DNA of 63,455 nt from a virus: the IMG/VR virus record IMGVR_UViG_3300043395_004412, positions 1-63,455 of that record. One strand, given 5' to 3'. The position numbers and the translations under genes were made by a program. The notes beneath the pieces were generated by a model. It was not told where the DNA came from, made no database searches, and was given only the letters and a program-made list of their open reading frames with translations. Each line of letters starts with the position of its first letter. The first letter of the stretch is position 1. Below, one piece after another: positions 1 through 63,455 of the stretch.

Positions 1-15
1 AAAATATAAATTTAG

Positions 16-88
16 TGGAGAATGAGGGAGTCGAACCCACGACATCTTGAATGCAAATCAAGTGCTCTACCAACTGAGCTAATTCCCC
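16..88 (-). tRNA. tRNA-Ala(TGC)
   Basis: Reading the minus strand, a 73-base cloverleaf is visible: acceptor GGGGAAT pairs with ATTCTCC, the D arm is GCTCAGTTGGTAGAGC, the anticodon stem CTTGA/TCAAG holds loop TTTGCAT (anticodon TGC), and the T loop is TTCGACT. CCA is not encoded. It is the last of the minus-strand tRNA run. Confidence 0.95.
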
Positions 89-144
89 TTATAGGTGGGA
101 CTAACCTATACCAAGTGTGTACACCACCCATTTAAGTCCTTTTG

Positions 145-217
145 AGCCTCCTGTCGGAATCGAACCAACGACCTACTGATTACAAATCAGTTGCTCTACC
201 TGCTGAGCTAAGGAGGC
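145..217 (-). tRNA. tRNA-Thr(TGT)
   Basis: Perfect acceptor GCCTCCT/AGGAGGC, anticodon stem ACTGA/TCAGT with loop TTTGTAA (anticodon TGT), T loop TTCGATT. No encoded CCA. Only 5 bases separate it from tRNA-Gly, so the two are probably processed from one transcript. Confidence 0.95.
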
Positions 218-222
218 CTATG

Positions 223-295
223 AGCGGAAGACCAGGCTCGAACTGGCCACCCCGACCTTGGCAAGGTCGTGCTCTACCGAATGAGCTACTTCCGC
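223..295 (-). tRNA. tRNA-Gly(GCC)
   Basis: Acceptor GCGGAAG/CTTCCGC, anticodon stem CGACC/GGTCG with loop TTGCCAA (anticodon GCC), T loop TTCGAGC. No encoded CCA. Confidence 0.95.
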
Positions 296-491
296 TTTGA
301 AACAGGTTTTTTGTGCCCTTTTACACATCATGACCAACATATTCCTATATTGGTGGTTACATTTTCGTCGTTGGTTAATTACTCCTGACTTATAGTAAAC
401 ACTACCCTCACCGCTCTGATACCGCGAATCAAGACGGCGTCTTTGGGATTCATATACCGAGGGGTTCCACCTCAGTCTTCACCTGTTTTTG
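296..491. other. non-coding spacer inside the tRNA run with hairpins
   Basis: No convincing gene lies here. Two foldable parts are visible: an inverted repeat near 341-360 (CCAACATA/TATATTGG type) and a stronger two-part stem at 426-451 (GAATC with GATTC outside, AAGAC with GTCTT inside). As this sits between tRNA-Asp and tRNA-Gly on one transcript, it may be a processing spacer or a small RNA. Confidence 0.4.
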
Positions 492-562
492 CGGTCTCAC
501 GGGGAATCGAACCCCGCACCTCGGCGCGACAAGCCGATGTTATACCGATTAACTACAAGACC
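492..562 (-). tRNA. tRNA-Asp(GTC)
   Basis: Acceptor GGTCTTG/TGAGACC (with G-T pairs), anticodon stem TCGGC/GCCGA with loop TTGTCGC (anticodon GTC), T stem GGGG/CCCC with TTCGATT. Its first ten bases also hold the last codons and TAG stop of the upstream sulfotransferase-like gene, so mRNA and tRNA share sequence. Confidence 0.95.
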
Positions 563-1176
563 GAATATCCTAATTTTTCTCTCGCTTCTTGGATACGAGA
601 GTCAGACAATAGTTTGACGACATTATCTGAAAACTCCACCATTTTATATCTATTAAGATAATTTTCTTTTGTGTCCAACTTTATACCGATAAAAGAAGAA
701 CCAAAACCGTTTGGTGAAACTTCTTCAGTATGGTCTAAATTATCCACATCTAATTTTAAACACAACTCATCTCTTTTTTCTTTATTCAATAAGAAATCTT
801 CATATTTGAAAAGATTTGTAGATTGGGAATGTTCTAACCACAAATTTACAAAATTCTCATCAACTTTCATATCATCTGTTCCCCTTTTTATTCTACTCGC
901 AGCTAAATTAAAAATATCTCGAATCAGAACTATTTTGTGAGATGGTTCACTTATGAGGTCTAAATTTGATGATGTATCTTCGTAAGTGTTTATCAACACA
1001 TCACAATTTTTTTTACTATACTCGAAATTAGTCACAAATCTTTCTCTCATTTCAACCACATCATTAAGAAAACAAAAACGATTTGAATGCAACGCTGAAG
1101 TAAAATTGTGTTTCAACCAACCAACTAAAGCGTGGGTACCACTTCTTCTTAAACCATATAATTGTATAATTTTCAA
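553..1176 (-). CDS. sulfotransferase-like P-loop protein
   Basis: 207 residues. The N-terminus carries a strand-loop-helix reading QLYGLRRSGTHALVGWL (about residues 4-20), which fits the 5'-phosphosulfate loop of PAPS sulfotransferases. LIRDIFNLAASRIKRG at about 84-99 fits the 3'-phosphate binding segment (Arg and Ser). Such enzymes move sulfate from PAPS to a sugar or other acceptor; the acceptor cannot be read from sequence. ATGA overlap with the upstream glucosaminidase gene indicates translational coupling, and the stop lies inside the tRNA-Asp gene. A related fold occurs at 43275-43976. Other P-loop kinase-like activities are possible. Confidence 0.6.
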   Translation of the reverse strand: MKIIQLYGLRRSGTHALVGWLKHNFTSALHSNRFCFLNDVVEMRERFVTNFEYSKKNCDVLINTYEDTSSNLDLISEPSHKIVLIRDIFNLAASRIKRGTDDMKVDENFVNLWLEHSQSTNLFKYEDFLLNKEKRDELCLKLDVDNLDHTEEVSPNGFGSSFIGIKLDTKENYLNRYKMVEFSDNVVKLLSDSRIQEAREKLGYSVL

Positions 1177-1640
1177 TTTAAAAGAATACTACTATGTTGA
1201 TTGATTATTTTTAATACTTTATTTGAATACCCTTTTGACTCAGAATAAATCTTATCCAAAATTTTCAAATAATCAGTTTTACTTATCTCACCATTTTTTG
1301 AGAATATGTAATTTTGCCATAAAGAATAGTCATACACACTTGATTCCCAATTATCAAATTTAGCATACCCACCTTTAGTTTTACCAACAGCAACTGTTTC
1401 CCTTTTTCTTGGAAGTTTCATACCAAATAAGTTATTTGAGTTTTGAAACAATTTTGACCTAAAATGACCTGTTTCCAAGACAGCTTGTGCAAACACAACA
1501 TCAGGAAATTTAATATTATATTCCAATATTTTGGAATACAAATTCTTGTAATTTATATCCTCATCAGTTGTAAATGATGAAGTTGTTGATACTGTTAAAC
1601 CTCCAAATATGAACAACAATAACATTAATATTTTTTTCAT
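1173..1640 (-). CDS. exported glucosaminidase (Bax/FlgJ-like)
   Basis: 155 residues beginning with a signal peptide (MKKILMLLLFIFGGLTVS). The body matches the endo-beta-N-acetylglucosaminidase family: FAQAVLETGHFRSKLF contains the catalytic Glu (about residue 58), followed by NNLFGMK and the FDNWESSVYDYSLW segment. It should cut the glycan strands of peptidoglycan from the periplasm. It may assist lysis, or remodel the wall after infection, in addition to the GH19 endolysin at 28247. Its start overlaps no other gene; the next gene downstream overlaps its stop by four bases. Confidence 0.8.
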   Translation of the reverse strand: MKKILMLLLFIFGGLTVSTTSSFTTDEDINYKNLYSKILEYNIKFPDVVFAQAVLETGHFRSKLFQNSNNLFGMKLPRKRETVAVGKTKGGYAKFDNWESSVYDYSLWQNYIFSKNGEISKTDYLKILDKIYSESKGYSNKVLKIINQHSSILLN

Positions 1641-1668
1641 GTTAAAAAAATTTAAAGTTTATTTTTCG

Positions 1669-1740
1669 CGTCCCCTCGAGGTTTCGAACCTCGGACCCTC
1701 TCGTTAACAGCGAGATGCTCTACCGCTGAGCTAAGGAGAC
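1669..1740 (-). tRNA. tRNA-Asn(GTT)
   Basis: Acceptor GTCTCCT/AGGGGAC, anticodon stem TCTCG/CGAGA with loop CTGTTAA (anticodon GTT), T stem CGAGG/CCTCG with TTCGAAA. No encoded CCA. Confidence 0.95.
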
Positions 1741-1749
1741 GTTTTTGGT

Positions 1750-1821
1750 CGGGGAAGCAGGATTCGAACCTACGACCTCTTGGTCCCAAACCAAGCATAC
1801 TACCTGACTGTACTATTCCCC
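1750..1821 (-). tRNA. tRNA-Pro(TGG)
   Basis: Acceptor GGGGAAT paired with the CTTCCCC end, anticodon stem CTTGG/CCAAG with loop TTTGGGA (anticodon TGG), T loop TTCGAAT. Nine bases from tRNA-Asn, so co-transcribed. Confidence 0.95.
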
Positions 1822-1837
1822 GTATCTTTCATAAAGA

Positions 1838-1872
1838 TAAAAAAAAACCCCGAACTTTCAAGGTTCAGGGTT
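1838..1872 (-). terminator. Rho-independent terminator
   Basis: On the minus strand AACCC-GAAC pairs with GTTC-GGGTT, followed by a run of nine T. It lies after the 32-residue gene at 1893-1991 and before tRNA-Pro, so it should separate the lipoprotein transcript from the tRNA transcript. Confidence 0.75.
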
Positions 1873-1892
1873 AGTTAAGGCTTGTTTAAAAC

Positions 1893-1991
1893 TTACCATC
1901 CACTCGCTTCTGAACCATACCTTACCCCATCACCATTATCTGCTAATGTTGTCGGGTTTGTTCTTGTATCTTGAGAAAGAATGTGTTTCAT
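1893..1991 (-). CDS. small hypothetical protein (32 aa)
   Basis: A 32-residue open frame beginning MKHILSQDTRTNPTTLAD, not recognised. It has an ATG 28 bases after the lipoprotein gene's stop and is followed at once by a terminator on the same strand, which supports it as the last gene of the 2020-2760 transcript. It is hydrophilic with no membrane segment. Confidence 0.45.
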   Translation of the reverse strand: MKHILSQDTRTNPTTLADNGDGVRYGSEASGW

Positions 1992-2019
1992 AACAAATAT
2001 AAATAGTCTACAATCTAAA

Positions 2020-2760
2020 TTAGTTTCCGTTACCTCTAATGTAAAGGTCTTTTGTTGAATCAAAATTAAGTCTAAACCCTGTGTTTGGATACGTCGTATA
2101 CAATCTGTAGAGTCCCTTGGGAATTCTATTACCTTGGTAATTTATGGTATATCCATACATTACAGAATTAGTTGTATAGTTTGTACCAGTTCTAGTTCCG
2201 TTGGTTACAAGTGTATTTCCAATCTTTTCATAGACATAAACATTTTTTTGTCTTTTAGTATCGTTAGACATTGCACTTACAGGAATCAGAATATTAACCC
2301 ATCCCATACCGATAACAGTGTTTTTTGGTACTTTCACCGTGGTGAAGTTATATGCGGTTTTCGTATTTCCATGTACATCAACACCACCAGATGTTTGTGG
2401 AATCTCAGCAGTGAAAATACTTGGTAGTCTTCCATCGCTCCAATGAGGCATGTCGAAATAAAATTGTACGTTGTGTTGAATTGCACTACCAGGTCCTACA
2501 AAAAATCCTAAGAATTTGTACGTTGAAAGTGGAGATTGTGTAACGCTGTCTCTGAGATACTTTGAAACCATAAGATACTTGGAATATGGCTCAACAAAGA
2601 TGTAAGCATTGTTGTTCTCAGTTGTACGTGCCGAGGTCATCCAATTAGTTGAAGTCGACTCGATTTGTTTCTCAGGTAAAGAAAAAATAGGCAATTCTTC
2701 TTTAACACAAGAAGTGAGGAACAAAACAGAAACCAAAAGGGCTGATAATAGTTTTTTCAT
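2020..2760 (-). CDS. exported lipoprotein of unknown function
   Basis: About 246 residues from the ATG giving MKKLLSALLVSVLFLTSC, a type II signal peptide with lipobox LTSC. An in-frame ATG 24 bases further upstream would put a charged stretch before the signal, so it is less likely. The mature part is rich in Thr, Asn and Tyr and looks beta-rich; no family is recognised. Bases 2782-2789 hold TACCTTTG on this strand, a host-type -7 element 21 bases before the start. It may alter the infected cell's surface, for example by blocking a second phage; that is inference. Confidence 0.75.
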   Translation of the reverse strand: MKKLLSALLVSVLFLTSCVKEELPIFSLPEKQIESTSTNWMTSARTTENNNAYIFVEPYSKYLMVSKYLRDSVTQSPLSTYKFLGFFVGPGSAIQHNVQFYFDMPHWSDGRLPSIFTAEIPQTSGGVDVHGNTKTAYNFTTVKVPKNTVIGMGWVNILIPVSAMSNDTKRQKNVYVYEKIGNTLVTNGTRTGTNYTTNSVMYGYTINYQGNRIPKGLYRLYTTYPNTGFRLNFDSTKDLYIRGNGN

Positions 2761-2834
2761 TTTTTTTAAATTTAGTTTCCACAAAGGTACAAGAATATTT
2801 GATTTACAAAAAATTTTTAAGATATTTATTTTTT

Positions 2835-2945
2835 ATGATGATGATTTTAGACAATACAAAAACGTGTCTTTTGGGAACTTCAAGTTCATATGAGAACCTT
2901 TGGGTGATGAAACGTAGGATACCCCGAACCATAAACTATTGCTAA
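2835..2945 (+). CDS. possible small protein (36 aa) with its own promoter and terminator
   Basis: Starts with three consecutive ATG codons and ends IPRTINYC. TATTTAT at 2823-2829 sits five bases before it, the spacing used by the phage's late-type starts, and a strong plus-strand terminator follows at 2960. Nothing else on this strand explains that terminator. The product is basic near its end and not recognised; a non-coding RNA is the alternative. Confidence 0.4.
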   Translation: MMMILDNTKTCLLGTSSSYENLWVMKRRIPRTINYC

Positions 2946-2959
2946 AACGTTATATTTCG

Positions 2960-2990
2960 AAGGGGTCAATAGACCCCTTTTGTTTTTTTT
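2960..2990 (+). terminator. Rho-independent terminator
   Basis: AAGGGGTC pairs with GACCCCTT around a four-base loop, then TTGTTTTTTTT. Its T tract supplies the TTTTG of the next promoter. Confidence 0.85.
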
Positions 2991-3010
2991 AATAAAATAA
3001 ACTATAATTG
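2978..3010 (+). promoter_or_regulatory. host-type promoter for the HNH/carbamoyltransferase operon
   Basis: TTTTG (2978-2982), exactly 20 bases, then TATAATTG (3003-3010). This matches the Bacteroidetes primary sigma pattern TTTG-N19-21-TAnnTTTG with one mismatch. The first start codon is at 3024. Confidence 0.6.
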
Positions 3011-3023
3011 CAAAAAACTACCT

Positions 3024-3512
3024 ATGGGTGATGTATTAGTATTGAATTTTGATTATACCCCGTTGAATGTTACAACTATTCGACGAGGATTTGTATTAGT
3101 TGATAAAGGAAAAGCTGAAATTGTAAAATCTGACGATTCTCCTATAATCGCTGGTTATAAAACATACGTTCGACCTGTGATTATCAGACTTCTTAAGTAC
3201 ATTAAACATTTCACACGAAATCTACGTGCTAATAGAAATAGAATTTATAAAAGAGATAATCATCAATGTGTTTATTGTGGTTCAAGCAGACATTTGACTT
3301 TAGACCATGTAATCCCCAAATCTAGGGGTGGTAAAAATGATTGGCAGAATCTTGTTACTTCATGTTTTAAATGTAATCTCAAAAAAGCCGACAAAACTCC
3401 TGAAGAAGCAAAAATGTCTATGAGACACAAACCTTTCACTCCCACGTTGGTTGGAGAAAATGTAATTGTAAGTAAAGTTTGGGAAGACTATCAAAAATCA
3501 TTCATTTATTAA
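3024..3512 (+). CDS. HNH endonuclease
   Basis: 162 residues. The C-terminal half has the HNH signature: CVYCG (about residues 84-88), then LTLDHVIPKSRGG with the catalytic His, NLVTSCFKCN with the second Cys pair, giving a zinc-bound beta-beta-alpha metal fold. The N-terminal 65 residues (VLNFDYTPLNV, RGFVLVDKGKAEIV) match a chromosomal HNH family common in Bacteroidetes and cyanobacteria, so this need not be a homing enzyme. It nicks or cuts DNA. First gene of the operon through 8029. Confidence 0.85.
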   Translation: MGDVLVLNFDYTPLNVTTIRRGFVLVDKGKAEIVKSDDSPIIAGYKTYVRPVIIRLLKYIKHFTRNLRANRNRIYKRDNHQCVYCGSSRHLTLDHVIPKSRGGKNDWQNLVTSCFKCNLKKADKTPEEAKMSMRHKPFTPTLVGENVIVSKVWEDYQKSFIY

Positions 3513-3529
3513 CAAATCAAATTATAATT

Positions 3530-3844
3530 ATGGAAATGAACTTCGACAAAAAATTGAGAATCGCTTTTGTTATTGTGAGTCTATCTTTTTTATGGTCTTT
3601 AGTAATGCTCAGCAAATACAAAGAGCTAAGTGAAAATCCAAAAATTGAAGTTTTGGGTGGTGGTGATATTGCCAAAGCCCAAACAATAGATTCATTACAA
3701 CATGTAATTGATTCTTTATACATGGAAAATTTTCCCTGCCAAGTAGAACTCGGTAGATATCAAGTCGCATACGAAATTTTTATGGAAAGAAATCCTAAAG
3801 CCGCGTCTCAATATGGAGACATAATCTCTGAAGAAACTGAATAA
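3530..3844 (+). CDS. single-pass membrane protein
   Basis: About 104 residues from ATG at 3530, chosen because it follows the HNH stop and begins just before the membrane helix. Residues 9-27 (LRIAFVIVSLSFLWSLVML) form one membrane span, followed by a mostly helical soluble domain with one Cys. Gene family not recognised. It sits between the HNH and carbamoyltransferase genes in one operon. Confidence 0.65.
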   Translation: MEMNFDKKLRIAFVIVSLSFLWSLVMLSKYKELSENPKIEVLGGGDIAKAQTIDSLQHVIDSLYMENFPCQVELGRYQVAYEIFMERNPKAASQYGDIISEETE

Positions 3845-3848
3845 AAAA

Positions 3849-4133
3849 ATGCAAGAAAATCATTTAAAACCAAACGACCCAAATTACCAAGATAATCCAC
3901 AGGATTTATTAAACGCTTCTCTCATTTTCGCTAGGGCTCTAAGTTTAATCTTAGAAGATAGTCAAGGTATTGTTGTTGACCTACAAAAAGGGGTAGAAGT
4001 TGGTTCCGATGTTGAAAAAGTAATAGTTTTCAGACATCAAGACCAAGTACACATCTATAAATGCGAAGATGACTTAGTTGAAGGAACTGCTGTAAGAATG
4101 TCCAACACTGAAAGTCCTTCTGAAGAAAACTAA
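3849..4133 (+). CDS. hypothetical acidic protein
   Basis: 94 residues, acidic, no signal or membrane segment. A helix near residues 18-37 (LLNASLIFARALSLILED) is followed by alternating strands (IVVDLQKGVEV, EKVIVFRHQDQVHIYKC). Not recognised. It lies five bases after its upstream neighbour and five before the first carbamoyltransferase. Confidence 0.65.
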   Translation: MQENHLKPNDPNYQDNPQDLLNASLIFARALSLILEDSQGIVVDLQKGVEVGSDVEKVIVFRHQDQVHIYKCEDDLVEGTAVRMSNTESPSEEN

Positions 4134-4138
4134 TTTAC

Positions 4139-5809
4139 ATGAGAGTTTTAGGTTTTTCTGTCGGACACGACAAGGGAGCTGTTATTATTGAAAACGGAAA
4201 AATTTTGATTGGAATAACTCAAGAGAGACTTTCTAGAGTTAAACATGATGGTGCACACGTTGGCGGAATAGTCCCAGCAGAATCAATAAGGTATTGTTTA
4301 GATAATACTTCACTCACATTCAAGGATATTGATTTGTGGGTTTATAGTACAACTGAAGAAGTTGATGATGTCCTTATCCAATTCAAAAAATTATTCAAAT
4401 ACGACATTTCTGAAAAACATGAATTTTTACCTCATCACTTGGCTCATGCATATTCTACTTTTTTTAGCTCAGGATTTGATGATGCCGCAGTAGTTGTTGC
4501 TGATGCTTCAGGTAGTATTTTGGATGATAGAAATCGTTTGTCTGAGTGGTATCCAAATAAAACTCGTGAGGGTCTTTTGTCTGGTGAAACTTGGACTGAA
4601 GGAATCTCTATATATCACTTCACAAAATCTGACTATAAAGAAGTTTATAAAAAATGGATTAAATACCCTGTACCAATAGATACAGGCGATGACGTTTCAG
4701 TTGGTACCGTTTACTCTGAAGGGTCATTACAATTAATTTATGAACCTCAACACCATACATGGCCAGCAGGAAAATTAATGGGATTAGCTTCTTATGCTGA
4801 TAAATCAATCGTTGCTGAAGCTCCACATTATATTGTTTGGACCGAGGATGAAGACATATTCATACCAAATAACAGAATCTACCCAAGGGTTTCATACGAC
4901 TCAGATTTTTTCTCAAGAGCCTGTGTTGCAGGAATTTATCAAAGGGAACAAGAAAGGGTTTCTTTGATGTTGGCAGAAAAAGCAAAAAAACTTACAGAAT
5001 CGAAAAACATTTGTGTCGCTGGCGGGTCATTCCTTAATTGTAATTCAAATGAACAAATATTGAATTCGGGTTTATATGAAAATTCTTATTTCATTCCTCC
5101 ATCTGATGACTCAGGTATTCCTTTAGGTTGTGCTTGGTATGGATATCAAATGATAAGCCCAATCAAAAATTTGAAACCTTTATCTCCATATTTGGGTAAA
5201 TCTTATTCCGAAACGGAAATTGTGAAATCTATGAACGAATTTCCAAATATTGAGTTCAGAAGATATGATAATTTTGACGAATTGATTGAGGAAGTTTCAT
5301 ACTTACTACAACAAAACAGAGTTATTGGTTGGTTCCAAAATGGTTCTGAAATTGGTCCAAGAGCTTTAGGAAATCGCTCAATTTTAGCTTCTCCTATACA
5401 AAGATGGATGACTGGGTATATCAATTCAGACATAAAAAAAAGAGAGTGGTACAGACCTTTTGCGCCAGCGGTCCTATTTGAACATCAATCCGAAATATTT
5501 GAATCTGATGTTTTTTCTCCATACATGTTGGTAACTACGACTGTAAAAGAAAATTGGAGAAACAAAATACCTGCGGTGACTCATATTGATAATTCAGCCC
5601 GACACCAGTCAGTTACAGAAGAGTCTAATTCAAAATTTCATAAACTTATTACTTCATTTTATAACAGGACAGGTGTACCAGTTCTTTTAAACACAAGTTT
5701 CAATGGTCCACATGAGCCAATTGTTGAGACACCGATTGACGCAATCAAGTCGATGTACAGCTGTAGATTAGATTTTCTTGTTATAGGTGATATTCTTATT
5801 AAGAGATAA
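4139..5809 (+). CDS. O-carbamoyltransferase, NodU/CmcH/TobZ family
   Basis: 556 residues, the usual family length. The Kae1-like ASKHA domain shows FSVGHDKGA at the N-terminus, the HHLAHAYSTFF metal-binding segment (His99, His100, His103), VVVADASG, AGKLMGLASYA and VAGGSFLNCN. The C-terminal YrdC-like lobe shows GWFQNGSEIGPRALGNRS, YRPFAPAVL, and GVPVLLNTSFNGPHEPIVE. Enzymes of this family use carbamoyl phosphate and ATP to put a carbamoyl group on a hydroxyl of a sugar, antibiotic or nucleotide. A paralogue follows after five bases. In a phage, DNA base carbamoylation or glycan decoration are the main options; thyA lies 12 kb away. Confidence 0.85.
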   Translation: MRVLGFSVGHDKGAVIIENGKILIGITQERLSRVKHDGAHVGGIVPAESIRYCLDNTSLTFKDIDLWVYSTTEEVDDVLIQFKKLFKYDISEKHEFLPHHLAHAYSTFFSSGFDDAAVVVADASGSILDDRNRLSEWYPNKTREGLLSGETWTEGISIYHFTKSDYKEVYKKWIKYPVPIDTGDDVSVGTVYSEGSLQLIYEPQHHTWPAGKLMGLASYADKSIVAEAPHYIVWTEDEDIFIPNNRIYPRVSYDSDFFSRACVAGIYQREQERVSLMLAEKAKKLTESKNICVAGGSFLNCNSNEQILNSGLYENSYFIPPSDDSGIPLGCAWYGYQMISPIKNLKPLSPYLGKSYSETEIVKSMNEFPNIEFRRYDNFDELIEEVSYLLQQNRVIGWFQNGSEIGPRALGNRSILASPIQRWMTGYINSDIKKREWYRPFAPAVLFEHQSEIFESDVFSPYMLVTTTVKENWRNKIPAVTHIDNSARHQSVTEESNSKFHKLITSFYNRTGVPVLLNTSFNGPHEPIVETPIDAIKSMYSCRLDFLVIGDILIKR

Positions 5810-5814
5810 TTTCA

Positions 5815-7407
5815 ATGAGTACCATTTACGGTTTTTTTGGTGGGTCCCACAGTCCTTCTACATCTTTCATGAAGGATGGTCAAATAATATGTTGTATTGA
5901 AGAAGAAAGACTTACCAGAAAAAAAGCGGGCGACAATTTTGATTCAGTTGCCGAATTAAGTTCAGTGGAAGTAGAAAAAATATCAGGTGTATCAATAAAA
6001 GATGCCGACTACAGAGTTTTTGTTGAGCCTGTTACCGAACTTTTTGCAAATAGATTAACGAACTACAATTACGATAGAGTAAGTCACCACGATGCACATT
6101 GTTATGGTGCATATTTTACAAGTGGTATGGAAGGAAAAGCCTTGAGTATTTCATATGATGGTGGAGGAGATAAATCAGTGATGAAAATTTATCTTTGTGA
6201 AGATGGTAAAATGAATTTAGCCCACTCATATGATATGTGTTCGACTGGTAGTATAGGCCACCTTTGGGCATTTGCAGTAAGCACTATCAAAGGTTATGAC
6301 CACGAAGGTGAGAGCGTATGGAAAATGTGTAAAGACGAAGGCAAATTGATGGGTATGGCTCCCGACGGAGAATACGATGAAACTTTTTACAGAATTCTAA
6401 ATTCTCTCATTGACTATAAAGATTTGCGTTTTTTTCCCAACGATACGGGTAATAAAACAAGGTTTGTGGTTGAATATATGTTTAGATTGGGATGGTTCAA
6501 AGACCAAAAAAATATTGAAAAGTTTTCTTATAATCTTCAAAAATTAACTGAAGATTTAATGTTAAGGTTCCTTAATGACTTACATAAAAAATTTCCCGAA
6601 TACAAAAAACTTTGTCTTTCGGGTGGAATTTTTGCGAATGTAAAACTTAATCAAAAAATTAATCAACTTTCTTGGGTCGATGAAATTTATGTTATGCCAG
6701 CTATGGGTGATGAGGGTTTGAGTTTGGGTGCATGTATCATTAAGGCAACACAATTGGGGGAAATCACAAAACCCTTCAAATTAAAGAATATGTTTTTTGG
6801 TAAGAATTATTCGAATCGTCAAATAATTGATTCGTCAGAAAAATATAATGTGACGTATGAAAAATATGACTCCAAAAAAATTGCAAAACTTATACATGAA
6901 GGCGAAATAATTGGATGGTTTCAAGATGGTTTTGAATATGGACCAAGAGCTCTTGGCGCTAGAAGTATTTTAGTAAGACCCACAGATTATGAAACTCACA
7001 AAAAATTGAACGGTCGACTTAAAAGACACGATTCAATGCCTTTTGCTCCAATTGTTATGGACGAATACTTTGATGATATATTTGTTGAGTCTAAATCTAA
7101 ATATTCTGCAGAATTCATGACCTTGTGTTATCAAACCAAGGATGAATGGATAGATAAAATTCCTGCTGTTATTCAAAAATCCGACAAAACCGCGAGGCCA
7201 CAATTAGTGAAGAATGAAAATAATCCGAAATTTTGGGAAATTTTGAACGAATATCATCTTATTTCAGGAATCCCTGTTTTATTGAATACATCTTTTAACA
7301 CACACAATGAACCCATAATTGATAAACCAGACCATGCATTCCCAAAACTTATGGATGGTACTTTAGATAAACTTGTAATAGGAGACTATGTATTTTCAGT
7401 TAGGTGA
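5815..7407 (+). CDS. second O-carbamoyltransferase, NodU/CmcH family
   Basis: 530 residues. Same two-domain plan as its upstream neighbour but clearly diverged: SHHDAHCYGAYF (His91, His92, His95), SISYDGGGD, GKLMGMAPDG, LCLSGGIFANVKLN, then GWFQDGFEYGPRALGARS, MPFAPIVMDE and GIPVLLNTSFNTHNEP. All landmarks needed for activity appear kept in both copies, so they probably act on different acceptors or successive steps rather than one being a relic. Co-transcribed with the partner gene at 7421. Confidence 0.85.
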   Translation: MSTIYGFFGGSHSPSTSFMKDGQIICCIEEERLTRKKAGDNFDSVAELSSVEVEKISGVSIKDADYRVFVEPVTELFANRLTNYNYDRVSHHDAHCYGAYFTSGMEGKALSISYDGGGDKSVMKIYLCEDGKMNLAHSYDMCSTGSIGHLWAFAVSTIKGYDHEGESVWKMCKDEGKLMGMAPDGEYDETFYRILNSLIDYKDLRFFPNDTGNKTRFVVEYMFRLGWFKDQKNIEKFSYNLQKLTEDLMLRFLNDLHKKFPEYKKLCLSGGIFANVKLNQKINQLSWVDEIYVMPAMGDEGLSLGACIIKATQLGEITKPFKLKNMFFGKNYSNRQIIDSSEKYNVTYEKYDSKKIAKLIHEGEIIGWFQDGFEYGPRALGARSILVRPTDYETHKKLNGRLKRHDSMPFAPIVMDEYFDDIFVESKSKYSAEFMTLCYQTKDEWIDKIPAVIQKSDKTARPQLVKNENNPKFWEILNEYHLISGIPVLLNTSFNTHNEPIIDKPDHAFPKLMDGTLDKLVIGDYVFSVR

Positions 7408-7420
7408 TGAAAAAATTGTA

Positions 7421-8029
7421 ATGGACTTCAATAATGGAATCACTGTAAGAGTTGGTGGTCCTGATTTGACTTATTTTGTTGAATGCGTAGAACACAGAGG
7501 AATTGACCATCAGCCAGTCACTTTGGAGGGGTATCATATTACTTCAAATTGTGATTGGCCATATAAAGAATTTAAGATTCCAATTGAATTTTATTTAGAT
7601 TTTGAAATCAAAATATATAAATTTGACCCTCAATATGGTTTAAAATTAATTTTTAATCACAGATATAACGACTATGACCAAGTTGTTAGATTTATTTTGG
7701 ACACTGATAATTTAGAAGAAGCCGAGCTGTGGTTAAAAAAAGTCAAAGAATATCAAAGAAAAAATTATTGTAAGGCTCAAATTTTTTCGAAGTTTGAAGA
7801 AATTGAAAAAGAGTCCGATAGTAGATTCCAAACTAAAAATCTCACACCATACAAAACATATAAACTCGGTAGATTTCCAAAAAATAGCTCTGATTGGAAA
7901 ACTGTTGACCCAAGAAAAGAAGGTTTACTTTGGTTTGGTTATTGGAAAACAGTATGGTCTTACCAACATCCGCGACTTTGGAAAAATCTTTCCTCAGAAG
8001 AAATTGCTAACGACATTTTGGGTTTGTAA
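7421..8029 (+). CDS. hypothetical protein linked to carbamoyltransferases
   Basis: About 202 residues using the ATG at 7421 (MDFNNGITVRVGGPDLTYF); an upstream in-frame ATG at 7388 would overlap the previous gene by 20 bases and is less likely. The protein is rich in aromatic residues and looks like a mixed alpha/beta fold with many strands in the first half. Not recognised. Position as last gene of the operon suggests a role with the two transferases. Confidence 0.65.
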   Translation: MDFNNGITVRVGGPDLTYFVECVEHRGIDHQPVTLEGYHITSNCDWPYKEFKIPIEFYLDFEIKIYKFDPQYGLKLIFNHRYNDYDQVVRFILDTDNLEEAELWLKKVKEYQRKNYCKAQIFSKFEEIEKESDSRFQTKNLTPYKTYKLGRFPKNSSDWKTVDPRKEGLLWFGYWKTVWSYQHPRLWKNLSSEEIANDILGL

Positions 8030-8048
8030 CTTTTTTTTCATAGTTTTG
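8016..8048 (+). promoter_or_regulatory. host-type promoter for clpP
   Basis: TTTTG at 8016-8020, exactly 20 bases, then TAGTTTTG at 8041-8048. This is a full match to the Bacteroidetes -33/-7 pattern. The -33 part overlaps the 3' end of the previous gene. Confidence 0.75.
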
Positions 8049-8066
8049 TTACAAATAAATTAAACT

Positions 8067-8744
8067 ATGGATATCGGAAAAGAATTTTCTTCTTATTACA
8101 CAAAACATTTAGGTAAAGGTTCATTAGACCTTCATTATTTTGGACAACAAATCCAATCTTCCATGACTCCTTATATTCTCGAAGAAAGAGAAATGAGAGC
8201 AACTCAAATTGATATTTTTTCCCGTTTGATGAGAGATAGAATTATATGGGTTGCTGGAGGGGTTGATGATAGAATGTCTACCATTGTTCAAGCACAACTC
8301 ATGTTTCTAGATAACACAGAAAAAACAGACATTACTATGCATATTGATTCTCCAGGCGGTTCTGTGAAATCAGGATTATCAATGGTGGATGTTATGAATT
8401 ATGTTTCATGTGATATCGCTACTGTAAATACAGGAATGGCAGCTTCAATGGGTTCTATTTTACTCGGTGCAGGAACTAAGGGAAAAAGAAGTTCGTTAAG
8501 ATTTTCAAGAACGATGTTACATCAATCATCTGGTGGATTTGGTGGAAATATTCAGGATGCAGAAATTAGTATGAAAGAGTGGCACAAGTTAAATGATATT
8601 TTATTTAATCTTTTGGGAGAATATTGTGGTAAGGATGCTGAACAAGTTAAACAGGACGCCACAAGAGATTTGTGGCTTGATTCTGAACAAGCTTTGGACT
8701 ACGGAATTATCGATAATATTGTTAAAACAAAAAAGAAGGGATAA
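8067..8744 (+). CDS. clpP: ClpP-like serine protease
   Basis: 225 residues, S14 family. The catalytic triad is visible: Ser127 in GMAASMGS, His152 in MLHQS, Asp201 in TRDLWLDSEQALDYGIID. HIDSPGGSV (about 92-100) is the oxyanion-strand motif. ClpP forms a barrel protease fed by ClpX or ClpA. No unfoldase gene is seen here, so a host partner would be needed, or it acts alone as some phage S14 prohead proteases do. The N-terminal 50 residues are longer than in bacterial ClpP. It is driven by a host-type promoter and ended by its own terminator, which favours early expression over head maturation. Confidence 0.85.
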   Translation: MDIGKEFSSYYTKHLGKGSLDLHYFGQQIQSSMTPYILEEREMRATQIDIFSRLMRDRIIWVAGGVDDRMSTIVQAQLMFLDNTEKTDITMHIDSPGGSVKSGLSMVDVMNYVSCDIATVNTGMAASMGSILLGAGTKGKRSSLRFSRTMLHQSSGGFGGNIQDAEISMKEWHKLNDILFNLLGEYCGKDAEQVKQDATRDLWLDSEQALDYGIIDNIVKTKKKG

Positions 8745-8760
8745 ACCCTTCTTTTTTTTT
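8733..8760 (+). terminator. Rho-independent terminator after clpP
   Basis: AAGAAGGG pairs with CCCTTCTT, then nine or more T. The stem overlaps the clpP stop codon. Confidence 0.9.
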
Positions 8761-8803
8761 TAGACCTTAGAACACCCCCTTTTGTTCGTTAGATTTATGT
8801 AGG

Positions 8804-9484
8804 TTAATTTGCTCCTACCAGCTCTTTTCCTTTATCTAAAATACTACTACTTTTTCCTTTTATCTTATCTAAAACATTCTCGGCGTTTCCTGTATATTTG
8901 TCGAATAACCCACAAACTCCTTCTGAAAGTCTTTCTTCTAAACTACTAACAAATGAAGTTTCTTTTATTGCTCCACCAAGTACGTTCCTTAAAATTGAAT
9001 GTCCTTTACCTTCCAAACCTTGAGCTCTTTGTAACATTATAGCTAATGCTTCAGAAAGGGATTCTGCAATTAATTTTGTTAATTCTTTACAATCTTTAGT
9101 CGCTCTTGCAAGTCTTGCTGGGTCTGAAACTATGAATGAAGTTACAAAATCTTTGAAATATCCACCAAGTCCAAACCAACCTAAAATTGAACCTACTAAA
9201 GGCTCAACAAATGCTTGAGTAACTCCACTCGGAGCTTGTCCAAATAACTTACCCAAAATTTCTCCAAATTGCTCATTCAATAATCCCTGTTCATCAAGTG
9301 ACCTAACTTCACTCAAGAATTCAAAAATAACTTTAAGTTTTTTTTCTTCATTTAAAGATTCAAACTTTGACCTATCACCCATTATGATGGAAAGTCTATT
9401 CTCAACTATTTTATTTTCAATAAGTTGAGAATCTTTTTTTTGTTTCTGTTCTAAAAGTTTCTTTCTGATATCTTTTTTCAACAT
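8804..9484 (-). CDS. tagged protein with hydrophobic glycine-rich core
   Basis: 226 residues. The N-terminus MLKKDIRKKLLEQKQ is basic and helical with an L-L-E step, a loose member of the tag group. A central hydrophobic stretch (about 92-116, FVEPLVGSILGWFGLGGYF) could insert in a membrane, flanked by amphipathic helices. Not recognised. Last gene of the 8804-11712 operon, four bases from its neighbour. A role as an internal head protein is inferred. Confidence 0.65.
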   Translation of the reverse strand: MLKKDIRKKLLEQKQKKDSQLIENKIVENRLSIIMGDRSKFESLNEEKKLKVIFEFLSEVRSLDEQGLLNEQFGEILGKLFGQAPSGVTQAFVEPLVGSILGWFGLGGYFKDFVTSFIVSDPARLARATKDCKELTKLIAESLSEALAIMLQRAQGLEGKGHSILRNVLGGAIKETSFVSSLEERLSEGVCGLFDKYTGNAENVLDKIKGKSSSILDKGKELVGAN

Positions 9485-9488
9485 ATTA

Positions 9489-10487
9489 TTATTGTAATCT
9501 AAAAATAGAATCGTCCCCTGAGCTTGAAGGTCCGCCAGTTCTTCTACCAGACAAAACTTTAATCATTTCATCGAATTTTCCTCCACCAATACCCCACTTA
9601 CCTTCAAATTCATTTTTACAGAATTGAGCTTGGTCGTGCATTCTTGTAATCAATCCTCTATTTGTAATTTGTCTACCTTTAGTTCTTTGGAATTCATTAT
9701 AGAAACGCTCGATTGTTTCTTTACAACCCTTTCTATCCATACTCTCATTTTCCTGTTTGTCTTTTAAAAGTGATGGGTCAGCCTTAGTTGGGTCTAAATA
9801 AACTAATTGATTTGGTGAAAATAATCCTTCAGGTAATCCTGAATAATTTATTTTATATAGCTCAACAGATTGATATTTGTCTTTTTCCACATCTGTTGGG
9901 TTTACAATAATACCATCTTCGTCCCTCAGTTTTTTGACCCATTGATTTCTAATAGCTTCTTTTTCATCCATTGTGCCAGTTGCAGTACCAATTTTTCTAT
10001 ATAGTTTTACGTTCCCTACTGTAACTACCTCCCATATTTGAGGGTTATTTATTTCTCTAGTATCTTGATTAGTTTTTCTTAAATCCTCGAGTGTTGCCCA
10101 TTTGTCCTTTTTATATTGTGCAATTAGGTACTCATTGTTAACTTGGTCTTCAGTTGGTTTACCAAGATTTTCCATTGCTGGACAAGCAATCTGATTTTTG
10201 AAAGCCTGAGTCGACTGTTTAGTCGTGGGGTTGTAAAAATAGTATGTATTATTCGGAAGGAAACGTACGAATTCACCTGGTTTACTTTTACTTGGTTTAC
10301 TAAATACCGCTTGTCCTGATGGTAACATACCAATTTTACCATTTGGAACTGGATAAGTACCAAAACAACCAGCACGGTGCCCCGCATCCAACTTTTCTGT
10401 GTCGGTTACTGTTCCCTCTTTTAATAGAGATTTGTGTTTTTGTAAAATTTCAATTCTTTCGGATTCTTCTACTAAAAATTGTTTCAT
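9489..10487 (-). CDS. tagged hypothetical protein
   Basis: 332 residues starting MKQFLVEESERIEILQKH, a clear EExxRIxILxxH tag with an L-V-E step at residues 5-7. The body is soluble, with strand-rich segments (GKIGMLPSGQAVFSKP, FVRFLPNNTYYFYNP) and scattered Cys. No family recognised. It lies in an operon between two other tagged genes and shares the late-type promoter at 11730. Confidence 0.65.
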   Translation of the reverse strand: MKQFLVEESERIEILQKHKSLLKEGTVTDTEKLDAGHRAGCFGTYPVPNGKIGMLPSGQAVFSKPSKSKPGEFVRFLPNNTYYFYNPTTKQSTQAFKNQIACPAMENLGKPTEDQVNNEYLIAQYKKDKWATLEDLRKTNQDTREINNPQIWEVVTVGNVKLYRKIGTATGTMDEKEAIRNQWVKKLRDEDGIIVNPTDVEKDKYQSVELYKINYSGLPEGLFSPNQLVYLDPTKADPSLLKDKQENESMDRKGCKETIERFYNEFQRTKGRQITNRGLITRMHDQAQFCKNEFEGKWGIGGGKFDEMIKVLSGRRTGGPSSSGDDSIFRLQ

Positions 10488-10497
10488 ATTATAATTT

Positions 10498-11712
10498 TTA
10501 TAATTCTTCGGTTGATGGTTCGAGTCCTGAGTCTTTAACTACTGCAGTCGCACAGATTTTATCAACCTCAGAGTCTCTAAATATTCCATTTAGTTCAGGA
10601 TGTTTTTCGTTCAATTTATTTTCTGTTTTTGGACCAAACTTACCATCTTGTGATAGTCCGCCTAAACATCCTTGTACTTTTGCAATCACATCTGATTTAC
10701 AACCTTTTCTATAAACACCTGAACATGATTGGAATGATGTTCCTGGTCTTGGACTTGGGTCTGGACTTGGGTCTGGACTTGGGTTCGGGTCAATGTCCAC
10801 ATCTACCGAATCTAAATTAATATTTCCTAAATCAGCTTGTTCTCTTACCAATTTTTTTTTTACACTTTCACTAACAGTAACTTTTCTGTTATCAGTACCT
10901 GAACAAACAACTTTCTTACCTGTCCATTTGTGTGTATCACCCTTGTAGAGTCTACCGTCTTGAAGTACGTGGAATTCTTTTAATTGACCTTTTACTTTGA
11001 AAGTTACCTTTACGTATGTATTACCATATTGGTCAGTTTCAACTGAAATTGGTAAAACAAATGAATCCGTAACTTCCAAACATGGGAATTGATTTAACCA
11101 CCATTGTTCATTTGCAGTTTCAGCATTTCTGATTTTAAGGTTACCCTTAACTGATTTTGCTAACAAAATTTCGATTACATTTGTTACTTCACCAATTTCT
11201 GAAGTATTGAGTTCATCTATTAATTCTTCCTCAAACTTTTCTTTACCCATTTTTTCTCTAATCTTACAAAAATCTCCAAAATTTCCGTTGGTTTCAAGCT
11301 CTGTAAGTGCTGCTCTTAAATCAGTCAAACCTGTACCTGCACCTATTCCCATTCCCATAAAAGTCCAATCGAATGATTTTCTGAATAAACCAGCAAGTTT
11401 AGTTTGTTGTTGGGTATCAAGTGTTTCTCTTTTCAATTTCTGAGCATCAGCATCGTTTTTATCACAACCTTTTGCAAGTTCTCTTAATTTTGTTTTAGCA
11501 TCTGTAGTAGTCCATTCAGAAGCAATACTTCCACCTAGTAATGCAGGTATCCCTATCCCAAGACCCCACGCCACTAGAGGAGCAATCTCATTTAATTGTT
11601 GTTTATTCTCTACAACGACTTTATTCTCTGTATAAGTTTTAGAGGAATCATACTCCATCATTAATTTTATTCTTTGGAGTGCCTCTTCGGGACTATATTT
11701 TGGATGTACCAT
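10498..11712 (-). CDS. tagged protein with C-terminal peptidoglycan-binding domain
   Basis: 404 residues. The N-terminus (SPEEALQRIKLMMEYD, then SKTYTEN) is a distinct tag type. A hydrophobic Gly-rich hairpin follows at about 46-65 (APLVAWGLGIGIPALLGG). A Pro-Asp-Ser linker (SPDPSPDPSPRPG, from 12-base DNA repeats near 10750-10790) leads to a PG_binding_1-like domain at about 335-375 (KGCKSDVIAKVQGCLGG, DGKFGPKTENKLN). It may combine membrane and wall contact, as expected of a protein ejected at entry. TATTTAT at 11730-11736 lies 17 bases before the ATG. Confidence 0.75.
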   Translation of the reverse strand: MVHPKYSPEEALQRIKLMMEYDSSKTYTENKVVVENKQQLNEIAPLVAWGLGIGIPALLGGSIASEWTTTDAKTKLRELAKGCDKNDADAQKLKRETLDTQQQTKLAGLFRKSFDWTFMGMGIGAGTGLTDLRAALTELETNGNFGDFCKIREKMGKEKFEEELIDELNTSEIGEVTNVIEILLAKSVKGNLKIRNAETANEQWWLNQFPCLEVTDSFVLPISVETDQYGNTYVKVTFKVKGQLKEFHVLQDGRLYKGDTHKWTGKKVVCSGTDNRKVTVSESVKKKLVREQADLGNINLDSVDVDIDPNPSPDPSPDPSPRPGTSFQSCSGVYRKGCKSDVIAKVQGCLGGLSQDGKFGPKTENKLNEKHPELNGIFRDSEVDKICATAVVKDSGLEPSTEEL

Positions 11713-11744
11713 GATACTGTTTTTTTGTTATAAATATATTGAAA

Positions 11745-11996
11745 TTACCAAATTTGATTTGCAACACCTCTATTCAATCCTGTTTCCCATTTTTCTCCTC
11801 CTTTACCCAACATATTGGCCTTCCCACGTTTGGGACCTCCGTGAACATCTGACCATTTTGGTGGAGCCTTTCCTGTACCACCTGTTGAGCCTCCAGCTGG
11901 GGGTGGGGTTGCTTCTTGTTCTTTCATTTCACCATCACGACCTTTATCTGAATATTTTTGGAAAAAGGATATAAGAAAATCTATGTCTAAAATCAT
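11745..11996 (-). CDS. small Gly/Pro-rich hypothetical protein
   Basis: 83 residues from the ATG at 11996 (MILDIDFLISFFQKYSD). This start is chosen over an ATG 36 bases upstream because TATTTAT at 12001-12007 ends four bases before it. The middle is Pro/Gly/Thr-rich and disordered; the end is basic with GGPKRGKANMLGKGG. Not recognised. Confidence 0.6.
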   Translation of the reverse strand: MILDIDFLISFFQKYSDKGRDGEMKEQEATPPPAGGSTGGTGKAPPKWSDVHGGPKRGKANMLGKGGEKWETGLNRGVANQIW

Positions 11997-12044
11997 ATTA
12001 ATAAATATTTTTGTTTTGGATAAAAAAATCATACTTTTGTTTTT

Positions 12045-12587
12045 ATGAAAAAATACCTTCTATTTCTACTTCCGTTACTTCTGTCTTGTGAAAAATATGT
12101 TACCGAAGTCAGTGACCTGACTCTGAGTGGAAAATATGTTGTTTCCAAAGTTACTTTGATTCAAACATCTCAAGCAACGACAAAGGATACAACATTCTTT
12201 TCAGGTTCTACTTTTATGACCCCATACCTTCCTGACCCTTTCGATTCAATTAAAGTAGATAATTTCTATCTACATTTTGATTATTCAACCATAAGGATGA
12301 TTTGGTATAATAGACACCAAAACGGTCAAAGGGATAGATGGGAATATGGTGAGTCCCCAAATGAAATTATGTTCTGGAGGGTTCCATATAGTTTTGATGC
12401 ATACACCACAGGTAAAATTCAATTCGATTACAAACCCAAGGATAGAAACTCTTACGCAAGAATTACTTTTCAGGTCGATAGTGATTTGTTAGAGACCCTA
12501 CAATTGTCTGGATTGGATTTTGCACCGTACGGTAAAGATGGCCCGCACTATAGACTTATTCTTTCTCTCAATAGAGTTGGACCTTAA
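12045..12587 (+). CDS. exported lipoprotein
   Basis: 180 residues with signal MKKYLLFLLPLLLSC and lipobox LLSC. The mature part is about 165 residues, rich in Tyr, Thr and Asp, with beta-strand character like a lipocalin or small barrel; the family is not recognised. TACTTTTG at 12032-12039 is a host-type -7 element with a TTG 18 bases upstream, so it is probably an early gene. It could act in superinfection exclusion (inference). Confidence 0.75.
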   Translation: MKKYLLFLLPLLLSCEKYVTEVSDLTLSGKYVVSKVTLIQTSQATTKDTTFFSGSTFMTPYLPDPFDSIKVDNFYLHFDYSTIRMIWYNRHQNGQRDRWEYGESPNEIMFWRVPYSFDAYTTGKIQFDYKPKDRNSYARITFQVDSDLLETLQLSGLDFAPYGKDGPHYRLILSLNRVGP

Positions 12588-12883
12588 TAGAATTCTGATT
12601 CAGGTAGAGATTCGGGATGGATTGTATAATATTCGTTCAAGAATGTTATCAGTTCATCCTCATCCAATTCTACTTTTTCTTCATCTGCAAATGAATCGTC
12701 TTCCTCATCCTCAAAAAAGTCAAATGATTCTGTAACTAAATCAAACCCATATTCTTCAACTATTGAATAATCTATTTGGTCTACTCTTATAACCTCATCA
12801 TTGTCTTCTATCGTTCTGAATGAAACTTCCATTATGTTGCTATCGCTATTCATGAAATACGATACTATTTCTTTGATTTCCAT
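12584..12883 (-). CDS. acidic hypothetical protein
   Basis: 99 residues, very acidic, with EDEEDD and VELDEDE runs in the second half and strands in the first (IMEVSFRTIEDNDEVIRV). No membrane segment or known motif. Convergent with the lipoprotein gene, overlapping it by four bases. Confidence 0.6.
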   Translation of the reverse strand: MEIKEIVSYFMNSDSNIMEVSFRTIEDNDEVIRVDQIDYSIVEEYGFDLVTESFDFFEDEEDDSFADEEKVELDEDELITFLNEYYTIHPESLPESEFY

Positions 12884-12962
12884 AAGTAATTTTATATAAC
12901 AAATATTATAAAATATGATAAAAGTCAGGCCAAAATTTTTATTTTATCATTTTTTTTCTCTG

Positions 12963-12969
12963 TATTTAT
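12963..12969 (+). promoter_or_regulatory. late-type TATTTAT element
   Basis: TGTATTTATGG in the gap before the oxygenase-like gene. Here the element lies 27 bases before the ATG, one of the longest leaders in the set. Confidence 0.5.
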
Positions 12970-12996
12970 GGTTAACTTTATTTAAAGATTCAAATT

Positions 12997-13593
12997 ATGA
13001 GATTCAATTCACTTACAATAGACAACTTCTACGCTAATCCATTAGAAGTTAGAGAATTTGCACTTAAACAAGAATTCAAGGTAAGAGGAAATTATCCTGG
13101 TCAAAGAACCAAATCATTCTTAAATGACCCCTTGAAAAAGAAGTTGAGAGACATATTATATCCTTTTGCTGGTGAGATTACTTATTGGGGAAGTGATGAC
13201 CCCGAAAACAATTATACTGGTTCATTCCAATATACTGTTGCTGAAGACAGGTCATGGATTCATGCCGATTCCACCACTGATTGGGCTGCGGTTTGTTATT
13301 TAACTCCAGATGCCCCAATATCATCAGGTACAGGAATTTTTAGACATAAGTCTACAGGTTGGATGCATTATGATTACAAAAGAGAAAACGAACCAGGTTA
13401 CAAAGAATCTGCCCCTCCAGGACATGAGTGTAGAGATTACACCAAATGGGAAATGGTAGATAGAATTGGAAATGTGTTCAACAGACTCATAATGTATAGA
13501 GCCGATAACTATCACGTATCATTAGATTATTTCGGAAGAGATATTAACGATGGAAGATTATTCCAAGTTTTCTTCTTCAACACAGAACGTTAA
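12997..13593 (+). CDS. 2OG-Fe(II) oxygenase-like protein (DUF6445 type)
   Basis: 198 residues. RSWIHADSTTDWAAVCYL (about 86-103) supplies a His-x-Asp pair, GTGIFRHKSTG follows, and NRLIMYRADNYHVSLDYFG (about 162-180) supplies the distal His. DGRLFQVFFF ends the double-stranded beta-helix. This layout matches a small family related to prolyl hydroxylases. Substrate unknown. It faces a second oxygenase gene across a convergent junction, overlapping the 13590 gene by four bases. Confidence 0.65.
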   Translation: MRFNSLTIDNFYANPLEVREFALKQEFKVRGNYPGQRTKSFLNDPLKKKLRDILYPFAGEITYWGSDDPENNYTGSFQYTVAEDRSWIHADSTTDWAAVCYLTPDAPISSGTGIFRHKSTGWMHYDYKRENEPGYKESAPPGHECRDYTKWEMVDRIGNVFNRLIMYRADNYHVSLDYFGRDINDGRLFQVFFFNTER

Positions 13594-14009
13594 TCAACAA
13601 AAAAGTTTTCCAAGAGTTTTGGATTCATTTGTGCAACAATATTGATAATTCCCTCTGCACACAAACACATACCTGGGTGGTGTGTTGAACTCACCAATCT
13701 CATATGATTGAATCCCAAAATAATAGTAAAAAAATGGTCTTTTTGATAAACATTCCTTGCAACAATGTTGGGGTCTAAGCTGATTAAAAAATCTACCGCT
13801 TTTTCTGCTGGTGTTTCAAACACAGGTATACCGATTCTTTCTACGACATAACGAAATGGATGAAAACCTATTTCATCTGTTTGACCTTTGATAGATTGGA
13901 TTTGTTGGTTTGGTAATGGTTTGGATGGCGTAAAATGCCAAAGCCAATATTCGTTTTCTAACCCAACTTTTCTATAGTCCTGAACTGATATATATTCGTG
14001 TCTTATCAT
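13590..14009 (-). CDS. hypothetical protein paired with an oxygenase
   Basis: 139 residues, soluble, with many His and Cys near the end (HHPGMCLCAEGI). Not recognised. Its start overlaps the stop of the 2OG oxygenase gene by four bases (ATGA), so the two are translationally coupled and may work together. Confidence 0.65.
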   Translation of the reverse strand: MIRHEYISVQDYRKVGLENEYWLWHFTPSKPLPNQQIQSIKGQTDEIGFHPFRYVVERIGIPVFETPAEKAVDFLISLDPNIVARNVYQKDHFFTIILGFNHMRLVSSTHHPGMCLCAEGIINIVAQMNPKLLENFFVD

Positions 14010-14605
14010 CTTAAATTAGCACCACATAACCAAGTAACCAAGGACCTTCTTAGACCTGAAGATAATGGGGTCACTCTGTGTAGAACAAACGATGGGAAAA
14101 AACAAATTAACCCTTTTTGCTTTGGGACGTTGAGGATGCTACCTCCAGTATTCATCTGTAGTTCACCACCCTCGTATTCGGATGCATCAGACAATTGAAG
14201 AACAACTGAAAGTTTTCTATTTGAAATACCTACACCCAAATCAGCGTGCCAATCATAGTGACCACCATTTCCATAATAAGATGTATATTGAAGGTCGTCT
14301 TGATAATCCCAAATATCAAAATTCCACATCTCGGAGTTTGCCTTAATTGCTAAATCCGCAATTCTATTGAATAACCATTCAGAATCTGAGAAATTTGGTA
14401 TCCATGAAATATCACTGACTCTATAGTCCGAAACTTTGTGGTCTTTTTCGTCTCCCACAGTTGTGGCTTTTATTTTTGGTTGAGATTCTCCTATCTGAAT
14501 AATTTTCTCTAATTCTTGGTCGGTGAATACTTCGGTAAAATAATAATAGTTAAAATGATTTACACTATTTCTCTGAAGGGATACAAACTTGTTATTACTT
14601 GGCAT
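14006..14605 (-). CDS. 2OG-Fe(II) dioxygenase, prolyl-hydroxylase-like
   Basis: 199 residues. The iron triad is visible: HYDWHADLGVG (about residues 116-126, His-x-Asp) and the distal His in FVLHRVTPL (about 175-183), with Arg in RRSLVTWLCG for 2-oxoglutarate. YEGGELQM is the typical strand before the distal His. It resembles PKHD-type hydroxylases such as PiuC. Phage enzymes of this class hydroxylate proteins or bases; the target is unknown. Confidence 0.8.
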   Translation of the reverse strand: MPSNNKFVSLQRNSVNHFNYYYFTEVFTDQELEKIIQIGESQPKIKATTVGDEKDHKVSDYRVSDISWIPNFSDSEWLFNRIADLAIKANSEMWNFDIWDYQDDLQYTSYYGNGGHYDWHADLGVGISNRKLSVVLQLSDASEYEGGELQMNTGGSILNVPKQKGLICFFPSFVLHRVTPLSSGLRRSLVTWLCGANLR

Positions 14606-14657
14606 ATCGATATTTTATACTTCAAGTTTAATCTGTTCTTGTTATATTTTCAATAGT

Positions 14658-15599
14658 ATGAGTGAAAAAAAATTGGTTTTTGACGTAGTATTCCTTAAGG
14701 GGGATAACAGAGTTTTTGAACTCAGAATCAAAGAAACTTTTGAGTTTATAGATTATCTTTTAATTTTTGGGGATGATAAAAGTTTAAAAGAGATATTGAA
14801 TTATTTACCAGAAAATAGCCCCAATATTTCGACTTTTCATATTGATGGGGAATTTGTTACTGAAAATATTTCAGAACAAATCTTAAAATTTTTGGAAAGA
14901 AACTATAAAACATTCGAAGACTTAGTTTTATTTTCTTTTTCCAATGAAATACCAAATCTGAAAGATTTGACTGCAGAAGAAATTAAATCTAAAGAAGTAA
15001 TCGTTTTTAAGAATGATGTTTATCAGTATCACTCAAACTTGAAACAAAAGTTTGGAGAAGCAGGAACAACACTCACAAATTTTAGCCACCTTTTAAAAAA
15101 TAAAAAAAACTTTTTAGTCGAGGTTTTAAATTCATTAAGTAATAGATTATATAGAGATACCGATATTGTTAACGGAAAAAAATTTTTATTTTCAGAATTG
15201 AGTAGTCATACTACCTATAAATGTCCTTATTCAAACAAAACTATTGAGTTCAAAAAACCTATTGAACCAAGAAAATTCATTTTCTTTTTTGGTGATGTTT
15301 TAGATAATGATTTAGGGGATTTCAATTTTGACGTTAAATTTACAAATCAATTTCCAGAATCAATAGATATTGGTTTTGGTAGAGAAATTCAAAAAATCCA
15401 AATTTACCAACCAAATAATAAAATTTACGGAAATAACCAAACTGAATTTGAATTCAAATATAAAACTTTCGAGGTTTTGAGAATACTTTCTTTTTTCAAT
15501 TGCCAAGATGAAGACAATATTGTTATTTACCAACCCTCTTTTGAAGTACAAAGTTATAAGTTCAGTCAAATAAAAAACCCCTCATACGGAGGGGTTTAA
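14658..15599 (+). CDS. possible glycosyltransferase (GT17-like) or unknown
   Basis: 313 residues from ATG at 14658 (MSEKKLVFDVVFLKGD). The upstream in-frame ATG at 14589 would overlap the divergent oxygenase start. The opening, with FELRIKETFEFIDYLLIFG, resembles the first strand-helix unit of GT17-type transferases, but I see no firm catalytic motif. CPYSNKTIEF near the middle is notable. Its last codons form one arm of the terminator at 15572. Confidence 0.5.
   Translation: MSEKKLVFDVVFLKGDNRVFELRIKETFEFIDYLLIFGDDKSLKEILNYLPENSPNISTFHIDGEFVTENISEQILKFLERNYKTFEDLVLFSFSNEIPNLKDLTAEEIKSKEVIVFKNDVYQYHSNLKQKFGEAGTTLTNFSHLLKNKKNFLVEVLNSLSNRLYRDTDIVNGKKFLFSELSSHTTYKCPYSNKTIEFKKPIEPRKFIFFFGDVLDNDLGDFNFDVKFTNQFPESIDIGFGREIQKIQIYQPNNKIYGNNQTEFEFKYKTFEVLRILSFFNCQDEDNIVIYQPSFEVQSYKFSQIKNPSYGGV
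15572..15597 (-). terminator. terminator for the 15601-16761 gene
   Basis: AAACCCCTC/GAGGGGTTT hairpin with a T run on the minus strand. It overlaps the 3' coding end of the plus-strand gene and may also slow that transcript. Confidence 0.75.
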
Positions 15600-15600
15600 T

Positions 15601-16761
15601 CTATTTTAAAACTTTCATTCTCAACATCATCTCGGTTATTTTGTTTTTTTGTTTTTCGAAAGATTCTTTCAAATCTTCATCAATTTCATCCCAATCACCT
15701 GTGTGAGCTTTAATTTCTTCCCACGTAGAATCTTCAGGATTAAATTTTTCCAAATCCAAATCTAACTCATTTGGAGCCAAATCTTTCTCCCAATAAACAT
15801 CATCTTCAGCAGTATCATCACTTGATGAGCCACCCCAACTTGAAGTTTGATAAGGTCCTGCACTTCCTGGTCCTTTCGAATCAAAATCAAACGCTGGTTC
15901 CATATCACCATAAACTCCTTGTACTCCTGAGATATCTGTTTCTTCTAATTCATCTGACCACGCAGATTCCATAGTTTCGTAATCACAATCTAAACATTCA
16001 TCTTCTTCCATTTCTCCCTCAGGGTAGACATCCATGGGTCCGTTGCTAACAAAATCGTAGGCTGGTTCAACATTACTGATGTCCATATCAGGAGCATTTC
16101 CACCACCAGTATAGCCTTGTTCATACATTTCACTTGAATCGATTTCCAAGTCATCTGTCCCCACAACTTCATCATCTTCGTTGTCTGGGTCCTCAAAGTT
16201 ATCAACATAATCATCTTCTTCTTGTTCATTTTTTATTCCCTTCATGTGGTGCATTTTTTCAAATGTACCGTATTTGTTACCTCCCCCTTGAACGTAGTCG
16301 AATTCATCGTTACCCAAGTCTTCAACATTATAAATGTCGTCTAAATGACCTACTTCATCCAATTCTTCCATTTTATATCCACACTCGGTACACTCACCTT
16401 CGTTCATTAATCCTCCACATTCGGAGCACATCATCTCTTCTTTTTCTTCCATAGCACCCACCTCACCTTTCCATCCACACTCGGTACACTCTCCTTCCAT
16501 CATCATAGAACCACATTCGTCACAAACTTCTTTTTGTTCTTTTTGTTCGTTGATTCCAACATTTGTGTATGGTTTAACAACACCTTTGTTGTTTATAACT
16601 GCACCGACTTTATCTTTTGCAAAATCTTGTACGTATAGTGGTTGTTGGTTAGACACATTAGCTTGTAGTGTTCTATACCCATCATATAGTGTTCTGTGTT
16701 GTGCCAAAATATCGTTTTTCTCGTCTTGGCTCAAACTACTTGCGGCGAAATATGCGTTCAT
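15601..16761 (-). CDS. acidic tagged protein with two zinc ribbons
   Basis: 386 residues. LSQDEKNDILAQHRTLYDGY at residues 9-28 is the DEKxxILxxH tag type. At about 76-130 lie two CxxC...CxxC ribbons (CDECGSMMMEGECTECG and CSECGGLMNEGECTECG). The remainder is extremely acidic and repetitive, with recurrent PAFDF/PAYDF and GPMDV/GPGSAG segments. No enzyme motif. Such proteins can be scaffold or core components, or DNA mimics. TATTTAT at 16777-16783 lies 15 bases before the ATG. Confidence 0.7.
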   Translation of the reverse strand: MNAYFAASSLSQDEKNDILAQHRTLYDGYRTLQANVSNQQPLYVQDFAKDKVGAVINNKGVVKPYTNVGINEQKEQKEVCDECGSMMMEGECTECGWKGEVGAMEEKEEMMCSECGGLMNEGECTECGYKMEELDEVGHLDDIYNVEDLGNDEFDYVQGGGNKYGTFEKMHHMKGIKNEQEEDDYVDNFEDPDNEDDEVVGTDDLEIDSSEMYEQGYTGGGNAPDMDISNVEPAYDFVSNGPMDVYPEGEMEEDECLDCDYETMESAWSDELEETDISGVQGVYGDMEPAFDFDSKGPGSAGPYQTSSWGGSSSDDTAEDDVYWEKDLAPNELDLDLEKFNPEDSTWEEIKAHTGDWDEIDEDLKESFEKQKNKITEMMLRMKVLK

Positions 16762-16958
16762 AGAGAATTATTTTCTATAAATACCAAAAAAAACTAAATT
16801 TTCCATTTTACAATCCCGAAATTAAATTATAGTATTATGTAGACAGGTTTGGTTCTCTTAATTGATAAAGTATCTTGGTAATTTACTTATCGCCATTTGA
16901 ACTGACCTGTTTTTTTTATTATTATTTTTTTTATCTTTGTTATCAAAACAATAAAAAC

Positions 16959-17174
16959 ATGCAAACACTTATTTTCAACACAACCACAAAATCAATCAAA
17001 GTTTACGAAAACTACACTTCAGAGAATCAAAAAATCCTTATGGAAATGACGAGTATTCCTACAGTGAAAGTATGTGAAGGATATTATGAAGTAATCCAAA
17101 GTGATGAATTCGAAAAAAAATTCCCTGTTCTTCGTTTACCTATTTCTAATACAAACATGGTAATCACAAAGTAA
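16959..17174 (+). CDS. small hypothetical protein
   Basis: 71 residues from the ATG giving MQTLIFNTTTKSIKVYENY. Strand-rich, no known motif. TATCTTTG at 16932-16939 is a good host-type -7 element 19 bases upstream, though the -33 part is weak. First gene of a tight operon that ends with thyA. Confidence 0.65.
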   Translation: MQTLIFNTTTKSIKVYENYTSENQKILMEMTSIPTVKVCEGYYEVIQSDEFEKKFPVLRLPISNTNMVITK

Positions 17175-17178
17175 AACT

Positions 17179-17382
17179 ATGGACATCCGATTTAACGAAA
17201 TATTTGATAACACAATCCCACATAGTTCTTTCTTAAGTGAAAGTTCAATCAAAAGTTGTATGCACCAATCTTATAGATTGGGTGTTGACGACGTTTTGGA
17301 TTGGTTAAAACAAAATGAACATCTTTCAGACAACATCAGTTATTTAATTGAAGAATTTGTAAATCAAACTAATCAAAAATGA
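17179..17382 (+). CDS. small hypothetical protein
   Basis: 67 residues, helical, no known motif. Four bases after its upstream neighbour, and its TGA overlaps the next gene's ATG. Confidence 0.6.
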   Translation: MDIRFNEIFDNTIPHSSFLSESSIKSCMHQSYRLGVDDVLDWLKQNEHLSDNISYLIEEFVNQTNQK

Positions 17383-17543
17383 GTATTACCAACGAAGAAA
17401 TCATCGATGAGATTTTACATGAAGCGGGAAAATTTGGTCTTTTAAATGAAGTGATTGATACTGCAAAAAAAATTATGGAACAATACCCCAACACTGACCG
17501 AGTTGTTGCATATGAACAAGCTTTAATGGAATGGGTAAAATAA
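17379..17543 (+). CDS. small helical protein (54 aa)
   Basis: Begins MSITNEEIIDEILHEAGK and is predicted all-helical. ATGA overlap with the upstream gene and a 13-base overlap with the Smr gene place it firmly in this operon. Not recognised. Confidence 0.6.
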   Translation: MSITNEEIIDEILHEAGKFGLLNEVIDTAKKIMEQYPNTDRVVAYEQALMEWVK

Positions 17544-17752
17544 AAGAATTAGATTTACATGGTCTTACAAATCTCGAGGCTCGAGATAAAGTTGAAAACT
17601 TTGTTTTACTTCATTCTACCGAATTACCAATTAGAATTATTACAGGGGGTTCAGAGAGAATGAGAAACATGACTATAAACATTCTTGAAAAACATAAATT
17701 TACTTACGATATACCAGCTCATAATTCTGGTGAAATAATAGTTTTATCATGA
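17531..17752 (+). CDS. Smr domain protein
   Basis: 73 residues, a stand-alone Smr (small MutS-related) domain. ELDLHGLTNLEARDKVENF has the DLHG motif with the conserved His, and IRIITGGSERMRNM is the usual I-I-T-G segment, here GGS in place of the common GKG. Smr domains nick or bind DNA or RNA, including stalled-ribosome mRNA cleavage. The lower conservation of the second motif leaves catalysis uncertain. Overlaps thyA start by four bases. Confidence 0.75.
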   Translation: MGKIKELDLHGLTNLEARDKVENFVLLHSTELPIRIITGGSERMRNMTINILEKHKFTYDIPAHNSGEIIVLS

Positions 17753-18816
17753 ATACGATAGACAAAAAATATCAAGACCTTCTTATTCACATTCTCCGAA
17801 ATGGTGTTGAGAAACAAGATAGAACGGGAACAGGAACAAAATCAGTCTTCGGTTATCAAATACGCCATAATATGAGAGAGGGGTTTCCTCTTCTCACGAC
17901 CAAAAAAATGGCTTGGAAAACTATGGTAACTGAGTTATTATGGTTTTTAAGAGGTGATACAAACATTAAATTCCTTGTAGATAATAATTGCCACATTTGG
18001 GATGGAGATGCTTATAAAAATTATTTCAACAAAAACAAAGCCGATATATTTCACCCAATATTACCACAAGATGCATTCATTAATGCAATCAAAACAAATC
18101 CCGATTTTGCAAAAAAATATGGTGAATTGGGTCCCATCTATGGTAAACAATGGAGACAATGGCAGGGTTGGATGACCACCTCAGAAGGTGAAATGGGTTC
18201 ATTGTGGTTCGACCAAATCCAAAGATTGGTCCACATGTTAAAAACAGAACCTGATTCAAGAAGACTAATGGTCAACGCTTGGAATGTTGGTGAATTGAAT
18301 GAAATGGTGTTACCTCCATGCCATTATGGATTTCAAGTATACACAAGAGAACTTACATATCATGAAAGATACAGTTTGTGGTTTTCGAATAATTACGAAA
18401 CAGGAATGGAATACAATGAAACAATTATACCTGATTTTGATAATGAATATTACACCAAAACACCTACAAGAGCAATATCTTTAATATGGAATCAAAGGTC
18501 TGTTGATACGTTTTTAGGATTACCTTTCAATATTGCATCCTATGGACTATTACTAACATTATTAGGAAAGTTAGTCAACATGGTTCCCGACGAGTTAATC
18601 GGTAATTTGGGAGATACTCATCTATATCTCAATCACATAGACCAAGCAAGAGAACAAATTGAAAGAAATTCATTCGAACTACCAAACGTTAAATTAAATT
18701 TCAATTTTCAGTTTAACGATGGATATCTAGTTGCTTGGGAAAAAATTCGTGTGGATGATATTCATTTGATGAACTACAACTCTCACCCGTCTTTAAAGGC
18801 CCCTTTGAGTAACTAG
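17749..18816 (+). CDS. thyA: thymidylate synthase ThyA (or dUMP hydroxymethylase)
   Basis: 355 residues. DRTGTGT (24-30) binds phosphate, ELLWFLRGDTNI and IWD match the active-site wall, Cys191 in LPPCHYGFQVY is the nucleophile, and QRSVDTFLGLPFNIASY carries Arg250, Ser251 and Asn261. Asn261 corresponds to E. coli Asn177, which selects dUMP; T4 dCMP hydroxymethylase has Asp there. So the substrate should be dUMP, giving dTMP (or hydroxymethyl-dUMP). It is longer than E. coli ThyA owing to inserts at about 88-125 and 200-240. Whether it links to the carbamoyltransferases is open. Confidence 0.9.
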   Translation: MNTIDKKYQDLLIHILRNGVEKQDRTGTGTKSVFGYQIRHNMREGFPLLTTKKMAWKTMVTELLWFLRGDTNIKFLVDNNCHIWDGDAYKNYFNKNKADIFHPILPQDAFINAIKTNPDFAKKYGELGPIYGKQWRQWQGWMTTSEGEMGSLWFDQIQRLVHMLKTEPDSRRLMVNAWNVGELNEMVLPPCHYGFQVYTRELTYHERYSLWFSNNYETGMEYNETIIPDFDNEYYTKTPTRAISLIWNQRSVDTFLGLPFNIASYGLLLTLLGKLVNMVPDELIGNLGDTHLYLNHIDQAREQIERNSFELPNVKLNFNFQFNDGYLVAWEKIRVDDIHLMNYNSHPSLKAPLSN

Positions 18817-19436
18817 TTTCTGTTACCCATATTAGACAATGCGATGTACAGTCCCAAAATTTTTTGAGCAAAATTTTGGGCGTATCTATTAACTTGGTCT
18901 AAGTTATCAAGGTCTTTGTTATTTTTCTCCATGAACTTAATAACACCTTGAATAATTTTGTTTTTTGATTCGTCTGCATCCTCCAAAACCGCTTGAAAAT
19001 TCTCGTCGTCTTCTCTTCCTTCACCGTAATAACGGTCTATGTGTTCGCTTCCCGAATAAAGTAACGGATATGCCGCATACATGTTGATTATACCACTGTC
19101 TCTTACTTTATATAGAAATTGTTCTAACCATCTCCAATCAAAATTTTCAAAGACATCAGCATTTTGGGTCATATAGTCCCATGTGGAGTCTCTTGATTCT
19201 TGGATGTTTTCTTCTGATTTAACCTTTTTCCACGCATCTGTTGATGTAATCATACTTAGTGTACTTCCATTTTCCCATTTTACTGATATGATTTTTTCAT
19301 CAGGAGATTCAAATGGGTCTCTCGAAATTTTTTCAACCACACCCATTGTACCAGGAGGGACAGCAGTTTCTTTTTCCATGTGTAATAAAATTATTACATC
19401 ACCTACTTTCAACTCAGGATTTAGTGGACCTTTCAT
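18813..19436 (-). CDS. hypothetical protein with SH3-like N-terminus
   Basis: 207 residues. The first 65 look like a small beta-barrel (LKVGDVIILLHM, PPGTMGVVEKI, ISVKWENGSTLSM), as in KOW or SH3-like folds, followed by helices with many acidic residues. No clear N-terminal tag. TATTTAT at 19441-19447 ends four bases before the ATG. Convergent overlap of four bases with thyA. Confidence 0.65.
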   Translation of the reverse strand: MKGPLNPELKVGDVIILLHMEKETAVPPGTMGVVEKISRDPFESPDEKIISVKWENGSTLSMITSTDAWKKVKSEENIQESRDSTWDYMTQNADVFENFDWRWLEQFLYKVRDSGIINMYAAYPLLYSGSEHIDRYYGEGREDDENFQAVLEDADESKNKIIQGVIKFMEKNNKDLDNLDQVNRYAQNFAQKILGLYIALSNMGNRN

Positions 19437-19440
19437 ACTA

Positions 19441-19463
19441 ATAAATATAACTGGACTATTTAT
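19441..19463. promoter_or_regulatory. divergent pair of late-type TATTTAT elements
   Basis: In the 33 bases between two divergent genes, ATAAATA at 19441-19447 serves the minus gene (four-base spacing) and TATTTAT at 19457-19463 the plus gene (six-base spacing). There is no room for a -35 region outside the opposite gene's own element. Confidence 0.65.
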
Positions 19464-19469
19464 AATCGT

Positions 19470-20093
19470 ATGGAATTTTTAATAAGTCAATCTCAACTTC
19501 AAGTAATTTTATCCGAGCAAAGGGGAAATGATAATCTTACCGATTCATTGAAAAGAATGAAGGCATTTACCAATAACATGGTTGGAAAAGTGTTAAAGAC
19601 TTACGATATAAATCTAAAAATGTTTTTGACTTGGGGCGCATCTATTGCAGGATTGGTAATGCCTCTAAATGAGTTTTTGAAGACAGGAAATTTGAATATC
19701 AACGAGAGTGAGAGGTATTTAATTCTCTGCGGGGTTGCATTTTTGATTTTTTTCGAAGGTAAAAGAGGAATGCAAAAATTACTTCATAAAATTAAAGAAG
19801 AAGGTTTGGAAGAAGCGTTTGATGCCGCTCTTTTCAAAGCCTACCAATTGAAAGATGCTTTCTCAGATTTTTTACGTTCAACGAAGATTATTTCAAGTCA
19901 GTTTTTAGAAATAGTTTCCTACGCCTTTTTAATCCCAATAATTGGTGATATACAAAATTTAGTTGCAAATACGACAGATTTGAAATCAACGGCTATTATG
20001 GTTGCCGAAAGATTAGTGGCATCTGGCGCAATTTTACTTACTCGTGAAGTTCTTTTGAATTTAATCAAAAAACTTATCAAGAGATTGGGATAA
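19470..20093 (+). CDS. tagged membrane protein
   Basis: 207 residues. EFLISQSQLQVILSEQ (2-17) is a tag of the SQYxRL type with an L-S-E step. Hydrophobic spans are visible at about 50-66 (FLTWGASIAGLVMPL), 85-98 (LILCGVAFLIFFEG) and 145-160 (IVSYAFLIPIIGD). Basic C-terminus (LIKKLIKRLG). It may be a membrane-inserting entry protein. Convergent overlap of 17 bases with the next gene. Confidence 0.65.
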   Translation: MEFLISQSQLQVILSEQRGNDNLTDSLKRMKAFTNNMVGKVLKTYDINLKMFLTWGASIAGLVMPLNEFLKTGNLNINESERYLILCGVAFLIFFEGKRGMQKLLHKIKEEGLEEAFDAALFKAYQLKDAFSDFLRSTKIISSQFLEIVSYAFLIPIIGDIQNLVANTTDLKSTAIMVAERLVASGAILLTREVLLNLIKKLIKRLG

Positions 20094-20832
20094 AAAAATC
20101 GGGTTGAATCTTGCCGTATCTTTCTTCTTGTTTAACTCTAATCCCATTTAGTCTATTCACTCTGATAAAAACTTGAGCATATACGTCCTCAACTTTATCA
20201 ATTTTTGTTTCAGGTGAAATTACCTCATATATGTAGTCTTCCATTTTAGGAATAAACCAATCTCTATCAACTAAAAGACTCCAAAGAGTTCCAGCCACAT
20301 CATTTAGTTTTTCAGGATTTGGTATTACGGGTGTTTTATCTAATTCAAAGTCGGAGAGTTCCATTTTCATATAAAAATTTACGTTTTCATGAATTCCATC
20401 ATAAGGAACTTTATCCCAACTTAATCTACAACTCATATCCAAAGTCTTTTCACTCTCGAAAACTGTTATGCCAATCCTTCCGAATTCATCGTTACATTTT
20501 TTGATAATTTCACTTAGTGATTCTTTATTAATGAATGTAAAAGTATTGTTAAATAGCTCTTCATCGTTAACGTCCATAACGATAGTATACGAATACGTTT
20601 TTCCAATAAATTTGTAGGCTTCGTAAATTTGGTCTTGAATTAAACTATCCAACACTTGAGCTATGTAAGATTGATTTTCTTGAGGAAGAATAACATTTAC
20701 ATTGAATCTGAAAGCATCGGCAAACCCTTCTTCAATCTCAATATCAAAGTATTGAAAGATAATTCCCTCAAATTCAATTGGGTCCTTGAAATATTTTTGT
20801 AGAAATTTTAATATCCCTTGTAATTCATTCAT
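20077..20832 (-). CDS. hypothetical protein
   Basis: 251 residues, soluble, alternating strands with acidic surface; no known family. Its ATG overlaps the stop of the tagged metallopeptidase gene by four bases, so the two are coupled and it may be that protein's partner or inhibitor. Many phrases (VNVILPQENQSYIAQVL, MKMELSDFELD) suggest a repeated strand-helix unit. Confidence 0.6.
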   Translation of the reverse strand: MNELQGILKFLQKYFKDPIEFEGIIFQYFDIEIEEGFADAFRFNVNVILPQENQSYIAQVLDSLIQDQIYEAYKFIGKTYSYTIVMDVNDEELFNNTFTFINKESLSEIIKKCNDEFGRIGITVFESEKTLDMSCRLSWDKVPYDGIHENVNFYMKMELSDFELDKTPVIPNPEKLNDVAGTLWSLLVDRDWFIPKMEDYIYEVISPETKIDKVEDVYAQVFIRVNRLNGIRVKQEERYGKIQPDFFIPIS

Positions 20833-21413
20833 TTTTCACTGAGTATTTTTTGAATTACTCTTTCGGCTTGGTCTTTATTCATCCTGTGTTTATGAGGATT
20901 ATCTTCGAACCATTTACGTACCAAAAATTCATAATTGATATTTTCACCTTTGGACCTTCTTTTGAAACCCGCTCTTTGGGCATCTAATTCATGGCTCTGC
21001 GTGTAATATTTTTCAGGATTTTTAGGTTCTTTATTAGGAAATTTGAAACCTTTTTCGTGTTGTTTCAGATGTTCCAATTCATGCCTAACTAATTCATTTA
21101 ATTCACCTATGAGTTGTTGGATTACATTCGTACTGTAACTTGGATTGGAAATTATTTCAATTGAAATGAGGTCTTCGTCTGAATAATATTCGGCGTCAAC
21201 TTCAAAACCATCTACTGAGTCATCAGAGCTAATTTCTAAAAAAATTGAAAATGTCGTTTCTAATTGTGGAAATTCATATTGTAATAAATCATCGTGAAGG
21301 TCTTCGGGTAATCCGAATTCACCGTCCACACCCTTCTTGTAGATTGTTATAATATCTCTAACAATCTGTCGAACAACACTATCTAATTTATCCTCTAAAA
21401 TTAATTTTTTCAT
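20829..21413 (-). CDS. tagged zinc metallopeptidase (HExxH)
   Basis: 194 residues. MKKLILEDKLDSVVRQIV is a tag with an I-L-E step. The active site is HELEH at 111-115 in LVRHELEHLKQHE, followed by SHELDAQRAGF, where a downstream Glu or Asp could be the third zinc ligand. One of three HExxH proteins with an N-terminal tag in the window. TATTTAT at 21419-21425 ends five bases before the ATG and lies inside the last codons of the upstream gene. Confidence 0.75.
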   Translation of the reverse strand: MKKLILEDKLDSVVRQIVRDIITIYKKGVDGEFGLPEDLHDDLLQYEFPQLETTFSIFLEISSDDSVDGFEVDAEYYSDEDLISIEIISNPSYSTNVIQQLIGELNELVRHELEHLKQHEKGFKFPNKEPKNPEKYYTQSHELDAQRAGFKRRSKGENINYEFLVRKWFEDNPHKHRMNKDQAERVIQKILSEK

Positions 21414-21415
21414 TA

Positions 21416-21850
21416 TTAATAAATACCTCTGAATGGGATTGATAAACCAACCCCATACCTGAAACCTTCCATGTAGTTTACACCGAAAGTGAAATCCAAA
21501 CCTTTTTCGGTTTTTGTAAGGATTCTGAGAGGGTAAATTTTAACCCAAATGTCTGGTTTAACGGATATACTATCTCTGAATGATTCTACAAAACCTCCCG
21601 CCATAAGGGAAATCCTATGATTGGAAATAGATAAACCTAATCTATTGAATCTACTAGCAGGTGTTGTGTAAATGTAAGGTGTTGGAAAAGAAGTTAAGAT
21701 GTATCCGCCCAAATAAAACCCAAATCCATTAAAATCATTGTTGTATGTTACAACAACTGTTTTTTGGTCTGGAACCCACATTGCGTCACTTGTTTGACTG
21801 AAGGATTTTAAACAAATTATAAAGAATATTGTTGTTAGAGTTGTTTTCAT
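21416..21850 (-). CDS. exported beta-barrel-like protein
   Basis: 144 residues with a signal peptide ending KSFSQ, typical of Bacteroidetes exported proteins. The mature part has alternating amphipathic strands rich in Gly, Tyr and Phe (GFGFYLGGYILTSFP, FTFGVNYMEGFRYGVGL), suggesting a small outer-membrane barrel. TATATTTG at 21855-21862 matches a host -7 element. It may mask a receptor (inference). Confidence 0.65.
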   Translation of the reverse strand: MKTTLTTIFFIICLKSFSQTSDAMWVPDQKTVVVTYNNDFNGFGFYLGGYILTSFPTPYIYTTPASRFNRLGLSISNHRISLMAGGFVESFRDSISVKPDIWVKIYPLRILTKTEKGLDFTFGVNYMEGFRYGVGLSIPFRGIY

Positions 21851-21911
21851 ACAACAAATATAATATCTTTATGTGAGAAAATAAAATGCGTCAGTTTTTC
21901 AAACTAGCACA

Positions 21912-21918
21912 TATTTAT
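21912..21918 (+). promoter_or_regulatory. late-type TATTTAT element
   Basis: ATATTTATTTTTATG: the element ends four bases before the HNH start codon. Confidence 0.55.
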
Positions 21919-21922
21919 TTTT

Positions 21923-22267
21923 ATGGAAAAAAAGAGAAACAGTGGTGGAGGTAACAAAAAAGCTTCGGATGCGAGAGTTAGGTGGGCAATAGAAAATCTA
22001 ACAATTCCTGACGATAAAGTTTTTTGTGAAAACGCCACAATTGCTCGGCATCACGTTAAAAGAAAAATCATTCAAAGAAATTTGATAGACTATAAATGTG
22101 AGTTATGTGGAAACAAGGGAGAGTGGATGGGAAAATCTTTACCATTAATACTTGACCACATAAACGGAATAAATAACGATAATAGATTAGTTAATTTACG
22201 TTTTTTGTGTAGTAACTGTGATTCACAATTACCTACATATAAAAATCGTAGAGGAAATAGTGGTTAG
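21923..22267 (+). CDS. HNH endonuclease, homing-type
   Basis: 114 residues. CELCG (about 75-79), LILDHINGINNDNRLVNLRFLC and CSNCDSQ give the classic HNH order with catalytic His and Asn and four Cys for structural zinc. This small family is widespread in phages as free-standing homing endonucleases. It lies four bases before tRNA-Ser, a usual kind of insertion place. Its N-terminus is basic and suited to DNA binding. Confidence 0.85.
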   Translation: MEKKRNSGGGNKKASDARVRWAIENLTIPDDKVFCENATIARHHVKRKIIQRNLIDYKCELCGNKGEWMGKSLPLILDHINGINNDNRLVNLRFLCSNCDSQLPTYKNRRGNSG

Positions 22268-22271
22268 TATT

Positions 22272-22359
22272 GGAAAGATGGCAGAGTTGGTCGATTGCAC
22301 CTGACTTGAAATCAGGAGTACCTGTGAGGGTACCGTGGGTTCGAATCCTACTCTTTCCG
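22272..22359 (+). tRNA. tRNA-Ser(TGA)
   Basis: Acceptor GGAAAGA/TCTTTCC, anticodon loop CTTGAAA (anticodon TGA), a long variable arm (TACCTGTGAGGGTA) as expected for serine tRNA, T loop TTCGAAT. No encoded CCA. Confidence 0.95.
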
Positions 22360-22360
22360 C

Positions 22361-22390
22361 AAAAGGTGGATAACTTATCCACCTTTTTTA
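22361..22390 (+). terminator. terminator after tRNA-Ser
   Basis: AAAGGTGGATAA pairs with TTATCCACCTTT, then a T run. Confidence 0.9.
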
Positions 22391-22422
22391 TTTGACTGAA
22401 AAAAATAATTGTTTTATGTTTT
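22391..22422 (+). promoter_or_regulatory. host-type promoter
   Basis: TTTG at 22391-22394, 20 bases, TATGTTTT at 22415-22422 (one mismatch to TAnnTTTG). The start codon of the next gene is at 22435. Confidence 0.55.
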
Positions 22423-22434
22423 AAAAAAAAAGTT

Positions 22435-23436
22435 ATGTCTCGAATTGATGAACTGAAAAAACAATACCCCGAACTTAATGTATCACTATTAGATATTATA
22501 GTTAATTTGGATACATCCAAAACTTACAAATATGCACCTCTCTTTTGTAAACTGATTGCCAAAAGATTGAATTTAAAAAATAACAATCCAAATGAAAATT
22601 ACATTGATGTAAAACTTAGGTATGAGTCTAGTTTGATAAATAGAGGAATTTCTACAATCAATTTGACTGATAACGAGTTGTTTGTATACAACATGCTCAT
22701 GGAATATTTCCCAACTGAGATTTTTTCTACAATCAAAGAGTTCATGTATTTTATGGATAAGAATCAAATTGAAAATAAGGATGTTACATCGTATTCGACG
22801 ATTGATGAAATTAGAGGTGCAATTACTTTAGCATCAATGAAAGAACTTACCAAAGAACTTGAAGGTCAGGTTATAAAAGAATACGAAGACGAGGTTTGGG
22901 TTGCTGTTAGACCTCTCACATTCCAAGCATCGGTAAAATATGGTGCAGGTACAAGATGGTGTACTACTTACCAAGCAGAGAAAAATTATTTTGAAAGATA
23001 TTGGAGAGGGGGAATTCTATGTTACTTCATCAACAAAAAAACTGGTTATAAGTTCGCAGGTTACAGAAGTTTACCTGATAGGGAAATGAGTTTTTGGAAT
23101 GCTGCTGATAATCGTGTTGATTATTTGGATTTGGAAATTGAAGACTATATGTTCAATAAGATAAGAAAAATTTTCTCTTCTGAATTCACAAACAAAAATC
23201 TCTCCTCAGATGAAATTCAGGATTTAGTACATAAAGAATGTATTGAAGCATATGAAAAGAAAGAGGTTTTAGTCGAACAAGATATTCCACAATTGGAACA
23301 ATTGGTTGCTAACGAACCACAACCTATGGATGGACCTAATCAGGTTTTAATAAACGCGGCTCATAGATATAGGACTATGACTGCTGTACCAAGATTTGAA
23401 GAACCTGAAGTCCCTATAATTCCAATTAGAGGATAA
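22435..23436 (+). CDS. hypothetical protein with KYGxxTxWC domain
   Basis: 333 residues. Residues about 156-220 hold a phage-spread domain: VWVAVRPLTFQASVKYG, then GTRWCTT, then CYFINKKTGYKFA. A shorter protein at 61026-61514 has the same core (PLTYTASCKYG, TKWCVT). The function of this domain is not known to me. The N-terminal 130 residues are helical; the C-terminal end is Pro-rich (EEPEVPIIPI). It has a host-type promoter and its own terminator. Confidence 0.65.
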   Translation: MSRIDELKKQYPELNVSLLDIIVNLDTSKTYKYAPLFCKLIAKRLNLKNNNPNENYIDVKLRYESSLINRGISTINLTDNELFVYNMLMEYFPTEIFSTIKEFMYFMDKNQIENKDVTSYSTIDEIRGAITLASMKELTKELEGQVIKEYEDEVWVAVRPLTFQASVKYGAGTRWCTTYQAEKNYFERYWRGGILCYFINKKTGYKFAGYRSLPDREMSFWNAADNRVDYLDLEIEDYMFNKIRKIFSSEFTNKNLSSDEIQDLVHKECIEAYEKKEVLVEQDIPQLEQLVANEPQPMDGPNQVLINAAHRYRTMTAVPRFEEPEVPIIPIRG

Positions 23437-23441
23437 AATTG

Positions 23442-23466
23442 AACCCACCTTTATGGTGGGTTTTTA
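23442..23466 (+). terminator. Rho-independent terminator
   Basis: AACCCACC/GGTGGGTT hairpin followed by TTTAATT. Confidence 0.85.
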
Positions 23467-23481
23467 ATTACAATAGTTAGG

Positions 23482-23488
23482 TATTTAT
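23482..23488 (+). promoter_or_regulatory. late-type TATTTAT element
   Basis: GGTATTTATCATAATATG: it ends six bases before the ATG at 23495, just after the preceding terminator. Confidence 0.55.
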
Positions 23489-23494
23489 CATAAT

Positions 23495-24262
23495 ATGAGG
23501 ACGCTCAACGAAATATTAGACAAATATAATGTATCCGAAAAAAATGGTTCTTTGGGTAATTTGAAAGCGCTCAAAAAAACAATCGAAGAACTTGAAAAAT
23601 TGGATAAAGTTTTACTCTTACCTTGTTCGAATAGATACAATTGGGATTTGGGTAAAATGGATATTCCAAAGTCTACTATTTTAGCAATGGTGATTGATGA
23701 ATACCTTGGTGATAAGTCTGTTCTGATTGATGTACCTGAACTCAAAATTTATCCCTGTGAAGGAAACGTATCAAGAGCTGAAGGTAATTCTTGTGGACTG
23801 AAAAAAGCCATGTTGAAAGACAAAACAAAGAATCCATCAGGGGAACATAGATGTTGGGCTAGTCTAAACAACAAAGATGATGAACTTTGGAAAATATCAA
23901 AGGAACTTTTGGAATCTGACGCTGTTATATTTTTCTCATCAGTAAGATGGGGTCAGGCAAATATGTTTTATCAGAAACTAATTGAAAGACTTACTTGGTT
24001 AGAAAATAGGCACACAACTTTGGGGGAATCTAACATAATCAAAGATATTCAAAGTGGATTTATTTGTGTCGGTCAAAACTGGAAAGGTATAGATGTGGTA
24101 GATACTCAAAAAAGAGTACACACATATTTCGGATTCAGACCGAATGATGACTTCTATTGGAATTGGCAGTTCACAAATAAAATTTCCGACGAGACACAAA
24201 AATCCTATAAAGAAGCCTTCCCTAAGTTTGTTGAAAAATTCGACTTAAAAGATTTAATCTAA
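23495..24262 (+). CDS. flavodoxin-fold NAD(P)H-dependent reductase-like protein
   Basis: 255 residues. VLLLPCSNRYNWD opens a Rossmann-like strand, and SDAVIFFSSVRWGQANMFYQ (about 140-160) matches the FMN-binding loop and helix of NADPH-dependent FMN reductases, followed by SGFICVGQNWKG. Several Cys in the middle (CEGNVSRAEGNSCG, HRCWAS) are unusual and could bind metal. The opening RTLNEILDKY has an L-N-E step but is otherwise a weak tag. Role in the phage is unknown. Confidence 0.65.
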   Translation: MRTLNEILDKYNVSEKNGSLGNLKALKKTIEELEKLDKVLLLPCSNRYNWDLGKMDIPKSTILAMVIDEYLGDKSVLIDVPELKIYPCEGNVSRAEGNSCGLKKAMLKDKTKNPSGEHRCWASLNNKDDELWKISKELLESDAVIFFSSVRWGQANMFYQKLIERLTWLENRHTTLGESNIIKDIQSGFICVGQNWKGIDVVDTQKRVHTYFGFRPNDDFYWNWQFTNKISDETQKSYKEAFPKFVEKFDLKDLI

Positions 24263-24831
24263 AGTTCTTTCAAAATTTTCTCAATTTCCTTCCACTTTTT
24301 TGTAATTTCTTTTGGAGTTTTTCCTTCGGTTAACACTAAGGTTACACCGTCGGCATTCTTAACAGGAGCTTTACCTCTAAGTTTTTCAAAAATGTTCCCT
24401 TCATCCACCATACCAAGTACACCTTTTGTTTGATATTTCCTCAACTTTTTCAAAAATTCATTTTGTGTGTACGGTAATCTATAATTTTGGTTTTTGTAGA
24501 AAAACTTTCTATTTGTCTCAGGATTTATCAACTCAATCCCATCTTTTCTAATTCTATTTTTTGTGTGGGCAATTGTTTTGAATATTTTTTCATAATGGTC
24601 ATTATTTTTTATGTGACCTGAGCAAGATGGGGTTGTGGGTATATTCTTTGAATGAAGGCCAATAACAATATCTTTCAAATCTTCATCTAAAGTGTTATAG
24701 AAATTTTTGTTGTTGGGTAACCTGAATTCTCGTGGTGATTCGTAAAAGAAAAACCAAGGGCACTTTTCTGTTTTTAACCAGAAACCTTTATGAAAATTTT
24801 CATGAGGTATAAAATCTGAATTCAAAATCAT
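24259..24831 (-). CDS. hypothetical protein
   Basis: 190 residues, basic, soluble. TPSCSGHIKNNDHY in the middle has Cys and two His but I do not recognise a family. The C-terminal half is helical with DGVTLVLTEGKTPKEIT. Four-base coupling with the cupin-like gene upstream. Confidence 0.6.
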   Translation of the reverse strand: MILNSDFIPHENFHKGFWLKTEKCPWFFFYESPREFRLPNNKNFYNTLDEDLKDIVIGLHSKNIPTTPSCSGHIKNNDHYEKIFKTIAHTKNRIRKDGIELINPETNRKFFYKNQNYRLPYTQNEFLKKLRKYQTKGVLGMVDEGNIFEKLRGKAPVKNADGVTLVLTEGKTPKEITKKWKEIEKILKEL

Positions 24832-25097
24832 GCTAATTCTTCAATTTCTACAATCAAGGTACCTTTACCCTTTATGACCCTATGCCAAGCAAATTTTGGA
24901 ATATAAATTTGTTTGGCATCAACTAATTTGGTCGGCAAACAATCTTCCATTTGAAATTCCCATCCGCCACCTTCAACTACAGTAACTTTTCTGTCTTTTA
25001 AGTCTTGATGCCATTTCAATTCCTCGGACTCAACGTCAGGAGCAAAAACTCTTCTGAGTTTGTTACCAATTATTTCTTGTTGGAAGGGGTAGTTCAT
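24828..25097 (-). CDS. small cupin-like protein
   Basis: 89 residues. KVTVVEGGGWEFQ and KQIYIPKFAWHRVIKGKGTL give the two strands of a small cupin barrel with a single His (about 74). Metal-binding residues are fewer than in enzymatic cupins, so it may only bind a ligand. Overlaps both neighbours by four bases. Confidence 0.55.
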   Translation of the reverse strand: MNYPFQQEIIGNKLRRVFAPDVESEELKWHQDLKDRKVTVVEGGGWEFQMEDCLPTKLVDAKQIYIPKFAWHRVIKGKGTLIVEIEELA

Positions 25098-25411
25098 AAC
25101 TCCATTACTTTTTTCATGTTTGGTGACTTATTCCAATGTATTTTTACTCTAAAATTTATTGAAAAAACTTGAAAGAAATTACTGATGTCTTTTTCGATAC
25201 CAGAAAGGGACATTTTCGTAGTCGTATGGGGTTCAACATCTATAAAAACATGAATTATTGGTGGTTGATAACTTCCCTTTAGAATGCTTTTTACATTCAT
25301 GGTAAGGGGTTCACTACGTTCAGCATTCGAAACTGGTAAAACTACCGTATCTAAGTAATCTTGGAGAAATTCTTTGATTCTATCGAATTCCATACCCTTT
25401 TTAATTTCCAT
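25094..25411 (-). CDS. hypothetical protein
   Basis: About 105 residues. The ATG at 25411 shares a base with the upstream TAA. Two strand regions (PPIIHVFIDVEPH, INFRVKIHW) around helices suggest a small alpha/beta fold similar to other short genes here such as 52903-53193. Not recognised. Confidence 0.6.
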   Translation of the reverse strand: MEIKKGMEFDRIKEFLQDYLDTVVLPVSNAERSEPLTMNVKSILKGSYQPPIIHVFIDVEPHTTTKMSLSGIEKDISNFFQVFSINFRVKIHWNKSPNMKKVMEL

Positions 25412-26028
25412 TACCAAGAGTTTGAGGATGATAATCCCAACTGCTTAGCATATCTTCCCACATTACATGACCAATATCCCGCTGTTGTTCTGTCTTTCTT
25501 TTGGTCACATCTGTGTCTTGCTCTGAAAGATTTTGCAGCCCCTTTATTCCTATTTCTCACTTTTAATTTTGGGTCACCAAAAGTGACTTTTTTAACGCCA
25601 CCATTTTTTGATTTTACATAAACCGCAAACTTTTTAGGTCCACCAGGAGTTCTGAATGGTTTTCCCAATTTTACATTTTTTCCTCTGTGTTTAGCTTCTT
25701 CCAGAACCTCTTCATCATTCAATTCGAATGGGGCGTCTAAGTAAACAATTTCCTCTCCAATCTTAACTCTTTTACCTAAGTCAGATTCGACCATTAAAGT
25801 ATCCTCTTCATTCAAGTTTATTTTACCTTGTTCCCAAAGATTTCTTACTTCATTAACCAAGTCAAAATAACCCTTAGAGTACACTCTGAAAACATTATCA
25901 GTCAATGATAATTCATTATCTATATGATATTTTAGAGCTTCTGAAATTTCTACTTTATCTGTAAGAACCAAAGTTTGATTTAATTGTTTTTCTAACGCTT
26001 CTTTAATGATTTGTCTTAAATTTCTCAT
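25411..26028 (-). CDS. tagged protein with conserved phage C-terminal domain (FRARHxC...YWSC)
   Basis: 205 residues. MRNLRQIIKEALEKQL is a tag-like start with an I-K-E step. The C-terminal 95 residues hold a domain I know from T4-like marine phages: GKPFRTPGGPKKFAVYV, then KKVTFGDPKLKV, FRARHRCDQKK and TAGYWSCNVGRYAK. It is often near head-maturation genes, but its role is unsettled. The two Cys and His may bind metal. Confidence 0.7.
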   Translation of the reverse strand: MRNLRQIIKEALEKQLNQTLVLTDKVEISEALKYHIDNELSLTDNVFRVYSKGYFDLVNEVRNLWEQGKINLNEEDTLMVESDLGKRVKIGEEIVYLDAPFELNDEEVLEEAKHRGKNVKLGKPFRTPGGPKKFAVYVKSKNGGVKKVTFGDPKLKVRNRNKGAAKSFRARHRCDQKKDRTTAGYWSCNVGRYAKQLGLSSSNSW

Positions 26029-26031
26029 ATA

Positions 26032-27138
26032 CTATAAATTTGGTTTGAGTACTGTTAATACTTCAGGGAATTCTTTATCGAGAACAGCTTCGTTTTTTCC
26101 TTCATAAGGAATATTTTGAAGAACGTATCTTATTGCATTTAAACCTGATACTCTCTTATCCTCAGCATCAATAATAACCCATGGATGATTCAGTGTAGAT
26201 GTTTTATCAAATAATTTTTCTTTAAATTCAGTAAATCTGTCCCACAAATCTTGCATTTTGGAATCGTTTGGTGAATATTTCCAATATTTTAACGGAGATT
26301 GTTGTCTCATTTTGAATCTTCTTGCTTGCGTGTCTTTGTCTATTGAAAACCACAACTTGAAAAGATAGTCACCTTCCTTTACTAAATCACTTTCAAAATC
26401 CTCAACGTTTTCCATAAAGTCTTCATACTCTTCAATTGAGCCATAACCCATTACGGGTTCAATGAGACCTCTATTATACCAACTTCTATCAAAAAGATTA
26501 ATCATTCCAGGTCTTATTTGTTTACGATATCTCCCCCACCAATCTTTCCTATCTTCAGGTGAAGGCACTCCTAAGGCAATCACATTATAATATCTTGGAT
26601 TCAAGTTTTCGACAAATTTTTTGATTGTTGAGCCTTTTCCTGCAGAGTCTCTACCTTCAAAAACAATTATCACTGTTTTATTCGTTTTTTTTAACCATTC
26701 TTGTAGTTTGAGTAATTCCACTTGTAACTCGTAAAGTTCTTTTCTAAAAACTTTTTTGGGTATTATCGATGGCTCTTCAACTTCAAACTCATAATCTTCA
26801 CTTTCTGGTTCAGTGCCATAACCTGACCTTTCTCTGTATTTTAGAGACGTAATAATTTTACCCAAATATTCTTCCACATTTTTTTTCTTGTCCCCCTTTT
26901 TCAAAAGTACTTTTCTCAAACCCCTACCCATCATATCAAAATCAATAATTTGAGTTGTTGAAAAATGTGTTATGTCCATTAACATTTTTTCAATCTTTGG
27001 AGAGTACAGTTTAAGGAATTCCAAAGTTTCAACAAATTTTTTCAAATTCGTATTCATACTTGGGCCTTCAACCCCATTTTCTTCTTTCAATATACCCATT
27101 ACAGAACGGATACGACTTAATTCATTTAGGACGGACAT
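26032..27138 (-). CDS. ppk2: polyphosphate kinase 2 with N-terminal tag
   Basis: 368 residues. Walker A EGRDSAGKGST at 161-171, Walker B region FDRSWYNRG at 216-224, and the lid with RRFKMRQQSPLKYWKY are hallmarks of PPK2. These enzymes move phosphate between polyphosphate and nucleotides, often making ATP or GTP from ADP or GDP. Residues 1-20 (LNELSRIRSVMGILKEE) look like the tags on neighbouring genes, with L-N-E and L-K-E steps, and about 130 residues precede the kinase domain, longer than usual. TATTTAT at 27153-27159 lies 14 bases before the ATG. An enzyme making nucleotides from host polyphosphate would serve a phage well. Confidence 0.9.
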   Translation of the reverse strand: MSVLNELSRIRSVMGILKEENGVEGPSMNTNLKKFVETLEFLKLYSPKIEKMLMDITHFSTTQIIDFDMMGRGLRKVLLKKGDKKKNVEEYLGKIITSLKYRERSGYGTEPESEDYEFEVEEPSIIPKKVFRKELYELQVELLKLQEWLKKTNKTVIIVFEGRDSAGKGSTIKKFVENLNPRYYNVIALGVPSPEDRKDWWGRYRKQIRPGMINLFDRSWYNRGLIEPVMGYGSIEEYEDFMENVEDFESDLVKEGDYLFKLWFSIDKDTQARRFKMRQQSPLKYWKYSPNDSKMQDLWDRFTEFKEKLFDKTSTLNHPWVIIDAEDKRVSGLNAIRYVLQNIPYEGKNEAVLDKEFPEVLTVLKPNL

Positions 27139-27152
27139 TCGAACTTTTCTTT

Positions 27153-27187
27153 ATAAATATTATTTTAATCGGTATTTCTATATTTAT
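27153..27187. promoter_or_regulatory. divergent late-type TATTTAT elements
   Basis: ATAAATA at 27153-27159 faces the ppk2 gene and TATTTAT at 27181-27187 faces the lysis genes starting at 27224, linking the two units in time. Confidence 0.55.
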
Positions 27188-27223
27188 CTATACCAAGATA
27201 CTAAATCAAAAAAATCAATAAAA

Positions 27224-27526
27224 ATGGCAACAAGAAAAACTGCATTAGACTCTGCTGTTTCGACAGTAAAACCACCAATTACATTTAAGGAATTCTCGAA
27301 AGACCCTGTGAAAGGTCTTTTATTCATTGTGTTAATCGCAATTGGATATCTCTATGTAGATATTAAACTATCAAACAAAGAAATCGTTAGTAAGCAAGAT
27401 GCTAAAATAGAAGCCTTGGAAGGTAAGGTCACAGTGCTTGTGGACCAACTTCGTAAATCTGATAGTACATCCGCCTCATTGGCATCAAAAATTTCAGTTC
27501 TACAAGAACTAGGTAAAATAAAATAA
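27224..27526 (+). CDS. membrane protein with coiled coil, inner-membrane spanin candidate
   Basis: 100 residues from the ATG giving MATRKTALDSAVST. One membrane span at about 34-52 (GLLFIVLIAIGYLYVDIKL), then a charged coiled coil to the end. N-in topology would place the coil in the periplasm, as in Rz-like inner-membrane spanins. It is followed after one base by a small lipoprotein. A holin role is also possible. Confidence 0.65.
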   Translation: MATRKTALDSAVSTVKPPITFKEFSKDPVKGLLFIVLIAIGYLYVDIKLSNKEIVSKQDAKIEALEGKVTVLVDQLRKSDSTSASLASKISVLQELGKIK

Positions 27527-27527
27527 G

Positions 27528-27860
27528 ATGAAATACTCAATACTACTTCTACTAATAGTGTTGGGATGTACATCACCAACAGAAACTAAAATCGAAAATA
27601 ATGAAACATATTCAGCAATTGATTCAATCATTGGTCAAAGTAAAAAAAACCTTGTTGGACTTGATTCAACAATTAAAAGAACTGATTCTACCATCACAGG
27701 AAAAGTAGAAAAAACGGTTAAACAAATCTCAACTCTAAAAGAAGAGAACACAAAATTAAAAAAAGAAAATGAAAATCTTAAAAGCAAGCTTGACGATGCT
27801 AATGATGTTGGTCAGCCTTTCAAGCTACTCCCAGTATCCAACGGTCAAGACAATAGGTAA
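27528..27860 (+). CDS. small lipoprotein, outer-membrane spanin candidate
   Basis: 110 residues with signal MKYSILLLLIVLGC and lipobox LGC, then a coiled-coil stretch (KTVKQISTLKEENTKLKKEN) and a short polar tail. This matches an Rz1-like lipoprotein in kind though it is longer. The next gene starts inside it in another frame, an arrangement known for spanin genes. Confidence 0.65.
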   Translation: MKYSILLLLIVLGCTSPTETKIENNETYSAIDSIIGQSKKNLVGLDSTIKRTDSTITGKVEKTVKQISTLKEENTKLKKENENLKSKLDDANDVGQPFKLLPVSNGQDNR

Positions 27861-28194
27861 AGATACTGTTGTTATTATGACTGTAAAACAAGGTGAAGAC
27901 ATTAACCAAAGATTCATTTTACTAAATGATAGTATTAAAAAAGTTAATGTAAGCTTCGATAAATACATGTTAGAAAACGGGATGCGTTTACAAAAAGTCT
28001 ATTCCGATTATAACATGGAATTAAATAATCACAGACAAACTAGAGCGGAAGCAGATAGTATCAAAAATCTCTATCTTCTTAACAAAAAACTTTATATGAA
28101 TGCTGAAGAAGACCATAGAAGAGAAGTCAGAAATTTATTTGGTTTTACACTAATATCGTTTTTTCTTACAATATTCGTTTCCTTCAGTAAATAA
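27769..28194 (+). CDS. exported protein with C-terminal membrane anchor
   Basis: 141 residues. Signal peptide ending SLSSYSQ (Bacteroidetes style), a helical middle, and a C-terminal span (LFGFTLISFFLTIFVSF). It overlaps the lipoprotein gene by 92 bases in a different frame. It is likely part of the lysis set, as spanin subunit or holin; I cannot decide which. Confidence 0.6.
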   Translation: MKILKASLTMLMMLVSLSSYSQYPTVKTIGKDTVVIMTVKQGEDINQRFILLNDSIKKVNVSFDKYMLENGMRLQKVYSDYNMELNNHRQTRAEADSIKNLYLLNKKLYMNAEEDHRREVRNLFGFTLISFFLTIFVSFSK

Positions 28195-28224
28195 AAGTTG
28201 TATGTCCAATCTTTAAAATAAAAA

Positions 28225-28231
28225 TATTTAT
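28225..28231 (+). promoter_or_regulatory. late-type TATTTAT element for the endolysin
   Basis: AAATATTTATTAA ending 15 bases before the endolysin ATG. Confidence 0.55.
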
Positions 28232-28246
28232 TAAAAAAATTAATTT

Positions 28247-29062
28247 ATGTTACTGAAAAAAGGTTCTAAAGGTGACGAAGTAAAACAACTTCAATCAAAA
28301 TTAGGTTTGAATGCTGATGGCGATTTTGGTCTGAAAACTGAAGATGCTGTAAAAGCATATCAACTAAAAAACGGTTTAACTCCTGATGGTATTGTTGGTC
28401 CTAATACGTGGCAGAAAATAATGGGTGAAGGAGTTGTTGTTACCCCACAAGTAGCACCTCAAGTAGGTGGTTTGAACTTAGATAAACTCAAAGGTCATAT
28501 TCCTGATTCAGTAATTTCACAAATACCTGAAACCGCAGCTAAATTCAAAATAGACACTCCTTTAAAATTGGCACATTTCTTGGCTCAGTGTGGTCACGAA
28601 TCTGGTGGATTTAAAGTTGTAAACGAAAACTTGAATTACTCTGCGGACGGTTTAAAAAAGATATTCACAAAATATTTCAAAGATGTACTTGCTGAAGGTT
28701 ACGCTAGAAATCCTGAGAAAATTGCAAACAGGGTTTACGGTGGTAGAATGGGAAATGGTCCCGAATCAACAGGTGAAGGATTTAAATTCAGAGGTAGAGG
28801 ATACATCCAATTAACAGGTAAAGACAACTACACAGCCTTTGGTAAGGCTATCAACGAAGACATTATTGGAAACCCTGATTTAGTATCTACAAAATACCCT
28901 CTATTATCTGCAGCATGGTTTTTCAGTAAAAATTGCTTGAGTAAATGTGTGGACGCTAGTGATGCCACAGTTACCTCAGTTACAAAATGTGTTAATGGTG
29001 GAACTATAGGTTTACCAGATAGACTAAAGCATTTCAAAGAATATTATAAATTGTTATCTTAG
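28247..29062 (+). CDS. endolysin: peptidoglycan-binding domain plus GH19 chitinase-like domain
   Basis: 271 residues. Residues 4-58 are a PG_binding_1 repeat (GSKGDEVKQLQSKLGL, DGIVGPNTWQK). Residues about 80-271 are GH19: AHFLAQCGHESGGF carries the catalytic Glu118, YGGRMGNG and FRGRGYIQLTGKDNY are standard family motifs. It cuts glycan strands at lysis. No signal peptide, so it needs a holin or equivalent. Promoter element at 28225. Confidence 0.92.
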   Translation: MLLKKGSKGDEVKQLQSKLGLNADGDFGLKTEDAVKAYQLKNGLTPDGIVGPNTWQKIMGEGVVVTPQVAPQVGGLNLDKLKGHIPDSVISQIPETAAKFKIDTPLKLAHFLAQCGHESGGFKVVNENLNYSADGLKKIFTKYFKDVLAEGYARNPEKIANRVYGGRMGNGPESTGEGFKFRGRGYIQLTGKDNYTAFGKAINEDIIGNPDLVSTKYPLLSAAWFFSKNCLSKCVDASDATVTSVTKCVNGGTIGLPDRLKHFKEYYKLLS

Positions 29063-29063
29063 G

Positions 29064-29096
29064 TTTTGGTGATTTTACCTTTGTTTGGTATCTTTG
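29064..29096 (+). promoter_or_regulatory. host-type promoter
   Basis: TTTTG at 29064-29068, exactly 20 bases, TATCTTTG at 29089-29096. Full match to the Bacteroidetes pattern; the gene starts 16 bases later. Confidence 0.75.
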
Positions 29097-29111
29097 ACCA
29101 AAATATAAACT

Positions 29112-29339
29112 ATGAAACTCAAAGTGAAAGAAACGAAGGTAAATACAGAACTTAATTGGGTTATCAAAATCGTTAATTCGGTTAAAACCAAAGACCAGCT
29201 TGATGTTGCTCTCAAATGTTTTTTGCTTTGGGATATGAAACATAGTTGCGAACCAAGATGTGAAGAAAAATCAATGTTGAAAAGTAAATTTTGGTCCATT
29301 TATAAAAACAAAGAAACTGGTTTTTTTGTCGGTGGTTAG
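29112..29339 (+). CDS. small hypothetical protein
   Basis: 75 residues, basic, with KCFLLWDMKHSCEPRC in the middle (three Cys and one His, a possible metal site). Not recognised. Own host-type promoter. Confidence 0.6.
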   Translation: MKLKVKETKVNTELNWVIKIVNSVKTKDQLDVALKCFLLWDMKHSCEPRCEEKSMLKSKFWSIYKNKETGFFVGG

Positions 29340-29371
29340 AATTTAAACATACTTTTATTATATTGTGGATA

Positions 29372-29460
29372 TATTTATCTCTACATCACTCTTTGGAGTG
29401 TTCTCATATATCCCTTTTCCAAAAGACCCGTCAAAATTATTTTGTCGGGTCTTATTTTTT
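29372..29460 (+). other. orphan late-type element with leader and terminator, no gene
   Basis: TATTTAT at 29372-29378 is followed by a small hairpin (CACTCTTTGGAGTG, near 29387-29400) and a strong terminator at 29423-29460 whose stem is AAGACCCG/CGGGTCTT with extra inner pairs. No open frame fits between. A short RNA of roughly 75 bases is possible, or the terminator simply ends the 29112 transcript. Confidence 0.45.
29423..29460 (+). terminator. Rho-independent terminator
   Basis: AAGACCCG/CGGGTCTT stem with an inner CAAAA/TTTTG extension, then TATTTTTTT. Confidence 0.85.
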
Positions 29461-29471
29461 TAATATATTTG
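29441..29471 (+). promoter_or_regulatory. host-type promoter overlapping the terminator
   Basis: TTTG (29441-29444), 19 bases, TATATTTG (29464-29471), just before the 29476 start codon. The -33 element lies in the terminator stem. Confidence 0.6.
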
Positions 29472-29475
29472 CTCT

Positions 29476-29598
29476 ATGGACAAACTATCATTATATCAAC
29501 AAATAGAATTAGCCATTATTAGATGGTCAAATGATGGTACTAAAACAGCTGGTTCTCTAACAAGAGAAATTATGGAACTTATAAAAGATTTAAAATGA
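29476..29598 (+). CDS. small helical protein (40 aa)
   Basis: Reads MDKLSLYQQIELAIIRWS and is all-helical. ATGA overlap with the next gene supports it as first gene of the 29476-32000 operon. Not recognised. Confidence 0.6.
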   Translation: MDKLSLYQQIELAIIRWSNDGTKTAGSLTREIMELIKDLK

Positions 29599-30197
29599 AA
29601 ATCACATACGCAGACTCATTTTGGAAATCCTTAAAAAGATTGGCAAGACATCAAACTTGGTGGTACAAGACCTATGAAGTTTTTCGTTACAAAATTCCCA
29701 TGTTCATTGAAAACCTTTGGTATTTCAGAAAAGAGCTTTGGAGATTTAGGTCATGGGATTATACTTTCAATTTAAGTCTCTTTGCACGTTCTTTGGAAAA
29801 AAGTGCTAACACACTTGAGTTTCATGGACACGAAGTAGATGTATCAAGGATGAAAAAAGTTGCTAAAATGAAAAGAGTTATCGAAATTATTAGAAATTTG
29901 GATGAATCAAATTATATTTCTTTAGCAGAAAAAGAATTGGGAAAATTAAAAAATACTGGTGGTTGGTTTGACGATAAAGAGGACACACCTGAGGAAAAAG
30001 AACACAATAAGAAAGTCTTTGATAGGTCAACTGAACTTGAAAATAATGAGTGGAATGAGTTATGGTCAATTCTTAAAGGACAAGATTATGAAGAATTCAG
30101 AAAGATTTACAACAAACTATCTGACGAAGAAAAGTGGGAACATTCTCATTGGGAAAATTGGTTCGATGGTTCAGGAATAAAAACTTGGTGGGATTAA
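29595..30197 (+). CDS. hypothetical Trp-rich helical protein
   Basis: 200 residues, helical and unusually rich in Trp and Arg near the start (WWYKTYEVFRYKIP, LWYFRKELWRFRSW), acidic near the end. I have a sense of similar proteins in other large phages but know no function. Not membrane-spanning despite the aromatic content. Confidence 0.6.
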   Translation: MKITYADSFWKSLKRLARHQTWWYKTYEVFRYKIPMFIENLWYFRKELWRFRSWDYTFNLSLFARSLEKSANTLEFHGHEVDVSRMKKVAKMKRVIEIIRNLDESNYISLAEKELGKLKNTGGWFDDKEDTPEEKEHNKKVFDRSTELENNEWNELWSILKGQDYEEFRKIYNKLSDEEKWEHSHWENWFDGSGIKTWWD

Positions 30198-30210
30198 AAA
30201 ATTAAAAAAT

Positions 30211-30369
30211 ATGTGGAAAGTTTTTTTATTAATGTTCATTGTTACGGCAATTATATCCTATCTTTGGGTTCGAGGAATTGATTACATGCACAAAAATCAT
30301 CCTGATTATAAAGGAGACGATTTTTTAAATTGGGATAAAGATGAAGACGATAAAAATAACATTTATTAG
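30211..30369 (+). CDS. small membrane protein (52 aa)
   Basis: One membrane span at residues 4-19 (VFLLMFIVTAIISYLW) and an acidic tail (DDFLNWDKDEDDK). It overlaps the phosphoesterase gene by 29 bases in another frame. Not recognised; a small membrane toxin or sensor would fit the size. Confidence 0.55.
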   Translation: MWKVFLLMFIVTAIISYLWVRGIDYMHKNHPDYKGDDFLNWDKDEDDKNNIY

Positions 30370-31024
30370 TGATACTCATAACAAACACGAGTATTTGACC
30401 TCCAAGGCCTATAATAACATTTTAGGTAGTGGTGATGTTCTTGTACATGCGGGTGATATCAGTATGATGGGTAAGACAGGTGAAATCAAAAGTTTTTTGG
30501 ATTGGTTTTCTAATGTTGATTACACTCACAAAATCTTCATTGCAGGTAACCACGATTGGGGTTTTGAGTTGGTGAGTGATATTGCTCCTGAATATAAAGA
30601 AAAAGGGGTTCATTACCTTTTCGATAGTGGTATCGAAATCGATGGTGTAAAGTTTTACGGTAGTCCTTGGCAACCTGAATTTTTCAATTGGGCATTCAAT
30701 CTACCAAGAGGAGAAAAACTTGCAGAGAAGTGGGCAATGATTCCTGGTAACACTGATATTTTGATAACTCATGGACCAGCACATGGAATGTTGGATTGGG
30801 TTCCAAATGGTCAAAGAGTAGGTTGTGAGGATTTGTTTCAAAGAATTATGGATATCCAACCCAAAATACACGTATGTGGTCACATACACTGTGCTTACGG
30901 TCAGAAAAGTTTCAATGGGGTAGAATTCATCAACGCTTCAGTCTTAGGTGAAAGATACACACATGAAAACAAACCTGTGACTATTTTATTCGACATAGAA
31001 ACAAAACAAATTGATTACCCATGA
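30341..31024 (+). CDS. calcineurin-like metallophosphoesterase
   Basis: 227 residues with the full motif order: FISDTHNKH (D-x-H), VHAGDIS (G-D), FIAGNHDWG (GNHD), ILITHGPAH (H) and HVCGHIH (GHxH). These bind two metals and hydrolyse phosphoesters, including nucleotides and cyclic nucleotides. With a cREC-domain gene in the same operon, action on signalling nucleotides or RNA ends is worth testing. Confidence 0.85.
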   Translation: MKTIKITFISDTHNKHEYLTSKAYNNILGSGDVLVHAGDISMMGKTGEIKSFLDWFSNVDYTHKIFIAGNHDWGFELVSDIAPEYKEKGVHYLFDSGIEIDGVKFYGSPWQPEFFNWAFNLPRGEKLAEKWAMIPGNTDILITHGPAHGMLDWVPNGQRVGCEDLFQRIMDIQPKIHVCGHIHCAYGQKSFNGVEFINASVLGERYTHENKPVTILFDIETKQIDYP

Positions 31025-31503
31025 AAAATGAATCTGTAATTTCAGAACTCAAAAAGTTGAATCCTGATGAGCACGTAAAAGTCACAATTGACCTTTATAG
31101 AAAATCGTTACTTGAGGTTTGTTACCATAACGGTTACAAATTCGACAAAAAATTTTATTGTGATTCGGAAACTACTTGGAGAGGAGCTAGTTTAGTTTGT
31201 GAACAATTTAACGTCTCAGAACTGATTGAACTCTTAGAATCCAAAGATTTGACTGAAATGCAAGACCTTGACTTTCCTGATTTGTCTATAGAGACCTCTA
31301 CGGACGGTGATGTTGACGTAACTAATGTTGAGTGGGATGAACCCTTGACTGAAGAAGAAGAGTCAGAATTCAGTCCTATGGACCTTTATTGGGATTCTGA
31401 AATTACAGATTCTGAATTAAATTTTGGTACGGGTAGTATTCATACCATGATTGTAGAACATAATGATTCAAAAATCGCAAAAATTACTGAAAATGAAGAT
31501 TAA
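31021..31503 (+). CDS. acidic hypothetical protein
   Basis: 160 residues, acidic second half (WDEPLTEEEESEF). No known motif. ATGA overlap with the phosphoesterase gene. Confidence 0.6.
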   Translation: MKNESVISELKKLNPDEHVKVTIDLYRKSLLEVCYHNGYKFDKKFYCDSETTWRGASLVCEQFNVSELIELLESKDLTEMQDLDFPDLSIETSTDGDVDVTNVEWDEPLTEEEESEFSPMDLYWDSEITDSELNFGTGSIHTMIVEHNDSKIAKITENED

Positions 31504-31744
31504 TGATGGACATTATTTAGAATTACTGGATAGATTACACGTACAAACATGTATGATTGAATCTCATTTAGTTGACCACCCTCTAACCAAGAGATTGAAA
31601 AAGGTTAAAAAATTAATAAATTCAGCACAGTGGGCTTTACTTGAGGCCTATCAAGTTGTTGGAGAAAAAGATTATGAAAGAGAACAAAAAAATAATCCAA
31701 TTGCCAAAGTTGTACTTGGACGACGTAAGAAATCCAAAGACTAA
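31493..31744 (+). CDS. small helical protein
   Basis: 83 residues from ATG at 31493 (MKINDGHYLELLDRLHV), chosen for the short overlap with the upstream gene. Helical with a basic tail (VVLGRRKKSKD). His and Cys in the first helix. Not recognised. Confidence 0.6.
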   Translation: MKINDGHYLELLDRLHVQTCMIESHLVDHPLTKRLKKVKKLINSAQWALLEAYQVVGEKDYEREQKNNPIAKVVLGRRKKSKD

Positions 31745-32000
31745 CGGTTGGACAATTGTAAGAAATTACGAAGAATTTGTTAAACACATCGATGAAAATG
31801 GTCTACCCGACGAGATATCATTTGACCATGATTTAGGTGAAGATACCAAAACGGGTTACGATTGTGCTAAATGGTTATGTAACTACTGTTGGACAAATGG
31901 AATTCCAATTCCAACTTATAATGTACACTCAGCAAATCCTGTTGGCAGAGATAATATAATCGGAATACTTAAATCGTTCGAACAAAAATTGAACAATTAG
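31674..32000 (+). CDS. cREC-type receiver domain protein
   Basis: 108 residues from ATG at 31674. LYLDDVRNPKTNGWTIVRN, ISFDHDLGED and GYDCAKWLCNYC match the cyclic-phosphate-processing receiver-like (cREC) domain, a response-regulator fold recruited to RNA or nucleotide 2',3'-phosphate handling. The acidic DD and FDHD positions are kept. It overlaps its upstream neighbour by 71 bases in another frame. Confidence 0.75.
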   Translation: MKENKKIIQLPKLYLDDVRNPKTNGWTIVRNYEEFVKHIDENGLPDEISFDHDLGEDTKTGYDCAKWLCNYCWTNGIPIPTYNVHSANPVGRDNIIGILKSFEQKLNN

Positions 32001-32029
32001 AAAGGTGAGATAATTCTCACCTTTTTTTG
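32001..32029 (+). terminator. Rho-independent terminator
   Basis: AAAGGTGAG/CTCACCTTT followed by TTTTTG. Confidence 0.9.
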
Positions 32030-32036
32030 TATTTAT
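32030..32036 (+). promoter_or_regulatory. late-type TATTTAT element abutting a terminator
   Basis: GTATTTATAAACATG: the element directly follows the upstream terminator's T run and ends four bases before the ATG. No leader can exist beyond a few bases. Confidence 0.65.
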
Positions 32037-32040
32037 AAAC

Positions 32041-32658
32041 ATGAGTACATTATCTAATCAACCTTTAAAAGTTTTACTTGCATTATCAAAACAACTCATA
32101 GAAGATGAATTTGAATATAGAAATCCGTGGGATGATGAGGATGGTAATATGAGGAAATTAAAAATTAGTGGAGGTTGGATTGGGGAAAAATTAGATGAGG
32201 ACGACATGGAATTCATTTCCGCTTTCATTTTGGAAAATCTCAAAATAATACTAATGTCGATACATAACGAACTTACAAACTCACAAGCAATAGAGGCTCT
32301 TTCAATCCCTAAGAAAAAAAAATATAATGTTTATTATGAGGTTTGGGGACCAGCGACTTTGACCGAGAAATATAAAACCACTTGGGAATCTTACAATAAA
32401 AATTGGGTAAAGGATTCATTAAGACATAGTTACCATGAAGGAGAATTTGACTACTACGAGGGAGATTATCAAGAACATGAATCGGACAATTTCGAACCAG
32501 ATAATTTTGATATAAATTACGTAAATGACTTGAGAGAAAATAAAGAACCAATCTTAGACAAATTGGTAGTAGAAAACACTCAGGATTTGTTGGATAATTT
32601 AGATAGAGATACTCTATTGAAACTCAGGAATTTGATTAATCAGAAACTTTCTTCTTAG
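32041..32658 (+). CDS. hypothetical acidic protein
   Basis: 205 residues, acidic with many Tyr, Glu and Asp (YYEGDYQEHESDNF). The end is a helix (LLKLRNLINQKLSS). No clear N-terminal tag, but the promoter element at 32030 groups it with the late genes. Convergent overlap of 23 bases with the next gene. Confidence 0.6.
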   Translation: MSTLSNQPLKVLLALSKQLIEDEFEYRNPWDDEDGNMRKLKISGGWIGEKLDEDDMEFISAFILENLKIILMSIHNELTNSQAIEALSIPKKKKYNVYYEVWGPATLTEKYKTTWESYNKNWVKDSLRHSYHEGEFDYYEGDYQEHESDNFEPDNFDINYVNDLRENKEPILDKLVVENTQDLLDNLDRDTLLKLRNLINQKLSS

Positions 32659-32854
32659 CTTCTTTTGCAAGTTCACCTAAGGTTTTCTTCTTTGAACCAG
32701 GATGAACGTAACCCCTCTTATATTTGTATTCTACCTCGACAGGACCGTTTGTCGTAATTTTAGAATTGTATTTCCAAATAGAAATACACTCCTCGTCTTC
32801 AAACACGTATTCGTATTTCGTAGGTTTTGGTTCAGGTTTTTTTTCGAAAGGCAT
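32636..32854 (-). CDS. small basic hypothetical protein
   Basis: 72 residues from ATG at 32854 (MPFEKKPEPKPTKYEYVF). Strands then a basic helix (LGELAKEAKKKVSD). Not recognised. Confidence 0.55.
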   Translation of the reverse strand: MPFEKKPEPKPTKYEYVFEDEECISIWKYNSKITTNGPVEVEYKYKRGYVHPGSKKKTLGELAKEAKKKVSD

Positions 32855-32884
32855 GATGTAAAGATATGAATTAATTTTCAACTA

Positions 32885-34078
32885 TTAGTTCTGTTTTTTT
32901 GTTTTTCTGTAGAACTCGTCATTAAAACTACCATGCGTATTATTTGAGATAAACTCAAAATTATATTTTTTTAATTCTGTTTTGTTTTTCGGATATATTG
33001 CCAAAAAAGGTATACCCAGTTTTCTTATGAAGGCTTTTTCTGCGTGGTCTTTATTTTTTTTAACTTGTATTGCATATGTTGTTCCGTTTATTGTTGCAGT
33101 CAAATCAATTCCGAAAACCATATCTACTATATTACCCCACGTTGAGAAATTATTTATGTTTTGTACGTTTTCTGGCAAATTATTTAGAAGCTCCTTAAAC
33201 TTTTCCTCAACTAAATCCCCTTCCTCGGTTGTTTTTAAAATTCTAGAAAAAACAGATTTCATTTTTATACTTTCTAAGTCTTTAAAAGATTCTAACAGGT
33301 CTAATTCAGCCAAACTCAAAGTTTTAATTTTGATTTGTTTTCTAGATTCAGTTTTCTGTAATAAACCCATCATTTCAGTATTCAAAATTTGACTTACGGG
33401 TCTTTGTTTGAAATATTCGTGAATTACCTCTGAGTCCGATTTTCCTGAGATAAGATTCTCAAGATACTTTTCTTCTATCATTGAACCCCAATTAACATAA
33501 TTGGTGTCTATTTTATTCAACAGACTCCAAATAACCTTATCTCCTTCGGTTTCCAAAATACCCCAGTAATTTTTATTTTCACATTTGAAAATCATTTCAT
33601 CTATTTTTTCTTCGAAGGTTGCTTTTGATTTGTCTGCCCAAGTAATAATACCAGCGGTTGAGTCAAATTCGTCAATTTTTTCTAAATCATCGATATTTGT
33701 CTCATACCATTTGTCGGATGGGGACCCAATTTTGAATTTCGAACCCAAAATTAAAGATTCTAATAAGAATTTCTTATTTGATTTTATTAAATTGAGATAA
33801 GTTTCGATACCTTCTTTCTTGATTTCTGTTTGTAGTGACCTTGTTGAGTTAATTCTTGAAGAAATATTTTTTTCTTTTTTTGTTTTCTCTGACTTTTCAA
33901 TTTCTTGGAAAAGTTTCTCAGCATTTTCTAGCTCTGTGTCTGATATTGGTTCTTTTCTCCAAACTTTTACCCATAAATCTTTTATTGATTTATCATCACC
34001 ATAATAATTCAAGATTTTTTTGAAAAGTTCTTCTTGTGATAGTTCTTCCTTAAGTATTTTTTTTATGAGTTCTTTCAT
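32885..34078 (-). CDS. tagged PD-(D/E)XK-like nuclease
   Basis: 397 residues. MKELIKKILKEELSQEEL is a tag-like helix with an L-K-E step. The C-terminal part (about 290-375) has the PD-(D/E)XK layout: GDLVEEKFKEL (helix Glu), MVFGIDLTATI (Asp) and YAIQVKKNKD (Q-x-K in place of E-x-K). The middle 200 residues are helical and unknown. TATTTAT at 34085-34091, six bases before the ATG. If delivered with phage DNA it could cut host or rival DNA. Confidence 0.7.
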   Translation of the reverse strand: MKELIKKILKEELSQEELFKKILNYYGDDKSIKDLWVKVWRKEPISDTELENAEKLFQEIEKSEKTKKEKNISSRINSTRSLQTEIKKEGIETYLNLIKSNKKFLLESLILGSKFKIGSPSDKWYETNIDDLEKIDEFDSTAGIITWADKSKATFEEKIDEMIFKCENKNYWGILETEGDKVIWSLLNKIDTNYVNWGSMIEEKYLENLISGKSDSEVIHEYFKQRPVSQILNTEMMGLLQKTESRKQIKIKTLSLAELDLLESFKDLESIKMKSVFSRILKTTEEGDLVEEKFKELLNNLPENVQNINNFSTWGNIVDMVFGIDLTATINGTTYAIQVKKNKDHAEKAFIRKLGIPFLAIYPKNKTELKKYNFEFISNNTHGSFNDEFYRKTKKQN

Positions 34079-34116
34079 TGTAAAATAAATATCAAAAAAA
34101 ATGAAACCCTTGTTTT

Positions 34117-34980
34117 CTATTTACCTGAATAATCGCCCAACAAAGTTATTGGTTGACTGTTTTTAAGTGATTCGAGTATTCCTTCTTCAATTTTACTCGA
34201 TGGAAACTTGTAATGTACTCTAATAAGTTTTATTCCATTGTTAAAACAATACTCATTTTTTATCTTATCGTTTTCCTGTATTTCATCGTATTTTCTTGCG
34301 TATTTGGTCTTGGGGTTAAAATGCTGCTCTCCGTCATACTCTATTACAGTATTAATATCAGGAATGTAAAAATCAAATCTCAATGGTCTACAATACTTTC
34401 CCTCAACTTTGTTATTACAATCTTCAAAAATTTTTTCACGGTTATCACATTTTCTAGAACCCATGCATTTAGGGTCGATTAAACCTTTTTCTACTAAAAT
34501 TTTCGCAATTAATTCTTCACCAGCGGATATTTTTTCAGGTACAAAATGAGAGGTTATTGATTGGTAAAAATCTTTACCTCTTTTGTTAGCTGCGTTAAAG
34601 TAATTAAAAGAATTTTTTTTGAATTGTGCCGCGGTTTTATATTTTTTCGCCTCTTGTTCGAGTTCATCAGGTGAATATTTGATTTTTGATTCAATATAGT
34701 CAAACCTGCATCCATTTCCTTTTAAATGATGAAATGGATAAATTTCAAAATATTCGTGACCTGTTTTTTTCAACCAATCTTCTCTGTGTTTGGGACATAT
34801 AATTTTGACTTTGTTTTTACTGTCCTTATAGTCAGTCAATGAATAATCATATTTCGGATTACCATCATCATCAACATGTATTTTTTTTGACGCATCAACA
34901 AATTCTTGAGTGGTTTTTTTATTTTGTCCACCCGCTTCCATCAATCTTGTATACTGAGATTCTGTTATGATAATTTTCAT
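34117..34980 (-). CDS. tagged Vsr-like endonuclease with DUF723-type and SHM-repeat domains
   Basis: 287 residues. Tag IIITESQYTRLMEAGG (residues 3-18). Residues 57-93 (KVKIICPKH, HHLKGNGC) match the zinc-binding module found beside homing nucleases. Residues 104-147 (DELEQEAKKYKTAAQF, RGKDFYQSITSHF) are one copy of the repeat present four times at 61554. Residues 200-221 (RFDFYIPDIN, IEYDGEQHF) are the PD-(D/E)XK core of Vsr-like enzymes. A homing-type nuclease carrying the virion-type tag is unusual. TATTTAT at 34986-34992, five bases upstream. Confidence 0.8.
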   Translation of the reverse strand: MKIIITESQYTRLMEAGGQNKKTTQEFVDASKKIHVDDDGNPKYDYSLTDYKDSKNKVKIICPKHREDWLKKTGHEYFEIYPFHHLKGNGCRFDYIESKIKYSPDELEQEAKKYKTAAQFKKNSFNYFNAANKRGKDFYQSITSHFVPEKISAGEELIAKILVEKGLIDPKCMGSRKCDNREKIFEDCNNKVEGKYCRPLRFDFYIPDINTVIEYDGEQHFNPKTKYARKYDEIQENDKIKNEYCFNNGIKLIRVHYKFPSSKIEEGILESLKNSQPITLLGDYSGK

Positions 34981-35002
34981 CTATCATAAATACAAAACAA
35001 AA

Positions 35003-35030
35003 TAAAAATCCCCTCACTAAGGAGGGGATT
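35003..35030 (-). terminator. terminator after the holin-like gene
   Basis: AATCCCCTC/GAGGGGATT hairpin, then TTTTTATTTTG on the minus strand. Confidence 0.8.
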
Positions 35031-35041
35031 AATGTGTTGTC

Positions 35042-35302
35042 TTACTCAACGGGTTGTTCTTCGGATTCTCCTTTAGTCTTATTAATCCATTTGTCTACCG
35101 AACCGATTCCAAATGAACCTAAAACTAACCATAGGAAAGCGTTAAAAATGAATTCATTAATGACTAAATCTTTCCCTAAATAACCTGTAATGATGTCTGC
35201 CAATGCAAACATAACCATCATCACAAAAGCTAAAAATCCTACAACACTTTTCTCATTGATTGAGTTGTTGTCGTTGAATAAGTTTGATAAGAACTTTTTC
35301 AT
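35042..35302 (-). CDS. two-span membrane protein, holin candidate
   Basis: 86 residues. Spans at about 20-40 (VVGFLAFVMMVMFALADI) and 49-68 (FIFNAFLWLVLGSFGIG), charged ends. Size and layout fit class II holins, and late-type TATTTAT at 35324-35330 lies 21 bases upstream. Distance from the endolysin (6 kb) makes this uncertain. Confidence 0.6.
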   Translation of the reverse strand: MKKFLSNLFNDNNSINEKSVVGFLAFVMMVMFALADIITGYLGKDLVINEFIFNAFLWLVLGSFGIGSVDKWINKTKGESEEQPVE

Positions 35303-35330
35303 ATTTTGGTAATTTACTTACCAATAAATA

Positions 35331-36317
35331 TTAGAATTCAGGCGCGTTTGCGTTGTAATTTTGTAGAATTTCTGCAGCACTCAAACTTTTCGTGTAACAA
35401 TAAACTCTAGCCACTCTACCATTAAGTAAATTTCCACCCGCAAATGTTCCAATATTTGTTGAGCCGTTACCTGGTCTTGGAGATTTATTTGCGGTGTAAG
35501 CACTATCAAAAACACCATTAACATAAAGTTTCATCCCGTCTGTTGTATTGAAGGTCAAAGCAACATAATACCATGTATTCAAATTGAAATTAGCTACTGA
35601 CGGGAATGCAATATAACTCGGCCAATCACTATGACCACAATATATTTTATGAGTTGCTCCAGCAACACCCATATACATAAAATGACCTCCACTAGAGCTA
35701 CTTATGATATTATTATCTTGATATCCGTTAAAATAAACCCAACAAGATTTTGTGTAAGCTGTTGAACCCAAAACTAATCCACTGCCTGTACCATATTGAT
35801 TCGAGCCGTTGAACGTGAAATACGATGGTGATGATGAGGTATAGGTCGGTGAGTTAACCAATGTAATATTTTGTTGGGGGTCAACTAAATCAAACCAAGT
35901 ATTTCCAGTTCCTGGATATGATATTGGATTACTTGCATCCAATTTCAAAGTTAAATTTTCTGTTACCACTTCTGAGTAAGAGGTCCAATATCCATTTGAA
36001 TTTAACCAATTTAATGCTTCAGTACTTCCTGTGAAAGTCTGTCCCGCTATCGTACTTGATAAATCGAGGAACTTATTTTTTGTTTTTCCATCTGTCCTAA
36101 AAAAACCGAGATAAGCGGGTGTGCCAACGGGGTTCGGTTGATTTCCAGTTGGGACGGGCTGTGCAATAACATAACCCAAATCTTGGTCAGGTCCATTCCA
36201 AAATTGTGGTGAATTTGTATACCCCGTTAATGGTACACCAATTGCAAAGTCACCTGACTGTATTGTTCCACCGATTGTTGTACCTGTATTATATGCGAAT
36301 GATTGTATTGTAGCCAT
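35331..36317 (-). CDS. tail fibre/adhesin with LamG-like C-terminus
   Basis: 328 residues. Residues 1-112 are a module shared with the next two genes ([49 protein letters not shown]). Residues about 120-328 are a concanavalin-like/LamG jelly roll (LKLDASNPISYPGTGNTW, SCWVYFNGYQ, NTWYYVALTFN, MKLYVNGVF, GRVARVYCYTKSLSAAEI). It should bind glycans on the host surface. No Thr-Pro linker here, unlike its paralogues. Confidence 0.8.
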   Translation of the reverse strand: MATIQSFAYNTGTTIGGTIQSGDFAIGVPLTGYTNSPQFWNGPDQDLGYVIAQPVPTGNQPNPVGTPAYLGFFRTDGKTKNKFLDLSSTIAGQTFTGSTEALNWLNSNGYWTSYSEVVTENLTLKLDASNPISYPGTGNTWFDLVDPQQNITLVNSPTYTSSSPSYFTFNGSNQYGTGSGLVLGSTAYTKSCWVYFNGYQDNNIISSSSGGHFMYMGVAGATHKIYCGHSDWPSYIAFPSVANFNLNTWYYVALTFNTTDGMKLYVNGVFDSAYTANKSPRPGNGSTNIGTFAGGNLLNGRVARVYCYTKSLSAAEILQNYNANAPEF

Positions 36318-36327
36318 TTTGTGTTTT

Positions 36328-37599
36328 TTAGTTAAAAGTCAAAGACCAATTGAGTAATTCGTGATTATCGTTAGCTCCTCCCGTTGCTGAACCAAATCCC
36401 ATGTAGTAAGAACCTGTATCAAATGAAAAGCTAGTAAATGTTTTATTTGCCGACACAGGTTTTGAATTGGATGTATTCCAATAAAGAGCAAAAGTTTGTG
36501 CTGAATGATTGTAATCACCCCAGAAATACATCGTTTGTCTCCAAAGTCCTGATGAAACCGAGTTAGCCGACTGAAGCACGTTATTTTTATACCAATTGTA
36601 ACTGTTATTGGTATAGGTTAAAAATGTGATTGCATTAATGGTGCCAACAGCCTGTATCAAACCGACACCTCCACCACCAGTTCCTGTCGAGTTATTAGTT
36701 GATGTCCACTGAACGCAATATCCATCTGCACCAGTTCCCCCACCGATAATGGTTTCCCATTGAGTAGAAAAATTTCTATCATATCTAATTGCAGATGTTC
36801 TATAAACATTACCCACCTGGTTATTTCCTGCCGTAGTCAGATAAAGAATATTTGAACTAACCGCAGCATTACCTAAAAGTGTAAGTCCTGCGGTGGATGA
36901 GAAATTAGAATAACTGAATCCTTGTGCGTTTGGAGTTCCCGATGGGGTGTTAGTTGGTGTTGGGGTTTTTGTTGGTGTTTGAGTCTGAGTGTTTGTTGGA
37001 GTAGGAGTGTTTGTTGGAGTAGGAGTTTTTGTTTGTGTAGGTGTAGCCGTAAGTGTAGTTGTTGTAGTTGGTGTAATTGTTGGAGTTAAAGTTTGGGTAG
37101 GTGTAGGCGTAGATGTATTAGTTACAGTTTGTGTAGGTGTAGCCGTAAGTGTAGTTGTTGTAGTTGGGGTGAGTGTTTGCGTTACCGATGGGGTCGGTGT
37201 GTTTGTTGGTGTTTCGGTTTGCGTTATTGTAGGTGTGGGTGTTGGTGTAATTGGGGTAAATGTTGTGGAATAACCATTGGTGTTTAACCAGTTGTATGCA
37301 TCCAACCCATCTGAAAAATTTTGTCCTGAAATTGCATTTACTAAATCAATAAATTCACTTGTGGAGAAACCATTTGTCCTAAAAAATCCCAAATAAGCCG
37401 ATGAACCAACAGGATTTGGTTGCGCTCCTGAAGATACAGGTTGTGCAATTACATAACCCAAACTATCATCTGGACCATTCCAAAATTGTGGTGAGTCGGT
37501 AAAACCTGAAATGGGAGTACCAATTGCGAAATCGCCAGATTGAGTTGTTCCTGATATTGGAACTAAGCTTGGATTATATGCGTAAGGAATTGCCATCAT
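36328..37599 (-). CDS. tail fibre/adhesin with Thr-Pro linker
   Basis: 423 residues. N-terminal shared module (about 1-118), then roughly 100 residues of TPT/TQT repeats, then a C-terminal beta-sandwich domain (about 230-423) that differs from both paralogues ([40 protein letters not shown]). The plan, constant base, flexible stalk and changing tip, suits receptor binding. Its start codon sits next to the stop of the upstream paralogue. Confidence 0.75.
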
Positions 37600-38918
37600 T
37601 ATAGACCGTATTTTGACTTTGTATTATTATAGTTTTGTAAAACTTGAGCTCCCGACAGTCCAACGTTGTAAATTTGGCAAGCGCCTAGTCTGTATGTACA
37701 TATTGTTGTAGTTGTGGTCATGTCTGTTGATGTAGGGTAACCTAAATTGAAATACATCGGTAATGAACCACCAGCATTGTAAGGTGTATCTCTTGAATAG
37801 GTTGAACTTCCTACACTACTTCCATTTACATATCCAGTTAAAGTACCATTATATGTCCAACCAACATAATACCAGTTGTTAAGAGCATAAGTTCCTGATG
37901 TTATGGGTGCCGTGTTGATTGTATACGGCCAAACACCAAATAAAAATCTATTACTTGAATCTCTTTGAATTTGAGCGTCATACCAACCTCCATCAGGGGT
38001 TAAGTTACCTTGTTCGGAATATATTATACCATTCGATGTTGGGTAAATCCATAAGAACATAGATTGATTTGTTCCTGTATTAGCGGGGGACAAATAAGGG
38101 TTGATATTGGCCGTATAGATATATTCGAACGTGCCTCCATCAATTGTAAGATAATTTGGAGAACCACTTGTATAAACTATCGTTCCCGTCAAAGTTCCAT
38201 TGATGTTTCCTTTAAGGTCAGTAATAACTGAGCCTGAACCGCTATATGAACTTGAATTTTGTATATCCCAATTCATAATCAAATTGGTCTGAATCAAAGC
38301 TGTTGTTGGTGAAGGTGTTACTGTTGGCGTTGGTGTAGTTGTTTTGGTTGGAGTTTGAGTTACTGTTGGCGTTGGTGTAGTTGTTTTGGTTGGAGTTTGA
38401 GTTACTGTTGGCGTTGGTGTAGTTGTTTTGGTTGGAGTTTGAGTTACTGTTGGCGTTTGAGTAGGAGTAGCGGTAAGAGTGGTTGTTGTTGTTGGCGTTG
38501 GTGTAGTTGTTGTCGTTGGGGTATTTGTAGGTGTTTCGGTTTGTGTTATTGTAGGTGTGGGTGTTGGTGTAATGGGGGTAAATGTTGTGGAATAACCGTT
38601 GCTGTTTAACCAATTATATGCATCCAATCCATCTGAAAAATTTTGTCCCGAAATTGAGTTAACCAAATCTATGAACTCAGAAACCAAAAATCCGTTTGTC
38701 CTAAAAAATCCCAAATAAGCAGATGAGCCAACAGGATTTGGTTGGTTTCCCGCTGATATAGGTTGTGCAATTACATAACCCAAACTATCATCTGGACCGT
38801 TCCAAAATTGTGGTGAATTCGTAAAACCTGAGATTGGACTACCTATCGCAAAGTCTCCCGATTGGGTTGTACCCGATATCGGAATTAAACTTGGGTTGTA
38901 TGCGTAAGGAATTGCCAT
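37599..38918 (-). CDS. tail fibre/adhesin with Thr-Pro linker and LamG-like tip
   Basis: 439 residues from ATG at 38918 ([15 protein letters not shown]), chosen because TATTTAT at 38925-38931 ends six bases before it; the longer frame would translate through the promoter. Shared N-terminal module, a stalk with a 14-residue unit in tandem copies ([14 protein letters not shown]), and a concanavalin-like tip ([36 protein letters not shown]). First gene of the fibre set 35331-38918. Confidence 0.8.
38317..38455 (-). repeat. 42-base tandem repeat in fibre stalk
   Basis: Copies beginning at 38317, 38359 and 38401, plus a partial at 38443, are near-identical and in frame, each encoding 14 residues. 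Copy number can change by slippage without breaking the gene. Confidence 0.85.
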
Positions 38919-38946
38919 TTTTTTATAAATATCTATTCTATTTTCA

Positions 38947-39507
38947 TCAACATTGACCCCAATTGATGACTTTGGTTCCAACTACTTGAATGAAAGTTGC
39001 TCCATCCGTGATAGTGAATTTAGCACCTACAGGGGGGATTGAAAATTGTCTATTCCCGTAAACATTATCTCCAGGTCTTAATTGATGAAATGGTTTTGGT
39101 GCGTAAATGGTAACATTACTCGGGGTCCCATAGTCAATAGACTCACATACGTCTTGATACCAATTTCCTGTTATTAAATTTTCTATGAAAACAGGTGTAG
39201 GTGTAAAGGTTGGAGTTGGGGTATAGGTCGCAGTTGGAGTTGGTGTGTGAACCGTTGGTGTTACAGTCATTGTTGGTGTAACCGATGGGGTCAGAGTTGC
39301 TGTCGGAGTCGCGGATGGGCATGGACCCATAATTTGAATATTCAGAGGAGAACTATATTCTTCCTGTAATAAATTTTCAGCACAAACATATGCTCTATCC
39401 AATGGGTTCAAAGGGGATACACTTATAATTCCTGTACATCCCGTCCAAACGTAATATCCTTCTTCAACTGTGTTATAATTGGTTATTTCGTAGTAATTAC
39501 ACGCCAT
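38947..39507 (-). CDS. virion-surface-type protein with Thr-Pro stalk
   Basis: 186 residues. A Cys-containing N-terminal domain (MACNYYEITNYNTVEEGYYV), a TPT stalk of about 35 residues, and a small C-terminal beta domain (NVYGNRQFSIPPVGAKF). It does not share the N-terminal module of the following fibre genes. TATTTAT at 39512-39518 ends four bases before the ATG. Probably a fibre accessory or short fibre. Confidence 0.65.
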   Translation of the reverse strand: MACNYYEITNYNTVEEGYYVWTGCTGIISVSPLNPLDRAYVCAENLLQEEYSSPLNIQIMGPCPSATPTATLTPSVTPTMTVTPTVHTPTPTATYTPTPTFTPTPVFIENLITGNWYQDVCESIDYGTPSNVTIYAPKPFHQLRPGDNVYGNRQFSIPPVGAKFTITDGATFIQVVGTKVINWGQC

Positions 39508-39530
39508 AACAATAAATAGAATGGGGGGAT

Positions 39531-39561
39531 AAAAAAAAAGGGGGACACCGTCGTGTCCCCC
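39531..39561 (-). terminator. strong terminator
   Basis: GGGGGACAC/GTGTCCCCC followed by nine T on the minus strand. It ends the 39838 transcript before the fibre promoter. Confidence 0.9.
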
Positions 39562-39682
39562 GAATCTCCGTCGAGATAAATTTGGTCCTATTTTTTTTAG
39601 ACTAAGGGGCCGAAGACCATCAAACCCGTGGGAGTGGACAACTCCTATTTCTATTTTACGCCTGAAACATCCAAAAGAAGGC

Positions 39683-39838
39683 TTAGGTTGTTAGTTTATT
39701 AAGGATGAAACTGGAATTACCTTTCCATGTAAACCTCCCGTGTTTGGTTTGTCCATAATTTCTGAATTTATAAAGCGGAGAAGAAATCAGGAAGGGTGAG
39801 TATGGGGAACCACCGCTCGTAAACATTCCGCTGTCCAT
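39683..39838 (-). CDS. small protein (51 aa) or RNA from a host-type promoter
   Basis: Frame begins MDSGMFTSGGSPYSPFL and is basic, Ser- and Tyr-rich. The promoter (TTTG at 39875-39878, 20 bases, TATCTTTG at 39847-39854) is eight bases before the ATG, and the transcript would run about 280 bases to the terminator at 39531, with a hairpin-rich 3' part (ATCTC/GAGAT near 39574-39587). The transcript could be a functional RNA rather than an mRNA. Confidence 0.45.
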   Translation of the reverse strand: MDSGMFTSGGSPYSPFLISSPLYKFRNYGQTKHGRFTWKGNSSFILNKLTT

Positions 39839-39846
39839 TTGTTTTA

Positions 39847-39878
39847 CAAAGATAAGAAAGATTTTAATGCCTTCCAAA
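39847..39878 (-). promoter_or_regulatory. host-type promoter
   Basis: TTTG, exactly 20 bases, TATCTTTG on the minus strand. Confidence 0.7.
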
Positions 39879-39916
39879 TCTTTTCAAAAAATTCAGATAA
39901 AAATCTGAAAATTTCG

Positions 39917-40004
39917 TGGTTGGGAGTGGAGTCGAACCACTGGCACACGGTGTTCACCCGCTGCTCTACCATAAACCCCGAAGAGTTACTGAGCTACCTC
40001 AACC
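39917..40004 (-). tRNA. tRNA-like gene, probably tRNA-Phe(GAA), with D-loop hairpin insert
   Basis: Acceptor GGTTGAG/CCCAACC (one mismatch), D stem GCTC/GAGC, T stem AGTGG/CCACT with TTCGACT. The D loop carries an extra stem AACTC-TTCG-GGGTT (39974-39987), a UUCG tetraloop. The anticodon stem seems four pairs (GCGG/CCGT) with loop GTGAACA, giving GAA. It has its own host-type promoter. The unusual parts leave decoding function uncertain. Confidence 0.6.
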
Positions 40005-40014
40005 AATTGTCTTA

Positions 40015-40047
40015 CAAAGATAAGAAATCTTTTTCGGACCGCCAAAA
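40015..40047 (-). promoter_or_regulatory. host-type promoter for the tRNA-like gene
   Basis: On the minus strand TTTTG (40043-40047), 20 bases, TATCTTTG (40015-40022), 11 bases before the tRNA 5' end. The rest of the gap up to 40153 shows nothing clear. Confidence 0.75.
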
Positions 40048-40153
40048 TTTGTAAGAACTTTTTTTGTTCGAATACCGAGTATCTTTCATCGCCTTTAAGT
40101 TCCGAACTGAACACAAAACTAATTACTATTTCCTATTCCGTCAAATTTTTTGG

Positions 40154-40160
40154 TATTTAT
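40154..40160 (+). promoter_or_regulatory. late-type TATTTAT element
   Basis: GGTATTTATTTTTATG: ends four bases before the nuclease ATG. Confidence 0.6.
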
Positions 40161-40164
40161 TTTT

Positions 40165-40806
40165 ATGAAGAAATTATTTTTAACCACCATTTTGTTTTTA
40201 AGTATAGGAATTTCATATTCACAAGATACTATAAGAGTGAATCACACAAATTACACTACTGTTTTTTCCAAATCAAAAAAATATCCTGTAGTTGTCGAAT
40301 GGTGGGTTACCAAAGACATGGTGAGTTGCCCGTATCCATTAAAAAGAAAAGACAACTTTAAACCTGACCCAAAGCTATTTCAATACACTGATTTATTAAA
40401 AGATTATGTGGGAAGTGGTTTTGATAGAGGACATATGATGCCTGCCGCAGATAATCTTTGCCAAACTCAACAGGTTCAAGATGAATGTTTCTATTTTTCT
40501 AACATGGCTGCACAATATCATAGTTTGAATGCGGGTGATTGGAAGTCTCTAGAAACCTATGTGAGAGAGGAATCAAAGAAAAGTGACTCAGTACGAGTGT
40601 GGTGTGGGAATTTGGGTGAAATAAAAAAAATTGGTTCGGTATCAGTACCCAAGTATTGCTGGAAAGTAATTTACATCAAGAAAGAAAATATATGGAAATC
40701 ATTCTTATTTAATAACGACAATTCAAAACCTGACGGGTTTCAAAATAACGAAGTCAAGTTATCTGAAATTGAAAAAATGACGGGTTTTAAATTTAAGAAT
40801 TTATAA
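40165..40806 (+). CDS. secreted DNA/RNA non-specific endonuclease (DRGH family)
   Basis: 213 residues. Signal peptide MKKLFLTTILFLSIGISYSQ, then the NUC1 fold with catalytic DRGHMMPAAD (DRGH at 87-90) and metal-site Asn in FYFSNMAAQ. Upstream ATG at 40150 would begin inside the promoter element. Exported to the periplasm, it could degrade DNA of competing phages or free DNA at lysis. Confidence 0.88.
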   Translation: MKKLFLTTILFLSIGISYSQDTIRVNHTNYTTVFSKSKKYPVVVEWWVTKDMVSCPYPLKRKDNFKPDPKLFQYTDLLKDYVGSGFDRGHMMPAADNLCQTQQVQDECFYFSNMAAQYHSLNAGDWKSLETYVREESKKSDSVRVWCGNLGEIKKIGSVSVPKYCWKVIYIKKENIWKSFLFNNDNSKPDGFQNNEVKLSEIEKMTGFKFKNL

Positions 40807-41089
40807 CACCGTCAAGATATTTTTTTATTGTCCTTCTAATTTTTTGCTCCCCTAAAGCAACCCAGTCATCTTCAATCATTTGAAAAATTTTCCCGACTAA
40901 GTATTTTTTATTGCCGACTAGTGGTCTTGTTTTATCGTCAATTTGTATTAATTTAAGAGGAGTTTTCATCCAATCAAAATTGATTTCATGAGTTGGGAAA
41001 TGTCTTTTCAGATAAGTCAAAAGTTCATCTGAAGTATCGTCAACATATTTTGATAAAATTTCTTTTCTTTCTTCCTCTGTAATACGCAT
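40793..41089 (-). CDS. tagged hypothetical protein
   Basis: 98 residues from ATG at 41089: MRITEEERKEILSKYVDD, an EExRxEIL tag with an I-T-E step at 3-5. This start is chosen because TATTTAT at 41094-41100 ends four bases before it; the next ATG upstream overlaps the element. The body is a small alpha/beta domain with a basic end. Convergent 14-base overlap with the nuclease gene. Confidence 0.65.
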   Translation of the reverse strand: MRITEEERKEILSKYVDDTSDELLTYLKRHFPTHEINFDWMKTPLKLIQIDDKTRPLVGNKKYLVGKIFQMIEDDWVALGEQKIRRTIKKYLDGVINS

Positions 41090-41093
41090 AATC

Positions 41094-41113
41094 ATAAATA
41101 TAGGTCTATTTAT
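41094..41113. promoter_or_regulatory. divergent late-type TATTTAT elements
   Basis: ATAAATA at 41094-41100 serves the minus gene (four-base spacing); TATTTAT at 41107-41113 serves the plus gene at 41129 (15 bases). Only six bases separate the two. Confidence 0.6.
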
Positions 41114-41128
41114 TTGAAAATCTAACAC

Positions 41129-41263
41129 ATGGCAAAAGCAAAAGGCGGCGCGAGAGCTGAATCAAGAAAAATTACTTTCGGTAAAAGAAAAGGTGGAGTT
41201 GCAAAGAAATCTTATAACAAAAACAATCCGAGACCGAAAGCATATCGAGGTCAAGGACGCTAA
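41129..41263 (+). CDS. small very basic protein (44 aa)
   Basis: Begins MAKAKGGARAESRKITFGKR and ends PKAYRGQGR, with about one third Lys/Arg. Composition suggests nucleic-acid binding, perhaps DNA condensation inside the head. Late-type promoter. I have a sense of similar small proteins in other phages, but know no function. Confidence 0.65.
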   Translation: MAKAKGGARAESRKITFGKRKGGVAKKSYNKNNPRPKAYRGQGR

Positions 41264-41299
41264 CTTTAGTTTTCTATAAATTGAGTTATAATTTTTATC

Positions 41300-41587
41300 A
41301 TGTTAGATAAGAAAAGAAGACTATTTCGCCTAATAGAAACCTACATCAATGATTACCAAAAAGAAGCTGTGGAGGAGATGTATGGTGTTGGTACAAGAAT
41401 CAAAATCCACAACATTGTAGAGTCTCAAACTCAAAAGTCAATTTTATTCGAGGCTGTGATTATTTTGGGTGAAACTATAACTGAACAAGTTATGGATAGA
41501 AAATTAGCCGATGTGTTAATTCAGGATGCGATGGTCTATTTTTTTCCTGACCAATCAATTAAAACTTATGTAAGGTGGGATGTTTAG
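41300..41587 (+). CDS. hypothetical protein
   Basis: 95 residues, alpha/beta, no known motif. The start is at a clear ATG after an A+T-rich leader. Convergent overlap of four bases with the next gene. Confidence 0.6.
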   Translation: MLDKKRRLFRLIETYINDYQKEAVEEMYGVGTRIKIHNIVESQTQKSILFEAVIILGETITEQVMDRKLADVLIQDAMVYFFPDQSIKTYVRWDV

Positions 41588-41892
41588 AGATTTCTTTTTC
41601 TCATCTCCTCGAGTAACTCACTATTCTCTTTTTGTAAAAATTCAACTTTGACCGTAAGTGCTGAAACCTTTTCAGTCAACGACAAAATTGTCGTTCTCAT
41701 ATCATCTTTTTCTTTTGAGCTCATTTGAAGAAGAGCTTCCAATTTGGATATTCTATCTCTGCAATCGTCACGAACAAAATCTTCGTCTCTTTCTTTTCTC
41801 ATGGCTCTTTTTTCGTAGAATCTCCAGGCACTTGTTGAACCCAAAACTGTGACGATGGTTATTAACACCGTCCAAACTGAATCACTCGTCAT
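41584..41892 (-). CDS. membrane-anchored coiled-coil protein
   Basis: 102 residues. N-terminal span (VWTVLITIVTVLGSTSAW, about 6-23) then a long heptad-rich coil to the end (KVSALTVKVEFLQKEN). Looks like an inner-membrane spanin or a virion-linked anchor. TATTTAT at 41916-41922, 23 bases upstream. Confidence 0.6.
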   Translation of the reverse strand: MTSDSVWTVLITIVTVLGSTSAWRFYEKRAMRKERDEDFVRDDCRDRISKLEALLQMSSKEKDDMRTTILSLTEKVSALTVKVEFLQKENSELLEEMRKRNL

Positions 41893-41981
41893 AAATTAAT
41901 TTTTCATTTATTTTCATAAATACCGAAAAGTAAAGAAAAAATTATTTTTTTATCTGATGAATTTCCGAAGGGAGGGAAATA

Positions 41982-42006
41982 ATTATTATTCTTATAGAAT
42001 AATAAT
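41982..42006. repeat. perfect A+T inverted repeat
   Basis: ATTATTATTC and GAATAATAAT are exact inverted copies around five bases. It lies beyond the terminator of the 42055 gene and upstream of the 41892 start. Could be an operator or a backup terminator. Confidence 0.5.
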
Positions 42007-42021
42007 ATAAATTATAAAATA

Positions 42022-42044
42022 TAAAAAAACTAGTAATACTAGTT
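42022..42044 (-). terminator. terminator after the 42055 gene
   Basis: AACTAG/CTAGTT hairpin followed by a T run on the minus strand. Confidence 0.65.
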
Positions 42045-42054
42045 CTAGAGGTTT

Positions 42055-42324
42055 TTAGACAAAATCCACACAACACTCCAAGTTTAAAAGAGACTCCACA
42101 AAATTAGTTACTTCGTTTATTGTGATATTCGACTTCGTATAAATGGAGTCCGTTTTGTTTTCGATGGATAAAAAGATAGCATGTGAATCAGGTAACCATC
42201 GGTCTTCATCTTGGTCATATTTTTGGGTTGGTACTATAACCATTTCTTTGATTATAAGATTGTCTCCGTAGGATATCTCAAAAGACGATTCAACCAATCT
42301 TTTTATACGTTTAATTTTGTCCAC
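42055..42324 (-). CDS. hypothetical protein, weak tag
   Basis: 89 residues from a GTG start, which lies inside the 3' end of its upstream neighbour. The opening KIKRIKRLVESSFE has an L-V-E step and resembles the tag helices loosely. The rest is a small alpha/beta domain like several genes in the 47-60 kb block. Confidence 0.55.
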   Translation of the reverse strand: MDKIKRIKRLVESSFEISYGDNLIIKEMVIVPTQKYDQDEDRWLPDSHAIFLSIENKTDSIYTKSNITINEVTNFVESLLNLECCVDFV

Positions 42325-42689
42325 GTCATATCAGAATTTAAAACTACCGAATATAAATATTTTTTTGTCCATTCTTTGGGTCCAATTAAAGAAAGGGAAC
42401 GTCCACCATCCATATCTTCATAAAGGTGGTATATCTCCCCTATAATAGGTTCAAATTTGTACCTTGACTCGTAGACCTCCTGTTGTAAAAGGATTGAATT
42501 TTGAAGGGTTTCTGCGTCTCTAATGAGTTCTTCATATCGTCTCTTGATTACCCTATCTACTTTGTTAAGACCATGACTTTTGAATGCCGTCAAATCGGAA
42601 GGTTCAATCTTTGGTGCACCGACATGTGTAGGGTAAGGAATACTCTTTGGTTGTAAATTTACCTTATCTATGTGTGATTGTGTCGACAT
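42303..42689 (-). CDS. hypothetical protein with DUF2452-like plan
   Basis: 128 residues. A polar N-terminus, a central helix (VIKRRYEELIRDAETLQ) and a C-terminal part rich in Tyr and Trp (EIYHLYEDMDGGRSLSLIGP) resemble a small Bacteroidetes family with a YHLY motif, which I recall as DUF2452. Function unknown. Overlaps the downstream gene by 22 bases. Confidence 0.55.
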   Translation of the reverse strand: MSTQSHIDKVNLQPKSIPYPTHVGAPKIEPSDLTAFKSHGLNKVDRVIKRRYEELIRDAETLQNSILLQQEVYESRYKFEPIIGEIYHLYEDMDGGRSLSLIGPKEWTKKYLYSVVLNSDMTWTKLNV

Positions 42690-42715
42690 AAAAAAAATGT
42701 CCCATTCGGGACATT
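42690..42715 (-). terminator. terminator after the 42744 gene
   Basis: AATGTCCC/GGGACATT hairpin followed by eight T on the minus strand. It lies between the 42744 gene and the 42689 start. Confidence 0.85.
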
Positions 42716-42743
42716 AATATAATCAAAATATTTTTAAAAACAA

Positions 42744-43241
42744 TTACTGACCTTTAATCATACCAAGACCATGTTTCAAAAATTCTTTAGCTCTTGGTGA
42801 GATATGTTGCATTGCATACACTTTCTCAATATCTTTCACAAGTTCTTCCCCGTGTTCATTCTCTTTGTATAATTCGATGATTTTGTCCATAGCCTTACCA
42901 CATTCTTTCTTTGTTTCATCGAAATAGTTATATGGTTTGAATCCTTTAAGATGATTCATGATTTCGTAAGCCAAGTGTTCTCCTCCGTCAGAAACTTTTG
43001 GATGAAGTCTTAGGGTCTTTAGTAATTCTAATTTATCAACCAATCCTCTAACTCCATTTTTTCTCATTTTAACACCTTCAATATAATCATCATCTTCGTC
43101 ATCACCAACAATCTCTTCTAATGATTTTGTATTTCCAGCGTGGCAAAATTTTCTGTCCTCAGTTTTCTCTGATTCGCTTACTTGATAGATTCCTCTGATT
43201 CTTTGTTTTTCGTCTTCGGTTATAATAAATCTTTTACCCAT
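42744..43241 (-). CDS. tagged hypothetical protein
   Basis: 165 residues. FIITEDEKQRIRGIYQVSE (5-23) is a textbook EDEKxRI tag with an I-T-E step. The body is helical with DEDDDYIEG and a C-terminal KEFLKHGLGMI; no enzyme motif. TATTTAT at 43246-43252 ends four bases before the ATG. Confidence 0.65.
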   Translation of the reverse strand: MGKRFIITEDEKQRIRGIYQVSESEKTEDRKFCHAGNTKSLEEIVGDDEDDDYIEGVKMRKNGVRGLVDKLELLKTLRLHPKVSDGGEHLAYEIMNHLKGFKPYNYFDETKKECGKAMDKIIELYKENEHGEELVKDIEKVYAMQHISPRAKEFLKHGLGMIKGQ

Positions 43242-43274
43242 GACTATAAATACTTCAGTTTATTGAAAATTTTA

Positions 43275-43976
43275 TTAGTCCAAAATATGATGAATAAAGA
43301 AAATTTTCTCGTCATCACTTAATTCATCGTTTGTGAATGAAAATGGTGAATAATCAAACTTATAAAAACAAGGTTTAAAATATTCATAAACCAATTTTGC
43401 TGATATAGAATCATATGCGTCTTTGAAAGTAAAATATCTTTCATTCAAATAGGAATTATCCTCCAACAATGAACTAATTCTCGATATCTCACTTTTCTCT
43501 TTCGAAATGAAAGGGAGTTTCAATATATCTTCCTTTAGGTTCTCAAGTTTTACAACATAGTCGGGGTCTTTTTTATCAAATGTCCATTTCTGAAAAAAAT
43601 TATTTTCATCATCGTATCTCGGACTCAAAAAAACATAAGAGCCTTGTGACCAAAAGTTATCTCGAACCCAACTGCAAAATTTAAATTTGAAATCTTTAGA
43701 ATTTTTCAGAATTGGTTTTTCCAAATAAAAATTTTGATAACAAGCAAAAACTCTATCATATGGATTTCTGATATTTGTAATGATTTGGAAGTCAGAATAG
43801 TCTTCATCGATATGATTTTCGTTACTTTGGGAATCTTTACGGAAATCTACCAACTCGTAATTGTTTTTTTTCTTTATCGAGAAAAAATTATAATTTTCAA
43901 ATATTTTTTTTGTAATAGAACTTGCAGTTCTTTCAGGAGCCAACCAAATTACCTGATTTTCTAAGGAAACATTCAT
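43275..43976 (-). CDS. sulfotransferase-like protein
   Basis: 233 residues. VIWLAPERTASSITKKIF at about 9-26 fits the phosphosulfate-binding loop, and IITNIRNPYDRVFACYQNF (about 64-82) fits the 3'-phosphate segment (RNPYDRV...Y) of the sulfotransferase 2 type. The C-terminal half is unrecognised. Coupled by four bases to the small gene upstream. Together with 553-1176 it suggests sulfation of a glycan or other surface molecule. Confidence 0.6.
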   Translation of the reverse strand: MNVSLENQVIWLAPERTASSITKKIFENYNFFSIKKKNNYELVDFRKDSQSNENHIDEDYSDFQIITNIRNPYDRVFACYQNFYLEKPILKNSKDFKFKFCSWVRDNFWSQGSYVFLSPRYDDENNFFQKWTFDKKDPDYVVKLENLKEDILKLPFISKEKSEISRISSLLEDNSYLNERYFTFKDAYDSISAKLVYEYFKPCFYKFDYSPFSFTNDELSDDEKIFFIHHILD

Positions 43977-44224
43977 ATTTTAATGAAATTATTAACATTT
44001 TGGATTGTGTAAACAGAATCTTGAGAATCTTCACAATAATCCCAAAGTGTTTTCAATTTCAAATAAGGGTGTTTTTGACTTTTTGACCATTTTTTAGCAT
44101 ATTGATAGTCAGCAACGTTCCACATTAATTTTCTTTTTGGTTTTTCAACAAAAAAAGAACGAATTTTCAATAAAATTGAAAAAAAGAACGAAATAATTTT
44201 ATAAATAAAGTCTTGATGTCTCAT
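43973..44224 (-). CDS. small hypothetical protein
   Basis: 83 residues. A hydrophobic, basic N-terminal segment (IYKIISFFFSILLKIRSFF) could be membrane-associated; the rest is polar and aromatic. Coupled to the sulfotransferase-like gene, so it may anchor or assist it. Confidence 0.5.
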   Translation of the reverse strand: MRHQDFIYKIISFFFSILLKIRSFFVEKPKRKLMWNVADYQYAKKWSKSQKHPYLKLKTLWDYCEDSQDSVYTIQNVNNFIKI

Positions 44225-44393
44225 TGAAGATTTTTTTCGCTACGATTTCTAATCTATCAATTTCTTTTTGGTCTTTTTCGGAAACCTCGAAGTTTTTAGC
44301 TTTGATTTCTCTGATTTGTTCCTGAATTCTCTGATATTGGAACAAATATTTGTTATAAAGGTCGGCTTTCTGTTCGTTTGTGAGTCTTTGCAT
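44199..44393 (-). CDS. small helical protein, tag-like
   Basis: 64 residues from ATG at 44393: MQRLTNEQKADLYNKYLFQ resembles the xxEQKxxIxxxY tag type but lacks the (I/L)-x-E step. The remainder is one long charged helix. Overlaps the downstream gene by 26 bases. Confidence 0.5.
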   Translation of the reverse strand: MQRLTNEQKADLYNKYLFQYQRIQEQIREIKAKNFEVSEKDQKEIDRLEIVAKKIFNETSRLYL

Positions 44394-44410
44394 GGTTGTG
44401 TTTTCTAAAA

Positions 44411-44449
44411 AAATAAAAAAAGGGTACAAAATGTAAATCAAGTACCCTC
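44411..44449 (-). terminator. terminator overlapping the end of the 44438 gene
   Basis: AGGGTAC/GTACCCT around a 14-base loop with a T run on the minus strand. Confidence 0.7.
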
Positions 44450-44722
44450 TTTTGTTTTATTATATATTGAATTCAATTTATCTACCACACCAAAAACTTC
44501 AGACTTGGTTCCTTGGTCAATTTTTTTTCCAAATTTAAAAAGTGAATTCAGCTCTTTCAATTTACCAATCACATCCTCCATTGAATCCTCCAAGTTTTGA
44601 TTTCCGTTACTTGTATCGTATTCAACAGGTTGAACATAAATGTCCAAATCCATTGCGGCACTGTTGGAACCCGTCTCTACGAGTCTTTTATATTGCTTTT
44701 CGGTAATAACAATAGTTCTCAC
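44438..44722 (-). CDS. small tagged protein
   Basis: 94 residues if translation begins at the GTG at 44722, giving RTIVITEKQYKRLVETG, a near-perfect copy of the ITESQYxRLMExG tag. This start is chosen because the upstream frame has no tag and overlaps the previous gene. The body is acidic then helical; little beyond the tag and about 75 residues, so it is mostly a carrier of the tag. Confidence 0.65.
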   Translation of the reverse strand: MRTIVITEKQYKRLVETGSNSAAMDLDIYVQPVEYDTSNGNQNLEDSMEDVIGKLKELNSLFKFGKKIDQGTKSEVFGVVDKLNSIYNKTKEGT

Positions 44723-44727
44723 AAGAT

Positions 44728-45093
44728 TTAAGCATTTGCTAATGTGATATTGATTATAGAAGATACATTCAAATCTTCCCAATTAACCAATTTTTCTTCA
44801 CCACCAGCTAAAACCTCTATATTTCTACCAAAATTAAGGTCCCCTTGGACTTTATTACCCACAATATTTGCAAGATTCAAATAAAGACCATCATTAACTC
44901 TGAAAATTACTTTCATTATTCCTAAAAATGTTGTGCAAGCTTCATCTGAATATACATTAAAAATTCTATCTGATGATACATCAGTTAACTGTACTGTAAC
45001 GTCCTCAGTTACACCAGAAGGTTTGTGAGTATAGTTATCATTAAAAAGCTTGATGAATTTATTTGACTCATTTCTTACGTTAAGTGTTGCCAT
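44728..45093 (-). CDS. hypothetical beta-rich protein
   Basis: 121 residues, strand-rich (VTVQLTDVSSDRIFNVY, IEVLAGGEEKLVNW) with a short hydrophobic end. It may be a small virion decoration or head protein. TATTTAT at 45109-45115, 15 bases before the ATG. No N-terminal tag. Confidence 0.55.
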   Translation of the reverse strand: MATLNVRNESNKFIKLFNDNYTHKPSGVTEDVTVQLTDVSSDRIFNVYSDEACTTFLGIMKVIFRVNDGLYLNLANIVGNKVQGDLNFGRNIEVLAGGEEKLVNWEDLNVSSIINITLANA

Positions 45094-45135
45094 AGTTTGA
45101 TTTTCTTTATAAATAGTCTAATTTTTATTAAGAAA

Positions 45136-45142
45136 TATTTAT
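45136..45142 (+). promoter_or_regulatory. late-type TATTTAT element
   Basis: AATATTTATTGTTATG, ending four bases before the ATG at 45147. Confidence 0.6.
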
Positions 45143-45146
45143 TGTT

Positions 45147-46001
45147 ATGAAAAACCTACTCTTTTTACTCATTTTTACACCACTTTTTGTTCTTGCTCAG
45201 AATGAAAAAGAACAAAAATCAAATATTCGAAATAACACTCAATCGTCCACACAAAACTCACCAAATAGAGTAACCAATACTGAAATTTATCAAAAACAAG
45301 AGATTAGGAGAGAAACCCAACCACCAAAACAAACTATAATCATAAGAGAACAACCTTATTATGGTCGACCTTGGGGATTCAATTCTTGGGATAGATGGAA
45401 TAGATGGGGAGCACCTTACTCGTATGTGAATTATTATGATTGGGACATCTACGACAGATGGGGTTATAGAAAACCTGCAAGGATTTATCAATTGCCCGAT
45501 GGAAAAAACGACACAATAGTTAGTAAAAAAAATAAAACAAGAATAGGATTTAACTTTACATCTGATAATCAAGTGGGTGGATGGATAACAGTAGGTAAAG
45601 GAGTATATTTTAAAGGTCAATTCTCAAAATATATAAATCAAGATAAATCAGAATACTATTCTCACCCTGATGTTAATTTTTATAATGCAACAAATGTTTG
45701 GAAGGACCAAAGACTCGAAGACATAACCAAGGGATGGTCGATGTATTTGGGAGTGGGACGAGAATTTAAAAATATAGGAGTTAATATATCCTTAGGTTTT
45801 GGTCAAGAAACTGAAAATTTTCAGTTTTTTGACGAATACTACCAGTTGTCTAGTAATGGAAAATATTCTTTCAAAAACTTTGTAGATGATTATATGACTT
45901 TAAGTTTTGGGGTGACTCATGACTATAAATTTTTATCTATAAACGGAGACTTTGACCCAATAAGAAAAACATTTTCTTTGGGGGCTGGATTTAATTTTTA
46001 A
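45147..46001 (+). CDS. exported outer-membrane-type protein
   Basis: 284 residues. Signal peptide MKNLLFLLIFTPLFVLAQ, a Gln/Asn/Thr-rich disordered section (20-75), an aromatic Trp/Arg/Tyr segment (GFNSWDRWNRWGAPY), then amphipathic strands ending in Phe, as in Bacteroidetes outer-membrane barrels (FSLGAGFNF). Possibly changes the host surface late in infection. Confidence 0.7.
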   Translation: MKNLLFLLIFTPLFVLAQNEKEQKSNIRNNTQSSTQNSPNRVTNTEIYQKQEIRRETQPPKQTIIIREQPYYGRPWGFNSWDRWNRWGAPYSYVNYYDWDIYDRWGYRKPARIYQLPDGKNDTIVSKKNKTRIGFNFTSDNQVGGWITVGKGVYFKGQFSKYINQDKSEYYSHPDVNFYNATNVWKDQRLEDITKGWSMYLGVGREFKNIGVNISLGFGQETENFQFFDEYYQLSSNGKYSFKNFVDDYMTLSFGVTHDYKFLSINGDFDPIRKTFSLGAGFNF

Positions 46002-46004
46002 AAT

Positions 46005-46400
46005 ATGGCATATTCTGATAAAGTTATTGACCACTATACCAACCCTAAAAATGTCGGTACATTAGATAAATCTAAACTAAACGTAGGTACTGGGTTGGTT
46101 GGAGCTCCCGAATGTGGTGACGTTATGAGACTACAAATAGAGGTTGAAAACAACATAATTATCGATGCTAAATTCAAAACTTTCGGATGTGGTTCAGCAA
46201 TTGCTTCATCAAGCTTAGCCACAGAGTGGTTAAAAGGAAAATCTGTGGATGAAGCATTGAAAATTGATAATATGGAAATTGTTGAGGAATTAAATTTACC
46301 TCCAGTCAAGATACATTGTTCAGTATTAGCCGAGGATGCCATAAAATCAGCGATTAATGATTTCAGAATCAAACAGGGCTTGGAAGAAATAAAATTCTAA
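46005..46400 (+). CDS. iscU: IscU/NifU-type iron-sulfur scaffold
   Basis: 131 residues, full IscU length. Cluster ligands are all present: Cys37 in APECGDVM with Asp39, Cys62 in FGCGSAIASSS, Cys105 in VKIHCSVLAEDAI. LPPVKIHC replaces the host LPPVKLHC motif that HscA chaperones bind. IscU assembles Fe-S clusters and hands them to carriers. It directly precedes an IscA gene and both follow an exported-protein gene after three bases. Confidence 0.9.
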   Translation: MAYSDKVIDHYTNPKNVGTLDKSKLNVGTGLVGAPECGDVMRLQIEVENNIIIDAKFKTFGCGSAIASSSLATEWLKGKSVDEALKIDNMEIVEELNLPPVKIHCSVLAEDAIKSAINDFRIKQGLEEIKF

Positions 46401-46408
46401 AAATTTCT

Positions 46409-46732
46409 ATGATAACTGTTTCTAACTCAGCAGCCGTAAAAGTGAAATCGTTGATTGAAGAGAGTGGTTTTAAAACTCCATTTTTGAGAGTTGCAGTAAA
46501 AGGTGGAGGATGTAGTGGTCTATCATACGATTTATCTTTCGACACTGAGAAAAAATCTAACGATACACTGTCCGAAGATAAGGGTGTTAAAATTTTAGTT
46601 GATAATAAATCCTTGTTATACTTATTTGGCACTGAACTTCAATTTTCAGATGGATTGAACGGTAAAGGATTTGAATTCGTAAATCCCAACGCAAGTCGAA
46701 CTTGTGGATGTGGAGAAAGTTTTGCGGTGTAA
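46409..46732 (+). CDS. iscA: IscA/HesB A-type Fe-S carrier
   Basis: 107 residues. Three Cys of the family are present: Cys35 in GGGCSGLSY, and Cys99 and Cys101 in TCGCGESF at the end. The central strand LRVAVKGGGCSG is typical. It likely transfers clusters from the adjacent IscU. No cysteine desulfurase is seen here, so sulfur would come from the host's enzyme. Confidence 0.9.
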   Translation: MITVSNSAAVKVKSLIEESGFKTPFLRVAVKGGGCSGLSYDLSFDTEKKSNDTLSEDKGVKILVDNKSLLYLFGTELQFSDGLNGKGFEFVNPNASRTCGCGESFAV

Positions 46733-46770
46733 TTTAATTCGTTTTCTTGGGGTATTTATTAGTTAGTACT

Positions 46771-47823
46771 ATGAAAAAAAATATTAGAGAAGCTGTAGGT
46801 GTTCCTTCGAATATTCACGAAACTTCAGAAAAAATATACAAAAAAATATATTCTTGGGTTAAAAATCTTAAAAAAGAAGATTTAGAACCAGGTGTTGGTG
46901 CCCAAAAAGATTTCAGAGGACAATTCCAAATTGCAGATTATCCGTTTTCTACCATCAGGGTAAAACTTGGTGTTGAGCCTCACAAAAAAATTACAGAACC
47001 CGAATTGATGTCTATGAGTGTACAGACACAATCTAAGAAAACGGAAGATTTCAAATTACAAACATTAAAAAGTAAAACAGTAAACATACTCATCCTGATT
47101 CTTGTCCCAAAAGGTTGGGATTATAGCAAACTTCCTTCATTTTTTGAAACTAATAAGAATGAATTGATAGAAAATTTCAGTCATGAACTGAAACATGCTT
47201 ACGACCATTACAAGAAAGAATATGATAGTATGGAGAATAGAGCCATTTACCAAGGTGCAATCGGTTCAGGTATCGGAATTGATGCTGTAGATAAATTTAT
47301 CCACGATATATATTTTACTTCTGTAAACGAAAATTTAGTTAGACCAAGCGAGGTGCTGAGTGCAATTAAAGCTAACAAAATTTCACAAAAGGATTTTTTA
47401 AATTTTCTAACAAATCACGTTACTTATCAAAATTTGAAAAGAATTCAAAACTTCACTTATGAAAAGTTTATTCAAGAAATTCTTTCTACTCCCAAACAAG
47501 TAGACAAATTTTTAAAAAAATTGGGATTGGACCCATCAACGATGAGGGACAAAACTAAAGTAAGAAGGGTGTTGGAAGCTACGTATAATTACATCGTGAA
47601 CAGTACAATCTCGAATTACAGTGATATGTTGAAACAATCAATTTTGGACGAACTTATCGGATTTCAAGGGGAACAACAGGTTATGTTTACCAACTTCATA
47701 AAAAAAGTAACAAGATTCAAAAAACCTGAAGATTTTTACAAATATTATGAAAAACAGTTCAAATATGTTGCGGATGAGATGATAAGAAAAATCTCTAAAG
47801 TTTACTCTTTAGTTGATAAGTAA
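46771..47823 (+). CDS. tagged zinc metallopeptidase-like protein (HExxH)
   Basis: 350 residues from ATG at 46771. MKKNIREAVGV has an I-R-E step. HELKH at 138-142 in NFSHELKHAYDHYKKE is a zinc-peptidase motif, with an upstream hydrophobic strand (VNILILILVPKGW). The remaining 200 residues are helical. TATTTAT at 46753-46759, 11 bases upstream. A virion-carried peptidase is a fair guess. Confidence 0.7.
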   Translation: MKKNIREAVGVPSNIHETSEKIYKKIYSWVKNLKKEDLEPGVGAQKDFRGQFQIADYPFSTIRVKLGVEPHKKITEPELMSMSVQTQSKKTEDFKLQTLKSKTVNILILILVPKGWDYSKLPSFFETNKNELIENFSHELKHAYDHYKKEYDSMENRAIYQGAIGSGIGIDAVDKFIHDIYFTSVNENLVRPSEVLSAIKANKISQKDFLNFLTNHVTYQNLKRIQNFTYEKFIQEILSTPKQVDKFLKKLGLDPSTMRDKTKVRRVLEATYNYIVNSTISNYSDMLKQSILDELIGFQGEQQVMFTNFIKKVTRFKKPEDFYKYYEKQFKYVADEMIRKISKVYSLVDK

Positions 47824-48258
47824 GTAGTCCTCTACAAAAACTTTACCCTTTCCTTTTTTAAGTGTTAAATATTTTTTGGTGAACCCATGCGTAAATCCGT
47901 ATCTGTTGTTAATTTCCAAAAGACCTTTTTTTTTCTTCAAAAAACCTGAAATGTAGTATTCCATAGAACCTTGTTTCCTTTGGATATTTCTCAATGGTAA
48001 GTCAAAGTTTTTTTCGAACCATTGTCCAATCAAATTACCCAAGGTTTTAGACTCTAAAGAAAATAAAGATTGATAGGGTTGAAAAAATTTTTGGTTATAG
48101 AATAACTGACCATTGGAATTTGCTTGAATAAACCAATCACGGGTATCCTCTTCAATAATCCAAAACTCACTTTCGTTTGTAAAAATTCCTTTGTTGGAAA
48201 TGTCCTCAACTAACTTATCAAAAACAAACTTTTTAAGGTGTGGATGAATTTCAGACAT
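47809..48258 (-). CDS. hypothetical protein
   Basis: 149 residues, alpha/beta, aromatic-rich. No tag and no known family. It follows a tagged gene after four bases and overlaps the convergent metallopeptidase by 15. Confidence 0.6.
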   Translation of the reverse strand: MSEIHPHLKKFVFDKLVEDISNKGIFTNESEFWIIEEDTRDWFIQANSNGQLFYNQKFFQPYQSLFSLESKTLGNLIGQWFEKNFDLPLRNIQRKQGSMEYYISGFLKKKKGLLEINNRYGFTHGFTKKYLTLKKGKGKVFVEDYLLIN

Positions 48259-48262
48259 AAAT

Positions 48263-48634
48263 TTAATTATCGACGGTTTTTACAGGCTCTTCAAAATTAC
48301 GAATAAACCATTTTCTGAATGGTTCTTTCCACATATCACCGAAATAACTGTTTAAAATATTCTCATACTTGTATTCAACAGTTACCGTAGGACAAATTTC
48401 TCTCACATAACTTCCAGGGCTGAAATATTCACAGTCATACCACCTGAAACAAGTATCATCATTTTCGTAGTCACCGATGTAAAACTCCATTCTCGTCATA
48501 TCGTCACCCTCCTCACCAGTTTCATCATTATATTCGTAGGGTACAGTATAATGAATATTATCCACATCAAAAAGCAGGTCCAAATAATTGGTTATAGTCT
48601 TTTCTAATTTGGATTCTGAAATTATGTACTTCAT
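48263..48634 (-). CDS. tagged small protein
   Basis: 123 residues. MKYIISESKLEKTITNYLD is a tag with an I-S-E step. The body is acidic with HYTVPYEYNDETGEEGDD and several aromatic residues; no enzyme motif. Its start overlaps the upstream stop by one base (TAATG). Confidence 0.65.
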   Translation of the reverse strand: MKYIISESKLEKTITNYLDLLFDVDNIHYTVPYEYNDETGEEGDDMTRMEFYIGDYENDDTCFRWYDCEYFSPGSYVREICPTVTVEYKYENILNSYFGDMWKEPFRKWFIRNFEEPVKTVDN

Positions 48635-49338
48635 TATGCTACGTCGGAATCTGGTTTTTTGATTGATGCAATTATCGGTTGTCCCATACCTTTGACTTGT
48701 GATGCAATTTGTGATACCATTTGTTCATACTTTTTTCCTGAGGCGTACCTATTTCCGTTTTTGTTTACAAAATTGTCTAACAAATCAGATGCTGTCTTGT
48801 CTCCAACCAAATAATTTTTAGCAATCAAATCATAATAAGTTTGGATTCCACTTTGTACCGAATTGTGCTGAATATTTGCACCTGAATCTGTGTTTCCAAC
48901 ATTATACGGATTTTTAGTTCTTATTGGTCTTGATGTAGGGTCTTTTGAAAATCCTCCTTCAGCCGCAAGCTGTCCAAGTGATAATTCAACTGGAACATAT
49001 TTTCCAAACTTATTTTGAGAGTTTTTGGCCGCGTCAGCTAACATTGAACCTGTTATACCTAAAAGATTTGATGACCTTGAAGAAATAAAGTTATTAGCAA
49101 TTTTTTCATAAGCTTTATAATCTTCAGGATTGTTCATATCTAATTGAGCGAATTCACCAGCAGTGTTTGATGAAGTTTTTGTAGTACCATCACTCGTATC
49201 ACTTGTAGAGGTTTTATCAATTTTCATGTCTTTCAAAATATCTCCAATAACATCTCTACCTTTACCTCCGAAAACATTTCTAACTAACAAGTCAGTAAAA
49301 TCTTGTTCTGAAATTACGATTTTAAATTTTTTTCCCAT
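48634..49338 (-). CDS. tagged wall hydrolase (glucosaminidase/muramidase-like)
   Basis: 234 residues. Tag KFKIVISEQDFTDLLV (4-19) with an I-S-E step. A Ser/Thr linker follows (about 40-65), then from about 118 a lysozyme-like domain: PVELSLGQLAAEGGFSKDP places Glu as the likely catalytic acid, then TKNPYNVGNTDSGA and GIQTYYDLIAKNYL. It resembles flagellar-type or phage tail muramidases. A packaged hydrolase would help entry. TATTTAT at 49343-49349, four bases upstream. Confidence 0.75.
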   Translation of the reverse strand: MGKKFKIVISEQDFTDLLVRNVFGGKGRDVIGDILKDMKIDKTSTSDTSDGTTKTSSNTAGEFAQLDMNNPEDYKAYEKIANNFISSRSSNLLGITGSMLADAAKNSQNKFGKYVPVELSLGQLAAEGGFSKDPTSRPIRTKNPYNVGNTDSGANIQHNSVQSGIQTYYDLIAKNYLVGDKTASDLLDNFVNKNGNRYASGKKYEQMVSQIASQVKGMGQPIIASIKKPDSDVA

Positions 49339-49351
49339 ACAAATAAATACA

Positions 49352-49377
49352 ACAAAAAACCCTCTTTTGAGAGGGTT
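49352..49377 (-). terminator. terminator after the cyclophilin gene
   Basis: AACCCTC/GAGGGTT hairpin followed by TTTTT on the minus strand, directly before the 49338 promoter. Confidence 0.85.
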
Positions 49378-49391
49378 ATTTTGTGTTTGGA

Positions 49392-49823
49392 TTATAATAT
49401 TGAAATTGAATTGATTTTGTCTCCTGCTTGAATTCTATCTACGATATCAACACCCTCGGTTACTTTACCAAAACACGTATGATTTCTATCCAAATGTTGG
49501 GTGTTTTGTCTATTGTGGCAGATAAAGAACTGAGAACCCCCTGTGTTTCTACCAGCATGTGCCATAGATAAAACACCTCTATCGTGAAATTGATTGGGTC
49601 TATCCACCTCACAAGGTATTTGATAACCAGGTCCACCTGTTCCTGTACCAAGAGGGCATCCACCCTGAATTACAAACCCAGGAATCACTCTGTGAAAATT
49701 TAATCCATCATAGAATTTTTTCTCAATCAACTCAATGAAGTTTTTTACTGTTACTGGTGTTGCGTCATCATATAAGTCCGCAATCATATCACCTTTGTCT
49801 GTTGAAATTTTTACTTTAGTCAT
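49392..49823 (-). CDS. cyclophilin-type peptidyl-prolyl isomerase
   Basis: 143 residues, close to the minimal bacterial PpiB size. FHRVIPGFVIQGG carries catalytic Arg45 and Gln53, GSQFFICHN the active-site Phe pair, and HLDRNHTCFGKV the next conserved block. No signal or tag, so cytosolic. Cyclophilins speed proline isomerisation in folding; phage copies are uncommon. It may help the Pro-rich fibre proteins fold. Confidence 0.92.
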   Translation of the reverse strand: MTKVKISTDKGDMIADLYDDATPVTVKNFIELIEKKFYDGLNFHRVIPGFVIQGGCPLGTGTGGPGYQIPCEVDRPNQFHDRGVLSMAHAGRNTGGSQFFICHNRQNTQHLDRNHTCFGKVTEGVDIVDRIQAGDKINSISIL

Positions 49824-49826
49824 AAT

Positions 49827-50162
49827 TTAAAAAATATATGCTCTTTTTTTCAAAACATCAACATTTGGCTTTGGATTCGGCGCACTTTCCCATTCGATTA
49901 TATAAAGTTGATTTATAAAATAATCAAACTTGACTTTGTCTATCGATAGATATTGTAATGCAGAGTACAATTCATTTGTTATTGTGTTATTGAATTCTCT
50001 AATAACAACACCCGTCATTTTCTTTTCTAAAAAGAAATCCTTTTTTGTGGAGTAAATTTGGATGGAACCTAAAATATTACCATCAACGTTGAATGGTGAT
50101 ATGATTGTGGGACCTATTTTAATGTCCCCAACAGAGAAAAATTTTTCAAATAATGGATTCAT
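49827..50162 (-). CDS. hypothetical protein
   Basis: 111 residues, strand-rich at the start (VGDIKIGPTIISPFNV, ILGSIQIYSTK) then helical. No tag or known motif. Precedes the cyclophilin gene by three bases. Confidence 0.55.
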   Translation of the reverse strand: MNPLFEKFFSVGDIKIGPTIISPFNVDGNILGSIQIYSTKKDFFLEKKMTGVVIREFNNTITNELYSALQYLSIDKVKFDYFINQLYIIEWESAPNPKPNVDVLKKRAYIF

Positions 50163-50188
50163 GTAAAATCCAATTTAAAAATAAATTT

Positions 50189-51205
50189 TTATTTTCTCAA
50201 GTGATTAAAATTGAATTCAATTACCGATTTTTCGGGTAGTGGCTCATGGTATCTGTATCTTGGTCCAATGAATTCTCTAAAATCCCCTTTCAGTTTTTTC
50301 GTTATAGACTTTTCAACTCTTTCCTTAGTTACTCCTTCCATTTCCCCTTTAAGATAATTTTCAGGGGTTTTTACTCCTTTGTAAGTCATGGGGTCTAACT
50401 TAAGAACGTCTATTACATCGACATTTATGATAACTTTGTCTCCTGAATCATCTATAGAGTTGATTCTGTATTTTGCTTTAAATCCTTGTTGATTATCTTC
50501 AGGTCCCCCCCATGTGTATCTACTCTGAGTAAGAGTTGCAAGTCTTTTATTTTGTAATTCTTGTTCTTTTGATTTTAAAGATTTTCTTTTGTGTTTGATA
50601 ATGTCTTCGTGAGTTGCACCCATTTCTAACATTTCCATCTCTTTTCTCGTTACAATATAAACTCTATCATCTAACACATCACTCCATTCAACGGGGTTTG
50701 AATTTCTCATTTGACGACCTGTAGAAGATGAGTAGTGTTCGAATATCTCATACCACCTATCGTTTTTGAAAATGTATATTGGGTACCATCTGTATGATTT
50801 TACAACGTAGTATGGAACACCTTTGGCGTCTTTAGACCAATGTCCCTCCAAGTTTGAACCTTTGAAAGGTAGTTGAGCAACTGTATACAAATCGGCTTGA
50901 GTGTTAGGAGTTGTTTTTCCTTTCATTTTTCTTGGGTCAACAAAGTTTTCCTTTGTTATTGAACTATAATCACCATCCTTTCTATAATTTAGAAGGTATA
51001 ATTCAAGGAGATATAACTCATGTCCTTTCGGTAAGTTCATATAATCAGTTAGACCCTTGATTACGTCCAAAAGTTGAGCTCTTGTTTTTTTGGTTTTTTT
51101 CTCTTCATTAAGGAAACGAAATAACTTTACAATACGAGGTTCTATAATTTTCTCGTCTTGTTCAAAAATGTACTTATATTTCTCTAATAAATTGACTAAT
51201 CCCAT
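50189..51205 (-). CDS. tagged hypothetical protein
   Basis: 338 residues. MGLVNLLEKYKYIFEQDEK resembles the tags, with L-L-E and I-F-E steps. The middle holds aromatic strands (WYPIYIFKNDRWYEIFEHY) and the C-terminal part is charged. No family recognised. Shares an operon with the 51215-52591 tagged genes. Confidence 0.6.
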   Translation of the reverse strand: MGLVNLLEKYKYIFEQDEKIIEPRIVKLFRFLNEEKKTKKTRAQLLDVIKGLTDYMNLPKGHELYLLELYLLNYRKDGDYSSITKENFVDPRKMKGKTTPNTQADLYTVAQLPFKGSNLEGHWSKDAKGVPYYVVKSYRWYPIYIFKNDRWYEIFEHYSSSTGRQMRNSNPVEWSDVLDDRVYIVTRKEMEMLEMGATHEDIIKHKRKSLKSKEQELQNKRLATLTQSRYTWGGPEDNQQGFKAKYRINSIDDSGDKVIINVDVIDVLKLDPMTYKGVKTPENYLKGEMEGVTKERVEKSITKKLKGDFREFIGPRYRYHEPLPEKSVIEFNFNHLRK

Positions 51206-51214
51206 TATAAACTA

Positions 51215-51616
51215 TTATTGTGTTTTACATTTTTCAGTTGCCATATCGGATAACGTTTTTGAAAAATATTTTGTAGACCCTTTCAAAAAAGCGCCGTCGG
51301 TAGAAATTGTCCCACAATCGGCTGTAAGTGTAAAATTACCCATATCAACTTGAATTTTCCCCCCATTATTAGTCATAGATTTAAATTGGTAAGTTCCATA
51401 TCTATTTCTTAATTCTTTATCGGTGAATAATTCGACACTTTGTCCACCTGAAATACTGCCTGCAACTGTTTGGGCTTCGGGAGTTGAGCTTGTTGTAATA
51501 TCACCATAAGCCGCAAAGTTAGTTGGTGTGGTTGAGGAAGTGGCTTCTTGTTCACCCTCTTCAGAAATTAATTTCATTAGTCTCTTATATTGAGATTCTT
51601 TAATTGTATATCTCAT
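51215..51616 (-). CDS. tagged small protein
   Basis: 133 residues. MRYTIKESQYKRLMKLISEE is a full ESQYxRLM tag. A short Thr/Ser linker follows, then about 80 residues of strands (LRNRYGTYQFKSMTNNGG, GNFTLTADCGTISTDGA). No enzyme motif. Start overlaps the small basic gene by four bases. Confidence 0.65.
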   Translation of the reverse strand: MRYTIKESQYKRLMKLISEEGEQEATSSTTPTNFAAYGDITTSSTPEAQTVAGSISGGQSVELFTDKELRNRYGTYQFKSMTNNGGKIQVDMGNFTLTADCGTISTDGAFLKGSTKYFSKTLSDMATEKCKTQ

Positions 51617-51723
51617 AGTTGGTATTTTTTTAAAACGATATTATTTTCAGCAATTCTTTTTGCTGTTTTAACTCCCGACTTTTTACTTTTCATCGGTTTT
51701 GGTTTTTTTGATTTTTTAGCCAT
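51613..51723 (-). CDS. small basic protein (36 aa)
   Basis: MAKKSKKPKPMKSKKSGV and so on; over one third Lys. It lies between two tagged genes with ATGA overlap downstream and one base from the upstream stop, so it is very likely translated. DNA-binding or head-internal basic peptide are options. Confidence 0.6.
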   Translation of the reverse strand: MAKKSKKPKPMKSKKSGVKTAKRIAENNIVLKKYQL

Positions 51724-51724
51724 C

Positions 51725-52591
51725 TTAAATTTCTATTCTTATTTTATTATCAGGGAATCCCAATTTTGAAAAATATGACTTAACTTTATCTCTAAGAGCA
51801 CTTCTACTCTGATACGAGGGGTAATTTTTGAAAACAAATTTCATTTCTGCACCGTTCGTGTTTGGTTCAAACCTAATACTTTTTAAATCTCTAGATTCGG
51901 GAAAACTACGAATTTCTTTTTTTATAACTTTATTTAGAACGTCTTTAACCCACGACTCGAGACCTACGAGTTTAGGTTCTTTTACATCTAACTTCAACTC
52001 GCCATGAGCTGGATTACCTATTTCTAATCCCAAATAATTTTTTACAAAATCGTGGATTTTTCTTTCCAAATTATGTGTGTTAATGTGCTTAGCGTTGGGA
52101 GACAATAACATCGTCGCAAATGGAACATCAACGAACACTTTAACGAATTTTGGGTCATCCTCCACAAATCTTACACTTGCATATTCGGGTAATTCTAATT
52201 GCTCAATTATCTCAGGTAATATTCTACTATATTTTTCAGTAAATTTTTCTTCGGAATATAAAGTAGGTAATTTATAACCACCCCTACTTACAATCGTCTT
52301 TACAATTCTATCAATATCCCACTTACTAATTTCATAATCATTATAATCGTCCATGTTACGATAATCAGCACCAGTCATGTCTATCAGGAATGGTTTGGAA
52401 TATTTTTTTATTAAAAATCCAAAAGGATATGACCAAAATTTTTCAGGTGTGTTTTTTCTAATCCAATCCATGTAGATTTGGACGAAGGCTGCCATATAAT
52501 CAAGCTCATCGTATTCAAGCTTTGCTTGTTCTACGATGTTCTTGATTACTGAAATTAGTTCGGATTCTTTTAAAAATATCTTGGACGCCAT
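51725..52591 (-). CDS. tagged hypothetical protein
   Basis: 288 residues. KIFLKESELISVIKNIVEQ (4-22) is the LTESDLxxIVxxVIxEQ tag type with an L-K-E step and a second I-V-E step. The body has many strands with repeated layouts (SVRFVEDDPKFVKVFVDV, SIRFEPNTNGAEMKFVF), possibly two related halves. TATTTAT at 52597-52603, five bases upstream. Confidence 0.65.
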   Translation of the reverse strand: MASKIFLKESELISVIKNIVEQAKLEYDELDYMAAFVQIYMDWIRKNTPEKFWSYPFGFLIKKYSKPFLIDMTGADYRNMDDYNDYEISKWDIDRIVKTIVSRGGYKLPTLYSEEKFTEKYSRILPEIIEQLELPEYASVRFVEDDPKFVKVFVDVPFATMLLSPNAKHINTHNLERKIHDFVKNYLGLEIGNPAHGELKLDVKEPKLVGLESWVKDVLNKVIKKEIRSFPESRDLKSIRFEPNTNGAEMKFVFKNYPSYQSRSALRDKVKSYFSKLGFPDNKIRIEI

Positions 52592-52612
52592 ATAGAATAA
52601 ATATGAAGAAAT

Positions 52613-52906
52613 TTAATCTTCTTCTTCACAGGTGTCTCTATAAAGTTCCAATAGTTCAAACCCAAATGTTTCTTTGATATAATCGTATACTAAATTATAA
52701 ATTTCGTCGTAATCTTCCCCTAATGAAAGACTTTCATCTACGGTTAGAAAGTCATCACAAGCCCAAGAAATTATGTTATCAGCATATTCGAATTCATCAC
52801 TAAAGTCCGAACAAGGTGTGGGCTGTTGTTGAATTGATTGGTCAACAAATGTTTTGAGGTTATCTTCACCTATTCTTCTTTTTAACCATAAAGGAATACT
52901 GTTCAT
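52613..52906 (-). CDS. small acidic protein
   Basis: 97 residues, acidic with Cys near 33, 50 and 93 (CSDFSDEFEYAD, SWACDDF, DTCEEED). No recognised fold. Coupled by four bases to the upstream gene. Confidence 0.55.
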   Translation of the reverse strand: MNSIPLWLKRRIGEDNLKTFVDQSIQQQPTPCSDFSDEFEYADNIISWACDDFLTVDESLSLGEDYDEIYNLVYDYIKETFGFELLELYRDTCEEED

Positions 52907-53193
52907 AATATCAAATATCTAATACTTCTTGAAAATAATTCGGGAAATCCAAAAACTGAAATGATTTGTCGAATTGTTTCTGTGTGTTTATCTAAAAGTG
53001 AGTCCATATCGAAATCATATTTTCTTTTCACTTTTGCAGGAACTGATAACATTATTGTTACAATTGAGGGTCTTCCTCCCATGGTCAAATGGTCAATCAT
53101 AAAGTCAAAATCTATAATTTCTCCTTCAGTGGCGTCCTGAACTGCTTTAGAAATTTTCTCCCTATTCTTCAATAAATCGTCGAAAGTGTTCAT
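52903..53193 (-). CDS. small hypothetical protein
   Basis: 96 residues, alpha/beta (IVTIMLSVPAKVKRKY). Similar in size and plan to other short genes that follow tagged genes in this block. Not recognised. Confidence 0.55.
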   Translation of the reverse strand: MNTFDDLLKNREKISKAVQDATEGEIIDFDFMIDHLTMGGRPSIVTIMLSVPAKVKRKYDFDMDSLLDKHTETIRQIISVFGFPELFSRSIRYLIL

Positions 53194-53195
53194 GA

Positions 53196-53594
53196 TTAGC
53201 CGTTGGTTTTTGCATTAAGTGTTCCACCAGCATCAAATGTACTAAACTTGAGTCCTGCATATTGAGCCAACTCAACCATTTTTGCTCTTAAATTATTAAA
53301 ATAGAGTTCGCCGTAACATTTATCCACCATTTCCTTGTTAATCGGACCACCATCCCACCCATTTTCCACCAAAGGGGTTTTGTCTATAATAACATCACAA
53401 TCATAATCAATAAAGTTCTCATTCATAGAGTATGGTCCCATTTTTCTTTTTACTAAAACTTCAAAAACTTTGTTTGTTTTGAATTCGAGAACATGTGGAT
53501 ATGAAAGGGGCATAAGATTATCCCAAACCTTACTCAAAGGTTTGGTGTAGTCATTAATTATATTATCGGGATTGTAGTCAGCGCTCCAACTCAT
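53196..53594 (-). CDS. hypothetical protein
   Basis: 132 residues, alpha/beta with GGTLNAKTNG at the end. Not recognised. One base separates it from the large tagged gene upstream. Confidence 0.55.
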   Translation of the reverse strand: MSWSADYNPDNIINDYTKPLSKVWDNLMPLSYPHVLEFKTNKVFEVLVKRKMGPYSMNENFIDYDCDVIIDKTPLVENGWDGGPINKEMVDKCYGELYFNNLRAKMVELAQYAGLKFSTFDAGGTLNAKTNG

Positions 53595-53595
53595 T

Positions 53596-55047
53596 TTAAT
53601 TACCCGTTTTACTCACGATTCCTTGTGTACCTTTTTGGATATCAGCGGCTTTCGCACCGACATAATCGAATTCACCTCGTACTGCGTTAGCCCCCAATTC
53701 TGGGATTTTTGTAAATTTACCATCCCGATTATATTTGAACATTTTTTTACCGTTCAAATATGCTAAATAGAAATCACCATACGCTGTACCATAAGATTCA
53801 TCAACCCACCTCAAAAAATCTTCAGTTGGTTTTTCTCTGAATCTACTTTTCGCCTCTTTATTAATAGTTGCAAGTGCGGTTTTTTCAAGTTGTACTCCAA
53901 TGTATTGACCAATCTCTATAGGTGTTAAAAGGACTGCTCTTTCTAAAATCTCAGGTGAAAATTTCGTAGACAATGCTTTAGCTGTTCTCAAAACAGCTGG
54001 TGCCAAATAAGATGCTAATTTAGCAACACCACTTCTAGCTTGCATCCCTAATAGTCTTTGTCTGGCAGGTATTCTTAGTCCTTTTATAAATTCAACTATT
54101 TGGTTATAATATGGTTCGATTTTAGAAACAAGATTCCCAACCCAATTTATACCCATCTTGTTTTTCATAAAGGTTGCTGCTTGGCTAAAAAAACCAATCA
54201 CGCTTTGAAGACCAGTTTCAATAACTTGTAAGAATTTGGTTACGACTGTTCCAACCGATGACTTCATTATGGTTCCCATCATAGCCTCAACTGACGCGAA
54301 CGCTTTTCCAGCTAAACTCGCTAAAGGTTTTGCTAAAGCTCCTGCAGTAATACAACAAATTAAATCAATAATAAAATTTCCCAAATAAGAGGTATTCCCG
54401 TTAACCGTTAGTTGATATAAATCATACAAACCCATTATACCCCAAACAATTGTAAGTCCTATTGCTCCTGCACCTGTGAAAGATAATGCCACTTGTATCG
54501 CGGTTCCAACACCACTGAAAAGAGCGGCTCTAAGATTCTCCATTATGTACCCAATCCCTTTTTCTTTAATGTAATCGATTACATCAGACAAAGATTGTGT
54601 TGAGCGTTGGTTGTACATTGCCATTGCCTCACGTTCTTGGGTAGACATGAATCTTGACTCAGGTTGTTCAACTAAGTTTATTTTCAGAGACTCTAATATG
54701 AAATGATTCAGTTTTTCAATTTCTTTTGAGAAATCATCTATTGATTCATTCAAAACATTTAAAAACTTGTCGTTAAAATTTTCTAAGATGTTTAGGTTAT
54801 TTTCGAATAAACCAAGAGCGTAATCGTTTTGTACATTTCTTAAATAAATGTTTTTATCAACGCCTACAAGCATTGAAATACGATGTAAATGCACATTTTT
54901 TTGAAAATCAAGTTCTTCTTTTATAAAAGAAATTTGTTCGGTTATTTTTGTCGGATTACCCTTTTTATACCTTTTAGGAACAAATTTATCGTGTAAAGAA
55001 AGAATTCTGTTTTTTTCAGATTCAGATATAATCATTGAATTTTTCAT
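53596..55047 (-). CDS. large tagged membrane-active protein
   Basis: 483 residues. SMIISESEKNRILSLHDK (4-21) is the ISESEKNRIL tag with an I-S-E step. Residues 170-270 hold a run of glycine/alanine-rich hydrophobic segments (VGTAIQVALSFTGAGAIG, IIDLICCITAGALAKP) that could cross a membrane; flanks are helical. The rest has no enzyme motif. It fits a pore-forming or ejected internal protein. TATTTAT at 55053-55059, five bases upstream. Confidence 0.7.
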   Translation of the reverse strand: MKNSMIISESEKNRILSLHDKFVPKRYKKGNPTKITEQISFIKEELDFQKNVHLHRISMLVGVDKNIYLRNVQNDYALGLFENNLNILENFNDKFLNVLNESIDDFSKEIEKLNHFILESLKINLVEQPESRFMSTQEREAMAMYNQRSTQSLSDVIDYIKEKGIGYIMENLRAALFSGVGTAIQVALSFTGAGAIGLTIVWGIMGLYDLYQLTVNGNTSYLGNFIIDLICCITAGALAKPLASLAGKAFASVEAMMGTIMKSSVGTVVTKFLQVIETGLQSVIGFFSQAATFMKNKMGINWVGNLVSKIEPYYNQIVEFIKGLRIPARQRLLGMQARSGVAKLASYLAPAVLRTAKALSTKFSPEILERAVLLTPIEIGQYIGVQLEKTALATINKEAKSRFREKPTEDFLRWVDESYGTAYGDFYLAYLNGKKMFKYNRDGKFTKIPELGANAVRGEFDYVGAKAADIQKGTQGIVSKTGN

Positions 55048-55064
55048 CTTTTATAAATATGAAC

Positions 55065-55679
55065 TTAAAATTTTAAATTGAATATTGAACCAAATCCCGT
55101 TTCTTTTTCTGAATTACTTTCCTCATTATCATCATCCTCGGGTTGAACAGTCCCAACATTAACTTTATTCAGATTCAAGTTACCTCCACATTTGATTGTT
55201 CCATCATCATTTATAAATTCTCTGATGTTGTGACCTGTCTCGACTCCAATGTGTAAATGGTCATAAGAACTTCCAGGAAAATCCATAACGTATCCCAATA
55301 ATTGACCACACTCCACTTTATCTCCTTTTTTCACCTGACCGTCTTGTAAATGAGTGTAATACACGTCAGGAAGATTTCCATCACTTTTAACAGTGAAACC
55401 CAAACCAAATAATTTTTTTCCATTTTTTTTGATAACCTTTGGTCCATAATCGTTGTATGTGATAACTGTCCCTGGTGCAACAGCATAAACTGGGTCACCA
55501 ATCTCGGCTTTAATATCCCAAGCGTTGTTACTTGCCCATCCACTTTGTCCTTTATGGGCACCGTCTCTTGGAATTGTTATATCATTATCACCCATTATTC
55601 TATCTGATGCGTTGGGGGCTTCATTTATCCCCGACTTAATCAACCTTAGTAGTTGTGACTCTGTTAAAATGTACTTCAT
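55065..55679 (-). CDS. tagged M23 (LytM-like) peptidase
   Basis: 204 residues. Tag MKYILTESQLLRLIKSG (1-17) with an L-T-E step. The domain from about 45 to 155 is M23: NNAWDIKAEIGDPVYAVAPG, YYTHLQDGQV and DHLHIGVE. The first zinc His of the usual HxxxD is Asn here (NNAWD), so activity may be lost or altered. M23 enzymes cut peptidoglycan cross-links. A Glu/Asn-rich tail ends the protein. Confidence 0.8.
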   Translation of the reverse strand: MKYILTESQLLRLIKSGINEAPNASDRIMGDNDITIPRDGAHKGQSGWASNNAWDIKAEIGDPVYAVAPGTVITYNDYGPKVIKKNGKKLFGLGFTVKSDGNLPDVYYTHLQDGQVKKGDKVECGQLLGYVMDFPGSSYDHLHIGVETGHNIREFINDDGTIKCGGNLNLNKVNVGTVQPEDDDNEESNSEKETGFGSIFNLKF

Positions 55680-55681
55680 AG

Positions 55682-56011
55682 TTAAAATGATTTTTCAAAA
55701 AATTTTTTTGCTTCATATCTCGCAAGACCCTCCAAATAATTTTCCACGTCTCTACTATTACCAAGGTATGCCAATATACCCTCTTCAACGCCCATTACTT
55801 TGTTACCTTCAGAATAAGCAATTTTATCATCTCTTAATTCATAACAATGATATGAGATATATTCTTTTCTATCTTTATAGTGGACAATTACTTCTAAACA
55901 TACAGTTTTTTTTCCGTTGTGATTCCTGTAAGACCTTGAAATATCAACGGATACTTTCATACCCATCTGATTCATAAATTTGATAATTGATATTACAAAA
56001 TCTCTGTCCAT
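55682..56011 (-). CDS. small hypothetical protein
   Basis: 109 residues, alpha/beta, basic in the middle (RSYRNHNGKKTV). Shares its plan with the short genes next to tagged ones. TATTTAT at 56017-56023 ends five bases before the ATG, so it leads the transcript with the M23 gene. Confidence 0.6.
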   Translation of the reverse strand: MDRDFVISIIKFMNQMGMKVSVDISRSYRNHNGKKTVCLEVIVHYKDRKEYISYHCYELRDDKIAYSEGNKVMGVEEGILAYLGNSRDVENYLEGLARYEAKKFFEKSF

Positions 56012-56051
56012 ATCATATAAATACTCAAATAAAATTATGTTTTCTATGAAA

Positions 56052-56077
56052 TAAAAAAAGGGTCTCTTGAGACCCTT
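56052..56077 (-). terminator. terminator after the 56099 gene
   Basis: AAAGGGTCTC/GAGACCCTTT hairpin then TTTT on the minus strand, just ahead of the 56011 promoter. Confidence 0.85.
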
Positions 56078-56098
56078 TCTTACTAATATTCTTTGGAA

Positions 56099-56716
56099 TT
56101 ACAATCCCCAAGCTGGGTTTGCAATTATTAACTTTCCGTCTTCTTCTCTTGGTAAATCTCCTAAATCTTGATAACCTGCATATTCAATTTCATGAGGGAA
56201 GAATTTTTTTCCTTTATACATGATATAATTGTCTCCTTCTTCTTCATCTTTTCCAATATGACTATAACCGTGTTTTTTTATATGTGTTTTTGCTGCGTCA
56301 TCTACAGTTGGTCTACCAAAGTTCAAATCCCAAAAATTTTCTTTTGTCTCTTCTTTTGTTTCCATCATTTCTCCCAACCCTCTACGCTGACCTTCGATAT
56401 TATTGATTACTGATTTGAAAACCCATTTTAGGTCATCAAGAGCAGCTTCAAATCCCATTTTATTTTTTGGACCATCAGGATTACGAGCCATCATGAATCT
56501 ATAACCTAAATCCATAATTCCATTAATGTCTGCAGTGTCTTTAAACTCTTTCTCTTCAGCAATAGTTCTTGATTCTTTAACTAATGTTTTAACATCACCC
56601 AACTTACCTTCAACTAAACTTTTAAACTTTTCATTCGAAAGTTTCATACCACCTGTGTGTTGTTCGCGGATTGCATTTTTTTCTTGCTCCGACATGTTAT
56701 TTAATAAATGTTTCAT
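56099..56716 (-). CDS. tagged hypothetical protein
   Basis: 205 residues. NMSEQEKNAIREQHTGGMKL (7-26) is the EQEKNxIRxxH tag type, although the step is M-S-E. FKSLVEGKLGD and VKESRTIAEEKE extend the charged start. The body is soluble. TATTTAT at 56731-56737, 14 bases upstream. Confidence 0.65.
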   Translation of the reverse strand: MKHLLNNMSEQEKNAIREQHTGGMKLSNEKFKSLVEGKLGDVKTLVKESRTIAEEKEFKDTADINGIMDLGYRFMMARNPDGPKNKMGFEAALDDLKWVFKSVINNIEGQRRGLGEMMETKEETKENFWDLNFGRPTVDDAAKTHIKKHGYSHIGKDEEEGDNYIMYKGKKFFPHEIEYAGYQDLGDLPREEDGKLIIANPAWGL

Positions 56717-56739
56717 AAATTGACTTTAATATAAATATG

Positions 56740-56991
56740 TTAATTAGAACCTGAATGTCTTTTTCTTGGCTCCATCTTTTCAAAATATCCCTCTTTTGTA
56801 CCTTTCCAATCCCAAGGTAAGTCGTTTCTCATGTTGTAGTCTAACTGCTCGTCAGAAATTCCTTTCAATTTCTTTTTAACTTTCCATAACCAAGAAACTT
56901 CCTCGTCTTTTTTTTCAAACTTTTGCTCTTTGACCACCTTATCAATTATTTTGGTCAAATCGGCTTCAGTTAATTTTATAACTTTTTTCAT
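56740..56991 (-). CDS. small tagged protein
   Basis: 83 residues. MKKVIKLTEADLTKIIDKV is a textbook LTExDLxxII tag with an L-T-E step; KEQ follows at 21-23. Only about 60 residues remain, basic and Trp-containing (SWLWKVKKKLKG). TATTTAT at 57004-57010, 12 bases upstream. Confidence 0.65.
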   Translation of the reverse strand: MKKVIKLTEADLTKIIDKVVKEQKFEKKDEEVSWLWKVKKKLKGISDEQLDYNMRNDLPWDWKGTKEGYFEKMEPRKRHSGSN

Positions 56992-57012
56992 AGAAGTTTT
57001 TTAATAAATAGT

Positions 57013-57393
57013 TTAATTCATCCATTTACTAATAACCTGACCATCAGGTCTTACTACTGCAAAACCTGTTTTTTTGTTTCTTTCTATACCAACATAAGGT
57101 AAAAACCTATTAAAGTGATACTCAACCAAGTAATGTGGGTCCAGTTCTTTTTCATACATATTATCATCGTCCATCTCAGGGTCATTTACGTAAATTCTTA
57201 AAATAAAATAATTGATATCCTCAAGTTCATAAACATCAATATGGTCTACCATAGGGTAGATATCTTTGATGTTACTTTGGTTGATGTATTTTGTTAATGG
57301 TTTATTGATGTATTTGGCAATTTCGTCCAATTTGGAGTTTGCTATCTGATAATGTTTAACAGTAGGATATGTGATAGTGTGTTCGTTAATCAC
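57013..57393 (-). CDS. hypothetical protein
   Basis: 126 residues from a GTG start just after its upstream neighbour. Alpha/beta with acidic middle (DPEMDDDNMYEKELD). Not recognised; same operon as the tagged membrane protein upstream. Confidence 0.55.
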   Translation of the reverse strand: MINEHTITYPTVKHYQIANSKLDEIAKYINKPLTKYINQSNIKDIYPMVDHIDVYELEDINYFILRIYVNDPEMDDDNMYEKELDPHYLVEYHFNRFLPYVGIERNKKTGFAVVRPDGQVISKWMN

Positions 57394-57396
57394 TTT

Positions 57397-57912
57397 TTAT
57401 TCGGTTTTTTTTGTTTTTATTCTATTACCCAAAACCAAAAGTAACAAACCAACAACAAATGATATTTGATTATCTAATCCAACTTTGGATAATTCAGGTA
57501 GAACCGAATTTATTAAATAAGATATTGGTATATTCAAAAAAACTAAATTAACAACTCCAAGAGATGCCAATGACGCGTAAACTCCATTCATAATCTTATC
57601 TTTTGTACTCAATCCATCATCTTCTTCGGTCATTTCTAAATTCATATTCATTGAATCGTAATCCACTAAATCATCTGCTAATGATATTGCAGTCATAGGG
57701 TCTGTTTCTGAATCAATCCCGATTGAGATAAGTCCATTTTTCAAATTAATTAATTCTTTTGCTGAAGCACCTGCAAGGGCATTATCAACTAACCTATTTA
57801 ACTTTGGCGAATTTATAATTTGAGAAACAAGTTCTATTTGTTTTTGTTCAACAATAACTTTTTTTACTATTTTTGATAAATCTGACTCAGTTAATCTAAC
57901 AATTTTTTTCAT
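57397..57912 (-). CDS. tagged two-span membrane protein
   Basis: 171 residues. KIVRLTESDLSKIVKKVIVE (3-22) is the strongest LTESDL tag, with L-T-E and I-V-E steps. Two membrane spans near the end (VYASLASLGVVNLVFLNIPI; FVVGLLLLVLG) and a basic tail. TATTTAT at 57926-57932, 13 bases upstream. Confidence 0.7.
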   Translation of the reverse strand: MKKIVRLTESDLSKIVKKVIVEQKQIELVSQIINSPKLNRLVDNALAGASAKELINLKNGLISIGIDSETDPMTAISLADDLVDYDSMNMNLEMTEEDDGLSTKDKIMNGVYASLASLGVVNLVFLNIPISYLINSVLPELSKVGLDNQISFVVGLLLLVLGNRIKTKKTE

Positions 57913-57945
57913 ACAATTATTTAAAATAAATACTTTGTGTTTTTT

Positions 57946-58377
57946 TTAGAACAGAAGCTCTTTTATTCTTTTGATATTTTCGTTTAATTTTGTAAAATAT
58001 CTATATTTCAATCTCTTGTCTTGAGTTTCCTCAATCTCATACAGTGAAAAATAATCTTTATCTAAATTATAACCCGTTTGAAATCCCGCAGGATTTTCGT
58101 CATAGTTAACAATCATCTCATCTCCTTTGTTAACGTCTTTTGTTGTTACAATAAAATAATTATAGTCTCCACCGTCTATTAATTTACAATTGGGTACTTT
58201 ACTGTGATTAATATACCTTCCCAAATCGGAATATAAAAAACCCTCATTGGTTAATACCATACCAAGACTTTTTTTTCCTGAGTCAATTTTGTTTTTAGCA
58301 AAAACGCCTTTGCCATGAATTTTACTCTCATCAATCAAATATTCATACTCATCTTTTATGTCTTTACGTATTTCCAT
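57946..58377 (-). CDS. SET-domain protein methyltransferase
   Basis: 143 residues. The SET core is compact but complete: HGKGVFA (21-27, SAM loop), LGRYINHSKVPNC (52-64, the NHSxxPN knot) and GDEMIVNYDENP (85-96). SET enzymes methylate lysine, usually on proteins. No pre- or post-SET zinc part. TATTTAT at 58383-58389, five bases upstream, groups it with late genes. Target could be a virion protein or a host factor such as a ribosomal protein. Confidence 0.85.
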   Translation of the reverse strand: MEIRKDIKDEYEYLIDESKIHGKGVFAKNKIDSGKKSLGMVLTNEGFLYSDLGRYINHSKVPNCKLIDGGDYNYFIVTTKDVNKGDEMIVNYDENPAGFQTGYNLDKDYFSLYEIEETQDKRLKYRYFTKLNENIKRIKELLF

Positions 58378-58390
58378 CTAAAATAAATAT

Positions 58391-58415
58391 AAAAAACCCT
58401 CCTAATTGGAGGGTT
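58391..58415 (-). terminator. terminator after the 58432 gene
   Basis: AACCCTCC/GGAGGGTT hairpin with T run on the minus strand; it sits between this gene and the SET gene's promoter. Confidence 0.85.
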
Positions 58416-58431
58416 CTATTGAAGTTTCATA

Positions 58432-59880
58432 TTACATTGCTATTTTAATTTGGGATTTGAGATAATCAGCTTGTTTGGCAAGTTTCACCAAAAACTTTCG
58501 ATATTCCTCAGGATTAGTGGATAGATTTTTAAAGTGACCAGATATTACAGGGTCATTATACTTTAAAACACGAGAAACGTCATCGGACCAACTCATAACA
58601 TTTCCTTTTGTGTAATTGATAATCCCATCCAACGCCTTAATTAATCTATTCTTATCCATACTTTTAGTTAAAGTCTCTACGTTAGTTGATAAACTTTGTA
58701 AAACCATAGTGTTGTTTGCAATAATTTCATTTGGATTTAGAATATATTTTTTCAAAGCACTGTTGAAATAATTTTGAGCCTTTTCTTTAAAACCTAATTT
58801 TCCAAGAGTTTCTGCAGTTGCTAAGTCTTGCATTCCTTGCAAAGCTTCCGTGGAATATTTTTTTACATACACGGGACTTTTTACGATGGAAGGGTCTTTT
58901 ATATGTGCAAACTCGTGATAAAGAACATCCTCAATTTGTTTTGTGCTCAGTGTTTTAACGTTATCTTTAACAATATAGATAGCATCACCCGCAGTATTTG
59001 CAAACATCATATTACCTGAACTCGCAGGTAATTTTTGTTGGACTAAAGATTTTGGTACAGTAAAAATTTTTATAGTTCTTGGCCCTGATTTAGATGTAAG
59101 GGTAACCGATTTGATTACACTATCATCAAGTGCCATAGATGCGACCTTTTGGATTTGAGAAATTTCTTCTTTGGCAAATTTGATACCAAATCTCGAAACG
59201 AAATTAGCAACCTGTGGAGCTGCTTGTCCTCCTGATTTAAGGGTTTGTAAAAAATAATTTTGGTCTGCAGCTCCAGATATAAAATCTCTCATTAATTTTT
59301 CATAAGCATCTTGACCATACCTTGAAATATAAGCAGGTTTTAATTTGGCAATCTCATTTACAAGAGGTGATAGTTTTCTTGATGCCGCGGTTAATACAGT
59401 TTGAACAGATGGAGCGTTAGTTGCAACTTGTTTCACCAATTCAATTTCAGCTGGTGCTAATTTTGCACCTGTAGATAATTTGGATGTAATGGTTTTCCAT
59501 ACTGCAGATGATGTCTCCTTAACCCCAGGAATTTTTCCGATAAAAGGCAATAAAGAAAATACCCCTGAAATTGCGGCACTTGTGTTATCTCCTTCCTTGT
59601 AATATAATCCAGCATCTAATAGTCCAATCCCTGCGGAAATGAATGGACCTGCAACAGGAATGAATGCTGTTCCAATACCTACAATGGCCAAAACCAAGTG
59701 TGGGTCAACATCCTTAAACATCAACTTTTGAGACTGAGTAATGATATCATCCACTTTTTTATAATCCGCATCACTTCTTATTCCCACAGCATTTGCTAAT
59801 GCATTACCACGTCTATCCATCATGAAATCGGACTGTTCCAACAGAAAAGAATATTGTCTTTCAGAAATAATAATTTTCAT
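58432..59880 (-). CDS. tagged membrane-active protein with HExxH peptidase motif
   Basis: 482 residues. Tag MKIIISERQYSFLLEQSD (1-18) with an I-S-E step. Residues 62-118 hold two hydrophobic Gly-rich segments (LVLAIVGIGTAFIPVAGPF, AISGVFSLLPFIGKIPG) like a helical membrane hairpin. HEFAH at 322-326 in DVLYHEFAHIKDP is a zinc-peptidase motif. Tag, hairpin and peptidase in one chain would fit a protein that enters the cell and cuts a target. TATTTAT at 59886-59892, five bases upstream. Confidence 0.75.
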   Translation of the reverse strand: MKIIISERQYSFLLEQSDFMMDRRGNALANAVGIRSDADYKKVDDIITQSQKLMFKDVDPHLVLAIVGIGTAFIPVAGPFISAGIGLLDAGLYYKEGDNTSAAISGVFSLLPFIGKIPGVKETSSAVWKTITSKLSTGAKLAPAEIELVKQVATNAPSVQTVLTAASRKLSPLVNEIAKLKPAYISRYGQDAYEKLMRDFISGAADQNYFLQTLKSGGQAAPQVANFVSRFGIKFAKEEISQIQKVASMALDDSVIKSVTLTSKSGPRTIKIFTVPKSLVQQKLPASSGNMMFANTAGDAIYIVKDNVKTLSTKQIEDVLYHEFAHIKDPSIVKSPVYVKKYSTEALQGMQDLATAETLGKLGFKEKAQNYFNSALKKYILNPNEIIANNTMVLQSLSTNVETLTKSMDKNRLIKALDGIINYTKGNVMSWSDDVSRVLKYNDPVISGHFKNLSTNPEEYRKFLVKLAKQADYLKSQIKIAM

Positions 59881-59901
59881 TAAGGATAAATAGTCTACAA
59901 A

Positions 59902-60291
59902 TCAATCTGAAATGGTATAATCTTCCAAATCTTCTTTATCATGTCTACGTAAATCAGATTTATCTAAACGTTCGACGTGAAATTTTTTATCCAAAAGATT
60001 TCCAAATAATGCAATCAATAATACTTCCAACAGTTTTTGGTCTAATGGTATGTAGGATATAATCTTGTTAAGATGTTTTGTAGAGATAGTCAACTCGTCA
60101 TATGCACGGTCAAAGGTAAAAACGGTCTCACCGTCTTTATCCCAAACTATAATTAGACGTTGCGGAGAATCATTAGTCAATTTCCACCATTTACCTTCCC
60201 AAGAATCATCAATCCTGTTTCTTATATCAAACGGAGCTAAAATACTCTCAATAAGTTTCAAAGCACGTTCAGGAGTAATTTTATATTTCAT
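59902..60291 (-). CDS. tagged small protein
   Basis: 129 residues from ATG at 60291, where MKYKITPERALKLIESIL forms a tag variant with an L-I-E step. The start is set by TATTTAT at 60297-60303, five bases upstream; the longer frame would read through it. Body alpha/beta, ending acidic. Confidence 0.65.
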   Translation of the reverse strand: MKYKITPERALKLIESILAPFDIRNRIDDSWEGKWWKLTNDSPQRLIIVWDKDGETVFTFDRAYDELTISTKHLNKIISYIPLDQKLLEVLLIALFGNLLDKKFHVERLDKSDLRRHDKEDLEDYTISD

Positions 60292-60326
60292 CAACAATAA
60301 ATAGTCAAACCCCTTATCTGAGATGG

Positions 60327-60608
60327 TCAATCGAAGTTTCTACAATTTTCAACATAATAATCCCTGAGCTCATCTTTCATTTCAGTATTGATGAATTTTT
60401 CGACATATTCAAAGTTTTCATCATTAATCCAATCCAAAGTCAACGTGTCTTTTGTTTCACGAATCAAAAAATATATGAATGTTTCAAAATCGGGAGCATC
60501 ACACGGATACTGATAAAAAAACTGAGATTTTACCAATTGTCTAATTTGGTTAAGTCTTCTTTTAACAACTATACTATTATATTGGTCTTCAGTAATGATA
60601 TATTTCAC
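60327..60608 (-). CDS. tagged small protein
   Basis: 93 residues from a GTG start: KYIITEDQYNSIVVKRRL, a clear ITEDQY tag with an I-T-E step. The GTG is chosen since TATTTAT at 60614-60620 ends five bases before it. Body small alpha/beta with two Cys. Confidence 0.65.
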   Translation of the reverse strand: MKYIITEDQYNSIVVKRRLNQIRQLVKSQFFYQYPCDAPDFETFIYFLIRETKDTLTLDWINDENFEYVEKFINTEMKDELRDYYVENCRNFD

Positions 60609-60638
60609 AAACAATAAATATCACAACCAAGTTGTACC

Positions 60639-60812
60639 CTACGAATGTATTTTTTTTGCTCCACCCATTGCGGAACGGATAAGAGCAATACGATATAGGT
60701 CTTTGTATTTCTCCATTTGAATATGTTCTTCTTCAGTCAAAGGTGGACCTGTAGGAATCTTCCGAGTTTCAATTCGAATTAATTCAACAGAATATGAATT
60801 ATTTTCATTCAT
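60639..60812 (-). CDS. small hypothetical protein (57 aa)
   Basis: Begins MNENNSYSVELIRIETRK, with PPLTEEEHIQMEKYKDLYR containing an L-T-E step in the middle. Basic end (MGGAKKIHS). TATTTAT at 60831-60837, 18 bases upstream. Not recognised. Confidence 0.55.
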   Translation of the reverse strand: MNENNSYSVELIRIETRKIPTGPPLTEEEHIQMEKYKDLYRIALIRSAMGGAKKIHS

Positions 60813-61025
60813 ATCCAAAAAATAATAAGAATAAATAATAAAACAAAATTAAACGACCCCTTTTTCTGAGATGGTTTCTACGACGGGGGATATTCGGTCC
60901 GACGAAGTCGGTCGGGGACGGCGGTCGGAGGATTTCGGGGGAAAATACCGACGGAGTCGGTTTCGGTTTGCGAATACAGACCAAAAAGAAGAATTTATTC
61001 TCCCTTCAAATAATTTCTTACCATA
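60813..61025. other. 213-base gap with a G+C-rich, hairpin-forming patch
   Basis: Bases about 60881-60975 are far richer in G and C than anything around. Two near-identical palindromes, CCGACGAAGTCGG (60899-60911) and CCGACGGAGTCGG (60948-60960), flank a GGCGG-rich core. No convincing gene; a plus-strand 55-codon frame (60871-61038) is open but runs into the neighbouring gene. Structured RNA, a foreign insert or a protein-binding site are options. Confidence 0.5.
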
Positions 61026-61514
61026 TCAAAAAGAATAAGTCGGGATTTTAATCTTCTCAACTCCACGTTCTTCTTTCATAAATCTGATGTAATCGTCAAG
61101 TAAAGATTGTACCTCATCAAGAACACCAGCTTCTTCAGCAACGGCAAAGAGATTAAAATTACGATTAATATCGTTATGAATTTCTAAGTAATTGTTGTAA
61201 AGGTTAAAAGCGAATTTACCAGTTCTGAATATCTCTTTAATTTCGGGATTTTTAATCATAATCATGCTAACATCTGATTGTCTATCAATATATCCCTGAA
61301 ACTCGGTTTTCCCTCTTTCTCCCGTCACACACCATTTTGTGTCGGAACCATATTTACAAGAGGCGGTATAGGTCAATGGAACAACTTGCAAAAAATTCTC
61401 CGTATCAGATATAACAATCCTTTCATCTTTGGAAATCTTATACTTGGTCTCATTGATTACTTGTCTAACCAATCCAATCAATTCCGACTCGGTTAATCTG
61501 ATAACTTTTCTCAT
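61026..61514 (-). CDS. tagged protein with KYGxxTxWC domain
   Basis: 162 residues from ATG at 61514: MRKVIRLTESELIGLVRQV, an LTESEL tag with L-T-E and later I-N-E steps. Residues about 38-105 hold the domain shared with 22435: FLQVVPLTYTASCKYG, DTKWCVTG, FAFNLYNNYLEIH. So the domain occurs once with and once without a classic tag. TATTTAT at 61519-61525, four bases upstream. Confidence 0.7.
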   Translation of the reverse strand: MRKVIRLTESELIGLVRQVINETKYKISKDERIVISDTENFLQVVPLTYTASCKYGSDTKWCVTGERGKTEFQGYIDRQSDVSMIMIKNPEIKEIFRTGKFAFNLYNNYLEIHNDINRNFNLFAVAEEAGVLDEVQSLLDDYIRFMKEERGVEKIKIPTYSF

Positions 61515-61553
61515 ATCAATAAATACCAAATATTCCCAAAAAGGGGTTAGGGT

Positions 61554-62228
61554 TCAAGATGATTTACCACCTTTCCTCATATGAGAAGTTATATCATCAA
61601 AAAAGTCTTTTCGAAGTCGTGCTTTATGATATGCGGTCGGACTTTGTTTTTGAAATTCCGAACGAGAATTATATTTCTGAGCCTCATCTCTTAATGCCAT
61701 ATCATTCCATTTGGACGATTTAACCATATGTGATGTAACATCTTTTAAGTAGTCAGTACCCTTCCTGTAAATTGCTTGATAAAGATTATTATTTTTTTGT
61801 CTTAATTCCAATAATGAGTCGTAATTCAAAACTTCTCTTCTTATTTTATCATCAGTCCACCCTTTATCCAAATGTGAGGTTACATCCGCAAAGAACTCAG
61901 GTCCTTTCTTTCTTGCCGCCTGATAAAGATTTATATTATTTAGTCTCAAGTCAAACATTGAATCATATTTCAAGAGCTCCTTTCTGAGCTCATCATCAGT
62001 CCATTTACGTTTCGGAACCATATGAGATGTTATGTCTTTGTAAAAATCTTTTCCTTTTTTTCGAGCCGTATTAAGGGCATTGTAATCTCCTCTTCTGAAA
62101 TCATCTATAGTGTTATACTTTTTTGCAACTTGACGAAGTGATTCATCCGACCATTTTCTAGGTTTTCCTAAATCTTCATCCAAATGATTAACATATTCTA
62201 ATAAAATTTTTTTGATTAAATCCTTCAT
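61554..62228 (-). CDS. tagged protein made of four SHM repeats
   Basis: 224 residues. Start MKDLIKKILLEYVNHLDE has an L-L-E step. Then four repeats of about 45 residues, each with WxDxxLRxEAxKY, a short helix, and a YxAARKKGxDFxxDITSHM-type ending (SHMVP, SHLDKG, SHMVKS, SHMRKG). The same repeat precedes the nuclease core at 34117-34980 and accompanies homing nucleases in other phages, so it likely binds DNA. No nuclease core here. TATTTAT at 62234-62240, five bases upstream. Confidence 0.75.
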   Translation of the reverse strand: MKDLIKKILLEYVNHLDEDLGKPRKWSDESLRQVAKKYNTIDDFRRGDYNALNTARKKGKDFYKDITSHMVPKRKWTDDELRKELLKYDSMFDLRLNNINLYQAARKKGPEFFADVTSHLDKGWTDDKIRREVLNYDSLLELRQKNNNLYQAIYRKGTDYLKDVTSHMVKSSKWNDMALRDEAQKYNSRSEFQKQSPTAYHKARLRKDFFDDITSHMRKGGKSS

Positions 62229-62302
62229 TAATTATAAATATTCATCATCCAAAAAAGGGGTCGGGGTTTAAGCCGACCGAAGGGAGAGTAATTCTTCTAC
62301 GG

Positions 62303-62404
62303 TCATTTGTCGTTCGTTTTCATTTTCCATATGATATACACAATTCCCATGACGACAACAAAACACGCCACACCTATTAAATTAAAAAAAAGTTCACTAT
62401 CCAT
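62303..62404 (-). CDS. tiny membrane protein (33 aa)
   Basis: One span (LFFNLIGVACFVVVMGIVYI) and a basic tail (WKMKTNDK). The ATG follows its upstream gene by one base. Not recognised. Confidence 0.5.
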   Translation of the reverse strand: MDSELFFNLIGVACFVVVMGIVYIIWKMKTNDK

Positions 62405-62405
62405 A

Positions 62406-62591
62406 TTAATCAATTTTATGTATCTCCTTATCCCCTCCCATAACATCCCGTTCCATTTTCTCTTTCATTGATTTCATACGTTTCAAAAAATTAAGCCTAT
62501 ACTCAGGTTTGATATCATCAACCGATATACTCAAATAAAGACCGTTCAAATAGTCCTTGAATTTTTCCAACCTTGAAACTTTGTCCTCCAT
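62406..62591 (-). CDS. small helical protein
   Basis: 61 residues from ATG at 62591 (MEDKVSRLEKFKDYLNG), charged and helical. Not recognised. Confidence 0.5.
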   Translation of the reverse strand: MEDKVSRLEKFKDYLNGLYLSISVDDIKPEYRLNFLKRMKSMKEKMERDVMGGDKEIHKID

Positions 62592-62677
62592 AAAAAACAA
62601 AAATAGAAAAAACCAAAAAAATTTCCAAAAATTTTTTTTTGAGTATAGGGGACCTTTTTAAAAGAGGGGGTCAATGT

Positions 62678-63172
62678 TTAAGATAAAGACTCTATCTTAT
62701 TTAAAACTGAAACAACAAGTGGGGAACCTTCCCCCATATAATTGGTGAGGTCATCAACAACCCCAAACAAATTGGAATCCTTATTCCCCACCTCATCAAG
62801 ACCTGCAAATAATCCAAAGATAAATGTTGGAAGAATGGTAGATACCCTTCCATTAAGAAGAGACTTATTTCTTTTTGTTATTAACTTGAAACCCTGACGT
62901 TTCATAAAACCAAGGGTCCCCCAAAATGAATCGATACTCTTAGAAGTAGATGGAATGATAACTGATGAAATATATTTCTGTGTAGTTGGGGAAATCTGTG
63001 ATGAAGTCTTTGCATCATTTTCAATATATCCCTTCAAACCATATAACGCATCAAACAAAGGTTTCCCATGTTCCATAACCATGGAAGGTTCGATGTTGTC
63101 GTACTTTTTTAATGATTGAAGAAATTTCTCTCTTCCGATACTAAATGCTCTATCCCATTCGGTCTTAGTCAT
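62678..63172 (-). CDS. hypothetical protein
   Basis: 164 residues from ATG at 63172 (MTKTEWDRAFSIGREKF), set by TATTTAT at 63177-63183, four bases upstream. Helical; a moderately hydrophobic piece (VSTILPTFIFGLFAGLDEV) near the end of the middle. No tag in the strict sense. Not recognised. Confidence 0.6.
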   Translation of the reverse strand: MTKTEWDRAFSIGREKFLQSLKKYDNIEPSMVMEHGKPLFDALYGLKGYIENDAKTSSQISPTTQKYISSVIIPSTSKSIDSFWGTLGFMKRQGFKLITKRNKSLLNGRVSTILPTFIFGLFAGLDEVGNKDSNLFGVVDDLTNYMGEGSPLVVSVLNKIESLS

Positions 63173-63191
63173 ACAAATAAATATCACAAAT

Positions 63192-63220
63192 AAAAAACCC
63201 CTCTTTATGGGGAGGGGTTT
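63192..63220 (-). terminator. terminator of the right-end gene
   Basis: AAACCCCTC/GAGGGGTTT hairpin followed by TTTTTTATTTG on the minus strand. Confidence 0.85.
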
Positions 63221-63251
63221 AAGAATATTTTAAATAAATGTTAGTATCAAT

Positions 63252-63455
63252 TTATTTGTTGAAGAGCTTATCTTCAACATGTTCCTCAACATAGTCAATA
63301 CCACCAACCAAATCTTTTCCCATTGTTTTCATGAACTTTTTCAATTCAGAAATTTTGGAGTTTAATTCTTTGAATGATGGATGTTCATTTATAAACTCAT
63401 ATTTTTTACCCTCATTCAATACTTGTTCATCAAGTTTGGATAGTTCCTTTTTTCC
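63252..63455 (-). CDS. partial gene, 3' end only
   Basis: 67 codons to the stop, running off the window edge. The visible part is a charged helix (FKELNSKISELKKFMKTM, then VEEHVEDKLFNK). The frame stays open to the edge and a terminator follows, so it is likely real. Not recognised. Confidence 0.55.
   Translation of the reverse strand, partial: GKKELSKLDEQVLNEGKKYEFINEHPSFKELNSKISELKKFMKTMGKDLVGGIDYVEEHVEDKLFNK

What the first reader, a model, noticed from the sequence alone, without database searches (positions are those of the whole stretch)
26032..27138. Phage polyphosphate kinase 2 with a packaging-like tag
Full PPK2 motifs (EGRDSAGKGST, FDRSWYNRG, basic lid) follow a 130-residue N-terminal region that opens with a tag-like helix. 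PPK2 can make ATP or GTP from polyphosphate. If carried in the virion it could supply nucleotide triphosphates at once on entry, or drain host polyphosphate used in stress responses. I do not know of a described virion-carried PPK2.
Basis: partly seen in the sequence, partly recalled or inferred. Interest (0 to 1): 0.75.

Follow-up and report, generated by a model that had tools for sequence, protein, structure and literature searches.

The report
Phage polyphosphate kinase with capsid-targeting tag
A large lake-water phage and over a hundred relatives encode an intact polyphosphate-using kinase (it makes ATP or GTP from polyphosphate), and its front end looks like the address label such phages use to load proteins into their heads, so the enzyme is probably carried in the particle and injected into the bacterium, though nobody has yet looked in a virion.

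Summary
The gene is real. It lies at 27138..26032 on the MINUS strand: a 368-aa PPK2 with an intact catalytic site, class-I-like. It is conserved full length in 121 viral contigs. The contigs I searched carry T4-like head genes, including a gp21-type prohead protease. The N-terminus is a short helix ending in psi-x-E (MSVLNELSRIRSVMGILKE|E), then a disordered linker, a phage-only four-helix domain and an acidic linker. Six observations support a capsid-targeting propeptide. The tag recurs on unrelated proteins of the same phage (6 genes against 0.04 expected). The psi-x-E site is kept in 45 of 46 distinct tags. The tag is under purifying selection. The gene follows a promoter-like motif shared with head and tail genes. 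In the 634-735 kb Mahaphages, the same enzyme clade carries a different tag, the one that dominates there ([YF]xxF[IVL]NE), which nearly copies T4's MKTYQEFIAE. Other enzymes shared by both lineages show the same swap; thymidylate synthase, DnaJ and ClpP lack tags in both. Packaging is likely but unproven. Bulk NTP supply on entry is doubtful: a few hundred copies at 3-8 per second yield only thousands of NTP per second. Virus-encoded ppk2 is already reported; a tagged, probably virion-carried one appears new.

The parts
26032..27138 (-). PPK2 gene, 368 aa, ATG start at 27138
   Evidence: relatives in 121 viral contigs
27153..27160 (-). Promoter-like octamer ATATTTAT, 15-22 nt upstream of the ATG
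   Evidence: motif 25-29x enriched before genes; present before PPK2 in 46 of 50 distinct loci
27082..27138 (-). Predicted capsid-targeting propeptide, residues 1-19 MSVLNELSRIRSVMGILKE; predicted cleavage after E19 (L-K-E)
26830..27051 (-). Four-helix N-terminal domain, residues 30-103, phage-specific
   Evidence: AlphaFold pLDDT about 87-93; no relative confirmed in genomes of 84,980 prokaryote species; no PDB fold match
26758..26829 (-). Acidic disordered linker, residues 104-127 (RSGYGTEPESEDYEFEVEEPSIIP)
26089..26757 (-). PPK2 kinase domain, residues 128-350
26632..26655 (-). Walker A GRDSAGKG (residues 162-169)
26470..26493 (-). Walker B/DRSWYNR (residues 216-223) with class I signature Asn222
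   Evidence: class rule from PMC8776046
25411..26028 (-). Downstream gene, 205 aa, short tag MRNLRQIIKE|A and a C-terminal phrog_7595 domain; follows PPK2 in several relatives
32885..34078 (-). Other protein with short tag MKELIKKILKE|E, promoter motif at -13
34117..34980 (-). Other tagged protein MKIIITESQYTRLME, motif at -12
51725..52591 (-). Other tagged protein MASKIFLKESELISVIKNIVE|Q, motif at -12
55065..55679 (-). Tagged metallo-endopeptidase-like protein MKYILTESQLLRLIKSGINE|A
57397..57912 (-). Other tagged protein MKKIVRLTESDLSKIVKKVIVE|Q, motif at -20
61026..61514 (-). Other tagged protein MRKVIRLTESELIGLVRQVINE|T, motif at -11

Best explanation
The gene encodes a class-I-type polyphosphate kinase 2 that a T4-like phage of Bacteroidota loads into its head. 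Proposed steps: (1) it is transcribed with the structural genes from a late-type promoter [inferred from the shared motif]; (2) residues 1-19 act as a capsid-targeting propeptide that brings the protein into the prohead core [inferred]; (3) the gp21-type prohead protease cuts after E19 (psi-x-E) and leaves the four-helix domain plus kinase inside the head [inferred]; (4) the enzyme enters the cell with the DNA [inferred]; (5) there it moves phosphate between polyphosphate and ADP/GDP, most likely making NTP locally or trimming host polyphosphate rather than powering the whole cell [activity inferred from intact residues]. Shown here: gene, catalytic residues, fold, phage-specific N-domain, tag recurrence, tag selection, psi-x-E conservation, promoter motif, T4-like protease and capsid genes in relatives, and the lineage-matched tag swap.
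For: PPK2 domain E 2.3e-68; Foldseek best hit F. tularensis class I PPK2, E 1.6e-18; class I Asn222. Relatives carry gp21 protease PF03420 (10 of 11 contigs) and gp23 PF07068 (8 of 11). Their capsid propeptide ends HLINE|ASST, like T4 FLTE|AEIG. Tag class P: 6 genes vs 0.04 expected; class T: 17 vs 0.07; internal-Met controls 0/1217. psi-x-E after the tag core in 45 of 46 distinct PPK2s, background 26%. Tag dN/dS 0.15. Promoter-like motif before PPK2 in 46 of 50 loci; before 15 of 20 tagged vs 87 of 373 untagged genes, p 3e-6; before sheath, tube, portal and protease but not primase, SbcC/D or sigma. Mahaphage PPK2s, same clade (SH-aLRT 99), carry that lineage's own tag (39 and 26 genes vs 4.8 and 4.5 expected; classes P and T absent there), close to T4 MKTYQEFIAE|A. 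HAD-like, DHH and two further ortholog pairs show the same swap; ThyA, DnaJ, ClpP untagged in both. T4 CTS function is experimental (PMC9026906).
Against: I found no virion proteomics and no enzyme assay for any of these phages. The class P tag resembles no experimentally proven propeptide in sequence; the link to T4 runs through the Mahaphage tags and the psi-x-E rule. The tag evolves faster than the kinase (dN/dS 0.15 vs 0.03). The major capsid and terminase genes lack the motif directly upstream (possibly read from upstream genes). TIGR03707 score 265 is below its equivalog cut-off of 302. Twelve capsid-bearing fragments contain no PPK2, so universality is not shown.
Confidence: 0.68

Rival explanations
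1. Ordinary cytosolic auxiliary metabolic enzyme, made late in infection and never packaged: it regenerates ATP/GTP from host polyphosphate while host metabolism fails. The N-terminal helix is only part of the protein.
For: PPK2 is an energy enzyme; viral ppk2 genes are reported as AMGs and are transcribed (PMC13188868); virion copies alone would yield little NTP.
Against: Does not explain recurrence of the tag on unrelated proteins, the kept psi-x-E, or the lineage-matched tag swap. Thymidylate synthase of the same phages has no tag.
Confidence: 0.2
2. The tags target proteins somewhere other than the head (a replication compartment, the membrane, or a regulated degradation route), and psi-x-E serves another protease.
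For: No virion data; tags on many unknown proteins; several tag classes in one phage.
Against: psi-x-E matches the T4 gp21 sites and the phage's own capsid propeptide; Mahaphage tags nearly copy the T4 capsid-targeting sequence; tagged genes share the promoter motif of structural genes.
Confidence: 0.1
3. The N-terminal similarity is chance or a mis-called start; translation begins at Met28.
For: A Met near position 28 exists in the window and in 59 of 80 sequences.
Against: That Met is not universal, the upstream start is; the promoter-like motif sits 11-29 nt before the upstream start; the tag codons are under purifying selection.
Confidence: 0.02

Closest known systems
Bacterial class I PPK2 (Francisella tularensis 5LLB/4YEG; Sinorhizobium meliloti SMc02148)
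   Same: Kinase domain, Walker motifs, lid residues, class I Asn; about 45% identity over 126-353 to the Francisella enzyme
   Different: Phage enzymes add tag, four-helix domain and acidic linker; they form their own clade, nearest to a set made mostly of Bacteroidota PPK2s
T4 internal proteins IPII/IPIII and Alt with capsid targeting sequence (MKTYQEFIAE)
   Same: Short N-terminal tag ending in psi-x-E, shared by unrelated proteins, in phages with gp21 protease and gp23 capsid
   Different: Class P tag is longer (about 15-22 aa) with another core (ExxRIKxVMG); virion presence not shown; cargo is a metabolic enzyme
Moraphages (PMC12619734)
   Same: Freshwater, T4-like genes incl. prohead protease, 200-307 kb, mostly predicted Bacteroidota hosts
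   Different: PPK2 not mentioned in the sections read; assignment of these contigs to moraphages not tested
Mahaphages LR756502, LR745206, LR756501 (PMC7162821, PMC9723777)
   Same: Homologous PPK2 with a tagged N-terminus; predicted Bacteroidetes hosts
   Different: Other tag ([YF]xxF[IVL]NE) and other promoter-like motif (AATATATA)
Virus-encoded ppk1/ppk2 AMGs in reservoir sediments (PMC13188868)
   Same: PPK2 gene on viral contigs, transcribed
   Different: Discussed as an AMG for polyphosphate accumulation; no packaging tag noted in the passages read

Membership tests
PPK2 family | PPK2 domain above curated Pfam cut-off | tested here: met
   230.7 bits vs 22.3
PPK2 family | Walker A GxxxxGK and DRSW motif intact | tested here: met
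   GRDSAGKG 162-169, FDRSWYNR 216-223, conserved in 26 sequences
PPK2 class I | Asn after Walker B | tested here: met
   Asn222
PPK2 equivalog TIGR03707 | score above equivalog cut-off | tested here: not met
   265.5 vs 301.8: family member, but not filed as this equivalog
PPK2 class I | polyP-dependent ADP/GDP phosphorylation | not testable with these tools
   needs an enzyme assay
T4-type capsid targeting sequence | short N-terminal segment ending in psi-x-E | tested here: met
   45 of 46 distinct tags
T4-type capsid targeting sequence | same segment on non-homologous proteins of one phage | tested here: met
   6 genes vs 0.04 expected
T4-type capsid targeting sequence | gp21-type protease and cleavable gp23 in same phage | tested here: met
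   in relatives, not in the window itself; cleavage itself inferred from HLINE|A
T4-type capsid targeting sequence | sequence similarity to proven T4 CTS | tested here: inconclusive
   strong by eye for Mahaphage tags, only the psi-x-E rule for class P
T4-type capsid targeting sequence | protein found inside virion, trimmed | not testable with these tools
   no proteomics held
Moraphages | clade in MCP/TerL/PolB trees | not tested
   reference sequences not in the collections

The most novel reading that the evidence does not exclude
Two lineages of very large phages each fitted the same polyphosphate kinase with their own capsid-targeting tag, so that an energy or polyphosphate enzyme is delivered with the genome: a virion-carried, polyphosphate-acting 'first minute' effector, one of dozens of tagged proteins injected by these phages.
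Probability: 0.6. Interest if true: 0.8.

Novelty: new variant of a known kind. Interest (0 to 1): 0.62.

Why it matters
If true, it adds an energy/polyphosphate enzyme to the short list of proteins that phages inject, and it gives a sequence rule for reading which of the many unknown genes in large Bacteroidota phages are packaged. The tag swap makes the rule testable: the same enzymes carry lineage-specific tags, and a cultured Flavobacterium phage (immuto) has the same kind of tags and head genes. It also raises an open question: what can a few hundred slow kinases do at entry?

Tried and rejected
Strict tag regex found only PPK2; it was too narrow and was relaxed. A tag-only tblastn in phages found nothing, as the queries are too short. 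A search for the N-domain in prokaryote genomes confirmed no relative, and there was no fold match. A weak phrog_25522 match at aa 61-125 (E 0.006) was not pursued. Conserved PPK2 synteny with Mahaphages was considered and rejected: the gene after PPK2 in LR756502 is not the window's downstream gene. Prevalence by capsid-bearing contigs was uninformative because they are fragments. Pfam gave functions for few other tagged proteins. I considered that PPK2 supplies bulk ATP on entry and think it unlikely on copy number times turnover.

Full report
WHAT IS THERE. The stretch 26032-27138 holds one ORF on the minus strand (start 27138), 368 aa; the + strand is full of stops. The window is a 63-kb IMG/VR virus record with no head structural genes noticed. 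PPK2 (PF03976) matches aa 128-349, E 2.3e-68. The closest solved enzymes are bacterial PPK2s. Walker A GRDSAGKG, DRSWYNR and the lid residues are conserved in 26 relatives. The class I signature Asn is present, and Foldseek ranks F. tularensis class I PPK2 first. The TIGR03707 equivalog cut-off is missed (265 vs 302), so I call it a class-I-type PPK2 and not that equivalog.

HOW WIDESPREAD. 121 IMG/VR stretches encode relatives, matched over nearly the full length in those kept. Contigs reach 321 kb. Of 11 contigs searched, 10 have a gp21-type prohead protease and 8 a gp23 capsid protein. The description fits moraphages (freshwater, T4-like, mostly Bacteroidota hosts; PMC12619734), but membership was not tested. 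PPK2 also occurs in Mahaphages of 634-735 kb. A kinase-domain tree puts all these phage enzymes in one clade (SH-aLRT 99), inside a wider group (97) with nine bacterial sequences, mostly Bacteroidota. This is consistent with one acquisition.

THE N-TERMINUS. It has a helix at 3-13, disorder around 15-29, a four-helix domain at 30-103 (pLDDT about 87-93), an acidic linker to 127, then the kinase. The four-helix domain was confirmed in no genome of 84,980 prokaryote species at the sensitivity used and has no PDB fold match. The bacterial relatives found align only from about residue 67-137 onward, most from 108-137.

IS THE TAG REAL. In the 321-kb relative G001 the PPK2-type tag (E-x-x-RIK-x-VMG) opens 6 genes against 0.04 expected from shuffles and 0 of 1,217 internal Met positions. 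A second class (LTESDLxxIVxxVIxE and similar) opens 17 against 0.07. A seventh protein with the PPK2-type tag was seen. The window itself has 10 genes of the second class. Across PPK2s, 45 of 46 distinct tags have psi-x-E within ten residues of the core, although the residues and spacing vary; the background is 26%. These sequences are related, so this is not a probability. Tag dN/dS is 0.15, so it is translated and constrained. The alternative start near Met28 is missing in many relatives.

LINK TO THE HEAD. T4 gp21 removes short N-terminal propeptides from internal proteins; the first 10 residues of IPIII suffice for targeting (PMC9026906). The T4 record gives MKTYQEFIAE|A for two proteins and FLTE|AEIG for the gp23 propeptide end. 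In G001 the capsid propeptide ends HLINE|ASST and the protease starts MKNLRILE|A. The genome thus contains the enzyme that would cut psi-x-E.

THE TAG SWAP. Mahaphage PPK2s start MINNFIKFINE|E, YNFHKFINE|E and MISNYDNFMNE|S. In LR756502 and LR756501 this pattern opens 39 and 26 genes against 4.8 and 4.5 expected in the 260 kb read from each. The G001 tag classes are absent there, and the Mahaphage pattern is not enriched in G001. Other shared proteins also carry their lineage's tag in both: a HAD-like protein, a DHH-family protein, and two more. Thymidylate synthase, DnaJ and ClpP have no tag in either. Tagging is therefore a kept property of certain proteins while the tag's letters follow the phage. 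I regard this as the strongest evidence.

EXPRESSION. [GA]TATTTAT is 25-29 times enriched upstream of G001 genes. It precedes sheath, tube, portal and protease, but not primase, SbcC/D or a sigma factor. Tagged genes have it more often (15 of 20 vs 87 of 373, p 3e-6). It precedes PPK2 at -11 to -29 in 46 of 50 distinct loci; some misses are start or contig-edge artefacts. In the window it is at 27153-27160. I read it as a late promoter; I have no expression data.

MECHANISM AND LIMITS. Best reading: made late, guided into the prohead core, trimmed after E19, injected, then active on polyphosphate. With kcat 3-8 per second and T4-like copy numbers (about 360), one virion would make about 1,000-3,000 NTP per second. 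That is too little for the whole cell, but possibly relevant locally, for GTP, or to trim polyphosphate over minutes. What the enzyme achieves is the weakest part of the account. Nothing here shows it in a virion.

NOVELTY. Viral ppk2 as an AMG is reported. I found no report of a packaged PPK2 or of these tags (open-access papers only). A cultured Flavobacterium phage, immuto, shows similar tags and head genes and offers a test system.

Noticed in passing
window 8804-16761 and 32885-62228 (minus strand mostly): About 20 proteins open with tag-like helices of several classes (LTESDL, ITESQY, SEEEKNRIL, short MKDLIKKILLE); most have no recognised domain and look like further packaged candidates.
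   Followed up: partly
L101 574-1470 (G001 209574-210470): 298-aa protein with the PPK2-type tag followed by a P-loop-like stretch (VVLLDGTSSAGKS); no Pfam match.
   Followed up: partly
L103 8156-10312 and L118 11808-14084: DHH-family protein (PF01368 just below cut-off in the Mahaphage copy) with lineage-specific tags in both phage groups.
   Followed up: partly
L092 11837-12667, L119 13187-14269, L138 17854-18744: HAD-like protein (YYAFDWDDN) shared by both lineages, each copy with its own lineage's tag.
   Followed up: partly
G001, LR756502, LR756501 upstream regions: Dominant promoter-like motifs differ by lineage: [GA]TATTTAT in the window's group, AATATATA in Mahaphages.
   Followed up: partly
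NC_055915 (L305 1526-38932): Cultured Flavobacterium phage immuto has tags such as MKKSQLRQIIKEALD and MENFDLKKFLVENKLTTNSKILKEN plus gp21 and gp23 with psi-x-E sites.
   Followed up: partly
window 4139-7407: Two adjacent Nol/NodU-like carbamoyltransferases.
   Followed up: no
window 36328-39507: Genes rich in TPT repeats, tail-fibre-like, with near-duplicate N-termini.
   Followed up: no
KR093630 (L110 2668-3774): Moraxella phage Mcat6 carries an unannotated, untagged 368-aa PPK2.
   Followed up: no
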